From Hydractinia symbiolongicarpus (taxonomy: Eukaryota > Cnidaria > Hydrozoa > Anthoathecata > Hydractiniidae), in the NCBI RefSeq assembly GCF_029227915.1, contig NC_079889.1:3782001-3846000 (forward strand): a stretch of 64,000 bases of DNA, read 5' to 3'. Position 1 is the first letter of the stretch; the number at the start of each line of letters is the position of its first letter. A program made the position numbers and the translations under genes. Below, in pieces: positions 1 through 64,000 of the stretch. A model generated the notes under the pieces. That model was not told where the DNA came from. It ran no database searches and worked only from the letters and a program-made list of their open reading frames with translations.

Positions 1-105
1 ACTCATGGCTGGACCTGCTTCACTGTGCCACCACCGTCGAGAACTCGTCCCTACGTAGCGACCGATGGAGACAGTCATCTCAAAAAAACATGTTCGAGTG
101 AGTAA
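1..105 (+). CDS. possible 3' coding end of an off-window gene
   Basis: Frame 1 is open from the first base to a TAA at 103-105 (34 codons). This stretch is clearly richer in G+C than the AT-rich DNA after it, which is why I suspect coding sequence. The peptide begins THGWTCFTVPPPSRTRPYVA and has no domain I recognise. The minus strand is also partly open here, so strand is uncertain. It could equally be the end of a transposon ORF. Confidence 0.25.
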   Translation, partial: THGWTCFTVPPPSRTRPYVATDGDSHLKKTCSSE

Positions 106-1296
106 AAATGACCTCACTAATGCAAAAAGTACCGTTGTTTTTGCCTTGCAAAAACCACAGATAAAATGGCGGCGAAGCTGCACACCAAAGTTTAATTCCA
201 TACAAAAACCCGAATAATATCGCTCCTTAACCGACTAATAGATTAAGCTACTGGATTTATTGTTTCTGTACAGTATCTGCTTATTTTATCAAAACAGAGT
301 TACTAGCATTTGCAAGATTGTAACAAGTGTAACATTTGGCTCAGTACCAAGAACGATTTAACAGGCTACCTAAAAATATTATAGGGTTGATAAGTTATAA
401 AGTTTTCTGTTTTTCTGATTTCATGACTCCAAAACATCTCGTGTGGACTTTTTATTTAATACCTTTTTTAACAAAATTTATTTGTTAACGTTCTTTCACT
501 TGATTGCTAAGCAACTTCACAGAAATGTGAGAGGGATAATTAGGTTATCTAGGAACAGAGAGGAGAGAATTTGTTTACAGAGCTATATATGACATGTATT
601 CCAACAAAAACAACAGCAAAAATAAATCTTAGGACCTTTTTTTAAATAATTTGCACACCAAATCTTAGGAACACCTTTGCCACCTCCTTACCTTTTGAAA
701 TATGCTATGCTGGAACGCACACGACAAAGCTCCACGATCGCTTTAAACTTTCTACAGTTCTACAGTGGTTTCTATATAAAAAAGGTAAAAGTCATTCTAA
801 ATATTTTTTTTCTCTTGACAAACTTCAAATATACTTTGAGTAGCATTTTTAAAAACGTTTGGGAGCTACAAATGGAAAAGTCACAAAAGGTTGTCCCAGA
901 AAAGTTGTAGATTCTTTAGCAATTTTTTTACTCACTTTTTTTAATGTCATAAAAGGTTAATATAACCTAAATAGTAAGAAATAATAACATAGAAGCCATT
1001 AAAAAACAAGATTTGCATGCGAACCAATCGACCGACTAATAATGGTCTTTGTATAAACAGGAATTCTAGAAAACTGATGACATAATACCACAATCACTGA
1101 CATTACCAAGTTTTTATTCTTGCCAATTTTGAGGAATCGCCGCCTAGATATGCTTAGAAATATGATTATGTTGTAACCCAAGTGAAATATTAAACCAAGT
1201 TGTCCAAAAATACAACTCGGTTTAAACGAATCGGAAATTCCCAAATTGGTTTAACTGTGAGTTCTTATTTTAATCACTCCCCTCGTGGTATTCAAA
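106..1296. other. intergenic, nothing recognised
   Basis: AT-rich DNA with homopolymer runs. Short ORFs on both strands have no recognisable protein character. Confidence 0.5.
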
Positions 1297-1515
1297 ATGG
1301 CGGAACAAAAGCTTGACGAGCACAGAAAACGTTTTGAAGAATGGTTAGCTGAAGTGAAAACAAATACAAAATTTATTAGTCGTACTGATTTAGCGGAAGT
1401 AAAAAGATATTTATTGTCATGTCGTGAGGCAGGTGAATATTCAATCAGTCCAGTTATGAAGAAAAGAATAAACCGAAATCGGTTTACTATAGCGAACTTA
1501 CAAAACTTTTTGTAA
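1297..1515 (+). CDS. small orphan ORF, possibly a transposon-derived N-terminal fragment
   Basis: A 72-residue ORF starts at an ATG in good context (AAAATGGCGG) and ends at TAA. It is rich in Lys, Arg and Glu: a helical start (MAEQKLDEHRKRFEEWL), then an EVKRYLL segment, then a KKRINRNRFTI stretch. The pattern recalls the N-terminal segment of integrase-bearing KRAB-A-domain-protein-2-like transposon proteins common in cnidarian genomes. That is only a remembered resemblance, not an alignment. No integrase follows, so if the resemblance is right this is a fragment. A chance ORF remains possible. Confidence 0.3.
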   Translation: MAEQKLDEHRKRFEEWLAEVKTNTKFISRTDLAEVKRYLLSCREAGEYSISPVMKKRINRNRFTIANLQNFL

Positions 1516-2891
1516 CCACACGTATTGGCAACATTTCTTCCATATTATGATCAAAATGAAAGATTTTTTCAAGTTTTCGCCAAAAATAAAAGTAACATCA
1601 CTTCTTAGTATTCTGAAAAATGCAATTTAAAAAATTTCCTCCCACAAAACTCAAGCATGGTCCTTTATTAGTAAGACATTACCCCTCCTCTTTTGCCCTG
1701 TATCAACACTTCTGCACACAGCCTAATCAATCGAAAGTTATTGAGGTGACTAAATCCACTCCAACCCCCTCTAGTTAGTGCCTAGTATTAATAGGGTTCA
1801 ATTTGTTAATTTGTAGGATTCTCTAGAGTTGCAGAGTGGTGTGATTCGATCTTTTCATCAATAATTTAAGTACATTCTTTCCTGTTGAACTTTTGTAGGC
1901 CATTATTGACAAAAAAGTTTCATAATTCCAAAGTTTTCTTCCAAATTCAATCAAATTAAAGTAAAAAACATTGTCAAGCGATTCGGTCAAAATAAAATAT
2001 TCATATCTGGCAAACTCGTACTCAAGAACTGTTTTATGTAGGATTGAAATAGGCTAGTTGTCTCTGGAAACTAGGCTAAATGGTTGTCCTTTATTTTCCC
2101 TTTTGTCTAACGGTATTCCCTAAAATAAACTCACAAGCATGACTAAATATAATATTTTTCAATGCTAACTAATTGAAGTCTGCTGCAAATATAGACCGAG
2201 GGATTAGCTCACATAATGTGTTGGTTAAAAATGGAGACATAAAAATAATCTTATTATGTTCTCAAACCTATGACGTCATCAGGCACATGGTTAAGGTGGG
2301 TTTGTTTGTGGTGTATTCATGTTTATATTCTAAAAAACATGTGATGGTTGAATAGAATATTTTATCATATTTATTGTTCATTTGTGTTGAACAAGAATGT
2401 AATCTCCTCCACAATGTTTTTTGTTCTACCTCGCCTGGATGTGATATGTTTTTTTACATTTTTTTAGCCTCTAATGCAGACGCTTATCTTAACTATGGAA
2501 GAAATTAATGTTTCTGAAAAAAGTGTTTTGTAAATTCTTTTTTTTTTTCTATAATCTATAACAAAATCAGGTTGACCAACGTTCTTAATTTAAGGGTAAA
2601 ATGCCAGTCTCAACGTTCTTATAAACTAGGTTCTAGCTTGTAAAACCGGTAGCCATTTTTATATAGTCTTCAGTGGTACTCTGGCCAGGAGAAAATAAGA
2701 AGACAATGATTAAGGAAAAATTTGTTTTTTTAGTAGAGCCGAGTACTGGAAATAACTTTTTTTTAAATACGAATAGAAATAGTATTTAGAAAGTTTTACT
2801 CTCCTGTGAAAAAAAAGTTGACTGCATATGAAAGAGCTTGCGAATCTCTCATTTTTTTGAAAAATTCCGATCGGTATTCAAGATTTTTGAC
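1516..2891. other. intergenic with a weak dispersed repeat
   Basis: No supported gene. About 2569-2640 carries the pattern GTTCTTAATTT then TTCTTATAAACTAGGTTCTA. It recurs slightly diverged near 27078-27135 (TTCTTATAGATTAGGTTCTA), so it is probably a dispersed repeat. Confidence 0.4.
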
Positions 2892-3351
2892 TTAGGGGCT
2901 GCTCATATGGAGGCGGCCTGGCTTGGTTGACCGGGCTGGGTCGGTTGAGCGGGATCTCGCTCCTATTAAGAAACACATGAAAAAATAAAAATGTGTTCAT
3001 ACGATAACCGAGTCAGCCCGCCTTGCCGAGATCTCGCTTGTTTGTACCGAGATCTTGGTCAGGCGGGATCTCGCTGTTCTTAAGAAACGCATAGCGAAAT
3101 AAAAATGTGTTCATATGACAGACGAGCCAGCCCTCCTGGGCGAGATGAAATTAACAATAGATTTAAAAAAAACCATCAATTATTTAAAGTTCGAAATACA
3201 TTCTTTTGTCTTCATTGTTTATGAATCTTTTGTGAAATGTAAACAACTTTTCCATCTCGGCTGGCCCAGATGTAAAAAACTTTATATGAACACGAGATAC
3301 AAATCACCCCGGCTAGCCGAGCTAGCCCGCCTCCATGTGAACATCCCCTTA
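2892..3351. mobile_element. MITE, PIF/Harbinger-like (TTA target duplication)
   Basis: The element at 2895-3348 (454 bp) has imperfect terminal inverted repeats. The left end reads GGGGCTGCTCATATGGAGGC; the right end, reverse-complemented, reads GGGGATGTTCACATGGAGGC. TTA lies directly on both sides (2892-2894 and 3349-3351), the 3-bp duplication typical of PIF/Harbinger elements. Inside, a block of about 55 bp (GGGATCTCGCT...AATAAAAATGTGTTCATA) occurs twice, near 2949-3003 and 3064-3118. No transposase is encoded, so it is non-autonomous. The 89-codon ORF inside has no protein character. Confidence 0.75.
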
Positions 3352-6300
3352 GAAGTTTCGATAATTATGCTAATTAATGCATGACATCATACATTAGAAA
3401 AAAATGAGGTACTGTAAAGGGTTAGACGACTTTTCAAGCTATTTGATATGAAAAAACTTTTTTTTCGCAAGAGGTAAGCCAAAACTTCCCATCCAAGCAA
3501 ACATGTGTTTTATACCTTATTTGGTAAGACAACCTAATTCACATGGCTTTCAATTTCGCCCACCCATCTATATAATATTATACAATAATAAAAACATCAT
3601 AATGTAGGTAGAATTACGTCAAACGAAGCAAGTAGCTACCCTCAAATTAAGTTGGCTGAAAATTATGTAGCGCAAGAATATTATGAACGACGTCATACCA
3701 GCTGGTTCTTATTAGCCCAAAACACATTTTGTGTTTGAAATAGGAATGATTTATAAAGCTGTTTGTAACATAATGTATCGAAGAATGAAGTATTTTTTAT
3801 ATGAAAGATTAAGCGATATGCGATATTTAATAATTGAAAGGCTACTTATAAAATAATAAATTCTACTTTTAATAACAAACAGAAACCACGCTCTAGAATT
3901 ATGTTTTTAATAATGTTTTAGCTCTACGGAGGAGCGCCAAATAAAAAAGCGCTTTGAATTTTAACAAAACAATTGATTGATCAACTCTAAATGCATATCT
4001 AGATATTGAAATCCATATGTTTTATACATGAAGAAAAGAGTTTTTAAACTAGCTGGCTGGTAAAAAAATATGAAAATTTGAGTAGAGAGTACAAGGATAG
4101 AAGACAAAATGAGAAAAAAAGCCACAAAGGTTTGTCTACATCTGTTTTAGCAAGATCATACTTTTTAATTCCATATAGTTAGTTGGAAAATAATTCGAGA
4201 AGTCATAGCTAAAACTTGAAACAACAGAAATATCAAAATAGCTGATATAATAACCTTCTCTAATATAAATGCAAATTTATTAACTTTAACTTATTTTACA
4301 TTATCCAGCTTCAAATACTGTGTTAAACCTCTACATGGCTACGCCATCTATTTAAAAACTTCTGATAAAATACAACATATTTGAAATTCTCTCTGCATAT
4401 ACATACCTAACATTATATTTTTTTAATTCTACGATTCTACGACTTTAAGATAGGTTGCATTCGCAGCAAACAAGACAGTTGATGTCGCTCAATCTTTACC
4501 AATTGCTTCTATCTGCTAAGAAAGAGATAAAACTGCACTTAATATCTTTGAAGATTTAAGCATGTTTCTGACGAAACCCTTGATTTACTCTGTCAGATAA
4601 TCAAATATAGCTTTCCTTATGTAAGAATATTTTCATTAACGTCAAACATTGCTCGCAAAACTTCTGTTGATCACCGACATTATGTTTTGTTTAAAATGGC
4701 TACCAAATTGCTAACTGATGTTAAATATGCACGTAGCTATTTTTAGCAATGTACGACATATGTACGACGGCCGAATATTCTCCTTGGTTGGTTCAGATAG
4801 CTAGTTTGATATGAAGAAGTAAACAACATGCAATAAAATGGACTCTCAGAAACATCCAAAAGGACAACATCAGGTGGTCAGCAATTTTTTTGTGTGTGCG
4901 CTCTAGAAACTACGATGTTACGCATCACTAAGATTATTGATTTATTGACAATTAAAAGTTATCTTTTCCTATTGTTTCACAATATTGTGTCTTGTTTATT
5001 TGATGTTTCGATCTCCCATGCGAAAGAAAACATTGCTTTCGTGAAAAAGGAAAACAAACAGACAAAAAGAATTTGTGGTTTAATCAAAAAACATCTACAA
5101 CTGAATTGCATTTTGTGAAGCGCCGTCCTTTCACTCTAGAAACCAAATTACTGCTTATATCAATGGACGTATTGCAATGTAAAAAAAATTATTGCTGTTA
5201 TCAACGAAAGAAAATTCATCAGGAAACTTCCAAACTAAGAAAGCCAGTCAGGTTGCCTTGCGTTCTCACTTCCATTAAACTTGCTGATGCAAGACATTGA
5301 GTTGTGCGCGAACATTTTTTTGTAACGTGCGCAGGTTACCTAAAGGATTATTCTGGAAACAATATAAATAACAGGTCTCCAAGGAAACATACAATAGTCA
5401 GTTAGCAAATCATCTATGCTCCTTAGAAAGGTTTTATCTTTAACTTCTGCTCATTAAGAAATCTGTCTTTCAGCAAGGAAAGCTTTAGTTATCATTCAAC
5501 TGCAATGCGTGCGTTGATTGTGAGACGATATTTCATAAGAACTCTTTTCGAAAATGGCTGTCCCTTCACCTTTATTTTTTTATTTTTTGCAAATCTTGCT
5601 AGTTTTATTATATTTCTTATCCATGTTTAAAATATTTCAAAATTGTTTACAAAGTAGTACAGGAATTTGCTACTACTAACATGGCAAAAATCGGGGAAAT
5701 AATTCTTATAATTGTTATCCCTGTTCACGATGCACAATGGTAGTCCGTTTTCCGATTATGTAATCATACGCAGGATGAACGGGTTATGGTGCGCAGTCTT
5801 TATTACTAAGTCCGCCATTTTAATACTTACCTTGGCGAATATAATACTAAGTCAGTTTTCACATCTAAATTTCTGATGCATTTTTACAACTAATATTTTT
5901 TTATAACTAAGTACTAATATAAAAACTATGTTTACGTTTTAAATGTAACTAAATTTTGACAATAATAAGTATATAAGAAAGTTTAACGTCGTATCCATGT
6001 TGCGTAATCAAGGTAAGCCTTGATTATCCACATAATTAAAAACACGCCACTTATTTTTATCAAAAAGGCGTCCCAAAGCCACCGTCAGTAAAAAACGGGT
6101 GTGAAGACTAAGAGGAATTGGAATGTCACGAATGAAAATGGAGGTGGTAAAAGACTATGGAGAAACAGACAGGCATTCCAAACACTGTCAAAGTATTCAG
6201 ATATCTCAGATGCAAACCTAGACAATGGGTAAAGGAATTATTAGAAGAAAGCCCCGGAGGAGATAAAAAAAGGCTATGGGGGTGTTCTTCAAAATGGTTT

Positions 6301-7414
6301 TGTCATCCAACGACCGAGGTACCGACAATCAGTTCAATAGTATTATCAACGTTAAACAAAAAAGTGGGGCGCAAAAATATCTTACAACAAGATGTTCTGT
6401 ATGCAGTGTTTTTGCATGAATTAATTTTAACTTGTGTTAACCTCTACCTACGTTTTGTGGCGTTAATAATCAATTTTGCATTATCCCTTGTTTCTATGGA
6501 TATAATTATTATAATTTATGTTAGTATTTTCAAGCACTTCTGAGGATTTATTAAAACAAAAAAAAAATTTTAGAACTTTAGATTTTTTAAATTTTTAGAT
6601 TTAGATTTTAAAAAGCCTTTATTTACTTTCTACTCACGAGTAGATTCTACTTTCCCCTAATTTTTGCTGACGTTAGCAATTAATCACGAAACTAAAAATG
6701 AAAAAAAGCTTTCGCTTTCCTTCGAATAGATAACAATCACTTCTGAAGTTTTTCATAAGTATTTCGCAACCTCGTTGGCCCGCCAATAACTTTTGCTTGG
6801 TTGACTTGAGTCGGCGTTACATTAATTTGATACATTAAGGCTCAGCCGACTGATTCGTAGTTGAAAAAAAATTGCAAAATAGCCTTTCCCAATTATAAAC
6901 ATCACGGAATTTTTAACATGACGTATCTGATTACTCAATTGAGGACATAAAAAAACATTCTTTAGAAAACTATTCGCTCCTGTAATTGTTGGCTTAATTA
7001 AAGCCTCATTATAACTGATTATTTATTGCCTCACCCGGTTTCTATACCAATGATTGAACTTATGGAATCATGGACTTTTTTTAAAATCATTGGAGTTAAT
7101 GAAAAGCCGTTAAGCTTACAACAAAATGCTATTACCATGTCACTATACCTTCTCTCTAAATCTCCCAAACGAAGTTTCCCGTGTGCGTTATCACTTTCGT
7201 TATCTGTTTTGTCGTTTATAGAAACCAGGCTTGTAAACAATAGCTTGACTCAGCACCACACATTGCAAAATTTGAATGACGTGTTTTCTGTATAAGTCAA
7301 CTGTAACAATTAAACGTAATTAATAGACAAGAAAGAAATATATTTGTTGATGTGTTGCTGTTGATTTCAGCTGGCTAAAAATTTTTTTTGATACGATCAG
7401 TTAGTTAAAACGAA
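3352..7414. other. intergenic, no supported gene
   Basis: About 4 kb of AT-rich DNA. A 128-codon ORF at 6157-6543 has a basic N-terminal half and a hydrophobic C-terminal half. It has no recognised motif and no splice context, so I do not call it. A possible 5'UTR splice acceptor for the bZIP gene (TGATTTCAG) lies about 45 bp before its proposed start codon. Confidence 0.4.
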
Positions 7415-9907
7415 ATGGATATTATGATGATGGATAACATGGTTTGTTGATTTTTTGTTTTTTTTTTATTGTTTATTTGTTGTTGTTATTGTTGTTGTTG
7501 TTGTCGTAGCTGTTATCTTAAAATATGCAGCAGCATAATCTAGTTATATTTTCAAAGCTACCATAAGTTCACCATTAAATTATATTTTGAAATGCTCATG
7601 CAAAACTAACCACAACATCTGTCTCTTTGACGTGACTTGCTAATAAGCAACTTCTCCTCTGTTTGACCTTAACATTATCAAATTTTATAACAGAAGGTGT
7701 TAGATAATTATTTGCTTTACCAATGCAGAACTGAATTTACATACTAGATACTATCAGGGATACTTTCAGGGCACAACAGGTCCATCTTTACTTAAAGGCA
7801 TTGTTTTTGTCAACTTCAACTGACATATAACACAACAACTGACAGACAGTGACAAAACACATTTTTAATGAATTTCAATGTCAAAAGGAAGCCGCGTCTC
7901 AATTCCCCTAGCTAGCTACATCAAAAAGCGGATATTAAATTCTGTGGTCATAATCGACAGAAAAACTTTTGTCGCATAACGTTGATAAATGATTGAATGC
8001 TAATTTTGTGGCTTGTGTTGTTAAGTGTGGAAGGAAAAACATTTCTTAATTGGTCGACAGCTTTTAAGAAACCGTTGTATTGGTTGTTTTTGCTAAGGTT
8101 TAAGCACTTCCATGAGAGGCTATTTTCGTGTGTGGCAAGATTTTAAAAATTCGCGGTTTAAAAATTTATACAGGTGGTTACGCTATTAGAATATTTAACG
8201 GAAAATACTTATTAGTTAGACCTTTCGCGTGTAGCTACCGTAAATTCTCAATTAAACGCCAACTCTCATATGCGCCCCTCTTGAATTAGTGCCTAGCTTT
8301 TTATTGCAATTTTTCACTCTCGAATATGCGCCCAGGGGCGATGTTTTGATTATATCACTAGAGTCAAAGGGAGCGCTTTTTCGAATATTTTGGAAATTAG
8401 AAAAATCGACCTGTTACTAAAATACAGCTTTTTTCTTAAAATCATCTACAGCGTGAAATTTCATGTCATAACCATGGTCAGAGACACTTAATTTATACCT
8501 GTTTTGATTTTACATTTTACGACCATTATAGTTTCCTAAAGGAGGCTTTACCATCACAAAGAAAAGAGATATTTTTTTAAGGGGTGCCCTTTCGCTAAAT
8601 AAGCCCTCACTTAAAAGCTAAAAATTTAAATAAGCGCCCAGGTTGCTTAATCAAACATTTACGGTACTTCTGGCAATTTTTCCGAATGAAGTTTTGGATT
8701 AAGCATTGAGAGGATGAAGCCAACGGTAACCGAAATCCGAAAATCCGAAAATTTGAGTGTTATTAAAAGGAAAGTTTATTGGCTTGTTAGGTTTTCTATG
8801 AAAGTATATCTCTCTTGAAACAAATAACAATAAGAAATTCTAAATAGGCTACATACATACACAAACGACGAAAAAAATATTACAGGGGGGTTTATTGCAA
8901 ATCTTTATTGTGGTCTTCTAGCAGTGATTTTATATGAAACGACATCATGGAAAAATTAAATTCGATTTTGTGGGTTTTGTGGTCATAACGGCTTCCTGCG
9001 ATAATCACTTGTGGAATAAAGCGGGACAATTACAAAGACGTATAACAACCAGTCATATAAAGTGTACCCGACTGTTACATAATCATACTATGGAATGAAT
9101 GGTTGCCAACCCTCCCATATCAACCCCATCATATCTACCCCACCTGCGCTTCTACTTTCCAATCCATTTCCAAAACAGTCCTGTTTGAAATCACAAAACT
9201 AAAAACAAAACAAAAATGCTGCTACGTGTACAATGGATATAATCTCTGTTGATAAAATAGTAACGTTAATTCCATGGCGAATTTTCAGCAAAAATAACGA
9301 TACTGGAAAATAACGAACGATAGCTATCGGAAAATGTTGAGTTCAGCTTTTTTCTATTAGCTACCTAATACCGAAAAAAGAATTTAATATTTTCATTTTT
9401 TTGTCTTTTAAAACCAAATCAACGTATTTCGTTGCAGGATACGGAAATGTCGCATTTTTCGCGATATTGTTATGTGCTTTATATAAAAATATTCGTCATC
9501 ATTATTTTTTATAATTTCTTTTGTTATATAATTATAAGTCATCACAATTCTTGTCTTTTTTTATCTTTCATAACAAAACCGCTCCCGCTTTGCCCAGTAA
9601 TGTTTTGACTCATTTGTCTCTGCTGACTGGTTTCAAAGCTTTTATTTATAAAACTGGATAATTACAGAGATTTAAATTTTTTGAACATGTTAGAAACATG
9701 TAAGGCCTTGTCGATACCACGAAGCACTGAAATGTTCTTTTAAAATTTAAAGGTAAAAAACTAATTCTTTATAGAAAAGGCGTGAGTTTTATGTTATATC
9801 TCAATAAATTCAACCTTAAGTCATACATTACAATAAAAATGTCCATTTCCACGGGAACTCATATTTCCTCGTGAGAGAATATGCAAGATATTCAAGAATA
9901 TTGATCG

Positions 9908-9938
<31 letters not shown>

Positions 9939-12192
9939 AAATTAATAATCAATTGTCACACAAGCACGGCATTTTTTTGTTTCTTGATTACAGGCGGCGA
10001 TGGGATGATTTCCTTATCAATAACGAGACCTGTGGCTACTCCTCTTTATTTCTTTCTAAGCTAATTTTTGTGGCTTCTAATCCTTATAGATAAAGATTTG
10101 TCATGGCATATCTCTATGTCCATTCTTTTCTTAGAGTAGTTCTAGGGACCGCGGATCAAATCCTGCTCGCTACAAGGCAGTATGTAGTGTGATCCTACTT
10201 CATCATTGTAATAATTCATGGCCGTTAAGCCAAGTCCGTTTTTCGTATAAGCTAAAGTTAAAAGGGGTATATTAATGCCCTTATTACAATTAAATTTAAA
10301 CTGTGTTAGTTTTAAACTTAGATTCCTTCTTCACCAAGTCTGTCTTTATTAACTCCTGCCAAGTCTTTCTCAGTGTAGCTACTTATAGACTTTGTCCTTA
10401 CAAACTATAAAGTCTCTAAATTTTCTACCTCAATCAGTCAATATTTTGTTTTGCATGCATTTTAATATAGATTGATTGACGGTTGCCTGGTCTTCCTTCC
10501 AATTTCTGCTTAGCCATTATTTTTATATAGACCAGGGCTTATCTAGGACTTTAACATGATACCAAATATGGGCAACACAAAAGCTCCCGTTTGATACTCA
10601 AAAGAAATTAAACGAAATAAAAGAAATCTATTTTGTGTTTTGTAAGCTTAAAATAACCAGTAATTTATTTTAGTCGATGCAGTCTTGTGTGTAATCTTTT
10701 CTTTTATATCTTATGATGAATAATATTTCTCGATCGAGGCGTGATGGGAAACTTGAATTTAACGCTTTCTAATCAAAACATTGTGATTCTAAGAAAGTGA
10801 AATAAGAACTTGTGAGTTTCGGCGAAACGGCGAATTTGCATGCATTGTGTTTGTTTAGAATGGAGGGATTTTATTGTTATACTCCTATCTTATTTTTTAA
10901 ACAAAGAGCTTAGTGCAAAAAAAGAGAATTTTTAATAATATTACCGCCTTAAAACAAGGAAAGTAAGTTCCCCTAATCTAAACTTATTTCGTTCACGTTC
11001 GTAGGTTGACCGTGTTGGCATCGAAGATATAAATATTGATAACTACTCAGATTACGATTCTGTGGACAGTAACGATATTGACGTTAAAGAAGCGATACGC
11101 TCATCCATCTCGCAAAAAACCAAACACAAAAGTTCTATCCCAAGTGTGAAATTATCGACATCTCCAAGAGACAGCGAATCGGATTTAGAGGCTGAGCTGG
11201 ATTTACAGCCCAGGAAGTCAAAGAAACCAGTAAGTTCTTTGTTGTTAGGCTTTCCTAGATGCCTGCAGCGCAGCAGAACTGCAGACGTAAAGATAAGGTC
11301 GTATATTGACGAAGATAGAAGTTTTAGTGATGCAGTGAAACGAATTAATCTAAAGTTCTGAAAAACAAGAATCTCCTTCGGAATTTCAAATTTAATTGTT
11401 TTATAAAATAGCATTCGTTCCCTTTAGGGTGGCTGTGTTAGACTTTGTATTGACAATTCATTTCAGAAATATCATCTCATTTGTATTAATAAAGTCTGTA
11501 CCTGTGTTTCCCATTGCTCTTTTAGAGGCCACCTTATCAATAAAAGGTTGGTTGCATCACATGATTTGCAATTACTTCATTTTTAAAAAATGTGCCCAGG
11601 CATGCCCAATTAACACATTTAAATAAGCTATTAGCTGGCATTAAGTTGAAGTCAAAAGAAACTACATTACCCATACTCCCCCCTTTTTCTTTATTTTAAA
11701 TTATCTAAACCGAACCTACTCTTACAGCACTGACAAGAAATTATTTCCATTCTGTAGAAGGTTGAAGACGAAGAAACAGCTTCAATGAGAAGAGAGAGGA
11801 ATCGATTAGCAGCTCAGAGATGTCGCCAAAGAAGGAGAGATAGAATTGACAAGCTAGAACTGGTGATAATATTTTTTAATTAATAGTCATATACTGCGTG
11901 TTCAAAAAGTTCATTTATTCTGGTCCTTATTTCACAATTATAAAAGCGAAATCAAGAAATATAAATTTTCATCGCCCTTATCGTACAGATCTTGACATAA
12001 TAACCAAATATTTTACCATTATTTCTTACGTTTATTTAGATTTGCCAACGCCTTGAGAATGATGGTGATAAATTACAGGTGGAAATCTCAGATTTACGCA
12101 AAGAAATGGATAACCTGCAGAAAATACTGTCCAATCACAAATGTATGGCGAAACCTGTCAAAACTGAAATCTTCATGCCATCTCGCAAATAA
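7415..12192 (+). CDS. bZIP transcription factor, Fos/ATF3/JDP2 type
   Basis: Exons 7415-7441 (tentative), 11005-11229, 11758-11862 and 12040-12192 join in phase 0 to 169 residues plus TAA. That is close to the length of ATF3 (181) and JDP2 (163). The N-terminal part is acidic and Ser-rich, the kind of sequence seen in activation or regulatory segments. The basic region reads RRERNRLAAQRCRQRRR and keeps the N-x2-A-A-x2-C-R DNA contacts. The zipper, split by the last intron, has Leu at five heptad positions and then His (L-x6-L-x6-L-x6-L-x6-L-x6-H), the pattern of Fos and ATF3 rather than Jun. The family dimerises through this zipper and binds AP-1/CRE-like sites in the nucleus. The first exon has a weak donor (GTTTGT), so the real start could lie elsewhere; exons 2-4 are firm. 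Intron 1 (3.6 kb) holds a MITE. Confidence 0.85.
8236..8666. mobile_element. MITE with TA target duplication, inside bZIP intron 1
   Basis: Inverted ends: CCGTAAATTCTCAATTAAAC at 8238 and, reverse-complemented from 8664, CCGTAAATGTTTGATTAAGC. TA flanks both ends (8236-8237, 8665-8666). Subterminal GCGCCC blocks lie near both ends. No ORF of transposase size is present. The TA duplication and length of about 427 bp fit a Tc1/mariner-type or similar MITE; the superfamily is uncertain. Confidence 0.55.
9908..9940. repeat. AAAT microsatellite
   Basis: About eight tandem AAAT units, within bZIP intron 1. Confidence 0.95.
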
Positions 12193-13225
12193 TCAATTTG
12201 ATTCGTTAAAATCCTTGTTTTAAAGAATAATGAAATTTGGACGATAAGAAAGCATAAACTTCTGCCATGTGATCATACTGTGTTTACCAAAAAGCAGAAG
12301 AACGCAATAAGGATTGAGCTTCGCTTCACATTGAAAAACTTTAAGTATAAACATTTAAGGGCAAACGTGACATCCTGTTTGTCATCTCTTTGTGTAAGAT
12401 ACACGTTTAAAGTTGTAGCAATTTTGGGTGGAATTTGAGTTATTATCAACGACACCGCATATAGGCGAAGTTTCTTTTTAATCATTCTATACTTCCTTTT
12501 TTATAATCAATATGTTACCTAAAAGCAACATGGGGCTAAAATCTTTCCAAAAAAGAGAGCACGTTGTTAGCAACAAAATACAGAATTATAAACAACATTG
12601 AAAGTCAAAGTTTTGTGGGTTTTTTTAAGCAACAAGGTTTATCCAGCATGCATTGCACCTTTAGTTATAAGTAAATGGTTTGATAACCTTAAAAATCATT
12701 GTAGTTCCATTCCAGTTGTTTTTTAGGTTTTGCTTACTGCGTACTAAGAAATTATATGAGTTTTTAAAAGACATTGTACGATAGAATGAGTTTATTTATT
12801 TGGTTTATTTATTTGTTTATCACGATAGATGTAAATATTATAGTTGAAGAGCGGAATATTGCACACATGAAAATATTAGGGTAACTACAGTTGCCTAATT
12901 ATTTATTTTTTACCTTCATAACCTATCAGATTTCCAATTTTCTCCTCATAAACATTGTCTTATAAGAACAGTCGGATAAAAGGAACCCTTTAAATGTTCT
13001 TAACTTTCTTATTTTAAAGCCTCAAAACGTTCTTAAATTTTTTCTTATTTATTTCTCTTATTTTAAAATTTTAAAGTTTAAAGGAGCCTTTTAGTACTTG
13101 TTGGTATTAAGCCTTAAATGTTCTTAACATGTTCCTTACCTTTACTTCTAAAGCCATATGTTCTTATATGGTTTGTTCTTGTGACAAAAAAATATTAGCC
13201 ACTTTTCTTAAACTGCTTTTAAAGG
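12193..13225. other. 3' flank of the bZIP gene and intergenic DNA
   Basis: Presumed 3'UTR, then AT-rich DNA with several TTCTTAA-containing repeats between about 12980 and 13150. No coding sequence seen. Confidence 0.5.
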
Positions 13226-13445
<220 letters not shown>

Positions 13446-14849
13446 GCCAGACAAGCAATTTTCAGACATACACCGCATCGTTTTAATTTATCGGTGCATG
13501 AAAACATTATTTCCACGGCTTTCTTTTGCTCCTTTGATATCTAAGCAACAGAACATGTTAATAGACCGGCGAAGTCCCTGGGAACGAAGTTTTCATTCAC
13601 CGGAAATAACAAAGTGCCCATTCATACGTAAATAATGCAAATTTAAATCTGTTGAATCAATCTGAAATTCAGCGGACATAATATTTCCAGATACTTCTTA
13701 GACTACACCAAGTTAGCAATCATACTAGATCCCTAACACCAAGTACATAGGAAGTATGCATTACTTCCTGACATGAAATGAATTGTTTTGCCTTCACATG
13801 AAAAAGTTTGATTTCGAAATTCTTACTGAACACCTTAACCTTAAAGAAAATTTGTTTATTGTGCATCTTATACGATCCACTATGTGGCTACAGACTGAAC
13901 AGAAATTATCTCATTAAGTCTAACAGTCCGCATGACAATTGAAAGCAACGTGTGTGAGAGCTATTTGCAGGGGTGTTGAATAGGTTAAAAAATTCGTGAC
14001 ATTCCACTTTTTTCTTGCTACTGGAAGATGTGGAAAGCTTTATTTTCGTGAAAAGAACAAAAGTTTGATTTTTGTACATTTCATTGGAGTTGGTGTTACG
14101 AGTAACACTACGATGGAGAGCATGCCGAAGACAAGTGCGAAAGAAGAATTGTAAGTGGCATTATTATTGAAATAGATTATGTAACAGACGTGTCCTTAGC
14201 TTTTCACATTTTGTTAGAAAAATTTATTCTTTTTCATTATAACATTCAATACATGGAATCACAGTTCCGATATTTACTTGCGCACGCATCTAAGTGATTA
14301 CGTAATGCCCGATGCGCGCGCAGAAATGGAGGTTAAAATGTAAACAAACTAAGAAAAAACATGGCACTATGATTGAGTGTATTGATCTAAAATATATTTT
14401 TTCATTAGTGTATAAAATATATAAATGGCAAATTAAGCAAATATGAAGTCAAATGTTAAAAAAAAAAAAAAAATAAAAACCATTTTTGAAACAAATCATA
14501 TCATTTCTCCGAAACCTAACTCCCGCTGTTTGAGATTTTCAGATAAAAGAAAAACACCCTGGAGACGAGGTTGAGTCATTAAATTTTTTTTAACCTGAAT
14601 TTTAGGGGTCATTACATTGCCACACAAAAAGGTATGACCCAAAATACTTTCCCCTATAATAAGATAAAAGTCATCATAATCTCATCACGATGAAATTCGA
14701 TATTTCTCTTATAAAAATCATACTTTTTTAATTTGGGCTTGATGATTCTTAAAAAAATTGACATTTTGCAGTAACTGCTAGTATGCCTATACTTTACTAT
14801 AAAAACTTTACTATAAAAAATAAAAAAGCGAAAAATAAATGAAAATACA
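13446..14849. other. intergenic with one candidate first exon
   Basis: At 14113-14150 an ATG opens 12 codons plus 2 bases (MESMPKTSAKEE) and ends at a consensus donor GTAAGT. It could be the first coding exon of an unidentified + strand gene. Its phase does not fit the acceptor just before the glycosyltransferase start codon. The rest is AT-rich and contains a poly(A) run near 14459-14474. Confidence 0.35.
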
Positions 14850-16086
14850 ATAACATTATTTAAGTATTTATTGGCTACGGTAAAATGGGACGACGTGGTA
14901 AAAGCAACGGATGCAAATGAAGCATATGATAGCTTTCTGAAAATTTTTTTGGAAAGTTATGATGCGGCATTTCCAGAAGAAATTAAGTTTATTAAGACCA
15001 AAACATTCTTTAATCCCTGGATGACTAGGGGCCTACAAAAATCTTCCCGAAGAAAACAAAAACTATATGAAAAGTATTTAAGAAAGAAAACCTACAGGAA
15101 TGAAACACTGTATAAAAATTATAAAAACCTTTTTGAATTGATAAAAAAGCGTGCTAAGAATTTTTACTTCAATGAACAAATTAATAAATACAAACATAAT
15201 GCAAGAAAAACATGGAATTATAATCAGGGAAGTGATTGGTAAAATAAAAATTAGAAGTAATAATTTTCCTTCAAAACTTGTAAACGACGAAAATGAAATT
15301 GAAGAACCATCTTTGATAGCTGAAGAATTTAACAATGTTTTCACTAAAGTGGGGCCGACCCTGGCGTCGAAAATAGGTCACAGTGCAAAATCCTTTAGAT
15401 CGTATTTGTTATATCACGATAATGAAATAGAGAAAAAAGAGCTAAGTGAGGAGGAACTAGAAGCAGCATTTCATTCTTTGCAAATCAACAAAAGTCCTGG
15501 CTTTGATCAAATCAGCAGCAATGTCTTAAAGAACTGTTTCAATGAACTAAAATCTCCACTACTCCATATATTTAATTCATCTCTAATTAAAGGCATTGTT
15601 CCTAAAAAGTTAAAAATAGCTAGAGTTGTCCCAGTCTTTAAAGCAGGAGAAGTTTGTAAAGTATCTAACTACAGACCAATTTCAATACTCCCTTGCTTCT
15701 CGAAGATTTTGGAGAGAATCATGTACAACAGAGTTTATTCTTTCTTGAACAATAACGATATTTTGTATAATAAGCAATTTGGATTTCAAGCAGGTCATTC
15801 AACTGATCACGCAATCATTCAGTTAAGTCAGGAAATATTTCAAGCCTTTGATGAGAATAAATTTACAATTGGGGTCTTTATTGATCTCAGTAAGGCATTC
15901 GATACAGTCAACCATGAGATTCTATTAGAAAAACTAAAATACTATGGCATAAGAAATACATATCTCGCATGGTTCAATAACTACCTCTTCGAAAGAAAAC
16001 AATATATTTCTTATGACGAAGGAAATACTAACTACAGGATTATAACATGTGGAGTACCTCAAGGGTCAATTTTAGGGCTTTTTTGA
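14850..16086 (+). mobile_element. LINE (non-LTR retrotransposon) fragment, broken reverse transcriptase
   Basis: The first frame (about 14850-15242) encodes the linker that usually sits between endonuclease and reverse transcriptase in CR1/L2/Jockey-like LINEs (NPWMTRGLQKSSRRKQKLYE). A single-base frameshift near 15210-15225 moves the reading into a second frame ending at 16086. That frame carries RT hallmarks: NKSPGFDQISSNVL, VPVFKAG then NYRPISILPCFSKILERIM, GFQAGHSTDHAI, FIDLSKAFDTVNHEILLEKL and GVPQGSILG. It stops just after the last motif, so the catalytic F/YADD box, thumb and 3' end are gone. The endonuclease is missing too. A dead internal fragment; exact clade is inference. Confidence 0.88.
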
Positions 16087-16867
16087 AATTTCTGATTGAA
16101 ATTTCTGATGTCAAAAAAGCGAACAGAGGTCTAGGGAACAAGGTTGGTTTATAACCCATAATACAAAATGGTACACTTTTTTTTAAGAAATTTTTACATA
16201 AGGATGACTAAGGCTTAATTCCTAAAATTTTAAGAATGTTTAAAGAATAAGGACAAGGCTCAGTCATCTTAACCATAATATACATTTCATCAATTTTTAT
16301 ATCTGTTTTAAATAATTTTAAATAGTTTTCGAATAATTTTAAGAACCACTTTAAGAATTACCTAAAAATGCTTAAAATGTTGATTTTCCAAATGGATTTC
16401 TAAATATACAGCATTCCATGCCAGTTCTCACACTTAATTGCACAATACTGCATACTCTCTAAAATTTAGGAAATAAAGTCTTGGTAATTCTAATGCAGAA
16501 AAAGTTTGTTAATGCTGATCGCAGATTTCTTCGGATTATATAATCAAGAGAAACGGTCCTGCAGTTATGACACGCCCTGTAGACGTGATCTAAAAAAAAC
16601 TCTTAACTTTCGCAATACCATCATCCTTATGATACCTAGCTACGTGGAAAATATAGAAAAACTTTTATCTTTGGAATTGAAATGAATATCGAAGATCAAT
16701 AAGCGTATTCACACACATACGAACGAAATGGTTTTTAAGAAATATTTAATTTATATATTCAGAGTTTATATATTCATGCAAAAGAAATATAAAAAAGAAT
16801 GGTGAAATCACCATCTGTGACAAAGACCTGGTTTCTATGCATTTGTGAAATAGAAAAATGTCAAAAA
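16087..16867. other. intergenic, AT-rich
   Basis: TTAAGAA-rich sequence from about 16180 to 16390. No gene recognised. Confidence 0.4.
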
Positions 16868-17448
16868 CGTTCGTTCGTTCGTTCGTTCGTTCGTTGGTTC
16901 GTTCGTTCGTTCGTTCGTTGGTTCGTTGGTTCGTTCGTTCGTTCGTTCGTTCGTTCGTTCGTTCGTTCGTTCGTTCGTTCGTTCGTTCGTTCGTTCGTTC
17001 GTTCGTTCGTTCGTTCGTTCGTTCGTTCGTTCGTTCGTTCGTTCGTTCGTTCGTTCGTTCGTTCGTTCGTTCGTTCGTTCGTTCGTTCGTTCGTTCGTTC
17101 GTTCGTTCGTTCGTTCGTTCGTTCGTTCGTTCGTTCGTTCGTTCGTTCGTTCGTTCGTTCGTTCGTTCGTTCGTTCGTTCGTTCGTTCGTTCGTTCGTTC
17201 GTTCGTTCGTTCGTTCGTTCGTTCGTTCGTTCGTTCGTTCGTTCGTTCGTTCGTTCGTTCGTTCGTTCGTTCGTTCGTTCGTTCGTTCGTTCGTTCGTTC
17301 GTTCGTTCGTTCGTTCGTTCGTTCGTTCGTTCGTTCGTTCGTTCGTTCGTTCGTTCGTTCGTTCGTTCGTTCGTTCGTTCGTTCGTTCGTTCGTTCGTTC
17401 GTTCGTTCGTTCGTTCGTTCGTTCGTTCGTTCGTTCGTTCGTTCGTTC
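16868..17448. repeat. GTTC tetranucleotide array, about 145 units
   Basis: About 581 bp of tandem GTTC. A few variant GTTG units are confined to the first 65 bp (near 16895, 16920 and 16928); after that the array looks perfect. Because the unit is 4 bp, every forward frame reads Phe-Val-Arg-Ser and every reverse frame reads Asn-Glu-Arg-Thr without stops. The long ORFs on both strands are therefore artefacts. Each unit adds one CpG, making this by far the densest CpG cluster in the window. Confidence 0.98.
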
Positions 17449-17906
17449 TCCGGCCATCAAAGTTCAAATTAAAAACAACGACCGTCGATCAGAAATTCAC
17501 CCTACTTAACACTTTCTGATGCAACTATATAGCTTTGCACAAGAGTAATTTCTAGTAATTAAGTGGGTGACCATGTTGCCATGGTTATTCATTTACATGT
17601 AATACCTTAGAGATATTACTAGAAAGATTAACCACCGTATCAGCTTAAAGAAAATTTGGAACAATGGATATATATATATTTTATAATGCAACCTAACTAA
17701 GTTATATAATTAAATCATTTAAAATTATTGTTTTCCATGAATATGATTATAATAATTCTATGCTTTATAAACAACCTATGCTTCGATAAAAAACGTTTGT
17801 CAACTCTGTAGTGTATTGTGTGAATCAAACAGTTTGCAGTTGTTGCCTAAAATAAAAGAACCTTTTACAGGAACTTTATTAAGAAAAAGAGGTATTCGAT
17901 TTTTAA
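17449..17906. other. upstream region of the glycosyltransferase gene
   Basis: AT-rich. An acceptor-like TTTTACAG ends at about 17870, so a 5'UTR intron or trans-splice site is possible. A TAA stands directly before the ATG at 17907 in the same frame, which fixes that start. Confidence 0.35.
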
Positions 17907-18971
17907 ATGGTTGCTAAAAAGGCAAGTAGCTCCTGCGAGAAGAACGTTCAAGCGATAAGCATAGCATTCATATTATCAACGTGTATAAGCGTGCCGTATT
18001 GGATCATCAGCACTTATTCGTCTTCCGAAAAGTATTACTTGCAATTCAAGAATGTCTATATTAACATACCATCGGAAACACCGGAAAATAAGGCTGGAGT
18101 TATGATCCATATAGATAACAGCGTTACTACGTCAAAAGGTTATATCGCTAAACTTAACGACGACGTTCTATCAAGTTTCTGCTCCAAAAATTATTCTGGC
18201 AAAAAAGGAGGAAAAGTTTTATCCTACACCTTGTATGGTGGCTGGGCAAAGAATCCGCACTGGATTGGTATGATGCATAAAATAGCTGAAGAAGCCAGAA
18301 ATTCCACTATCTATCGAGACTGGACCCTTAGATTGTACCACAATGGTGATATACCAAAGATAAGACGAAAGCAACTGGAAGAAAGAAATAAAAACCTGCA
18401 GTTATGTGATGTAAACTACATACCACATTATGGTAACTTAAGCCATTTGAGCAGCATGGAATGGAGATTACTATCTTTTGGGGATAAAACCCTAGATATG
18501 GCATGCTCCCGTGATATTGATAGCCCGTTGTGGCAAAGAGAATTTGATGCCATTGCACAGTGGATTAAAAGCGGCAAGGCATTCCATTGTTTTCGCGATC
18601 ACCCGCAACACGGAGGATGGAGAGTGTTAGGAGGAATGTTTTGCTTCCGAATTTCCAAAGACAAAATCCTTTCGAATCAGTTTTTTAGGGCGATATGGGA
18701 TAATTTTAATATCAAGAATGGTACTCGTGAACCTAGAAAGGAGTCCGACCAGCATCTAATACGGAAGTACGTTTGGCCAGTCGTCAAAAATGATGCAATG
18801 GAACACGATTCGTACAGCTGTGATAGATACCCAGGTTCGATACCGTACCCTAGCAGACGATTAACGAATACTAGTGGATTTATGGGTTGCAAGCGACCCT
18901 GTGTTAGAGAATTGCCTCCTTGTCCCCGTAAATGTCGGCCAAAGAATCACCAGGATTGGACATATTGTTAG
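17907..18971 (+). CDS. predicted type II membrane glycosyltransferase, single exon
   Basis: 354 residues without introns. A short basic N-terminus is followed by one hydrophobic segment (residues about 16-35), giving the type II topology usual for Golgi glycosyltransferases. Residues 104-148 (LSYTLYGG... then WTLRLYHNGD) fit a nucleotide-sugar-binding fold. The core is SRDIDSPLWQRE at 201-212, with an Asp-x-Asp pair, then an FHCFRDHPQHGG-type segment at 226-237 and LGGMFCFR. From memory, this D-x-D-S / RE / RDHP-x-H / GGM order is characteristic of a family of uncharacterised GT-A-like proteins found in bacteria, large DNA viruses and marine invertebrates. The C-terminus (about 326-354) is rich in Cys and Pro (C-x3-C, CPRKC), suggesting disulfide bonds in the lumen. 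Donor and acceptor cannot be told. The lack of introns beside intron-rich neighbours fits retroposition or old horizontal transfer, both inference. Confidence 0.75.
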   Translation: MVAKKASSSCEKNVQAISIAFILSTCISVPYWIISTYSSSEKYYLQFKNVYINIPSETPENKAGVMIHIDNSVTTSKGYIAKLNDDVLSSFCSKNYSGKKGGKVLSYTLYGGWAKNPHWIGMMHKIAEEARNSTIYRDWTLRLYHNGDIPKIRRKQLEERNKNLQLCDVNYIPHYGNLSHLSSMEWRLLSFGDKTLDMACSRDIDSPLWQREFDAIAQWIKSGKAFHCFRDHPQHGGWRVLGGMFCFRISKDKILSNQFFRAIWDNFNIKNGTREPRKESDQHLIRKYVWPVVKNDAMEHDSYSCDRYPGSIPYPSRRLTNTSGFMGCKRPCVRELPPCPRKCRPKNHQDWTYC

Positions 18972-21356
18972 ATTTCATTTTTTTTCCCGATATTGTGACA
19001 TTTTTTAATAGTTAGGAAAAATGGCCTGAGTACTAATGCTTTGCCAACAACGGCCAATTTTTCCAAATATTATGTCCACGGTTGTAAGCTCTAAGGAAAA
19101 AAAAATCCGTAAACACTGTCTAAATTGTGGAACTAGCGAATGATACAACGAGCTACTTAAATGTTCTTGCTTATTTTTTTATAATTAACTGTATCAAATA
19201 AAATCATGTTGTTTTTTATATGCCGTCAAGCAGAGTTAGCTGTAAGTAATCTATGTGATAAAATACGCGTTTTGAGTAAGATCAATTTCTGGATGATAAA
19301 AACAATAAAACGTTCAATCTCTGGAGAACAATGATATCAAATCAATGTTACATTATCGTACTGGATCTTTCAAAACAAGTAAAAACAAGAAAAAATAAAT
19401 AATAAATAAAAATTAAATAAAATAAAAATTAGCCTGGATGTTTTCGAAATTGCGTCTCATCAAAAGCGACACTTGATACTGCTGCATTGCGAAACCCTAT
19501 TTTGCAATGAATCCGCACAAAAGCTCGCAAAGCTTATTAAGCCGTAGAAACCACGCCAAGTTGGACACGTGAAGCTAAAAATATCACATTACCAGAACCT
19601 ACCCCATTCGATTGAGTCAAAATTAAGTTTCATCAAATGAGCTATCTATAACGTAACTCAATACCTTCATTAAAAATTCAACAAGTGGTATTTTCATAAT
19701 TTTACGTTTTAAATGACTGATTTACATTGAACTATAAGCTTCCGAATAACTTCACAGATTTTCATTTTCTGTGTGTATTCAATGAAAGAAGAGTAAAATT
19801 TTATGAAGTAAAATCTACGGGTGGTGATCTGTGAGAATATATTTTTGAATTGATCTGATTTCAATTGGTGATGATTTTGACAGTTCATGGACAAACTTTC
19901 ACTGCTTTTATTGTGTTTTATTTACATACATAGGAAAGTATTGGTAGAATAATTTGAATTTGTTGGAGATGCGAAACTGTCCAATAGAGAAAGATGCTCT
20001 CAGCTAAGTATTTATTAACAATTGCCTAAATTCTCCTTTTTTCAACTTAAAATCACTTTTTGCGTTTACGTCAATGTCTTTTTGACAAGACTTGTGTATT
20101 CTTTATTGAACGACGCAAATTATAGCAACAAAAAATCTAAAAGGAAGAAGAAGAATGATAGCTAATAGTTAATTCCTGGTGGTGAAATTAGCTTTCACTT
20201 CACTATAATTCCCAGGGACTTTTTTAACTACAATTTTTTTCAAAATAATATAATACAGAAATACAACATTGAGAAAATTATTTATAAAAAGAGAGTAAGT
20301 TTACACAACAAAAGTTAATCTTCGGTTAGGTAAAGTACATCTTGGATATTTGGGGTGCAAAAAATAATTTCACACGATCAAAATGGTTTAGTAACTGATA
20401 AGACTGAGTATTATCTATAAGTTGTTTGCTTATATCAGAATTTGTGTACCATAATTTGTGGATATTCACATAGCGTGTTTGGTAGAGAAATGAATTTTTA
20501 TTTCTGAAAATTTCATATTAAAATTGAAAAAAATTGTAGCTAAGCAATGTAATGTAATATCAACGCCACTTTTTTTCACCAGCGATTCCAAATAACACAT
20601 GGAACAAGGGTAATATATCTCCTGGTGTTATGAGCCATTTCATAGTAAATCAAAGATCATTCGCCATTATAGCATGCTTGGTTGAAGCTGCCATAGTTTA
20701 GTATCTGGCATGGAAGTTGAGACGAGTCAACTTTTAAACGTTTGTAGACGGATAACTTTTTTGAATAGAATTTTTTATCTTTATTATTCTATCTTTATTG
20801 TAATGGAAGTTAAACATATTCAGTATTGAAGTTTGAACGGTACATTCATGAACACATTAAAAAACACACACTCAACTTAACAAACTTAAAACATAAAATT
20901 TTAGCTAAGGCTTAACGTTCCTTGGGTTTCTGTATTTTACCAGATCAATTGTTGCTTACTTTTCGCTTGTTGATTACGTTATTGCAAAGATCGAAATGTG
21001 TGTTTGTTTGCTCAGTTAGGTTGGTGTGCTCATGGCAATCAACCTTTAGACTTTCATGTAGGACTTTTATAATATTTAAAGTATTTGCAGTGTCTTTGTA
21101 ATTCTTGTCTTTGTTTATTTTTTTATATTTACTCACTCCAGGCTGCCTGTTGCATAGCAATTGCTTATAAAATGTTTTTTGCGTTGTGTGTCATGTGTTT
21201 TTTTATATTAATTATGTAAGTTGGTGAATCCAGTTGGTGAGTCTTCTATTATAATATTTGTGCGTACGGTTGATCTTAAGAATCTTATAAAGAAATAACA
21301 GAACTCTGATAAATAGTCAAATATTAATTTTCAATCTTCTTACTTCGTGTTACAGT
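18972..21356. other. 3' flank and intergenic DNA, no gene seen
   Basis: AT-rich. A 71-codon minus-strand ORF at 20945-21160 is hydrophilic but matches nothing I know. Confidence 0.4.
19197..19202 (+). promoter_or_regulatory. poly(A) signal AATAAA for the glycosyltransferase gene
   Basis: AATAAA lies 226 bp after the stop codon in an AT-rich 3' region. Position fits a short 3'UTR, but AATAAA is common by chance here. Confidence 0.4.
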
Positions 21357-21692
21357 TTTTTTCAAGATAAAGAACAAGCCAAATTGATATTGCAGTTCAA
21401 AACAGAAGGTAACGAAAATATGGACGGATTCTGTAGCTTACTTACAATTGATAGAGCTGTTCTAAAAGGATGAAAAGAAAAAAGGAAAGATGAAGAACTG
21501 ACTAAAATTATGACCCACAGGACCGTCGACATAGTAATAAAAGTGAAGGGAACTTGTATTAGACACGAAGAAGGACTCGCCATGGTTTGGTCAGACAAAG
21601 TGGAAAAAATTTTTAATAAATCCTTCTTGCAGAATGCCATAAAGGAAACTTTCCTACCTTTGGATCATATTAAAACATACATAAACTATTAA
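21357..21692 (+). pseudogene. TGA-interrupted ORF, unknown family
   Basis: One frame runs from a splice-acceptor-like TTACAG (ends 21355) to TAA at 21690-21692 and is broken only by TGA at 21471-21473. Before the stop it reads FQDKEQAKLILQFKTEGNEN...; after it come a Lys/Glu-rich stretch and VDIVIKVKGTCIRHEEGL then MVWSDKVEKIF. Composition is protein-like, unlike the low-complexity ORFs around it. I recognise no domain. It may be a decayed exon or transposon remnant, or the true last exon with the part after TGA as 3'UTR. Confidence 0.35.
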
Positions 21693-22467
21693 CGTTAAAT
21701 TATAAAGATTATTGCCGTGATACCTGATTTCTGAAAAACGTTATTAGGTAAAAGAGTGATGGGATGGGGGGTATGCTCCTTGCTACCCACCTCTTCAGTG
21801 TTGACGGTCCTGACTAATGTCTTTCATTTACATGGTAAAACTTTTATGTTACAACTCCGAACTATGAAGAGCAAACAAGCTATTCGCTTCCTTGTGGCTA
21901 AAAAAGAAAATTTTCTTTCTCCCACGTAAACCATTGATGTTTTGGAACAAGATTTTTGAAACTAGCATTTTTTGGATATAGAATATTCCTACAGTAGTTA
22001 AAATTGAATGTTATATTGAAAAATTCCAACAAAGCTAGATAAATGTTGCTGAAGTTCCTTGAAAATTTCTTCTAATTGACCAAAAAAGTAATTTCCTTTC
22101 TTAGTCAGGAGATTTCAACCAGTACAATGTTTTCATGAAAGTGCATAATTTAACACAAGTCCGCATATATGTTTTTTTGTTTGTTTTTACGCTTTAGTTT
22201 GTAATTTCATTGGGTCTTTTAGCCCAAAGGCTAGTGCGTTAAATTAGTGCGTTGGTGGTTAATATTACTAGCTGAATATCTAAGCTGTTTGCGTTTACTA
22301 GAAAAGTGTATTTCAAAAAATTTGTTGAAAAATTTGTAGAAATATAAGTGAACTAAAAATAATTTTTTTTCAAAAAAATTTAGATAATAATAAAGAATTA
22401 TTTAATAACTCACAGTACGTATTTCTAAAACAACACAAGGAGAAACGTTTCCAATTGGTTAACAACG
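21693..22467. other. intergenic, nothing recognised
   Basis: AT-rich sequence without coding character. Confidence 0.4.
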
Positions 22468-22540
22468 ATGAAAGCTGAACCAATCAAATTCTTACTTAAC
22501 CTATGGCTATTGTTTCTTTTTTTTGCGTTGCTACATGGTG
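22468..22540 (+). CDS. candidate signal-peptide exon of an unidentified secreted protein
   Basis: ATG opens 24 codons plus one base: a short polar start (MKAEPIKF), then a strongly hydrophobic core (LLNLWLLFLFFALLHG), then a consensus donor GTAAGTGAC. A signal peptide ending in a phase-1 donor is exactly what the first exons of the cadherin and astacin genes in this window also show. I could not find a matching phase-1 exon downstream with confidence. Either the gene continues through poorly recognisable exons before 28.9 kb, or this is a remnant. Confidence 0.45.
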
Positions 22541-23261
22541 GTAAGTGACATTCATTTTAAACATTTATTTATTTTAGGGATTTTATAATATGTGAGTGAC
22601 ATAAATTGAGATAAATTAACCTGACATCACAAATACGAACGTTTACAGAGAAGTACTAGACAAACTTTGAAGAAACCGTAGAGATAATTCTAGTAATTAG
22701 CTAGTTAGTTGTACGTCCTCAACTCTATTGTATTTATTGTCCTAAACTTTTAAAAAGGTTTAATCTTTTAAAGGAATGAAGAAGGAAGGAAAGAGAAATA
22801 TGCAAAATTTATTATTCAAATTAGCAAGTCACCACGTTAGCCTGAAAGTCTTTTAACTTTAATGCTTATAGTGGAATAGCTGTCTCATTAGCCAATCATT
22901 TCAAACGTTGTGTTTTACTTTTAAAAGTGTTGGAGGTAATAAGTTTTTAAAAAGAATTCCTGTATTGGTTAAGTAATGATGTGAGCTGTGTTGTAGCTAT
23001 TAAGTTTGTAAAAGGAATTCCTATATTTTTGTATATTAGTTAAGTGATGCTCTGAGCGGTGTTTTGATTCGCAACATGACCTATAGGTAGCAATGACTGG
23101 TTTCCTTTGTATTTTTACTTCATTTCCCAATCACAACAACAAAAACTAGGAATAATCACCCATATATTTCTGCTGGTAGAAGGAGTCCAACTCTAAATGC
23201 TTTGGCGATTAAAATCCCTTCTGATAAAAGTTACGTATGCAGTACATTGGAGGTTAACATA
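22541..23261. other. intergenic or intron
   Basis: Around 23143-23250 a frame is open with balanced composition (HPYISAGRRSPTLNALAIK). It does not continue the phase of the signal-peptide exon and runs into the MITE. Not called. Confidence 0.3.
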
Positions 23262-24021
23262 TTAACCCTATTCGGTCCGGGGGGGGCGGATTCCGCCCCC
23301 CCTGACGGTTTTTTTTAATAACTCCTGATTGCTTTCTTATATGGCTATGATACTTACTGAGTTTCAACATTTATCTATTAGACACCTGCATGCTAAATTT
23401 TTAGGTCCCATACCATTCAGAGGCTTTGATATTGGCCATTACTCGAAACTACCCCTAAAATCTCTATGAAATCCTTATAATGGGGAAAATATAATAACTC
23501 CTGTTAGGATTATCCTTAGAACTTGAAACTTGCAACACAACTTTGTTTCGTCAACAAGAATCATTTTGAATAATTTTGACACGTGACTAATCCGATTTCC
23601 CGATTTTGTCGGATTTTACCCGAAAATCGGGAAAAAACGGATTTTCGGTCAATTTTTGGCAATTTTTTATTCGATCCATGTAAAAACCGAAAGATATGTT
23701 AAAAGCATTTTATTTAGCTTTCAGAAACTTCAAAGAGAATGTAAAAATTTGCTCTAGAACAAAAGTAATTATATTTTAGGCAGATAGTGGCATTTTTAAC
23801 AAATATTACTAATTTTCAAGCTTCTGATGACGTCACAGAAAATGTGCTGATGCAAGCAAAAATTTATTTCCGCCATTTTGTTCCTTTTATGACGTACTAT
23901 AAGTGTGCCAAGTTTGATTCAATTTGAACAATCCTATGAAAAGTTATTGAGGGGGGGGGGGCGAAATCCGCCCCCCCCCGGTCATAGTATGTTCGAAAAA
24001 CCCCGGACCGAATAGGGTTAA
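23262..24021. mobile_element. piggyBac-like MITE, copy 1 (TTAA target site)
   Basis: Perfect terminal inverted repeats starting CCCTATTCGGTCCGGGG, with TTAA immediately outside each end (23262-23265 and 24018-24021). TTAA duplication plus a CCCTA start fits the piggyBac superfamily. Next to each terminal repeat lies a G/C palindrome, GGGGGCGGATTCCGCCCCC on the left and a near copy (GGGGGGCGAAATCCGCCCCC) on the right, able to form strong hairpins. The internal 750 bp is AT-rich without transposase. A second copy lies at 51738-52486. Confidence 0.85.
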
Positions 24022-27000
24022 CATATTATCGTTGGAAAAATAAACATTTTTGTTTGAATTTGACATTTATATTTAGCTACATCTGCTTAAATTAAATAGC
24101 TTGAATTTGACCTTTCACCTGATTAATGTTTTTAGAAACCAGAAAAAAAGAGAAATCCAGGTCACTGCAGAAACAGAAAATACAAACCAACAAAAAAATA
24201 GTTTACTTAGTTTGTAAAAGTAGTATTATTCTCCCTAACCGCCTTTATGTTTTTATACTAAATAATTGATAAAAGTTTATACTTCTTCAAAATCATAAAT
24301 TAAAAGTCTATTTATATATACAAAATATATTCAAAGCTATTCTTGTCTTTTAGCAAAATGACGTAACACAATTTTTTTTTTTATGTAGAATAAACTTTGA
24401 AGAGAAAAAAGCATCATTAACCGAGAAAAAAGTGTAAAAATATTTTTTTTACTATGCTTGAAAAGGAGTCGACAGGACTTTTTTATAACATCACTCAGGG
24501 ATTATCTATCAATCCAAAAAATTTTTGTGAGAAAAATTTTCACGGGTCCGAAAACTCCCCAAACTTTTTTTAGATAAACTTTCGCGAATGCATAAATTGA
24601 AAAGTTTCTTGCAAGAAAAACTTTTGAGATTCGTAATTTATAAGTTCTCGAATTGCTTGCTAAGAGAAAGAACTGTTTTATTTCTGGAGAAAACGCCCTA
24701 AAGTCGAAGGCTATGCAAATATATTTCCGAGTTTCAAGAAAAAAATGTCGATTCGAAAATGGGATAAGGTGTGAAACGAGAATTAATTTTTAAACCTTTA
24801 GTGAAAAAACTTACGCGAATTGTCATCTCTGAAAACGTAAAAATCGTAAATTTCACAAATATAAAAAAATAAAAAAAATAAATTAATAACTGAAGATTTA
24901 AAAGAATTCGAGAACACTTCAAAAAAAATTGTTTTCAATTTTTCGTTTAAAGAACATTAGCTGCCAGAATTATTATGTGCCCTGGGAGGTGTATCGAAAT
25001 ATTTTGTATGATAGAAAAACATTTTACATTTCAAAAAAAAAAAAAATATATCGCATAATTCATATATGCAAGATTGGCATTTCAGCGGAGGCTAGTTTAG
25101 AAAATGTTCCTTTTTATGTAATTGTGTTTTTAAAAAGATTGTAGTGAAAAAAAAAAATAAAAAAAAAATAAAACGTATTAAGAACACATTTTAGGCTAGT
25201 CCATTTGACTCTTAATTATGTTCATATATCCATTTGGTAACCAACTAATATATAAGTTTTTTCATAACAAACCAAACAAACGGCCAACTAGTCAAAGTAA
25301 ATTCTATGGTCATTTTAATAGAAGTTTCTTATCGAGTTTTACTTTCAACGGGTTCAAAGGACGGATATTCAATCAAAGGATTACACAACAAAGAGACATT
25401 CACCAAGATATATACAAGAAAAGATGAAATAATGTCATTTTCGATGTCTGTTCCTATTTGGGGACTCCTTTATCCCGGGTTGTCTCCCCCCCTCCCTCCC
25501 CTCTCCCACAGCATAAATAAGATTAATTTTTTGGAAGCGGCTAGTCAGTTCATTATTAAGCATTTTTTTGCAAAAAAAAACATACATCACAATGTGTATC
25601 ATCCACAACGAAAAAACATATCACACACACTTAACTAAAAATAACAAAACATTTTTTAATTTGATCAAGTGATGATCACCAATTCATCAACAAGTGATAT
25701 TTCAAATAGTTTTGAATTAATAAATTGATGTGTATTCCGTTACCCTTTTCTCACTTTTCGTCAATAATCTTAAAAGATACATGGTAGTCACCTCTTCTGT
25801 ATTGGACACTTCACATTTCTGCATATATAGATACAGAGTTTATTTATAAAAGCTGAAATTCGTGCTGTAATTTCTGATAAATTAATGATCAATTCTTTTT
25901 TTAAATATTTAAATGCGATGATGTCAAGAAGTGTCATCATAAATTTTTAGCTGAAGTGCTTCTACGCATTTAGAAAGTACATAATGTGAAAAGCTACTGT
26001 ATCTTACCAAGGTGAAGTGAATTCGAAGACATTTTTGCAAAAAAATGATGACATAAAAGTTTTTAATGGGAAAAAGGTGGATGATTTAGTGTTTAGAGAC
26101 TTCTAACTGTTTTATTATTAATGGAAAGTTGCAGAGACAGTCCATATGATATGAAACCTCACGAATCCCAGTTTGAACAGCATGAAAATATGGTTTAGGA
26201 TTTCATTTAAAGGGTTATTCTTTTTTTTAGTGTTCTTTAAATGATGAAATGAGAATTTTTTAAACGGTATCTCATTTTTTCAGATTCTTTCATTCTAAAT
26301 GAAGTAGCATAGAGTAAATTTTTCCTAAACAGAGGATTGTTTACATTTGTTTGTTTTTTAGTTTTGTTTATTTTCTTGTAGTTTATAAACATAATTCTCC
26401 TCAGACAGGGCAGAGTATTATATTATCATTTTTTTGTTTTTATTTTTTTTTTGGTGGGGAGAGGTTTCTTTGCAAGGACAAACTACAGTTTTGCCGACGA
26501 GAAGATTTTTATCATTATCACCTTCATATTGCCGAAAAATGATTGATATTTAATAAGATTGGTGACACTGATTGATTTGAAAAGAGTGAGGAAACGAAAG
26601 AAACAATATAGTTATATTTATGTATGTTCTTCTTTCAAAAAGTCCCTTCTATTGCTACATTGGTTGCTATGGCACCAAAAGAAATGCAAAACAGGTTCCA
26701 TATATCTCCATATTAACAAACACATACATCTATCGTCTCGTTGAGTTTTCAAATACTCGATAGCTGTAATACATATTTACAGAGAATCTTTCATGGTGTT
26801 TATTGATGCAATGCAAAGAGAGAGGAAAGGATACTATCTACATTTACAATTTTTTTCCTTTTTTTTTACCAGGGTTTCTAAATTTTGGATGAGGCTGCGT
26901 GTGAATATGTTTTGCCGAAAATAAAGCGAAACTTCTTCTGATTACGATGTTTAGAAACGTATAAAATATTTGAGAAAACGAGGAATAGAGAAAAAGAAAC

Positions 27001-28962
27001 AAAGAAAACTTGACTATTTCAAAAGATTGAAACCATGTTGATTGAGGCTGTTCAAAGCTGGTTGTTCTCAGTATGTTCTTAATTTTTGCAGAAATATGAG
27101 CTAAAAGGTTCTTATAGATTAGGTTCTACTGAAAAAAACCTAACACTTTTATTAGATAAAAAAAAAAAAATTAACAATGTCGACGGTTTTTTAGAACTGA
27201 ATTTTCTTACGAAAATAAAAGCCAAATCATAGCTAGTGATTTCTAAAAAATTAACGATTCCTCTTTAATAAACGCTTTGCACACGTGTGCATGCAAATGT
27301 TCACAAATGTTAACGAAAAACAAATATTTATTTATTATAATATACTTTGTTTACTTTCTGTTTTCGTTGTTTACATATTTAACAACTTGTTTACAAATAT
27401 CTTAGCAATCATCAGCTGGCTGGCTATAAAAGGAAAGTCGTTATTGTTTCAATCACAATCAAGAACATAATATTACAAATTAAAATAAAAAAGATGCGCT
27501 CCGGCTTTAGGCCTTTCACCTCATAAAGTATACATTTCAAGGTCAAATAAGAGTCTTGAATCTTTTTTATCAGAATATATATATTAATTTTTATTGAAAA
27601 AAGAACCATTTGACAATTTTCTTACTAAAACTGATAAAAAAGCATACAGTCTTTAATGCCGAATATATTATAATCAAAAATCACATAAAATAAGGTTTTC
27701 ATACGAGAAGCGAGAAATTGTTATCAACCTTAATAAAAATTAATAAAATATTGCATTAGAGAACTAACATTCTCTAATGTACGAGAAACCCAAATTGTTG
27801 TTATTTATTTACTTGTTAATTTATTTATTTGTTATTTATTTATTTTTTTATTTATTTACTCTAAACTGAATATATAAACCAACAAAACAACAAACAAACA
27901 ATATATCACATGTTAAAATAGACACTTTAATTTCTCAGCCTATTCCACGAGTCATATGTTTTTTCTATAGTCCACAATTGTTTATTTTGTTTGTTTCCTT
28001 AACTCAAGTTTCTTATTTACATTCAACGGTAAGTCCAGTAGTCGGTGACCATGGCAATATTGATTAGTTCACTTCTCTTTGTAACTTCCCTTTATTTTTA
28101 TAACTTGTATTTATTTAGCTATGTCGTAAATGTTTATTTATAAAGATAATAATTAGCAAATAATATTAAAATAATCAGTGAATAGCACTTGTTAAGGAGT
28201 TAGTTGAATCGAGAACAGTTATTTTTGTAAAAAAATGAAGAGAAAGTTGTTCGCTTGCGTATTTATGGATAGTTTTATGGTGAAATTTGGACTGGAGTTT
28301 GCTTTATTTGAAGGAGTGGTCACATGAAGATAATATTTCAAACTAGTTTATTTTATTTCTTCCTATTCTTCTTATTCTTTTTCGTGTCATTTTTTATCTT
28401 TTTCTTCGGCATCGTCATCGTGACGTAGCTACATGTTTTCGTGTTAGTTAAATTAGCCACGAATAACCATTTTGTATTCATGTAAAAATAGTACGATGAA
28501 TTCTTACTAATTTCAACAATCGGGCTGTAGTTACGAATAAAACCACGATTGACTATCCAGACGAATTTGAAATTGAGATAGTGGCGTTTAAAGTTTACGT
28601 GCAAAGTTAAAGTTTACGTGCAAAGCACAAACATATACTCGTACAAGTTTCTTTCTATTTTCATGTAATTTTTGCTAAAGTAGAAAGAAGTTTTTGTTTA
28701 AGATGTCGTGCCATGCTAATTGTCATTGCTTCTACAAATTTTATTAATGTTCTTTATACTCTTCTGTTGCTGGTTTACCTTCGATGCATTGCTCTTTGCA
28801 AGAAATGAACACCCAGAGAATAATGCCGTGTTTCCATATTTTATAGAGTAGAACAGAATAGATTTTGAGTAGGTTTTTAGAAAGAAGGACATTTCACTGT
28901 AAGACATCAACAATAACTGTCATTGGTACTTTTTAATCATTGAAGAGCTACCATTGCTGGAA
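24022..28962. other. intergenic, no supported gene
   Basis: About 5 kb of AT-rich DNA with poly(A)/poly(T) runs and a TTTA-type microsatellite near 27805-27860. Short ORFs (for example 25218-25638, 26351-26744, 28353-28604) are low-complexity or lack any motif. A weak repeat shared with 2569-2640 sits near 27078-27135. Confidence 0.45.
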
Positions 28963-31900
28963 ATGCAAAAGTTAAAAGATATGATTGGTTGCAGATTTTT
29001 TTTCACTTTGCTATTACTTGCAGGCTATATCGTTGAAGCTTCTACCAACAGTATACCAAAATTTAGAAGTGGGTTCGACGATGCAAAGATAGATGAAAAC
29101 ATGCCTATAGGTATATAATTATTTTATAATAACTATTAAATTTGGCTGTAGTATCCTTATTCTGTTCCTATGTTCAAGCAATTTTTAATAAATTGTCTTG
29201 ATAAAAAATTCTCTTATAAAAAATTGCATATAAAAATATTTTCTCAAATACTAAAATCGTTTTCTCAATTACTTATACCGTAATTGAAAAAAGGTAGATG
29301 GTTCTAAATTAACCTTGGTCTTTTTCCCCTTTACTAACCTCTCGCAATTTTTTATTATTTCAACCTTTTAAGAAACCAATCCCATCAAATCAAACGGTTA
29401 AAGGAATATTCTAGTAAAAAACTACTTTTCATGCTGTTTTACCTTTTTAAAAAAGTGCGACATAAAACAAAACTCTCCCGATGTGTCATCCATTTGTCAC
29501 CTCTGCAAGACAGGTTTTGCATAATATTAGGTAGCTTAACATAATGCGACGCCAGTTTCTTTCACCTTGCACAGACTTGAACAACTAAATAAAATAGCGA
29601 CATTTATTTAAATGTGCAGCAAGATGCTGAAGCATAGTGGGTGTTGCTCATTCAGCTGTTTGCAGCGGCTTCATCCAATGTCGTATTAATGAATTGTTTA
29701 TGTAAACAAACATGAAAAAATGTACTAAAACGTCATTGATTTTTTAAAAACTTACTCATTCACATGATGTATGTTTTGCACAAAACCACATCTCTTGTCT
29801 GTGTTTTCATATTCGGTAAAATAAACTTTATAGGTAACCAGAAGCGGATTAAACGCTGACTCAGCGGATGTAATCGGCTTATGAAGAGCAACTCGAGAGT
29901 TCAGTACATTTATAGGGAGTCTGTTACTCTAGCTGAATACTTGGACATGCAAAACTCAGCGTACATTTTAAAAATTGAAATGCAATCTTCTGTAATAAAA
30001 AATAAAGGAAAAAAGCATACCAAAACTAACAATATTGAGACCAATCTGTTTAAGGTGGGATGGGGAGAGGAATATACGAACATGATATTGTGCATGAACT
30101 TTACCCCTTGATAAAAAAAATTTACAAAAAAAATATGACGTCATTAACATCAGGATTCTCAGTAACTTTACAAACACGTTCATCCTTTTTAAATGCATCT
30201 CTCTAATAAGCGCCTTAGGTGAAAGAATTTATCAGCACCCCATAGTGCTTAATAGAGGTTTACCAAAGCTATATCTTTCCATTCATTTCACTTTTAATGC
30301 TTCGTTCCAGGTACACATGTAAAGACAATAACGGCGAGAGATAAAGAAGGTGATGCGATAAAATATTCCCTTATTGGTGATACTAATGGTTATTTTGCTA
30401 TCGATGCTGTTACAGGCGAGTTAACAACAGCAAGAATAATTGACAGAGAAAAGTTGGTAAGTCAAACTTATTTGCAAAATGACATCTTCACTAATTAACA
30501 GCTGACTTCTGTGGCGATTCACGATCCAACTCTCATTAAAAACCCTTTACGGAATGTTTATAACACATCGATGGTAACTCGAACTTTCAGCAAATTGAAC
30601 TGTTTAAACATTTACTTTCTTATAAAATTCACTAGACAATTCAAATTCCCGATAACTCCAACATTCGAATCAGTTTGGCAATCTTGTGGGCCAATATACA
30701 CCCTGACAGTTCGTATTTTAAATGTAAAATATGGAGATAAACTGAGAAAGGCTCTAATTATTTTGATAAAAATAATCTACCATCTAAATAAGTTACTAAC
30801 GTCTTCCTCTAGTAAATTAAAAGTTCTTCTCCAGTAAGTATAACGCTCTTGCAAACCCCGTCATAAATATTTTTATATCGGTTAATAATCCGTCGGTAAA
30901 AAGTGACGAATTGATTATCAGGAGGTGAATTTTTTTTGCCCACAAAATTAATCAGCAATTTTTTTCTAACTTAAATTTTTACTTATTGAACTTTTTTTCA
31001 ACTATCATCGGGGGTTCCAGATATCAGGTGTATGCAGTACATGGCAAAAACTTACAGCGCCCACTTATAACGCATATGTATCCCTTAGTTTTTCCGTCAA
31101 TATTGAGCCTGCTTAAGCATTACCGACTAAGCACTAAGGGAAGTAAAAGAAAAGCATCGGGAAAAAGGGTTCATAAAAAAAAAAAAAAATTGGGTGATAC
31201 GCAACATACTTCCGTACGCACTTTCACTCTTTTTCGCCTTATAGAAAATTAAATTCTTAATTATATCATGTCGAAAGTCTAGTATTACTACAGCTGTCAA
31301 GGTTCATGTTGACATTCCAGGAAAGCGAATGGCGAAAACATTGTTACGCTAATTGATGCTCAAAATATAACGCTACGTCAAAGAAAGAACACGCCCGTCC
31401 AGAGTAAAACTCTTGAACGTAACTACACCTTACCTACTGCAGAAAAAGGCTTCTGTTGAAAATTTCATGTTTAACTAATTAGGAGATAAAGCATTTTATT
31501 CCCCTTACAGTGAGAAACTCCTAGATTCTTCTTCTCCAAGATAGGTAGTTTCCATTCACTCACCAGGATCGGTCAAATGTCTATTTGTTATGTTCCCTAG
31601 TGTATTAAATTTAAAGGCATGGGACGGGGATGAAAGCTACAGTAGTAGATAATTATATGGCTGATTTTAATTTTATGAACTTATAACTTTTTAGGACAAT
31701 AATTATGCAATCGAGTTCAAAATTGCTGCAACAGAAGTGAAACGGAAGGAAGCGCAGGTATTTGACAGGAATTAACATTTTATCCCATTAGCGCAAGTAC
31801 CGTATTTCATTATTTTCCTGATCATGTGACCCCATAATATCGGCGCAGCAAAGTGCGCAAAAACAAGGGATGTGCACAAAAGATTTTTAGTGCATGTGCT

Positions 31901-34900
31901 TGCTCACAAAGAGATAAACAGAGATAATTGAATAATCTCTCAGTTAAGACACTATAATCTCGTAATGCGTATCTATACATTGTTAAAGTGTTGTTCCTTT
32001 TACTAGGCTACACAAGATTTCATTGTGTACATCAGTGATGTGAACGAGTATCCACCAATATTCAAGAAAAACGTATCTATAGTCCAAATTTCAGAGGTGT
32101 GTAGTTTTTGTTGTTTCTGTCTGTTGGTATGTAGCTAGACTTAGCTTTGGATTTTCATCCACTTTTGTTAGTAAATAAAAATACATGTATTGGATGCATC
32201 AGCATTGCATCCAACTTTAAGCACAGAGATATTATCATTCGCCGGTCTCTTTTTCCATTCCAATTGGACGACAATCAAGGAAAACAATATCGAGAAATAC
32301 GATATGATCATTTTCTTTTACTGTTATTTGATAATTTAGAGCTTGGCGGGAGACAAATTTGTGACTTCAGTTGAAGCTAATGACATTGATGCAACACCCG
32401 ACCCAGAGATTTTGTATTCAATTGTATCTGGAAACAAGGTATGAAACGGTTTTATTTTACATAACAATGTCTTCTACCAGGTCGACTGGTGATATAACCA
32501 CGTTTTCTACCATTTCGACCGGTGATATAACCATGTCTTTCTTCTCTCAGTAAAAGCTAGAGAGACGTAATCTCATCAGTTTTAGAAAAATATAAAACCA
32601 ATGATTCTGTAAAGCTATTGGAGAGTCCTAGGTTTATGAATAACTTTCTGAGTAAAGACTGGTTTTCTAGTTTGTTATAACTTCTGTGCTAATGAACTTT
32701 TTACTATTTTATTTTTAGGACAACTCTTTTCGAATAGAGAATATAAATGGGATGGGACTAATACGAGTGGAAGGGAAACTGGATTATGAAAAAACACCAA
32801 ACTTTAAATTGGTTATTGAAGCAGCTGTAAGTTTTTTTCTTTTTTTCTTTTGAAAATCATAAAAGACTCCATGAGCGCGTCTTTTACTCTACATTATTAG
32901 GCCGTTGTAAGCCTTTTTCCTTCTCCGAGAATATCTCCACTCTCCCACAATACTACACCAACCCTTCCACGTGTTACTCAAATTTATAAATATATAATTT
33001 ATTCAAATAAATGACTTTTCTAGATCATGTTATTTGATTTTTTATTCAGGATGGGCGGAAAAACGATAAGCACAAACTGTCCTCGTTAGGTTATGTGATC
33101 ATTCAATTAATAGACGAGGATGACAATGGAGCTGCCTTTCAAAGCAACTACACTGCCACCATAACAGAAGGCAAGAAAAAGGTAAGAATCCATACCATGT
33201 TTTTTTTGTAAGAAATAATTTTAATGTTTAAGAAAATAGCAAATCTACAGTGGAACCTCATAAAAACGTGCACGTTTTCTACAATGGATACCTGCATCAG
33301 AATAACAGTTTGATTTATCCAGAAAAAAAAACCTGAAGATACCTTCACGGAGGCACCTATTTGAAGCGAAAGCGGAATCTATATAAAACGGACATTATTT
33401 TTAATTCTGCGTAGAATTTTTTGTTACAGCTGACTTCCAGCAGCTAAATATATTTGTTTGGAATTTTAGTAACTTCCTTTCATGTCAGTGATCTTTCTTA
33501 TGGAGCTTGAAGCAATAATTACAAAATGGACTTCTAGTCTGGAAGAGTTCTTAGCTAACTTCTTACAAGGCAACGTGCCAAAAAGCTTAGAACAAGCCAA
33601 GCAGCACACATCTCTCTTAAATCGACTAAATTGTCCAATTTTTTTTAAAAAAAATTCTCTCTATGAGATACAATAGGAGAAACACAAATATATACTTTCT
33701 GTGAAAGTTAAAATGTAATAAAACAACACGGAAGCTACCATACTAGCCAAGTGAGCCATGACATTCATAAAGATGAAAGAGTATATAATACACAATAAAA
33801 GGGTGTCAATATTCACAAAACCTTTCGGAAATGCAGTTTACAATATTATGTCAATCTTGTCAAAGGTATTACTCAAAATTAAATGCTAATCTTTTAGGGT
33901 GTGCTTATAACGCAAGTCAAAGCAGAAGATCAGGATCGGGAAATTAATGCGGACGTAGAATACTCAATCGAATCGAGTAAGAACAAATCTCTATGTTTCA
34001 TATTTATCTGCATCATCTTATCAGTTGTTGTTTTTACGTTTTCGAATTCTCCATTTGTGTGTTTTACAACAACTTGAGAACAGCTCGTATGTGTATGTTT
34101 TTGGCTGCACGTTTTTCATACTATTGTAGGTGTTTTTTTCCTTTAAGAGCAAAACGAAGTTGTGCACGACAAAAATCTATAATACTAGTCGGTAACCTGT
34201 GGATAAATCCACGGGTTTGCCCGTCCTTTATTAACCGCATTTCGTGTTTCTCGCTACCGTGGTTACCATTTTGTGTGACAGACAGACATACGGGTATTAT
34301 AATATAGACTAGTCGTTAGCCCGTGGAAAAATCCACGGGTTCGCCCGTCCTTAAAATTTACCCATTGGAACAAAGTGGACAAAACTATATCGCATTTGGT
34401 ATTGGTGCACATTTTAAAAACCTGGTGTTTCCGTTGCGGGACACACAGACAAAATACGTCTATTATTAAAGAGATACAAGATGCATTAGCACAAAATATG
34501 AGAAATTATATTTTAATATATTACAGTTACATCAGCGAAACTTACAATGAAATTGTAGTACTGATTTCTGATGTTTTATTATGCGCAAAATGTGTGAGAC
34601 TGTCTTTAAATTATTGCATTAGCATTGAGTAAAACAGAACTGACAATATTGAAAGTTTTGCTTCCTTCTTTGCATTTACAGGTTCGAATTTTGGAGGCCT
34701 TTTTTCCATCGACAGTCAAAATGGCAAGGTGTATGTAAATGGCGACATTGATCGTGAAACAAAAGAAGTGTACCATCTAGTGTTATTGGTATGTTAGTGT
34801 TTATGTTTATCATCTTCAGTTGATAATATGGAACGATCTTAAAACACGTTTCCTCCTCTAAGTAAACGACTAAAGTAGTGGGATTTCTTATTATAAAACC

Positions 34901-37900
34901 CCAGTATAATACTCGCAAAAAAAAACTTTTTTGGTATTCCCGAAATACATTAAACCGGTTCAAAATTATGCCGATATGCGGATCAGATCAGAAGCGTTAA
35001 AATGCTCTTTTCCACTACCAGAATGTCAGCAACTAGAAACAAAGGTCTTGAAAAAGCACAAATTGATGTTAACTTGTCAAAGTCAACTGTTGGAATTGAC
35101 AAGTTAAAGTGCGTTTGTCGTTCAAAAAGACATCTTACATTGCGTATTTTAGTGCTAATCGCAGCATATTGGGTCCGAGGTTAGCACTTTCTATTTAAAC
35201 ATCGGCAGGTCTATCCGTAAATGCCTTTCAGTGAGATCTATGAAAATTTAACATTTTAATTGTTTTAACTGTTTCGCCTATTTTTTTGTGTTTTATGTTA
35301 CAGGCCAACGAAATTAAGAAAGGACGTTCATCCCCAGACCATCCACCAGGAAGGACCACGTTAACTGTCACTGTTGAAGACGTGAATGACAATTCGCCGG
35401 AATTTACCGAATCCACTTTCAGTGGTAAAGTGATAGAACACGAAAATATTGGCGAAAAAATACTAACTGCAAAAGCCATAGATATAGACAAGGTAAAGGA
35501 TCGCTGTCGCTTTTTGATATAACGACTGCTAAGCTTCTAAAAAGTTTCCATCATTGTGTTATCACTTCCTTCTTGTTTTAAGGGTTCAAACGCCATGTTC
35601 GAATATCTACTAGAAGGCGATGAAAGCAAAATGTTTGGGATCAATCAGAGTGGAGAGATTTTCGTAAAGGAAGATTTAGATCGAGAAACAAAATATCTAT
35701 ATGAATTTGAGGTAAGATGAATTACCATATAGTGTAAAAACAAAAATGACAGTTATGAGAAGCTACTGAGGCTTTAACACTAATGCGATTCTTCTAGGTA
35801 GTAGCACGTCAGATTGGTAGACGAGACAGCAAAGCTAAAGTTACTATCACAGTGGAAGATAAGAACGATCAAAGTCCTAAATTTATAAAGGATGTTTATG
35901 AGCAAACAATCGAAGAAAATTTGGATCCTGGGATCTTTGTAGCCAAGGTAAGGATATAAACCATGCTTGCCCCAAAGACACTTATAGCTCCTGAGTTGTT
36001 ATTACTGTGAGGCCGTTATCAAATTGATAAAAAAATGTCCTAGAAAGGAGCGTAAATTTAACAATGCATTACTTCTAAGAAAATATGATCTTGTTATTTA
36101 TGAACTGTCGCATTTTGGATTAAGATAAGATGGAAGAAGAAAATAACTTTACTGATTATTACTATAGGTGTCAGCCATAGATCGTGACCATGGAGAAAAT
36201 GCAAAAATACAATATAAAATACGAAAAGACGGTGACGGAATTCACGGCCATTTTGGTATTGATCCCGACACAGGGAAAATTGTGACAACGACCAAGCTTG
36301 ATTATGAAAAGAGGTCTAGCTACGAAATCATAGTAGAAGCTTCCAACATCATGAAAGATGATACGAAAAGTAAACTGTAAGTCGATTTCTTTTATTTACT
36401 TCTAGAAGTGGCGTGTGGCCTTGTGGTTATGGAGTTCGCTTCGTAATTGGAAGGTCTGTGGTTCGGTTCACAGCGCGGGCATGTTCAGCAAATGTCTTCA
36501 CTACAGCTATGGGTCAACCCATGCCAGGTGAGGGAAATTGGGTAGGCAATGCCGATGTATACATTCAGAACAGAGGACCCACCTTGATAACAGTGTTTCC
36601 AACACTGAAGTGGGTATATCCTGCATAAGCATTCGGAATAATAATAATAATATACATTATTAGACCAGAACTTCCCTCCGATGATGTCGTATTTTAAAAG
36701 TTATCAACAATTGAACTGTTTCTGTATGGTCGGGTTGCCAAATAATTATATATAAGATTGAGTTAAGAGAGATAAACGACATAAAAAAGCTGATTTTCAA
36801 TATTAATACATAATCATCTCAGTAATTAATGAAAATCGAGTAGGATTATAGCCGTACTGCCACCAGTCATCAAAGTCGAAGAACCTCATATTATTGCTTT
36901 AACAAGAAGAAATGCTCTCCCTAAACGCTTTCAGAAAAACCGCAAACAATTTATGCAAATTGATTAACTTATCTGCAAAAACTGAAAAGAGAAGAAAAGT
37001 GGGAACTTGTAATAGTAGAGTTTTCTAAGAAAGTTTAAAGTATCAGACAACCATAGTATAAATTTAATCAACGTTTTATATCCATTGTGACGAATTGAGC
37101 ATATAGACAGACTACTCTATTTACAATTTTAGCAAGAAGTTCTTTCGGTTTTAATATCTGCATGATAGATTAAAAGATGCAAGAGCTTGCTGAAGAGAAG
37201 TCTATTTTAGTGGATTTATTTTTCTAAAATCCTTAGGTTTTTAAACTTTTTAAGCAGACGGAATCTGTTTATGGATTGCTTGTTATTCTGCAGAGCCCAT
37301 TATTATTTCATCAACAAAACACTAGCCGCGTCATTATAACAATTAGTCGTTGGGCTGTTAAAAATTCCACAAGGGTTTTTCAACTGTTAGTACGATGTAA
37401 TGAAGTTTGCTTCATAGGGGTTTATGTGGTTGTCGACTTAGTAACCCTCCAGTTTCATGTATTGTGGAAATTGTGAACATATCACAAGAAATCAAGTCAC
37501 CATTTTGAACATATAAACAACATAATAATTACATTTATTTTCATGTTTAGGACTGATACCATAAAGGTTAAAGTTAGGGTCAAAGACAGAAATGACAATA
37601 AGCCAGTGTTTAAGGAAACAAAAATCACCAAACATGTACATTATGATGCAGCAATTAACACACAAATAGTGCAACTAGAGGTAACTTTGTTAGCTTTCTA
37701 CGTTGTGTTTCTTGTCTGCCCATTTATTTCACTGTACAAAAAGAAAAGTTTGTTCAGACACATCTTAAATCACATTTGCGCATGCCTTATAATACGGTTT
37801 TAATTATCCTTTTTAGTTTGAAGTAAGTTAATGTTCAGCTATTTTCTTATCCACTTGTCAACCGAAAAAAAGAGCCTTATTGTCTACGTAATCTCTTCAA

Positions 37901-40900
37901 GAGAAATAAAATTTAGTGAGTGGAGTCATCTTTTGTATTAGTTAGTTAATGCATAACTATGCACAAATTTTGTGGGACAAATCCCCCTCTCCCACTGTTA
38001 AATGAGTGTCTGTATCCAAAATTAAGTGTTGAAATTCATATATCTATTTTATTGGCGGCATTGAAAGAGGAGACGAAGGATAAACTACAACGGCTTTAGG
38101 GCGACACAAAAATTCTTTTGGTCAATTTTATGAAAAGTTTGCTATGAATTTAGTTGAAGGTTGTAGAGACTACTTTAATATACAGATTCTATAATGGTGG
38201 TAGAAATTTCTAACATATTAAAATAATTATAAATTAATGTGAAACATATTTTTATTATCTCAATACCTTTTTAAGGCAATCGACGCTGATAGTGCTGCGT
38301 TTGGTAAAGTATCATATAGAATTATCAAAGGGAATGAAGAAAATCGTTTTCATATCGAGCCCTTAACAGGACAGTTGAAGGTCGCAGACGCGTTGGCAGC
38401 CTACTCTGGTCGATTTGAGTTGGTAATTGAAGCTTATGATAATCTTGGTAACAAGCCTTCAAATATATGTAATGGGTCCGCCGTTGTTCAAGTGGCCATT
38501 GTATTAGGAGAAAACAGTGTTGTACTTACCATGCAAAAAAGAGTGGCAGATGTTTTACCACACCAAGAAAAAATCATCAGGTGAGTGAGAGCAAAGTAGT
38601 AATCGGTTTAGATCTATGGAATTCCACATTAGGTGAAGTTTAAATTATTACTCTTATAAAATTCTGATAATGTTAAGAATTCTTAAGTGTCAAATTACCA
38701 AAGCTACTCGTCCGAATTATATGAGTATAACCTACGTATCTTTTACTTTCAGTGCACTAAAGAAGATCTTAGGGATTGGTGTCGTTAAAGATAACATTGA
38801 GATAGGAGAGCAATCAGACAGGTAAAAGGTGTTACCGTTCCCTAGAGCTGTTTTTATTCTACCTAAAATTCTCACGTATAATCGGTGTTTGGGTGGAATG
38901 CTTAAAATAAGCAGAGCATATTTAAACTATGTTAATAACAATTCTAAATTGCTGTATTATATCAATACTAGTGATTCCCCTTGTAAAATATTTTGTGCAT
39001 TTTTATTATAATACGAGCGGGCTGTAGCATCAGTAGATTTGCACGCATGAGCGCACAGAATAATTCCTTATTATGGAGAAGTAGTTGCTAGCCTGTAAAA
39101 AACCCCACGAGAAGCATTAAAAATATAGCGTTTTTGTTATTTCGGACGAACAATTTTCGTACTTTCTTAACGCAAAGTGATAAACACAAAGAAGTATTTA
39201 AATAATAATTTTTCATCTTCGTTTAGTACTAACTTTATTTTCCATGGATACAATGAAAACACGGAAGCCGTCGTTAAAAAGGAACAAGTCATAAAGTAAG
39301 GAATCATTTTCTTTTTAACTAGGAAACCCAGCCTGATTTCTCCTATCATCGGGAAACCAGTTAAGTGAAGATAGAAAAAGTCGAAAACAAATTCTCTGCG
39401 CCAGAATGCCGACCAAGCTTTTTTATTGGTTTATTTTTATTGTACTTTGATCACGTAAACAAAATCAGAAAAGCCTTATTTTCAATGTATTGAAAAAATT
39501 GCTTCACTCACCCAAACAAATATTTCAATAATTCCTAAGCTATTTTAGAAAACAAGATGTGAACGCGCTGGTCTTAGTGCTCATTCATTGATTTGAATTC
39601 AAGCTTTGCTTTGTAGACTGAATATTTTGTATGTTTTATTATGTTATTTTGCGTAGGACTTTGAAAACAACTACAAGTGAGGAGATGGTTAAATTTCGCA
39701 TGCAATGGAACATAACCAGATTGTTTGAATTAGCAAAAATAACAAAGTTAGAAGACAACGCAAAGAAAGAAGAAGAGAAGAATTCTGACAAATGGCATCC
39801 TATCATATACGCTGTGTTGGGATTTTCAGCATTGATTGCAATTTTCGGAATGATTGGAATCGTATATCTGATAAAATCAAAGCGAAGGTAAAAAATATTT
39901 TTTTTTATATTGATTTTCATCACAGAAGAGATATGACTCGATTTACGTTTAAATTTTAGGCACCCTCCCTTTCCTTTGTTCCCCATCATATTCTTCATGG
40001 ACGAAAATATTATTGGATTTTTTTATTTAAAAAGTAGTCTTAAGCGCGTGGAAAAGTCAGAGAGATTTCACTCCCTCCCTTCAGACAGACAGCATATGAC
40101 GAACTTTATAATATAGATCTCTGAAATCCCAACACGCAAAAATTCACAAACAAACAAACGCATCGATTCTGGATAGTCAATGGTAAAAACACGTAATTTC
40201 AGAAACATATTGCCATACAGCTTTTACTTAAGTATTAATACAGCTTGTATTTAAGTACGGTAAACCCACGCCCCCTCCCCCTCTCCCTCTAGACTATTTC
40301 ATACCTAAAATATTTAGTTTAAATTTAGTTAAAGCTTTTTTTTTTTGGATTTTTGGATAACCCTGTTATTCTACAACAAAAATAATTGTAATGCAAAATT
40401 TTGACAATTAATTCTTTAGAAATGAATTTGACGGTGGTGCTTCGCAAGCCTCGTCCCGAATTCCGATAACAGCTCGAAAATCAAGAAACTTTTGGTGAGT
40501 GTTGCTTTTAACTCTAAACATGAATGTCGATAAATATACTTGATAAACACCGTCAGGGCGCGGGGCGGAATTTGCACTTTCTCCTCCTAAATAGGATAAG
40601 GGGAATTTTTTTCAGAAATTTTCGCAAGACCTAGCCAAAAAAATCAGGTTATCGCATTTGTTTGAAGTAATTTACCTACTTATTACAGGAACGATGATGC
40701 ATTTGAATCTGTATCACAAGGCGTTCCTGATTCTTATGTGCACTCATCCGGATTTCTAGACAGATCATGTGATCGATATGAATTAGATCCAAGCAATATG
40801 TATGGCTCACAGGTAATGTTAATGCTTAACTTAATCTTTTATCCATTTCTAAGGTAAAAAAAACTTATAGAGTGCACCTAAAGATATTTCAAAGAGAAGG

Positions 40901-41497
40901 TGCATATGGGAAGGCATGCAGAATGTTTTTCTGAACTGTACAGGTGGGGAAAGTTTAACAAGAGGGTGTAGCATGTTGAATAAACAAATGGATTATTTGA
41001 TTAATTATAGAGCTTTAGGTGTAAACGGGGTTCAAATCACTTACACAATGTGATGTAAGAATACTCTGACCGAACATAATTTATCGGATACTTAGTAACA
41101 AAATTTAAAGCTCATATTTGTTTTAAAGAGTACATTAAAAACAAATTTTATCTACATTTAGGACCCATACCGTTCCGATCCGTTTAATCAAGTTGACAGC
41201 TCGCCATCTCATAGTTCCACAGGATCTCGTGCCTCAAGCATCTTTGCTGCATCCAGTGTAATGACCGTGGTAACGGCGATTAACAATCGACAAGGAGCAC
41301 ATAATAAACGCTCACGTACACACACGCAACAGTCCATGTTATCTCCACGTGAGCGTAAACTCTCCGTTATTCTTGATGATGAAGGTAAAACGAGGACTAT
41401 TTTGGACGATGATTCCCCCATCCAATCCCAAAGACCACCCAGTTACGAATATGATTTAGATGAAAAATTGATAGATAACTATGAATACGATGCTTAG
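28963..41497 (+). CDS. cadherin with six EC repeats and a membrane-adjacent domain (CDH23/CDHR-like)
   Basis: Twenty-one GT-AG exons join in frame to 995 residues: 28963-29110, 30311-30456, 31695-31757, 32007-32096, 32340-32438, 32719-32826, 33050-33181, 33898-33976, 34682-34788, 35304-35492, 35583-35711, 35798-35947, 36168-36376, 37551-37680, 38276-38580, 38753-38821, 39227-39295, 39657-39887, 40420-40494, 40689-40812, 41162-41497. A signal peptide (about 1-26) precedes six EC repeats (about 31-675). Linkers such as DVNDNSPEF, DKNDQSPKF and DRNDNKPVF, and D-R-E / D-Y-E motifs, are the Ca2+ ligands of cadherins. Residues about 676-785 lack EC motifs and follow the pattern of the membrane-adjacent domain of CDH23. 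One helix spans the membrane at 790-813. The 182-residue tail is Ser/Asp-rich, shows no catenin-binding motif I can see and carries a PPSY (PPxY, WW-domain ligand) at 976-979. Likely a Ca2+-dependent surface adhesion protein. Confidence 0.92.
34184..34345. repeat. dispersed/tandem palindromic repeat in a cadherin intron
   Basis: A unit starting ACTAGTCG at 34184 begins again at 34308, a period of 124 bp. Each start is followed by a hairpin: CCCGTGGAAAAATCCACGGG in the second unit, a slightly mutated form in the first. The first unit ends with ACGGGTATTATAATATAGA. Related pieces appear at 42110-42180 and 63585-63635, so this is a dispersed family, probably non-autonomous. Confidence 0.6.
36405..36655 (+). 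mobile_element. tRNA-derived SINE in cadherin intron 13
   Basis: An A-box-like TGGCCTTGTGG (36416-36426) and a B-box-like GGTTCGGTTCA (36460-36470) lie at tRNA spacing, followed by an unrelated body and a tail of AAT units (about 36637-36652). This is the structure of a tRNA-derived SINE. It is in the same orientation as the gene. Confidence 0.65.
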
Positions 41498-41604
41498 CCA
41501 TAAACTAATTGGAGACTGGAAGTGATATGCAAAATGTTATTGGTCAAGAAGCAAAGAGACGGTTATGGTTCGATGTTGTGATAAAGCACAGCATGTACTA
41601 TCAA

Positions 41605-41610
41605 AATAAA
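41605..41610 (+). promoter_or_regulatory. poly(A) signal AATAAA for the cadherin gene
   Basis: AATAAA lies 108 bp after the cadherin stop codon. Position is typical, giving a short 3'UTR. Confidence 0.5.
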
Positions 41611-42779
41611 ACTAAAAGACATTTCTCCGTCGATTTTTTTCGTTATTTTTTAATAACTTGACGTTATAAAGATTCTGGAAAAAACATTAGGTTGCGTGAT
41701 GGAAGAAGATTGATCATAGAGTTTTGTTTAGAAAATTATATTTATTTTAAGCCATACAGATAGACATGTATATAGAAATGTAAATATAAATGGCAGGTAT
41801 AAAGACAGGGCGATAAATTTTACTCGAGAGAGCTGGCAAGAAGCTAAACGAGTAAAAAGATATAATAAAATAGATGCAAGTATTTTTGACTTGTTAATTC
41901 AAACACATAAATATTCTTAAAGAAATTCATACGTTTGTACATTTTTGGTATTTAAAATATGATTAGTTCTTTAATCATTTACGTTATGTGAAAGTTTAAA
42001 GATTTAGTTTTCAAATATTGTCTTATATACTTCATACAACTGTTTTTCGAGTATCCTTGTGCACCGTTGGAAATAAGACTGCAGTGTTACCATTTTGAGC
42101 ACAAAGACAAAATATAGGTATTATTATAAGAGACTAGTCATTATTCTATGGAAGAACCCACGAGTGTTCCGCCCATCACTCTCTTATTCGTTAGGTATGC
42201 AGCATTAGCACTATTGCGTGTTTTATAATTTTGTTTTGATATCAAAAATCGTGAGTATCAGTTAAAATAAAGCTCGGAACCATTACGAGCAAAAAAAAAT
42301 ATGCAATGATAGGTAAGTATATCCTAAAGAAATTTATACCAGGAAATAACAAAAAATAGATATCAAATGACTGTATTAAAGAAGAAGTGGTCAATTAAAA
42401 ATGTATTCGGACCAATTTCGACTTTGCTTTGTCTAAAACAAAATGCATATACTCAGTCTCTACCAAAAAAGTCTGTCTCATTTAAAAAGTTTTTTCTTGT
42501 ACTACGTTTAAGCTTAAAACTGCAAAGTCCTTCAAAGCTGTATAAATGCTAAAGATAAACGCAGTGTAAGTCATTCATTTATCGATCATGTGACAAGACT
42601 GCGTGTACTTTGTGCTTTTGTGTCTGTGATTGTTTAATGTTAGTTAGAAATGGATTGGGTAATTAAAGATATTAAAGATATTAAAGATTAGCGAAATTTG
42701 CCTAATTTTCAGAGAGCACGTGTTTTTACCACTTATATTTATGAGTCGCTTATAGTTAAATATAGTTTGTTTCAACGCA
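41611..42779. other. intergenic with a repeat fragment
   Basis: A degraded relative of the 124-bp repeat lies at about 42110-42180 (TATTATTATAAGAGACTAGT, then a decayed hairpin). No gene seen. Confidence 0.4.
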
Positions 42780-43060
42780 GGCGGAGATGGTGTAGTGGTA
42801 GCGCATTCGGCTTGTAATTATAAGGTTGCAGGTTCGGGTCCCGACTCCGGTGCACCATAAAAGCAGCGTTGTCAGTCTATTTGGTGCGATCTAGTAACCA
42901 CTAATGGGCTTGTGTGGAAGGCAAGAAAGTTAGAAATATGTTAAACCTATCTCTAGCGGTAATGTAACACAGTTACAGTCGGACGGAAGGAGGAACCAGC
43001 CGTTAGAATGGAATCCTCAAAGACGTTAAAACTTCCCGTTACTTACGAACTAGTTCTCTT
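42780..43060 (+). mobile_element. tRNA-derived SINE
   Basis: A tRNA-like head starts GGCGGAGATGGTGTAGTGG: A box TGGTGTAGTGG at 42788-42798 and B box GGTTCGGGTCC at 42831-42841, both good. The T-stem and acceptor stem pair poorly, so it is not a working tRNA gene. A body of about 200 bp follows, ending near AAAGACGTTAAAACTTCC. The 3' boundary is approximate. Confidence 0.65.
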
Positions 43061-43246
43061 ATTATCATTTGGGATAAATCAATTGTCATGGCAACTCCAG
43101 AAAAACGTATTCCTAAATAAAAAGTTTACCTAAAAACTTGGATTTTTTGTTGGAACATATTGTATCATTGTTTTAAGAGTTCGTTGACCGTGAGATCCGG
43201 GGAATGGTGTATCTTTTAAAACACTTTTAAAAATTCGTAAAGTTTA

Positions 43247-44918
43247 TTAAGTCAGTGTTTATTTCAGACCGTGCGAAAATGTAAATTTGAAAATTCCAAA
43301 AATTAGATTTTTGGTGTAACAGGCTCAGTTTTTAAAATTTCTAATTGAAATTTTCTCACTTGATGTATAAAAGGATGGGGAATATGTACCCCAAATTTTC
43401 AAGAACTTTCTGGGATTAGATATTCCAATATCGCGATAATAGCAATTTTATCTACTGCAAATTTGTATTAAAGGTGTTCTTTCTTTTTATCAGCTTAAAT
43501 TACTAACTGATAACTGAATTTTCGAAAACAAACGCCAGGAGCACTTTTTAATGGATTATTCCATTGAAATATGATGTTTTGCTATTAACAAATAAGTCTC
43601 TACGAAGACACCCTTTAAACTGGGCAACAACCCTCAGATTCTGCACTTGTAAAATAATTACGAATTTAAAATGGATTACCGGAAAATTAATTTAAAGAGC
43701 AAGCATGGATTAGATATTCCGCACGGGGTTGTCCAAATTACACTCATAATAGGATACAGATTTTTTGTAACATAAGATAAGTTTTTTTTACAAACTAAGT
43801 CAAACTAAATACAACATGTTTTTGCAACTTCATAATAGGAACAAAATAAACGCAAACAGTTAGGGAGCACTTTAAGAAGACTAATTCTATTAACAATAAT
43901 TCCACAACTTCGTTATATTGACAACTTCTGTCCTAAAATTTTCAGTTTTTATTTTTGCGATTTAAAGATGCCTCAGTACATCAATTTTGCAAAATCACGT
44001 CTTTTAGACATCTCGAAAACGCCACCGAGAAACAAATTCCATAACGATGAGCGTTCAAGGATTGAAAGAATTCCAATACAAATTAGCAACCTCAGTTTTA
44101 AATACATGAATGTGTAAAACACTGGAATGCAATGGTATCTCATTGGAGTAGATGTTTTCTGAGAGATGGTTTGAAAGAATTCGTCCTAGAACGCTCCTTC
44201 AATTGAGATTACACCCCTTAAGTGTAATTAATGGTTTTTATAGTTGGAAGTCCAATGAGCATTGATGGAATAGTGATGTTGTCCTCCATATACTATAGAA
44301 TAGGAAAGGTTATCAAAATTTAAGAATCAAAAAAATCGGTGGAATATCGTCTTCCCGAACAGCTCGTTATCAATCTAAATCACTGAAAATAATCTTATTC
44401 AAGCCTTTCCCGTCCATACTTGATCATCATAAAATGATATAATAAGCTTATAATCATATCACATTTCATATTCAGAATTTGTGAAATTTGACATCTTGCT
44501 TGAAAATATTTTCATTTCTTTTCACCTTAGTTTTTACATTTAACTTGGAATAATTCTTCCATGTCAGCTCAAAAAGTATTTTTATTTTTCCTACTGATGC
44601 GTTATATTACTGAGATGCTTTCTACAGAATTTCAGCCTAAAAGCCTTTGCGGATAAAACGTTAATAGCTGTGGAATTTCCACTCCAAATAACAATGAAAT
44701 AATTTCATCCTAAAAGGCTCCAATCTTAATGTGCTATAGCTTCTCTACGGCACTAGCTTCTTGAGTCGGACAAAAATTATTGGAATATTTAATTCTTTAT
44801 TTATCTAAGAGATTTATTTGGTTTAAGAACAAATCAAGTTATACTATTGAAATACTGTCGCGAAAAAAAAGAGATATAATTTACATTTTCGCACGGTCTA
44901 AAATAAACTCACACTTAA
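43247..44918. mobile_element. 1.66-kb terminal-inverted-repeat element flanked by TTAA
   Basis: The first 37 bp (from 43251) and the reverse complement of the last 37 bp (from 44914) match at 33 positions and share a core AGACCGTGCGAAAATGTAAA. TTAA lies directly outside both ends (43247-43250, 44915-44918). The interior shows no ORF of 60 codons, so the element is non-autonomous. The TTAA target suggests piggyBac or Kolobok, but the ends differ from the CCCTA ends of the other TTAA element here. Confidence 0.65.
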
Positions 44919-45605
44919 ATAATAAATAGAAAAATCATAAAAAATCTTAGTCAATCTCCATTGTCCTATTGCTAATAAATATTGTGATATAAAAATTATT
45001 TAATCCTAAAGTAATAAAATAATGATAAAAATTCCAATAAAATTTTGATGAATAAGGATAGATGTTCTTAATTTTATTGAGTATGCTGATATTGTTAAGC
45101 GAGTACGATACTGTAAACATCTTTGCTCTGAAATGTTACTTGTAGCAGATAATGAAGTTTTTCTTCAGCCTTAGTGTCTAGAATATGTCTTCTAAAGAAA
45201 AAATTATGGTTTTACCCGATATTTTTTCAACTTTGAGCCCTACTTTTGGCCATCTGCCGTCACAATGTTAGAGAAAATGGGTAAACCTCCCAAGGGCTTT
45301 CGTTTTTATATCTGAAAGTGGTATATTACAAAATGTAGGTGGCGGGTAAGTCGGCTTAGCTCTGACGCCAATCGTCGTATTTTCGAGTCAAATGGTTAAA
45401 TTGAAAAATTCTTTAGGAAGATTTAGGTAGAAATAGAGAAACAGCAGGCAGTACATTGCGTTCGTTAAAGAGTGTAAAGATGAGCCTTAGAAGAAATTTT
45501 AAAGAAATTGTTTTAAATGAGATAAGGCAAAAATAAAATACAAACAAAATATTTAGAAAACAATGTAGGAACCACATACATAAAAATTCAACTGAAAAAG
45601 TATTT
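44919..45605. other. 3' flank of the minus-strand fusion gene
   Basis: AT-rich, presumably containing the 3'UTR of the gene that ends at 45606. No other feature seen. Confidence 0.4.
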
Positions 45606-48600
45606 TTAATACTGATTATAACAAATTAAGCAATAATCATTCATAATCGCTTTACAAGTTGATTTAAAGGTAAGTTTACCATTACCAATTCTCTCACGCA
45701 ACTTTCCAAAATCAATTTGAATGCCTTTGAATTTCTTTAATACGTCTTTTTGTAAATCGACACATGTCTCGTTTTGACCATGCACTATTTGACGAATTAT
45801 TGGAGAAGATTCTTCCAGATTCTTGCTTTCTTTCGGTATAGTACCAACAGCGATTTTAGGCGTACATGTGTTGTTCGGACTTGCTACGTATGCTATGATT
45901 AACTGCTTAAGCTTGTTGTTCCCTTTAGTGAATTTCATATGAGTAACGAAATTTCCATCGAAAGATTCAAAATGATTGAAGGGTTGATCCAATAGGTTTT
46001 TTACCAGAATAATGTCATTTTCAATGAACAGTCCTCCCATATTATAAAGTAATAGCATTTTAGCGAGCGGAAGATGTGGACACGATATTAGGCCAGTTAC
46101 TTTTACAAACTCACTCACTTGACGTATATCTGCCACTTCTGCCAATTCAGATAATTGGTATTTTCGGACGGTAATGTTGAAGCCAACTTCTGTTAGTGGA
46201 TCGAAGATACTTTTCTCAATGGAATTACTCCAAATGGTCAGATTGGAGAGAGGATGGTGATATAAAACCGCCTCAATTACTCGTGTATGGTACAAACGTA
46301 ATTTTTCGTTATTCATTTTATTATCGTAAAACAAATGAATATTTAACAGAGCCGTTTTATTTAGCTTTTGTTTTACATATAAAGGTGGTATAATACCGAA
46401 TTTGATAGCGTTATCGTATATAATGGGATCTCGACGGAGATAGCTCCACTGCCGTGCTCGATATACCATTAACAAGTCAACTCTGGGATTTGGAGGAGGA
46501 TTATGCCAATTAAATGCTGCCGACATCTCTTCAGGTTTAGCTTTTCGGTAAAAGTCAATAGTGTGGAATAAGTCGGTTAAGCCTGCGATTCTTTCTGAAG
46601 GACCAGAAGCTGTTCCACCCCCACCAGGTGCTTTCGCAGAATTTATAAATACCACCGGAGTACCCATTGCCACGCAGGGTAAAGCAGCGTGAATTCTTTG
46701 CGTGACAACTAGCTTCGCTTTAGCATACATGTCAATTCTCTCGTAGGCGTATTGAAAAAGCTTCTTTCTTGTGCATTTAGTGCAGTCTTGGAAGTGAGAG
46801 ATGATTTTATAATTCGTACTGTTTGGAACGAGATGTAAATTTTTGTCCAAAACATCAACAACATAAACATCACTCGTTCGGTCTTCTTGTTCATATCGAT
46901 TCTTGATGAGTAATGTTGCACACGCTGAAAAGAACGACTCGATTTTGTTAGACCGAAAGAACTTCAAGGAATATGGATCACGGGCACCGACTGCTTCCCG
47001 CTCTAACAAGTAAGAAATATTGCGAATGAACTGACGATGTATCGTAGGCTGTGTGTGCATGGAAAGTAACTGCGGAACAAATAGTTTATTTGGTGGCCAG
47101 AGCTGATACGGTTCTCCCCACCAAGCGTTGAAAAACATCATCGTAGATTGGGTGTAGTTCTTAGGCAACGTGAGCTGCCCACGATCAACAAGTGTGTCAA
47201 TATACGGTAGCAATTGTATTCCAGTAAATGACTGGACCTCATCACCTACATTAACACTCATTACTCCACCGTGAATCTTACGTGTCATCGTGGCATAATG
47301 TCGAAGAGTTGTAAATACAATGGTGGTTCTCTTTAAATTTTCCACTTCTGTTTCTTTGATTTCATCTTTTGAATTCTTATAGTTTTTGTAAAACACATTT
47401 GAGTTGTTCAGCATGTCGTAATACACAGGCCATATTTTTGATGAATTTAGCATCGAAGCTTCTACGGTAATGTGCTTTGATAACCTTCGCACAAAGTCAT
47501 GTTGCTTAGGGAAATAACAGATGTCTAGGAAATCCACATCTTTATTTGCAGCTATCCATGGAAAGTTCTTTGAAATTGGGAATGAAGTGTCTTTGAAATT
47601 ATAAAATGGATCAATATACAAACCCCCGAAGCGATAAAGCAGGGAGAGTCTTGTAATATGCTTGAGGTATTCTTCAAAGTGTTTACCAGATAAAAACTTG
47701 ATTAAGATAAACTTTTTCATCCATTCAAAAAAAGGTGTTGCTATTATGACTTTGTTCAACTCAAAGAATGTTATCTTGACATTTTCGGATTGCCATGCTT
47801 TGAATTTATTCATGCATTCTGCTGAGCTGCAAAATATTTCAAATGTAGAGGTTTTGTACTTCATTGCAATGTTTTCCATATTCCGTAGCGCACTACCTGG
47901 TACAGGTTGTGTATATAACCAGAGTGTGAAAACATAATCGGGCACGTATAGTTCTTTTAATGAAGCTGAGTTAACCTCTCTATTTGCCTTTTTCAATGGT
48001 GTTCCAGTGTTAGTTATTTCTTTTTGGTCATTTACTTTTTCGATCTTAATTTTTCTTAAATCCTCTTGATTTCCATTCAAGTGAGTTGACACTGAGACCT
48101 TGTCACTAGGGTAGGCTGTGTAAATACGCATATTGACTTGTGGCATCCCTTTAAGTATAATTCCGGAATTGTACATTGTACCTAAAATGATTAGCAACAT
48201 GATGACGATGAAAATGTTGTGTTTCTTGGTCAATGTTAATTGCGCTCCGTTAATTCTGCTTATGTAAGTAAAGGCTATTAAACCGAGTAGTAAAATTGCC
48301 AGTCCAATAAACATTTTATCCGACAATGTCAAAGAGAAATGAACTATGTTAACGGTTACTACTACAGCTCTTTTGCATAGATTTAGAACTGCGTGTGTGA
48401 TTGGTGACACACTTTGTAAGACATTAATTGAGGCAAGATTGTAGACAAAGTGAAAAAACACCGAAATGGATGAAGTATAGCTGACCAACATAAATCTGCC
48501 GTCCATGATCATTTTTCCAATAAGTACAGGGAAGGTTATGGCAAAACTAAAAATTGACAACGTTGTGTATTTTTGAAGTGGATCCAAGTTGTCGGAAGTC

Positions 48601-51412
48601 TTTAAAAATATATTGCGCAGGGAGAATCCAATGTTGGAGGTAACTGCAGCGGCAATTCCGCTTAGATTGGAGCGGTGATCTTCCTTTAAAAACATTGAAC
48701 TGCCCAGACATATAGTAATAATGGATAGCAATGTCAACATGTTAAGGTCCGACCTCGATTTCGAGAAGAAGAAGAATGCAAATGTAAACGTAAATATCGG
48801 TTCCATTGATTTTACCACTTGTACTGAGCTTGATCCAATCATCGAGAATGCTATGTTGGTGGCGCTATTACCAATGGTATTTGCAATTGATGCTATGTAC
48901 ATTGACTTTCCACTGTTGCTTGAGAATTGCACAGGTGACTTTAGTTGTAGATAATACTTTCCCCACAGGAAACCTAATATACCACCAAACCCACTTTGCA
49001 TTGTAGTCAGTTCTAACCAATGGCTTGTTCTTGAAGGTTGGCTGTCAGTTGTAGTGACATTTTTGTTGGCTGATCTGTTGGTCAGAGCTTCTTTGGAAGC
49101 AATCGAAGACACAACATTGCTGAACCACCATATGGCAACCAGTACAACGACCTTTAGAAAAATCGAACTGCTGTTGTCAAGGAGGTTCTTCTTAGATGAC
49201 CTTAATTAAAGAAAGGTTATTATTAAAGGAGATTTTTAGATTGTTTACCCTCTAGTAGGGCAGGGAAAGTGATGAAAAAGCTTACGAGGTAAATCTCCGC
49301 CAACAAAGTTTAAGAATTTTTAGTAAAAAAGAACACTTTTCACTGATACTACGTAATCATTTGAGGTGCCTGCAGTCACCAACAGACAGACCAAGACCAC
49401 TTAACACAAAATAGAGCTCGGGTGGCCATTATCTCTTTATCTTTCCAGTACTTTTTCAAAACCGAATTTCAAAAGTTTTCGTGAATTTCTAATAAGAGCC
49501 TCTGCACTAGTGATAAACTTTGAATAGTTTAAAGCCATGCCCAGATTCAGTAAGAAACCAGTATATGAACCCAGTAAGCCATGCGCTTTAAATTCGACGA
49601 TAGATTTAGATAATGTTTGGAACTATACTCAGATCTGATAAAAACATTGCTAAATAGTTAGAGCTTGTTGTTTTATATTTTGCTTTCCAATATCATAAAA
49701 ACGATAAGGTTCAAAGGAAAATTATTTCAGTTTTATTTTGGTTTTATGCTGAGCGGCCCTCCTCATGTAAGTGTAAAACTTATAAGTTTTTTACCCTAAA
49801 ACCTAACGCGATGAAGGTTACAACTACTTTGTTATGTGCCTTCTACCTCTTCTAAGACTTGCTTTAGTCAATAAACCCATGAAAGAGTCCGCTCAGGCAG
49901 GTATGTTTTTTAATTTTGACGTCAACACAATTCCGTCGATGAAAAAGATTTTTTTTTTCACAATTCTTTCAACCACTTTTCCGTATTGTGTAGAGTAGGG
50001 TTGCCATTGTTACTAGAATGAGATTCTTTAATAAAAATATTAAAATTAAAATCTTTACGATTTTTTTTACAATCCCGCTATTGTTATCCAAGAATCTTAT
50101 CTAGCTAGTAAGATAGATCTATTAGATTATATTGTCAAGGCATTGCCATGATATTGTTATTATGGCATTTACAAAAGTACAACTAATTTTTAACATAATA
50201 AAAACTTTTGAGCGTGGCGGTTGTTTTTTTTTCAACTAATTGAGTTAAAAAAGCTACGATAATAAGAGAAAAAATGGTAGAATTAGCTGTGCGCGTCCGA
50301 GTTAACTTTAAAACCATAACGTATGTTAAGATAGAATAAATAGACAGAAAACTTTTCTTTCGTCCAGCTATAAGTTAAGGAACAAAAAATTCTGCAAACA
50401 ATCATTCGTTCGCAATTTTTGTGGTTTAGCTAAATGAAACAAGTCTTAACAAGGAAAGTATTAACAAATCTGTTCTTTTTAAACAAAACAAGTTACTGAC
50501 TTTTACAATTTGTAATGATTCACCTCTGTAATTTGGTGTTGTATATCTTTTTGCATCACAAGATGTTTAACGATAATTTATAAAGCCTACTAAACATTAA
50601 AGCTACTTATTTTTGTCATTTTTTTATTGTCCAACTAAGCTTCAATGGACTTGTTTATAAGTAAGAAATTGTTTTGATCAAACCAAAAGTTTACAGATAA
50701 CGTTAGCAAATAAAGTAGTCTTTTTCCTTAGGAGTTTCAAATAAATAATGAAAAAAATAAGACATGTCACTCTAAATCTGGATTAATATTCTTAAGGAAA
50801 AAAATTGTGAACATTGGACCCCAAAGAGTTAATGAAAATGTTTTTCTTAATTTTTTAGAGTTTTCAAAGTACAAAGCTAAATTTTAAAGACGCACAGCTT
50901 ACTCATTAGCTATTTGCTTATCAAATACAAAGTGTGCTAAAAACCGATGAATAATTTGGGAGAGTTAAAAAAAGAATAAAAATATAAATAAACCAATAAA
51001 AATACATCAATCATCAAAAGTCAAAAACATTGATAAACACGATTTTTTATGCTGGCCTCAAACGTTTTTCTGCGCTAAACGGAAGTGTTAAGTTCTTTCT
51101 TTAGCCTAGTTGTAAGCTCGTGGTTGCAGCTACCATCTACCAGTGTGTCATCTACCATCTACCAGTGCGCATTTTGATATTGTGATATTTATAAGCAACA
51201 ACATAGGTAACTCAACTTTTTCTATATCAATAGAAAATCATGACATAATAAATCGTGCTTTTTCAGATAACACGCTGTTTTACTGATGAAATCTTTTAAA
51301 ATCTACCTTATGATTTAGCTACCAGTGATTTTACACAGAGGCACTAAGAAACACTAAAAGTAATTAACAAAATATAAATAAAAATATTTTCTTACTTGTT
51401 AAGAAGCATCAT
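45606..51412 (-). CDS. TPT transporter - glycosyltransferase - pyruvyl transferase - glycosyltransferase fusion
   Basis: The 3.6-kb exon 49200-45606 has no ATG before its first helix, but an acceptor (TTAATTAAG) ends at 49201. A 17-nt first coding exon, 51412-51396 (ATGATGCTTCTTAACAA then GTAAGAAAAT), matches its phase, giving 1203 residues. Order: ten helices of a TPT/SLC35-type carrier (19-320); an eleventh helix (335-351), which would place the rest in the Golgi lumen; a GT32-like domain (about 426-560) with RFGGLYIDPF at 529-538; a polysaccharide pyruvyl transferase domain (about 647-895) with NVGDEVQSFTGIQLLPYIDT and, at 840-858, QRIHAALPCVAMGTPVVFI; and a second GT32-like domain (about 960-1080) with LLYNMGGLFIENDI. 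The TPT family moves sugar phosphates, nucleotide sugars or PEP; pyruvyl transferases use PEP to put ketal pyruvate on glycans. Activity and substrates are inferred. The GT motifs are partly degenerate (single D; E-N-D), so one or both may be inactive. Confidence 0.85.
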
Positions 51413-51737
51413 CTTTGCCACCAAGTGTGACCACTATTATCTCGATTGTAGCTTAACGTACGACTACAAGTCCTTGAGTTCAGAATTCTTTATCGCACTA
51501 TAAAAGACTTCCAACGGGAAAACAGAAATCATATTGAATAATGCTTATGTATATGACATAAAAGCATAAGTCTCTGTGGTATTGTAAAAAATAATTTTTT
51601 GCACCGATAACAAGCAAAGAAGTATTAAGAAGTACAAAAGAAATAATAGTATAATAGAAAGTTATTAATTTAGTTATAATTAAAACTACGCACGTCTCTT
51701 GATAATATGATAGATGATAAAATTAAAATTTTGTCAG
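51413..51737 (-). promoter_or_regulatory. putative promoter/5' region of the fusion gene
   Basis: Only 325 bp separate the proposed start codon from the piggyBac-like MITE. AT-rich, no clear core promoter motif. Called from position alone. Confidence 0.3.
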
Positions 51738-52486
51738 TTAACCCTATTCGGTCCGGGGGGGGGCGGATTCCGCCCCCCCTGACGGTTTTTTTTTAATAAC
51801 TCCTGATTGCTTTGTTATATGGCTATGATACTTACTGAGTTTCAACATTTATCTATTAGACACCTGCATGCTAATTTTTTAGGTCCCATACCTTTCAGAG
51901 GCTTTGATATTGGCCATTACTCGAAACTACCCCTAAAAATCTCTATGAAATCCTTATAATGAGGAAAATATAATAACTCCTGTTAGGATTATCCTTAGAA
52001 CTTGAAACTTGCAACACAACTTTGTTTCATCAAGAAGAATCATTTTGAATAATTTGAACACGTGACTAATCCGATTTCCCGATTTTGTCGGATTTTACCC
52101 GAAAATCGGAAAAAAACGGATTTTCGGGCAATTTTTGGCAATTTTTTATCTGATCCATTTAAAAACCGGAAGATATGTTAAATAACTTTTATTTAGCTTT
52201 CAGAAACTTCAAACAGAATGTAAAAATTCGCTCTAGAACAAAAGTAATTATATTTTAAGCAGATAGTGGCATTTTTAACAATTTTCAAGCTTTTGATGAC
52301 GTCACAGAAAATGTGCTGACGCAAGCAAATTTTTTTTGGCGCCATTTTGTTGCTTTTATGACGTACTATAAGTGTGCCAAGTTTGATTCAATTTGAACAA
52401 CCCTATGAAAAGTTATTGAGGGGGGGCGGAATCCGCCCCCCCCCGGTCATAGTATGTTCGAAAAACCCCGGACCGAATAGGGTTAA
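51738..52486. mobile_element. piggyBac-like MITE, copy 2 (TTAA target site)
   Basis: Same element as at 23262-24021 and in the same orientation: identical CCCTATTCGGTCCGGGG ends, TTAA at 51738-51741 and 52483-52486, and G/C hairpins at both ends. It differs from copy 1 by scattered substitutions and an 11-bp length difference in the ATTTTTAACAA region. ORFs inside it are not genes. Confidence 0.87.
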
Positions 52487-53682
52487 AATTGACAACGACA
52501 ACATCAGAAAATGTGTTCTATTAAACCCATATTGTATATTGTTTTGGGTCGTGATAATTAACAGGAGGTTGCAAAATATATAAGAATGCAATGAAATATA
52601 TCAACCTCGTTCCAGGGCTTTGTTGATTTTCTTTTACAGGAACGCAAGTTATATCGCAATACAAGTAGCCTTGCAATTTTTTAGGAGGTTGCGCAACTAT
52701 ATAAAAAATTTCATATGTAAACAACGTTCTAGCAAAATTTCTTTGCATCTTAGCTCCGGATCACTGACCGCTTCCTCATCCCTTGGTCCCTAATTATCCC
52801 TTCTGGAAAATTCTAACCTATATGGTACCTCCCTGGATAATTTTCCATCCTAAGACAATAGATAATTCTGACACCCACCGGATATTTGCGCCTTTAAAAC
52901 TCAAATTCGTATATTTTCATGAGTAGCTGAATTAAAGAAGTAGTGATAAAATTTAACCTAACGCCCCACACATTTTTTGCTGGTGTTATACAGGCAACAA
53001 CCCATATAGATCTCCCTTTGGATAAGGATCTTTACTAGAAAGATATATGGTCGATGTTGCACCAGTTTTGATTCTCTTTCTCATCGCATTGAAAAAGTTT
53101 ATCAGCTAAGCACCTTCTCTTTTAATAGTCGTGCCGCTAGATTGCAAAATTTATTAAACTAAAATCTTGCATGGAACTTTAACTGACAATACCACGGTAA
53201 AAGTGTAAGAATACAACTTCATTGTTAGCTACTTTGTGCATGGTGAGTGTCTTAAAAACGCCCTTTTGTATTTTGTATGGAAGCTTGTCATGTGAAAAAC
53301 GCGCAAAAAATTGATTATGAAAAATTTAAAAACAAGCCACAACGCAAATAATAATCAAAACAAATATGGCTATTATCAAAATTGCAAAAAAAAAATGTGA
53401 AACTGACAACAAGCCTTTCCCTAATTTATTTTCTTTGATGTGCCGCAGCTCTTTCTCAACTTTTTTAAAGAAAATGAATGTAATTCTCGTAATCCTCACA
53501 TAAAAATTGATAAATCGTGAAATTTTCATATTCATACATCAAACAAACAACCTGCTACAACAGTTTTTTTAACTTTGTATTAATTAACCTTTGCTCGAAG
53601 ATGAGGCTTATTAGTACAAGTCAAAAATTAAGAAGGCTTTGACCGTAACAATGATGCCACCAAAACAGCACTTTCCAATGTC
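52487..53682. other. intergenic, one small minus-strand ORF noted
   Basis: A 69-codon minus-strand ORF at 53326-53535 starts at ATG. It has a charged middle (KKVEKELRHIKENKLGK) and ends in a hydrophobic run of about 20 residues, like a tail-anchored peptide. Nothing supports expression. Otherwise nothing recognised. Confidence 0.3.
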
Positions 53683-53686
53683 GGAT

Positions 53687-53827
53687 TGTTGCACTATACC
53701 ACTATTACGGCTACCATTTTGATATATAATAGTTTGTTTATATATATGTCGGTCACGGCAATTCGGTAACACGTTTGTAGTACGAATTAAGATGGCGTCT
53801 AGTTTCTCATCCTTCTAAGTTGTAACT
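53687..53827 (+). repeat. 5' LTR
   Basis: Starts TGTTGCACTATAC and ends AAGTTGTAACT, so it has the usual TG start but not the usual CA end. I set the end from the point where the two LTRs stop matching and from the GGAT duplication. Very short for a gypsy LTR. Confidence 0.92.
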
Positions 53828-53840
53828 TGGTGTCAGAAGT
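53828..53840 (+). other. primer-binding site
   Basis: TGGTGTCAGAAGT follows the 5' LTR directly. From memory it matches the primer-binding site of many metazoan gypsy elements. Which tRNA primes is not determined here. Confidence 0.6.
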
Positions 53841-53844
53841 AAAA

Positions 53845-56409
53845 ATGAATACATCACATAAACGACCAGAATTGAAGTTAACTGGCAACATATCTGAAAA
53901 TTTCAAGAATTTTGAACTTAGATTCAATGACTATTGCATTCAGTCGAACTACAGAAATTTAGAGAAAGACTCACAAACTGAGCAAGCAGAACATTACAAG
54001 CAACCTTTGTTGGAGATCTCTGCACTGAGATCTTCAATGCCAGATGAAGCTCTCCAGGTGATACGTTATACCATTGAGCCATCCATTCCAGTAGATGATA
54101 AGAAAAAACCGTGGATTTGGATGAATCGTCTACGCACACATTACACAGGAACAACAGGATCTACCCTAATGACTGATCGGTTCAAATTCTGGCATTCGTC
54201 CCAAAATCAAGATGAGACAGTCCAGGATTGGGAGGTCCGAATACGACAAGCCGGAAGCCTGTGTGAATATGGAGAAATTACAGACATTATGTGTCGTGAT
54301 AAGTTTGTCTTTGGACTTTGTGAGGACACAGCACGAACTGAACTGTTAAAAACACATCTGAGAACAGATGGCACACAGAAAACAATGTCAGATGTAGTCG
54401 CAGAGGCCAAGTCAATGGAATCTGCTCGAGTGACAAACAAACTCATCAGTGATGCATCAAAAGGGACAGAAGAGAATGTTCACTGGACAAAAGCAACAAT
54501 ACCACCACAACAAAGGAAGAAACACAGAGACATGAAATTGAGACGTGAGCCAAATACTTGCCACTGGTGTGGAGACAATAAAGGACCACATCCTTGGGCA
54601 ACTTGCCCAGCTAATGGACGTAAATGCACAAGGTGTGGTGGATTTGACCACTTTGCAAGAGTATGTCTAGAACAACAAAATGTCAGCCACCTTGGCAACA
54701 AGGGATACAACAGACCCAACTACAACAGAAGAAATAACCAACGTCCTCCACAACCAAACAGCAATCCGCAGGGTATGCAAAAGTCGACCAACCACCTTCA
54801 TGCAACATCAACATATCATCAACCAGAAAGCAGAACAGAATCACCTGAGCAGCAACAACCAACATACTACACTGATGAACAAGTCCTTGACTCGAAGGAC
54901 ATGATCGGAAAGCCAGCTCTCCTTTCCGGTAAAGACTGTGTAAACATGAACATCATGACAATCAACACAGGGGATATCTACTCTCTGCAACAGCAAGGCA
55001 ACCTGAATCAGCCAACTACCACTAGCCAACCAAAAACACATGTTTACAAAACAAAGCCAATAGATACAACCCATCCGCTGACCAAGGAGTCATTAATTGA
55101 ATGCTATAAAGATAGCTTTAACGGTGTTGGCTGTCTCCAACCACCAGTATCATTCCGGGTAAAAAATGATGTTACACCAGTTCAAATGCCAATTCACCGA
55201 GTACCACTGAGCAAACGTGGGAAAGAAAAAACAGCTATAGACAGATATGTCAAAGAAGGAATACTGGAAAAAGTGACACAACCAACTCCATGGTGCTCAA
55301 ACATACTTTGCAGAGAACAACCAAACAAATTTCGTGTATGCATAGACCCCAGCCAAACAATAAACAAAGCAATAGAACGACCTGTATACCAAATGCCAAC
55401 ACTGAATGAACATCTACACAAACTGAACAATGCAAAATGTTTCACATTAATTGATGTAAAGGATGGGTATTTTCACGTGCCGTTAGATGAAAAATCATCA
55501 GATATGACAACAATGCACACTACCTATGGACGTTATCGATGGAAAAGACTTCCATTTGGCATCAACAGTGCTCCAGAGGAATTTCAAATGAGACTCATGA
55601 CAGCGTTAGAAGGACTAGAAGGTATCGCACACATAGCTGATGACATCATAGTATATGGTTGTGGGGAAACATACCAGACAGCAGAAAGGGATCATGACAA
55701 AAATCTCATTGCACTAATGGAAAGAGCTAGAACCAAGAACATTAGATTCAACCCAGCAAAACTCAAATTCAAGCAGAAAGAACAGAAATTTGTAGGACAC
55801 ATTCTTACACAAAATGGCATCAAAGCTGATCCGGAGAAAACTGATGCCATCCTACAGATGCCAAAACCACACGACAAAAAGAGCCTGCAACGCTTCATTG
55901 GAATGGTCAACTACTTATCACCTTACTGCCAGAACTTGAGCACTGTCATCCGGCCATTGACTGAAATAACAAAAACAGACATGGCGTTTACATGGTCTTC
56001 AACACAACAGACTGCATTTTCAGATGCTAAATCACTTATAGCATCTACACCTGTCCTACAATACTTTGATCCAGCTAAGAAGGTGATACTCCAGGTTGAC
56101 GCAAGTGACAATGGTCTTGGAGGAACACTTCTACAAAACAACAATCAAGAACAGTTACAACCAGTCGCATTCACGTCTTGTACTCTCACTGAAACTGAGA
56201 GAAGATACTCTCAAATTGAGAAAGAGTGTTTAGCTATATGTAATGCATTCTCCAAGTTTGACCACTGGCTGTACGGACACAAAAACATTGAAGTACATAG
56301 CGACCACAAACCTCTGGAAATCATCATGAAGAAGCCACTCAACCGAGCACCGGCACGACTTCAAAGAATGCTATCCAGACTACAGAGATACCAATTTACG
56401 GTAACCTAA
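53845..56409 (+). CDS. gag-pol of the LTR element, first part (gag, RT, RNase H)
   Basis: Open from ATG 53845 to TAA 56407-56409. The gag part ends in two zinc knuckles (54559-54666): C-x2-C-x6-H-x4-C and C-x2-C-x4-H-x4-C. Then a protease remnant: the piece around 54908-54938 (GKPALLSGKDC) resembles the end of a retropepsin, but no Asp-Thr/Ser-Gly active site precedes it. RT follows, with LIDVKDGYFHVPL, LPFGINSAPEEFQ and the catalytic IADDIIVYG (Asp-Asp at 55639-55644). RNase H has LQVDASDNGLGG and HSDHKPLE. The TAA falls in the normally continuous RNase H-integrase linker. Confidence 0.9.
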   Translation: MNTSHKRPELKLTGNISENFKNFELRFNDYCIQSNYRNLEKDSQTEQAEHYKQPLLEISALRSSMPDEALQVIRYTIEPSIPVDDKKKPWIWMNRLRTHYTGTTGSTLMTDRFKFWHSSQNQDETVQDWEVRIRQAGSLCEYGEITDIMCRDKFVFGLCEDTARTELLKTHLRTDGTQKTMSDVVAEAKSMESARVTNKLISDASKGTEENVHWTKATIPPQQRKKHRDMKLRREPNTCHWCGDNKGPHPWATCPANGRKCTRCGGFDHFARVCLEQQNVSHLGNKGYNRPNYNRRNNQRPPQPNSNPQGMQKSTNHLHATSTYHQPESRTESPEQQQPTYYTDEQVLDSKDMIGKPALLSGKDCVNMNIMTINTGDIYSLQQQGNLNQPTTTSQPKTHVYKTKPIDTTHPLTKESLIECYKDSFNGVGCLQPPVSFRVKNDVTPVQMPIHRVPLSKRGKEKTAIDRYVKEGILEKVTQPTPWCSNILCREQPNKFRVCIDPSQTINKAIERPVYQMPTLNEHLHKLNNAKCFTLIDVKDGYFHVPLDEKSSDMTTMHTTYGRYRWKRLPFGINSAPEEFQMRLMTALEGLEGIAHIADDIIVYGCGETYQTAERDHDKNLIALMERARTKNIRFNPAKLKFKQKEQKFVGHILTQNGIKADPEKTDAILQMPKPHDKKSLQRFIGMVNYLSPYCQNLSTVIRPLTEITKTDMAFTWSSTQQTAFSDAKSLIASTPVLQYFDPAKKVILQVDASDNGLGGTLLQNNNQEQLQPVAFTSCTLTETERRYSQIEKECLAICNAFSKFDHWLYGHKNIEVHSDHKPLEIIMKKPLNRAPARLQRMLSRLQRYQFTVT

Positions 56410-57897
56410 AAGAAAGGAACCACACTCTACATAGCAGACACCCTATCCAGAGCACCACTCACCAAACCTTCTACAAACACAATAAATGCCTTTGAAGTAT
56501 TCCGCGTTGATACAGAGTCAGAGTATCCACAACACCACCATCAGCTCAAAAACGACACGGAAATGAACATCCTATCAGCTACGAAAAATGACCCAACCTT
56601 TCAACGGCTCTACACCCTGATACAAAGAGGATGGCCAGATGAACCACAACAACTTGATCAGGATCTCAAACCATACTGGAACTTTAGAGACGAACTGTCC
56701 ATCAACAATGGTTTTATATATAAAGGACACTGTACCATGATACCAAACGGACTGAGAAATGAAATGCTTCAGAAAATACATACCAATCACATGGGTGCAG
56801 CTTCCAACACGAGAATGGCAAAAGAAGTACTTTTCTGGCCAAATATGGCAAGAGACAATACTAACATGTGTCATGACTGCTCCGATTGTGCAAAATACCA
56901 AAGATCAGCATCTAAAGAACCGATGCGATCAATTCCTGTTCCGTCACTCCCTTGGCAAATTGTTAGCCAAGATCTGTTTGAATACGAGAATAAGGACTAT
57001 CTGGTCACAGTATGCCACTTCTCTGACTGGATTGAAGTTGATCACTTACCAAACACCCTTGCCTCTACTGTTGTAAGGCACACCACAGCACACTTTTCGC
57101 GTTATGGGATCCCTGAAATATGCCATACAGACAATGGACCACAGTTCATCAGCAATGAGTTCAAGAATTTCGCCAAACAATATGGCTTCCACCATACTCG
57201 CTCTGCTCCATATTACCCAAAAGGGAATGGGCGTGCTGAAGCTGCAGTCAAAGTTGCAAAAAACATGCTTAAAAAGTCTCAAGACTTCCAAATAGCGCTT
57301 CTAAACTACAGAAATACTCCGCAACAGGGACACTTGAGTTCCCCTGCACAAAGAATGATGAACCGAAGAACCCGAACTATGCTACCAACCTCAAAGTCTG
57401 CACTTTTACCATCACCCATAGACGTAGCCAATACAACACAACAGATAATTGACAAACGAAGAACAGCCAAGGAAATATACGACCGTCATTCAGGACCGGT
57501 TCACGACAAACCAGACGTTGGCACATACGCATATGCTAAACCACCTCCACAAAAACGGGGACAACCATGGACGTATGGACGAATAATCAGAAAAAATGAC
57601 ATGTCGTATACCTTGCAAACACCACAGAATACCATTATCACAAGAAACCGGGTTCACATCAAACCAGCGGCAGCACCATCCGGGCCACTGAGCATACATA
57701 AAACTGTCATCGTACAACCTCAACATACCACAGTCAAACCACGGTTGGATCAAATAACACCTGCACACAATCAAGCACCTATAACCCATGTAGCACGACC
57801 TCTTCCATCTGAACGACCACGCAGCAGTCCACAAGCAAAGCAAGCCTCAATCGAAGATTCGTCCATTATTGACTCAGACTCACTTTTCTTTTGTTAA
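56410..57897 (+). CDS. pol remainder of the LTR element (integrase), after an in-frame stop
   Basis: The same frame resumes after the TAA and runs to 57895-57897. The first ATG is at 56563, but this piece would normally be made as part of the polyprotein. It contains an HHCC-type zinc-binding region (HTNHMG ... CHDCSDC) and the integrase triad: Asp codon 56971-56973, Asp in HTDNGPQF (57130-57132) and Glu in GRAEAAVK (57238-57240), with D-x35-E spacing. A basic, Pro- and Gln-rich C-terminal extension follows. The triad is intact. Confidence 0.9.
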   Translation, partial: KKGTTLYIADTLSRAPLTKPSTNTINAFEVFRVDTESEYPQHHHQLKNDTEMNILSATKNDPTFQRLYTLIQRGWPDEPQQLDQDLKPYWNFRDELSINNGFIYKGHCTMIPNGLRNEMLQKIHTNHMGAASNTRMAKEVLFWPNMARDNTNMCHDCSDCAKYQRSASKEPMRSIPVPSLPWQIVSQDLFEYENKDYLVTVCHFSDWIEVDHLPNTLASTVVRHTTAHFSRYGIPEICHTDNGPQFISNEFKNFAKQYGFHHTRSAPYYPKGNGRAEAAVKVAKNMLKKSQDFQIALLNYRNTPQQGHLSSPAQRMMNRRTRTMLPTSKSALLPSPIDVANTTQQIIDKRRTAKEIYDRHSGPVHDKPDVGTYAYAKPPPQKRGQPWTYGRIIRKNDMSYTLQTPQNTIITRNRVHIKPAAAPSGPLSIHKTVIVQPQHTTVKPRLDQITPAHNQAPITHVARPLPSERPRSSPQAKQASIEDSSIIDSDSLFFC

Positions 57898-57910
57898 TTT
57901 TTTTTTCGGT

Positions 57911-57917
57911 AGGGAGG
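57911..57917 (+). other. polypurine tract
   Basis: AGGGAGG stands directly before the 3' LTR, the expected place of plus-strand priming. Confidence 0.65.
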
Positions 57918-58058
57918 TGTTGCACTATACCACTATTACGGCTACCATTTTGATATATAATAGTTTGTTTATATATATGTCGGTCACGGCAATTCGGTAA
58001 CACGTTTGTAGTACGAATTAAGATGGCGTCTAGTTTCTCATCCTTCTAAGTTGTAACT
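57918..58058 (+). repeat. 3' LTR
   Basis: 141 bp, same sequence as the 5' LTR as far as I can compare by eye. Confidence 0.92.
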
Positions 58059-58062
58059 GGAT

Positions 58063-61000
58063 GAAGTTGAAAATTTATACATTAACCCCAATTTACTTAT
58101 GCTGAAAATGAAGTTAAGGTCAAAACATCCAAAATTTTAAAAAACATGAAATTCGGGAAACGTGTATTTAGAGGAACAAAAATATTCGCTTGTTCTGCGT
58201 GTTTCAGTAGTACTTCCATATGTCATTTTTGCTTCGTTAAAATGCTCGACGTTACCACCACAACCTGAAAATGGTTCTTTTCGAGTCGAAGGGAGAAAGG
58301 CGACTTTGTTTTCAGGAGGTAACCCTGATCTGCGCATGAGCATTGACAATATATACTTTTGTTTCCGTTGCGTTCTTGTTAAATATTAAGAATATGTAGC
58401 ACATTCTTAAACTACTAAACAATTCACTTTTTCGTTTGATAACCCCCTGGAATGATATTTACAAAAGGTAAAATTTTAGTACTTTTCAAAGTCTGTATCC
58501 CTGTTTAAAATTCTGAAGATGATAGGCGACATAAGCAAAGTTTAAATGCGCTTCGCCGCTACCAAAATGTTCTTTTAGAGTATTGCTAAACTATCCGGAA
58601 AGCAAGCAAGATATATACCGTACTAAAAACGACCAGCAGGCGTAGTGGAAGGGCTTATTTGGGTCAATTTCCCTCCTATAATGTGGTTGCTAGGTGCGTT
58701 GCTAATTTTAACCAAGGTCTTCAAAGCAAGTTATTCAAGCATTTTTCGTTAAAACGTAATTAGTACATACACTATTGGAAGGAGGAGGAAATTCTGCATA
58801 TGATACGCCCAAAGTATTAAAATCACAATTTTTTTTAACTAAAAAAAAAAAAAAAACATAAATAAACGCGTCGTTACAATGTTGTGATTAGAATTTTTTG
58901 TCAATTGTGAAACTTTAAAAACGTAAAATGAATTTAAAAATATTACTAAAAAGTTGGTATGCCTTCCTTCAACACCACAAATCCTTTGATGCTTTGGCAT
59001 GTAGAGTAACGCACATTAATATTATGTCCATTATAATATAATCTTGCCAATACTTTCAGCCTTCATCAAGGCAATTGCTAGGGGTTTTTATGTTTATAAT
59101 GTATGTGTTTGTGTAATAAATTTTTTTATAAGTTGTAAATTATCCACAAAACCCTAATCCACAATATATAATGTTTGTGTTTTGATATTTTCAAGGCCTT
59201 CCTTGCCAACTTTCTCTTTTACATCATAGGTATACAATTTTTCTGTTTGAATCGACAGATATCATTGGTAAGGTTCTTATTTCAGGTATATGTTTCATTT
59301 TAGTCACTGTTTTTTCAGTAGCTGTGTGACGCTCTGAGCTAGCTATATCTATGTTATATTAAATTTTTGGTTATCCGGTTGTTATACAGATATTGTTGTC
59401 TTTGTTAAGTTATATATATATATATAACATTTTACAGTTAACATTACGTTATCAGAAAAACTATTCTTGTATATATGTACATAAATAATATTTCTTTACT
59501 TTTTTAAAATATTGGTTATATATATGGGTATATATATAAGTACAAACCAGGTGTCGAATCACTAATCCTCGTCAATAACGCAAGCTTTGACATTGTTTGA
59601 TTTCTGTTTTCGTTAATTTTCTTTCTCTTACACTCAAATTTGCTTCTGGATGGCAAAATGTGAAGTCACAATGGCCAGCCAATACAAATGAGGCAACACA
59701 TCTTGTATTTTATCGGTGAAACAAAGATTCTCAAACAACATCTGTGCAGCTTTTCTTCAAAACTTAAATCATATAAAGTGTAGCAAGTCATTCCCATTCC
59801 TACTTTTTCAAGAAGACTTACTGATCTTTAATAATTGCATTTAAACAAGTGACTACAAAGACAATAACCTCTAGAGTTTAAATTGTTGCTCATTTTCTTT
59901 ATTTAGAAAATGAAGTAGACAGAGTGAATTTGATAAGGCTTTGACAATGGGCGTTATGAATGTATATTTCTCATTTTTGGAGAAATATGAGTTTCACGGC
60001 ATGACAATTTAGTACCTTATGCTACTTAAAACATATGTAAAGAAATTGTAACTTTTCCTATGAAAAGTATTTGATAAAAAAATTATTTCACTTCTTATCA
60101 GAGCGTTCTTACTTTATAACAGTTTGTTTTAAGAGAGTAATAACTAAAGAGAGATTTATTTAAACAATGGTTAACTAAAACTGTGAACTCGTGTATCAAA
60201 AAATTTCGTCTTTTTTTTCTGATGATATTTGGTGTAGCTAGCTAGTTAGCTAACAGTTGGAAGTTAGAGATTTTCCACTTTCTTTTGGGAACACTCCAAA
60301 GACGTTTTGTTCTCGTGTTATTGACTCTAAGCATTTGATTTGTTAATGTCAAGAAAACTTCAGCTCTCTGAAGATCTCTAAATTTTCTCCAACATTGCCA
60401 CAACAAGTGGTTCTCCTTTCATCTGTTATTTTTGCAGCTAATGTAAATGATCCTATAATATCTATAAGTGTAGCCCTTTCTATATCATACACCACAAAAT
60501 GACTAGAAAGCCACTAAGGGCTGTATTTATGCTGAAATTTTAAGATGTAGCTATAGGTAGCTTCAGGCCCTGGGTTCGAGGTTGGAGTAAAGCAGAGTGT
60601 AAAAATATCACCAAAAGATCACTTCACGTATTTGGCCAGTACATTCAGCGCATATCTTTGTTGCGACCTATTAGGCATTTTACCTTTCACTGTCATGGCA
60701 TGAAAAGAACTACTCAGAGCTGGTGTAAAAAAGGTAGTTTTATAAGAGATAATTATGAGGGACTATTTGCCAAGGCGGGAGGTATCATAGGAGGAAGGGT
60801 AGCAATGATTAAGGGCAGTTTTTAGTGATTAAAGACAAATTTCCTTCAAATTTTAATTTTGTGTTAATAAGGGTTAATTGCAACTGAATGCAAGTTATTT
60901 TCGCAAGAAAAATTTTTCGCGAATTTGCGAACTTTCGCAAATTTTCGTTTCGGCTGTCGAAAACTTCTTCTAGCGAAACATACCAAAGCCGGCTGTTCTA

Positions 61001-61373
61001 CAGTTACCTGTACTTGCTTCAGACGTTGTTATTCTCTATTCCTGTAAGAATTATTTCCCGCCGAATTCTTAAAAACGATATGTCAAACAAAAAAACAAGT
61101 GTGTTCGTTCCCACATAACTAGGGTAAAAATTATACCTCATGTGCGCATGCTAACATTAGCATGAAATATTTGCAAGTTTACCGCCGCTTGATACTGTTA
61201 AGAAATCATGCCGAAAAAAATCGAACGAATCAAAAATATTTGTATTTGTACTGTTTGAAAACTATATTGTTATATATAATATTTCTTCATTTTAAAAACA
61301 AGTCAAAAAAGAAAACAAAATATGAATTCATAGCTCAATTGATGGAAGGATTTGACGTTAGATAGAGGAAGCT
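58063..61373. other. intergenic, nothing recognised
   Basis: AT-rich, with a short TA run near 59410-59425. Two overlapping ORFs at 58137-58389 (one per strand) have no motif. About 60565-60720 has a B-box-like TGGGTTCGAGG but no A box. Confidence 0.45.
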
Positions 61374-64000
61374 ATGAAATATTTTTACACAGTACTAATA
61401 TCCTTATTTTTGTTAAAGCATATCAAAACAGGTAAGTAATAATCATTTTTTCTACGCTTAGGCAAAAAGTAGTACTTGGAATTTCCAGAAGTTTTATAAC
61501 AGGAATTGAAATATTTATTGAAATAATTATTTTTACCAAGCAAACAATATACTTTATCACAAAGTGGCATTGCGTGTGTTTGAATATTAAACTTGTTTAT
61601 AAGAATACGAAAAACATAAGATGGCCTAAGAAGTCTCAGAAAGTGAGCAAGCAAGTCAGTACGCGGTTTGTTTAGCAAAATTAACTCATAATTGCTTTGT
61701 ATTTAAGGAAAAAAGGACACACTACAAGGGTGCTACTTTATTGTCAGAAATTGTTCCCAACAGGGAAAAGCTAACACATAATGCATAGCATCATACAAAA
61801 AGCGGAGACTTAATTTTGTACTTCATACGTATTTCTTTAAGGATGTCGCGTATTCAATTTTAAGAATCATTTTTCTTCCTTAGTATTACGCAAATATCAT
61901 AAATATTTCGTGCAGAAATGTCACTTCTTTATTTATTAAACTTTTTTGTTTTTTGTTGCTAGATACCAATGCAGAGATCAACAAAAAGGACTCCGCATTT
62001 GATGAAATCGAGTATATTAATTCAGGTTGGTCTACACACATACAATCCGTCATGAATTACTTTAAACCTAATAAAATGCCAATCATTTACTTAAAGTAAA
62101 CAAACAGTGCAAAGAGATAATATATGTTTAACTGAAAAAAATTTAAATACCGAGCTGTATGCCTCTAAAAATCTTTCAGAGGTCATGCGTGACTTTTTGC
62201 TATAATTTTTAATTTACGGACGTCATCTGCATTTTTTTACCTCGTCACTGCATTTAATCATTGCAACAAAGGTTGTCTGACTTAAACTAAAGTTGATATA
62301 ATAATAACTGAAAATGCAATTTTTTTTGTTAAGTACAATGTAAGAGTCATTTGGTCAGAGTATGTAAGGCAAAGTTAAACCTCAGTGACTTTTTTGTTGA
62401 TTGTTAGGTAGCAGTCTCGAAACTGTTAGGCCTATTGCAAAACATATAGTGGAAGGTGATGTCATGACAAAAGATGGAGACCAGGCGGTCCACACAGATA
62501 AACGAGAAACAATTCGAGATGATTTAAGAGTTTGGCGAACTCGAGATGTTGCGTATGTTATAACACCAGAGAAAGGTAACTGCAGCTCATTTTGTGCTAA
62601 ATGTATTGCTCGAGTCAATATATGTATTTAAGTTCTTTTTATAAAACAATGCTTTTGGATTAAACCCGTAACGGTGACTGTTGTTCAACAGTTGCTAAAC
62701 AACTTTGAAGTTAATGGGAATTGATTATTATAATCATGCCCAGGTCATTTTTTGACTTGAATTATCTGCTTTTACGATGAAAAAATAGCATTGGTTTACT
62801 AATCTTCATGAAAAACCAATATCCTTCAGAGGTAAATCTTGATTTCATACTTTTCAACAACAAATTATTTCTTTGAAAACAGTCAACATTTATTAGTTTT
62901 TATTGAAAACGATACAACGCCCTACTGGCCTGATGTAGTTTGTGATGGATATTTTTATAATCAAAGTAGGGCAGTTTTATTACTAAATAAACAACAAATA
63001 TGGAAAAAAAACTTTTCGTTGATACAGTCAAGTTTAATATGATTACACTAAACGATTGTAACAATTAAGATCCTTAATAATCCGTTTAATAATTTTCTTT
63101 CGATTACATTGTATGGAAACTTAAGGTAGCTGACGTGATCCTTTTTGTAGAATCTGCGAGATCAAAAATAAAAGCTGCGATGGATGAGATTTCTGGTAAA
63201 AGTTGCGTGACATTCACAGAACGAAGCGTTGAGGAGAATTTTTTGCAATTTGTCAAGAGAGAAGGGTATGTAATTTTTCATTATCCCTTTTCTTTTCATA
63301 AGCGTATTGGTTTTTGCTTATCTGCCGCTAGACCGGAATTTGGAATAAATCCAGTAACTATAAAAGCGCATTCTTTATCAGCACATAAGGAATGCCGTTT
63401 AACCAAACGCCTAAATTGTAAAGCTAACCAGTCTCCATTGTGGCCATGTATTCTATTCAAGATGGTAGTGACATCTTGACTTTATGCTACGACCCACAAA
63501 ATTGCGACGGCTGAGATGCGTACGGCGGAGAATAATCTAACGATCGAATTTTGTGCAATGGACTGAACTGTGGATTTTTTCACAGCATAACGACGGACGG
63601 ACGGACGTATACGGGTATTATAATATAGAAAAAGACAATTCGAAGCTTAGTAAAACCCATCTGAATTCTTCAAGACAGAGTTAAAGCAGTATCCATATCT
63701 TTAATAGGTGTTGGTCATACATGGGCATGCAAAGTGGTGGACAAGAAATCTCACTTGGGGAGGGGTGCGATCGCAAAGAAATTATCGAGCATGAAATTCT
63801 CCATGCGTTAGGTTTCTTTCATGAGCAAAGCCGAAGAGATCGTGATAGTCATATCAATATCAATTGGGAAAATATCAAAGCAGGTAATTTTGCATTTAGT
63901 GCAACGACGATCAACGATGTATGTAAAAATCAAATCTGGTGACGTCTTCTGCTAATTTTGTAGAAATTACGTTGTTTGTTTGTTATAATTTTATTTTAAT
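61374..64000 (+). CDS. astacin-family zinc metalloprotease, 5' part
   Basis: Five GT-AG exons join in frame: 61374-61431, 61963-62025, 62408-62575, 63151-63265 and 63708-63883; the gene runs off the right edge. Exon 1 is a signal peptide ([17 protein letters not shown]). Exons 2-3 hold a short propeptide ending with VEGDVMT, whose Asp fits the aspartate switch that blocks zinc in astacin zymogens. The catalytic domain begins at [10 protein letters not shown], continues with a [13 protein letters not shown]...SCVTF segment, and exon 5 has the full signature [19 protein letters not shown] (HExxHxxGFxHExxRxDRD) with its three zinc-binding His and catalytic Glu. The Met-turn and later domains (TSP1, ShK, CUB, MAM are known in the family) are outside the window. 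It should be secreted or surface-bound and cleave proteins outside the cell. Intron 4 carries a piece of the palindromic repeat family. Confidence 0.93.
63585..63635 (+). repeat. fragment of the palindromic repeat family in astacin intron 4
   Basis: GACGGACGGACGGACG followed by ACGGGTATTATAATATAGA, the same terminal sequence as in the 34184 repeat. Confidence 0.55.

Follow-up and report, generated by a model that had tools for sequence, protein, structure and literature searches.

Among the closest described systems is that of fission yeast, where Pvg1p, a Golgi-membrane ketal pyruvyl transferase, depends on a PEP donor that must be carried into the Golgi (PMC4872226). Pvg1p is described there as a protein of ~400 residues for which a single transmembrane region is predicted, which on that description leaves no room for other parts, and the PEP carriers Pet1p and Pet2p are separate proteins. 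In animals, pyruvylated glycans are reported from a few species (a sponge adhesion proteoglycan and a sea hare glycolipid; PMC6994554, PMC6801904). Among the matches listed in the open-access literature there was no animal enzyme for such glycans. We know of none that was identified earlier.

In the window (the whole analyzed stretch of 64,000 nucleotides of Hydractinia symbiolongicarpus DNA, whose positions are used throughout) a TPT-type carrier part and a polysaccharide pyruvyl transferase domain are encoded by a single gene on the minus strand, to which all coordinates below refer. The frame is open from stop to stop at 49205..45606 (1199 codons); with the base composition of the window, the chance of an open run of this length is ~8e-37 at any one start. 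The main exon (45606..49200) harbors every domain and the stop codon in this single frame of 1199 codons, which spans all domain junctions as the earlier note had claimed. It is preceded by an inferred phase-2 intron (49201..51395), the 3' end of which reads CCTTTCTTTAATTAAG, and by a possible first coding exon of 17 bases (51396..51412, ATGATGCTTCTTAACAA) predicted from sequence, whose donor GTAAG in phase 2 fits the acceptor at 49200. The 1203-residue model proposed previously was thereby obtained again. The order of its parts (TPT, helix 11, GT-like, PS_pyruv_trans, GT-like) is borne out by Pfam and hydropathy, and in the HMM search that the earlier note had suggested the whole protein exceeds the Pfam cut-offs for TPT, PS_pyruv_trans and Gly_transf_sug. 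A second gene, a paralogue with the identical order of parts, is located on a different contig of the same genome. Because of it we conclude that the carrier-enzyme gene is a real fusion giving a single polypeptide. The paralogue has a matching phase-2 acceptor (TTTTTTCTTAACAG) and possibly also a short first exon.

The eleventh transmembrane helix claimed earlier was located by hydropathy (2.27) at residues 333–351 (48153..48209). It is directly preceded by Lys-Lys, and the LxKK is conserved in the paralogue. The lumenal position assigned previously to the enzyme is consistent with this Lys-Lys pair in both copies and with the distribution of sequons, most of which follow helix 11 (10 of 14 in the window copy and 7 of 10 in the paralogue). 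We infer that the C-terminal part resides in the lumen. The stem connecting helix 11 with the folded part (residues 352–420, 47946..48152) is mostly missing in the paralogue, which is gapped at 61 of the 65 residues 356–420.

The pyruvyl transferase domain occupies residues ~630–905 (46491..47318), its full extent being given by alignment with bacterial relatives. The match to PF04230 (PS_pyruv_trans) covers residues 720–855 with E 9.5e-13 and 49.1 bits (cut-off 25.3; 45.9 bits for the paralogue). Arg837-Ile-His839 (46689..46697) is the counterpart of the PEP-binding Arg337-Leu-His339 of Pvg1p in a profile alignment to 5ax7, which is weak overall (E 0.01, 44 positions); the motif is kept in the paralogue, and its Arg and His correspond to Arg306 and His308 of CsaB. 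Arg742 of the GARD motif (46980..46982), identical in the paralogue and in all 12 bacterial rows, is matched by motif and is the likely counterpart of Pvg1p Arg217 and CsaB Arg148. Two more residues are identical in 12 of 12 rows: Asp655, matched to Pvg1p Asp106 by motif and position and not residue by residue, and Arg872. The latter is near Lys858, which lies close to the position of Pvg1p Lys361 and CsaB Lys328 and is Asn in the paralogue. This Asn, together with the short and weak sequence link to Pvg1p, speaks against the scheme that we favor. In the predicted structure the domain has a Pvg1p-like GT-B fold. With the PF04230 score above the cut-off and the PEP-site residues present, the assignment made in the earlier note stands, and the enzyme part probably puts pyruvate on sugars.

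The bacterial comparison set of PS_pyruv_trans proteins consists of 12 rows (L001–L012, a Sphingobium fusion protein among them), which match across the pyruvyl transferase domain. L002 matches PF04230 only, slightly under its cut-off. The frames of L003–L012 (290–600 residues) start close to the enzyme, therefore none of them has a glycosyltransferase in front. Among genome contigs no relative was found with the first alignment and ten with another one, and plasmids gave one relative, of the enzyme part only, with none for either GT-like segment. No relative was found in phages, nor in viral contigs with the whole protein, its pieces and alignments as queries. A sequence search of the PDB with the enzyme part alone gave nothing up to E 10.

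The enzyme is flanked by two GT32-like segments at residues 421–620 (47346..47945) and 946–1199 (45609..46370). When the whole protein is scored, they together match Gly_transf_sug (PF04488) at 27.1 bits against a cut-off of 23 (27.5 for the paralogue, E 5e-6, where the stretch listed is that of the second segment), while each piece alone is below the cut-off (16.8–17.0 bits, E 0.0096 for the first and 0.011 for the second). The two glycosyltransferase domains of the earlier note are thus retained as a family match, but not as the working enzymes that the name implied: neither segment has a normal DXD in either copy. The site reads D-P-F in the first segment (N-L-K in the paralogue) and E-N-D in the second (E-Q-N). 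The first segment shows a short local profile match to the Caps_synth domain of Sphingobium (23 columns, probability 65), and the second shows none (probability 1.8). Searches of PDB sequences with each segment alone and with a two-sequence profile of the second gave nothing up to E 10; the profile of the first gave a weak match only, to the glycosyltransferase YeGT (E 0.56). As the segments resemble each other solely around the LLYxxGG motif, an internal duplication is not claimed. In the model of the complete lumenal part everything but the enzyme domain is of poor quality (mean pLDDT 49.6), which leaves the two segments without a usable structure. Holding or shaping the acceptor glycan is a more likely role for them than adding sugars.

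The TPT-type carrier part is formed by residues 18–310 (48276..49154; E 6e-28 for PF03151 and 5e-13 for the GsGPT structure 5y78). It covers positions 2–288 of the 291 of the Pfam profile with 98.5 bits (cut-off 30; 35.1 bits for the paralogue). It is this nearly full-length match that upholds the ten helices counted earlier, whereas hydropathy at the threshold used reveals only ~7 plus the eleventh. SLC35E1-like TPT proteins are presumably kin of this part. According to the alignment to GsGPT, the phosphate pocket (Lys132, Tyr255, Lys278 and Arg279) is kept, with Lys278-Arg279 (48369..48374) corresponding to Lys273-Arg274 of the GsGPT chain. In the paralogue Arg279 is replaced by Cys and the equivalent of Thr116 by Leu. 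Asn113 occupies the position of His184/185. A change of His185 to Asn, considered as a mark of PEP carriers after plant PPTs, was dropped, as nothing was found in its support. Phe194 (Phe184 in the paralogue) is found at the position of the bulky Phe262 (Arabidopsis numbering), where a small residue is expected of PEP carriers. In the Arabidopsis TPT this Phe is tied to the exclusion of PEP; diatom TPT2 homologues possess it too, and the TPT2 of Nitzschia, in which a His and a Tyr are also changed, is reported to carry PEP (PMC6981301). Phe194 therefore leaves room for PEP as a substrate. The score with the NCBIfam phosphate/PEP translocator model TIGR00817 is far below the cut-off (77.2 vs 317.9 bits). 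Of the large parts, the carrier shows the lowest conservation between the two copies (28.8% vs 46.4%). Phe194, Asn113, the Cys and Leu of the paralogue, this low conservation and the TIGR00817 score are all points against the favored scheme. The evidence on the PEP import proposed in the earlier note is divided: the kept phosphate pocket fits it, and Phe194 and the Cys of the paralogue speak against it.

In the proposed mechanism the ten-helix TPT part and helix 11 would lie in a membrane of the secretory pathway with the long C-terminal part facing the lumen. The carrier would bring in a phosphorylated compound against phosphate; the central domain would bind PEP and add a pyruvate ketal to a glycan with release of phosphate, and the GT-like segments on both sides may hold or shape the acceptor. 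If the compound is PEP, one protein would both supply the donor and remove the phosphate by-product. We give an even chance to a fusion with a lumenal pyruvyl transferase whose carrier most likely exchanges a phosphorylated compound for phosphate. The more specific proposal, a single polypeptide acting as PEP/phosphate exchanger and pyruvyl transferase (PEP in, used by its own enzyme, phosphate out) with GT-like parts as sugar-binding pseudoenzymes, is put forward tentatively.

Three other explanations were weighed against these. The TPT part may be no PEP transporter, but an anchor or Golgi-retention device or an exchanger of another phosphate compound, with an active lumenal enzyme relying on a separate PEP carrier. 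The low conservation of this part, the Cys and Leu of the paralogue and the retained Phe194 agree with this. So does the finding that the genome contains, apart from the fusion genes, at least one TPT gene (contig C2) whose K-R pair is intact. The carrier on C2 has Phe at the same place, however, so this residue does not separate it from the fused one; moreover, the window copy keeps Lys132, Lys278, Arg279 and Tyr255, and in its TPT part pS (0.769) clearly exceeds pN (0.482). The translations of L024, L026 and L027 were left out of the analysis, as they likely come from the wrong strand. We consider this explanation less likely than the favored scheme. It is improbable that the PS_pyruv_trans-type GT-B domain moves a group other than pyruvate, e.g. 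a sugar, with the carrier bringing a different donor: the Arg of R-x-H is present in this protein and in 10 of its 12 bacterial relatives, the His and G-x-R-D in this protein and in all 12, and Pvg1p ranks first in both Foldseek searches of the predicted structure and in the realignment. Finally, an assembly join, a pseudogene or chance read-through of neighboring genes would fit a first exon predicted from sequence alone and the unconserved stem, but the same-order copy elsewhere in the genome has no stops, and in both copies one open frame covers all domain junctions. Such an artifact is very improbable.

The Hydractinia gene is thus a concrete candidate for an enzyme of animal pyruvylated glycans in a species with a genome, and if the reading as PEP/phosphate exchanger and enzyme holds, it would be the first such enzyme identified in an animal. 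With Pvg1p the protein shares the predicted fold and the R-x-H PEP site (PMC4872226). A fusion of Caps_synth and PS_pyruv_trans from Sphingobium has a glycosyltransferase part ahead of the enzyme, in the same order as here, but lacks the carrier and the second GT-like part. The plastid-type GsGPT of Galdieria (5y78) belongs to the TPT family and has the same pocket; the matched chain of 329 residues carries no enzyme part, and its His184/185 is Asn in the Hydractinia protein. Mammalian complexes of nucleotide sugar transporters and glycosyltransferases likewise bring carrier and transferase together, and a coupling of donor supply and transfer is proposed for them, but they are described as non-covalent assemblies of separate proteins handling nucleotide sugars (PMC9368800). 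If the Hydractinia carrier moves PEP, the fusion would be a covalent form of the Golgi transporter-transferase coupling argued from these complexes, and the idea would become directly testable.

The fusion gene in the window has a stop-free frame from 49205 to 45606 on the minus strand (1199 codons; residue numbering starts at 49205), and given the base composition here the chance of such an open run at any one start is ~8e-37. The 1203-residue model of the earlier note was recovered by combining a 17-base first exon (51412-51396) with a phase-2 acceptor at 49200. In Pfam, residues 18-310 match the TPT carrier family over nearly its full length (E 6e-28) and residues 720-855 match PS_pyruv_trans (E 9.5e-13). 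Two stretches match Gly_transf_sug, together scoring 27.1 bits when the complete protein is submitted (cut-off 23); each glycosyltransferase (GT)-like piece submitted alone remains below the cut-off (E 0.0096 and 0.011). The assignment of ten TPT-type helices rests on the profile match, since hydropathy alone gives only ~7 clear carrier helices; the eleventh helix is present as proposed, C-terminal of the carrier at residues 333-351.

A search of the species' own genome (480,894,487 bases, 76 contigs; the window lies at C15:3782001-3846000) revealed one further such gene. It is located on contig C11, has 1138 open codons and shows the identical order of the parts. Because this order is repeated, the fusion is real and not a join between domains: the gene is no artefact. 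The copies share 36% identity across the alignment; the value is 46.4% for the pyruvyl transferase domain, 34.2% and 32.1% for the first and second GT-like segments, respectively, and 28.8% for the part comprising the N terminus and TPT. In the C11 copy PS_pyruv_trans, TPT and Gly_transf_sug all exceed the Pfam cut-offs, the latter in a single stretch corresponding to the second segment. The pS between the copies is near saturation (0.75–0.82) and pN is 0.33–0.48 in every measured segment (the stem, residues 352-420 of the window copy, does not align), which indicates that the duplication is old and the measured segments are under purifying selection. In both genes a phase-2 acceptor lies immediately ahead of the first helix and a short first exon is possible. 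Among the best candidates of the PF04230 search of the genome there were two matches, namely these two fusion genes; this search ignores introns and scores best candidates only, so a split gene might escape it. In the bacterial Ruminococcus locus L005 a gene related to the enzyme part (3689-4903) is accompanied by another PS_pyruv_trans gene (5557-6798; E 8e-20), both downstream of a glycerophosphotransferase gene, which suggests a polysaccharide bearing more than one such modification.

TPT carriers have both their N- and C-terminal ends in the cytosol, and the eleventh helix, preceded by Lys-Lys in both copies, would lead the chain into the lumen. After this helix are located 10 of the 14 N-glycosylation sequons of the window frame and 7 of the 10 of the C11 copy, as well as all 11 cysteines common to both copies. 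Such placement in the sequence is consistent with a lumenal enzyme, without being proof of it.

At the GT motif the window copy reads RLSLLYRFGGLYIDPFYNF in the first segment and LLLYNMGGLFIENDIIL in the second, and the C11 copy reads YKYGGIFVNLKYR and YNVGGVFIEQNVIV, respectively; neither segment of either gene contains an intact DXD. The Caps_synth domain of a bacterial Sphingobium protein, which is fused to PS_pyruv_trans, matches the first segment only near the same motif. As this domain itself reads D-A-T there, Asp532, standing alone in the window copy, might still qualify; its position is occupied by Asn in the C11 copy. Both segments likely have GT-A ancestors, and their present role may be to bind the acceptor.

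A single-exon frame at 17907-18968 (+) of the window encodes 354 residues, including an S-R-D-I-D motif and, close to the start, a hydrophobic stretch, and looks by eye like a type II membrane glycosyltransferase. Pfam gave no match for it up to E 1, and its matches to NCBIfam and PHROG models are weak (E ~0.05). The region 53803-57897 (+), one frame in two long pieces with a stop at 56407-56409 between them, is by eye presumably a Gypsy-type retroelement (zinc knuckle, reverse transcriptase and integrase-like motifs), and the two overlapping frames at 14817-16086 (+) with reverse-transcriptase-like motifs are, also by eye, probably a broken non-LTR element. The window further contains a cadherin-repeat exon at 38243-38581 (+; PF00028, E 1.4e-11), which fits an animal, a tandem repeat at 16746-17519 keeping several frames open (repeating ERTN or FVRS) and a simple repeat at 13208-13544 reading as poly-Ile on both strands.

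The TPT search of the genome gave nine matches: the two fusions, one on contig C6, three pieces on C2 and three on C4. The C6 gene (L019 1468-2397, G000:C6) is separate and intronless (310 residues), with the pocket Lys kept and Ser instead of Arg in the Lys-Arg pair. The C2 gene, which we take to be SLC35E1-like, has Phe and Lys-Arg at the same pocket places as the window copy. The plant TPT pocket comprises His184, Lys203, Phe262, Tyr338, Lys359 and Arg360 (PMC6981301); assigned by motif and residue spacing (alignment with Galdieria GsGPT, 5y78), its counterparts in the window copy are Asn113, Lys132, Phe194, Tyr255, Lys278 and Arg279, in the same order. With Lys132, Tyr255, Lys278 and Arg279 kept, the phosphate-holding residues are present, as required for an organic phosphate/phosphate exchanger. 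The C11 copy retains both Lys and Tyr, with Arg replaced by Cys and Thr116 by Leu. The bulky Phe, retained as Phe194, is thought to exclude PEP from Arabidopsis TPT, and diatom TPT2 homologues have Phe, that of Nitzschia being reported to carry PEP (both PMC6981301). According to that paper, diatom TPT2 has Gln for His and Asn for Tyr, and for this reason is no exact parallel. Since the phosphate-holding residues and Phe are kept and the C2 carrier also has Phe and Lys-Arg, the pocket does not separate PEP from other phosphate esters.

Neither an animal pyruvyl transferase nor a carrier-transferase fusion of such kind was found among the matches listed from the open-access literature, and this absence is weak evidence; two reviews record pyruvylated glycans in sponge and sea hare (PMC6994554, PMC6801904). 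The individual domains are known; their combination is, as far as could be seen, new.

The fusion protein probably performs the pyruvyl transferase step; that the same chain imports PEP through its TPT part, as suggested in the earlier note, is a tentative and rather doubtful proposal. Pyruvyl transfer consumes PEP and releases phosphate, and a TPT exchanger moving PEP in and phosphate out would close the cycle, similarly to nucleotide sugar carriers, which swap the donor for the spent nucleotide. Fission yeast makes the enzyme and its two PEP carriers as individual proteins (PMC4872226), and complexes between nucleotide sugar carriers and glycosyltransferases are reported from mammals (PMC9368800), whereas in the Hydractinia protein the link would be covalent.
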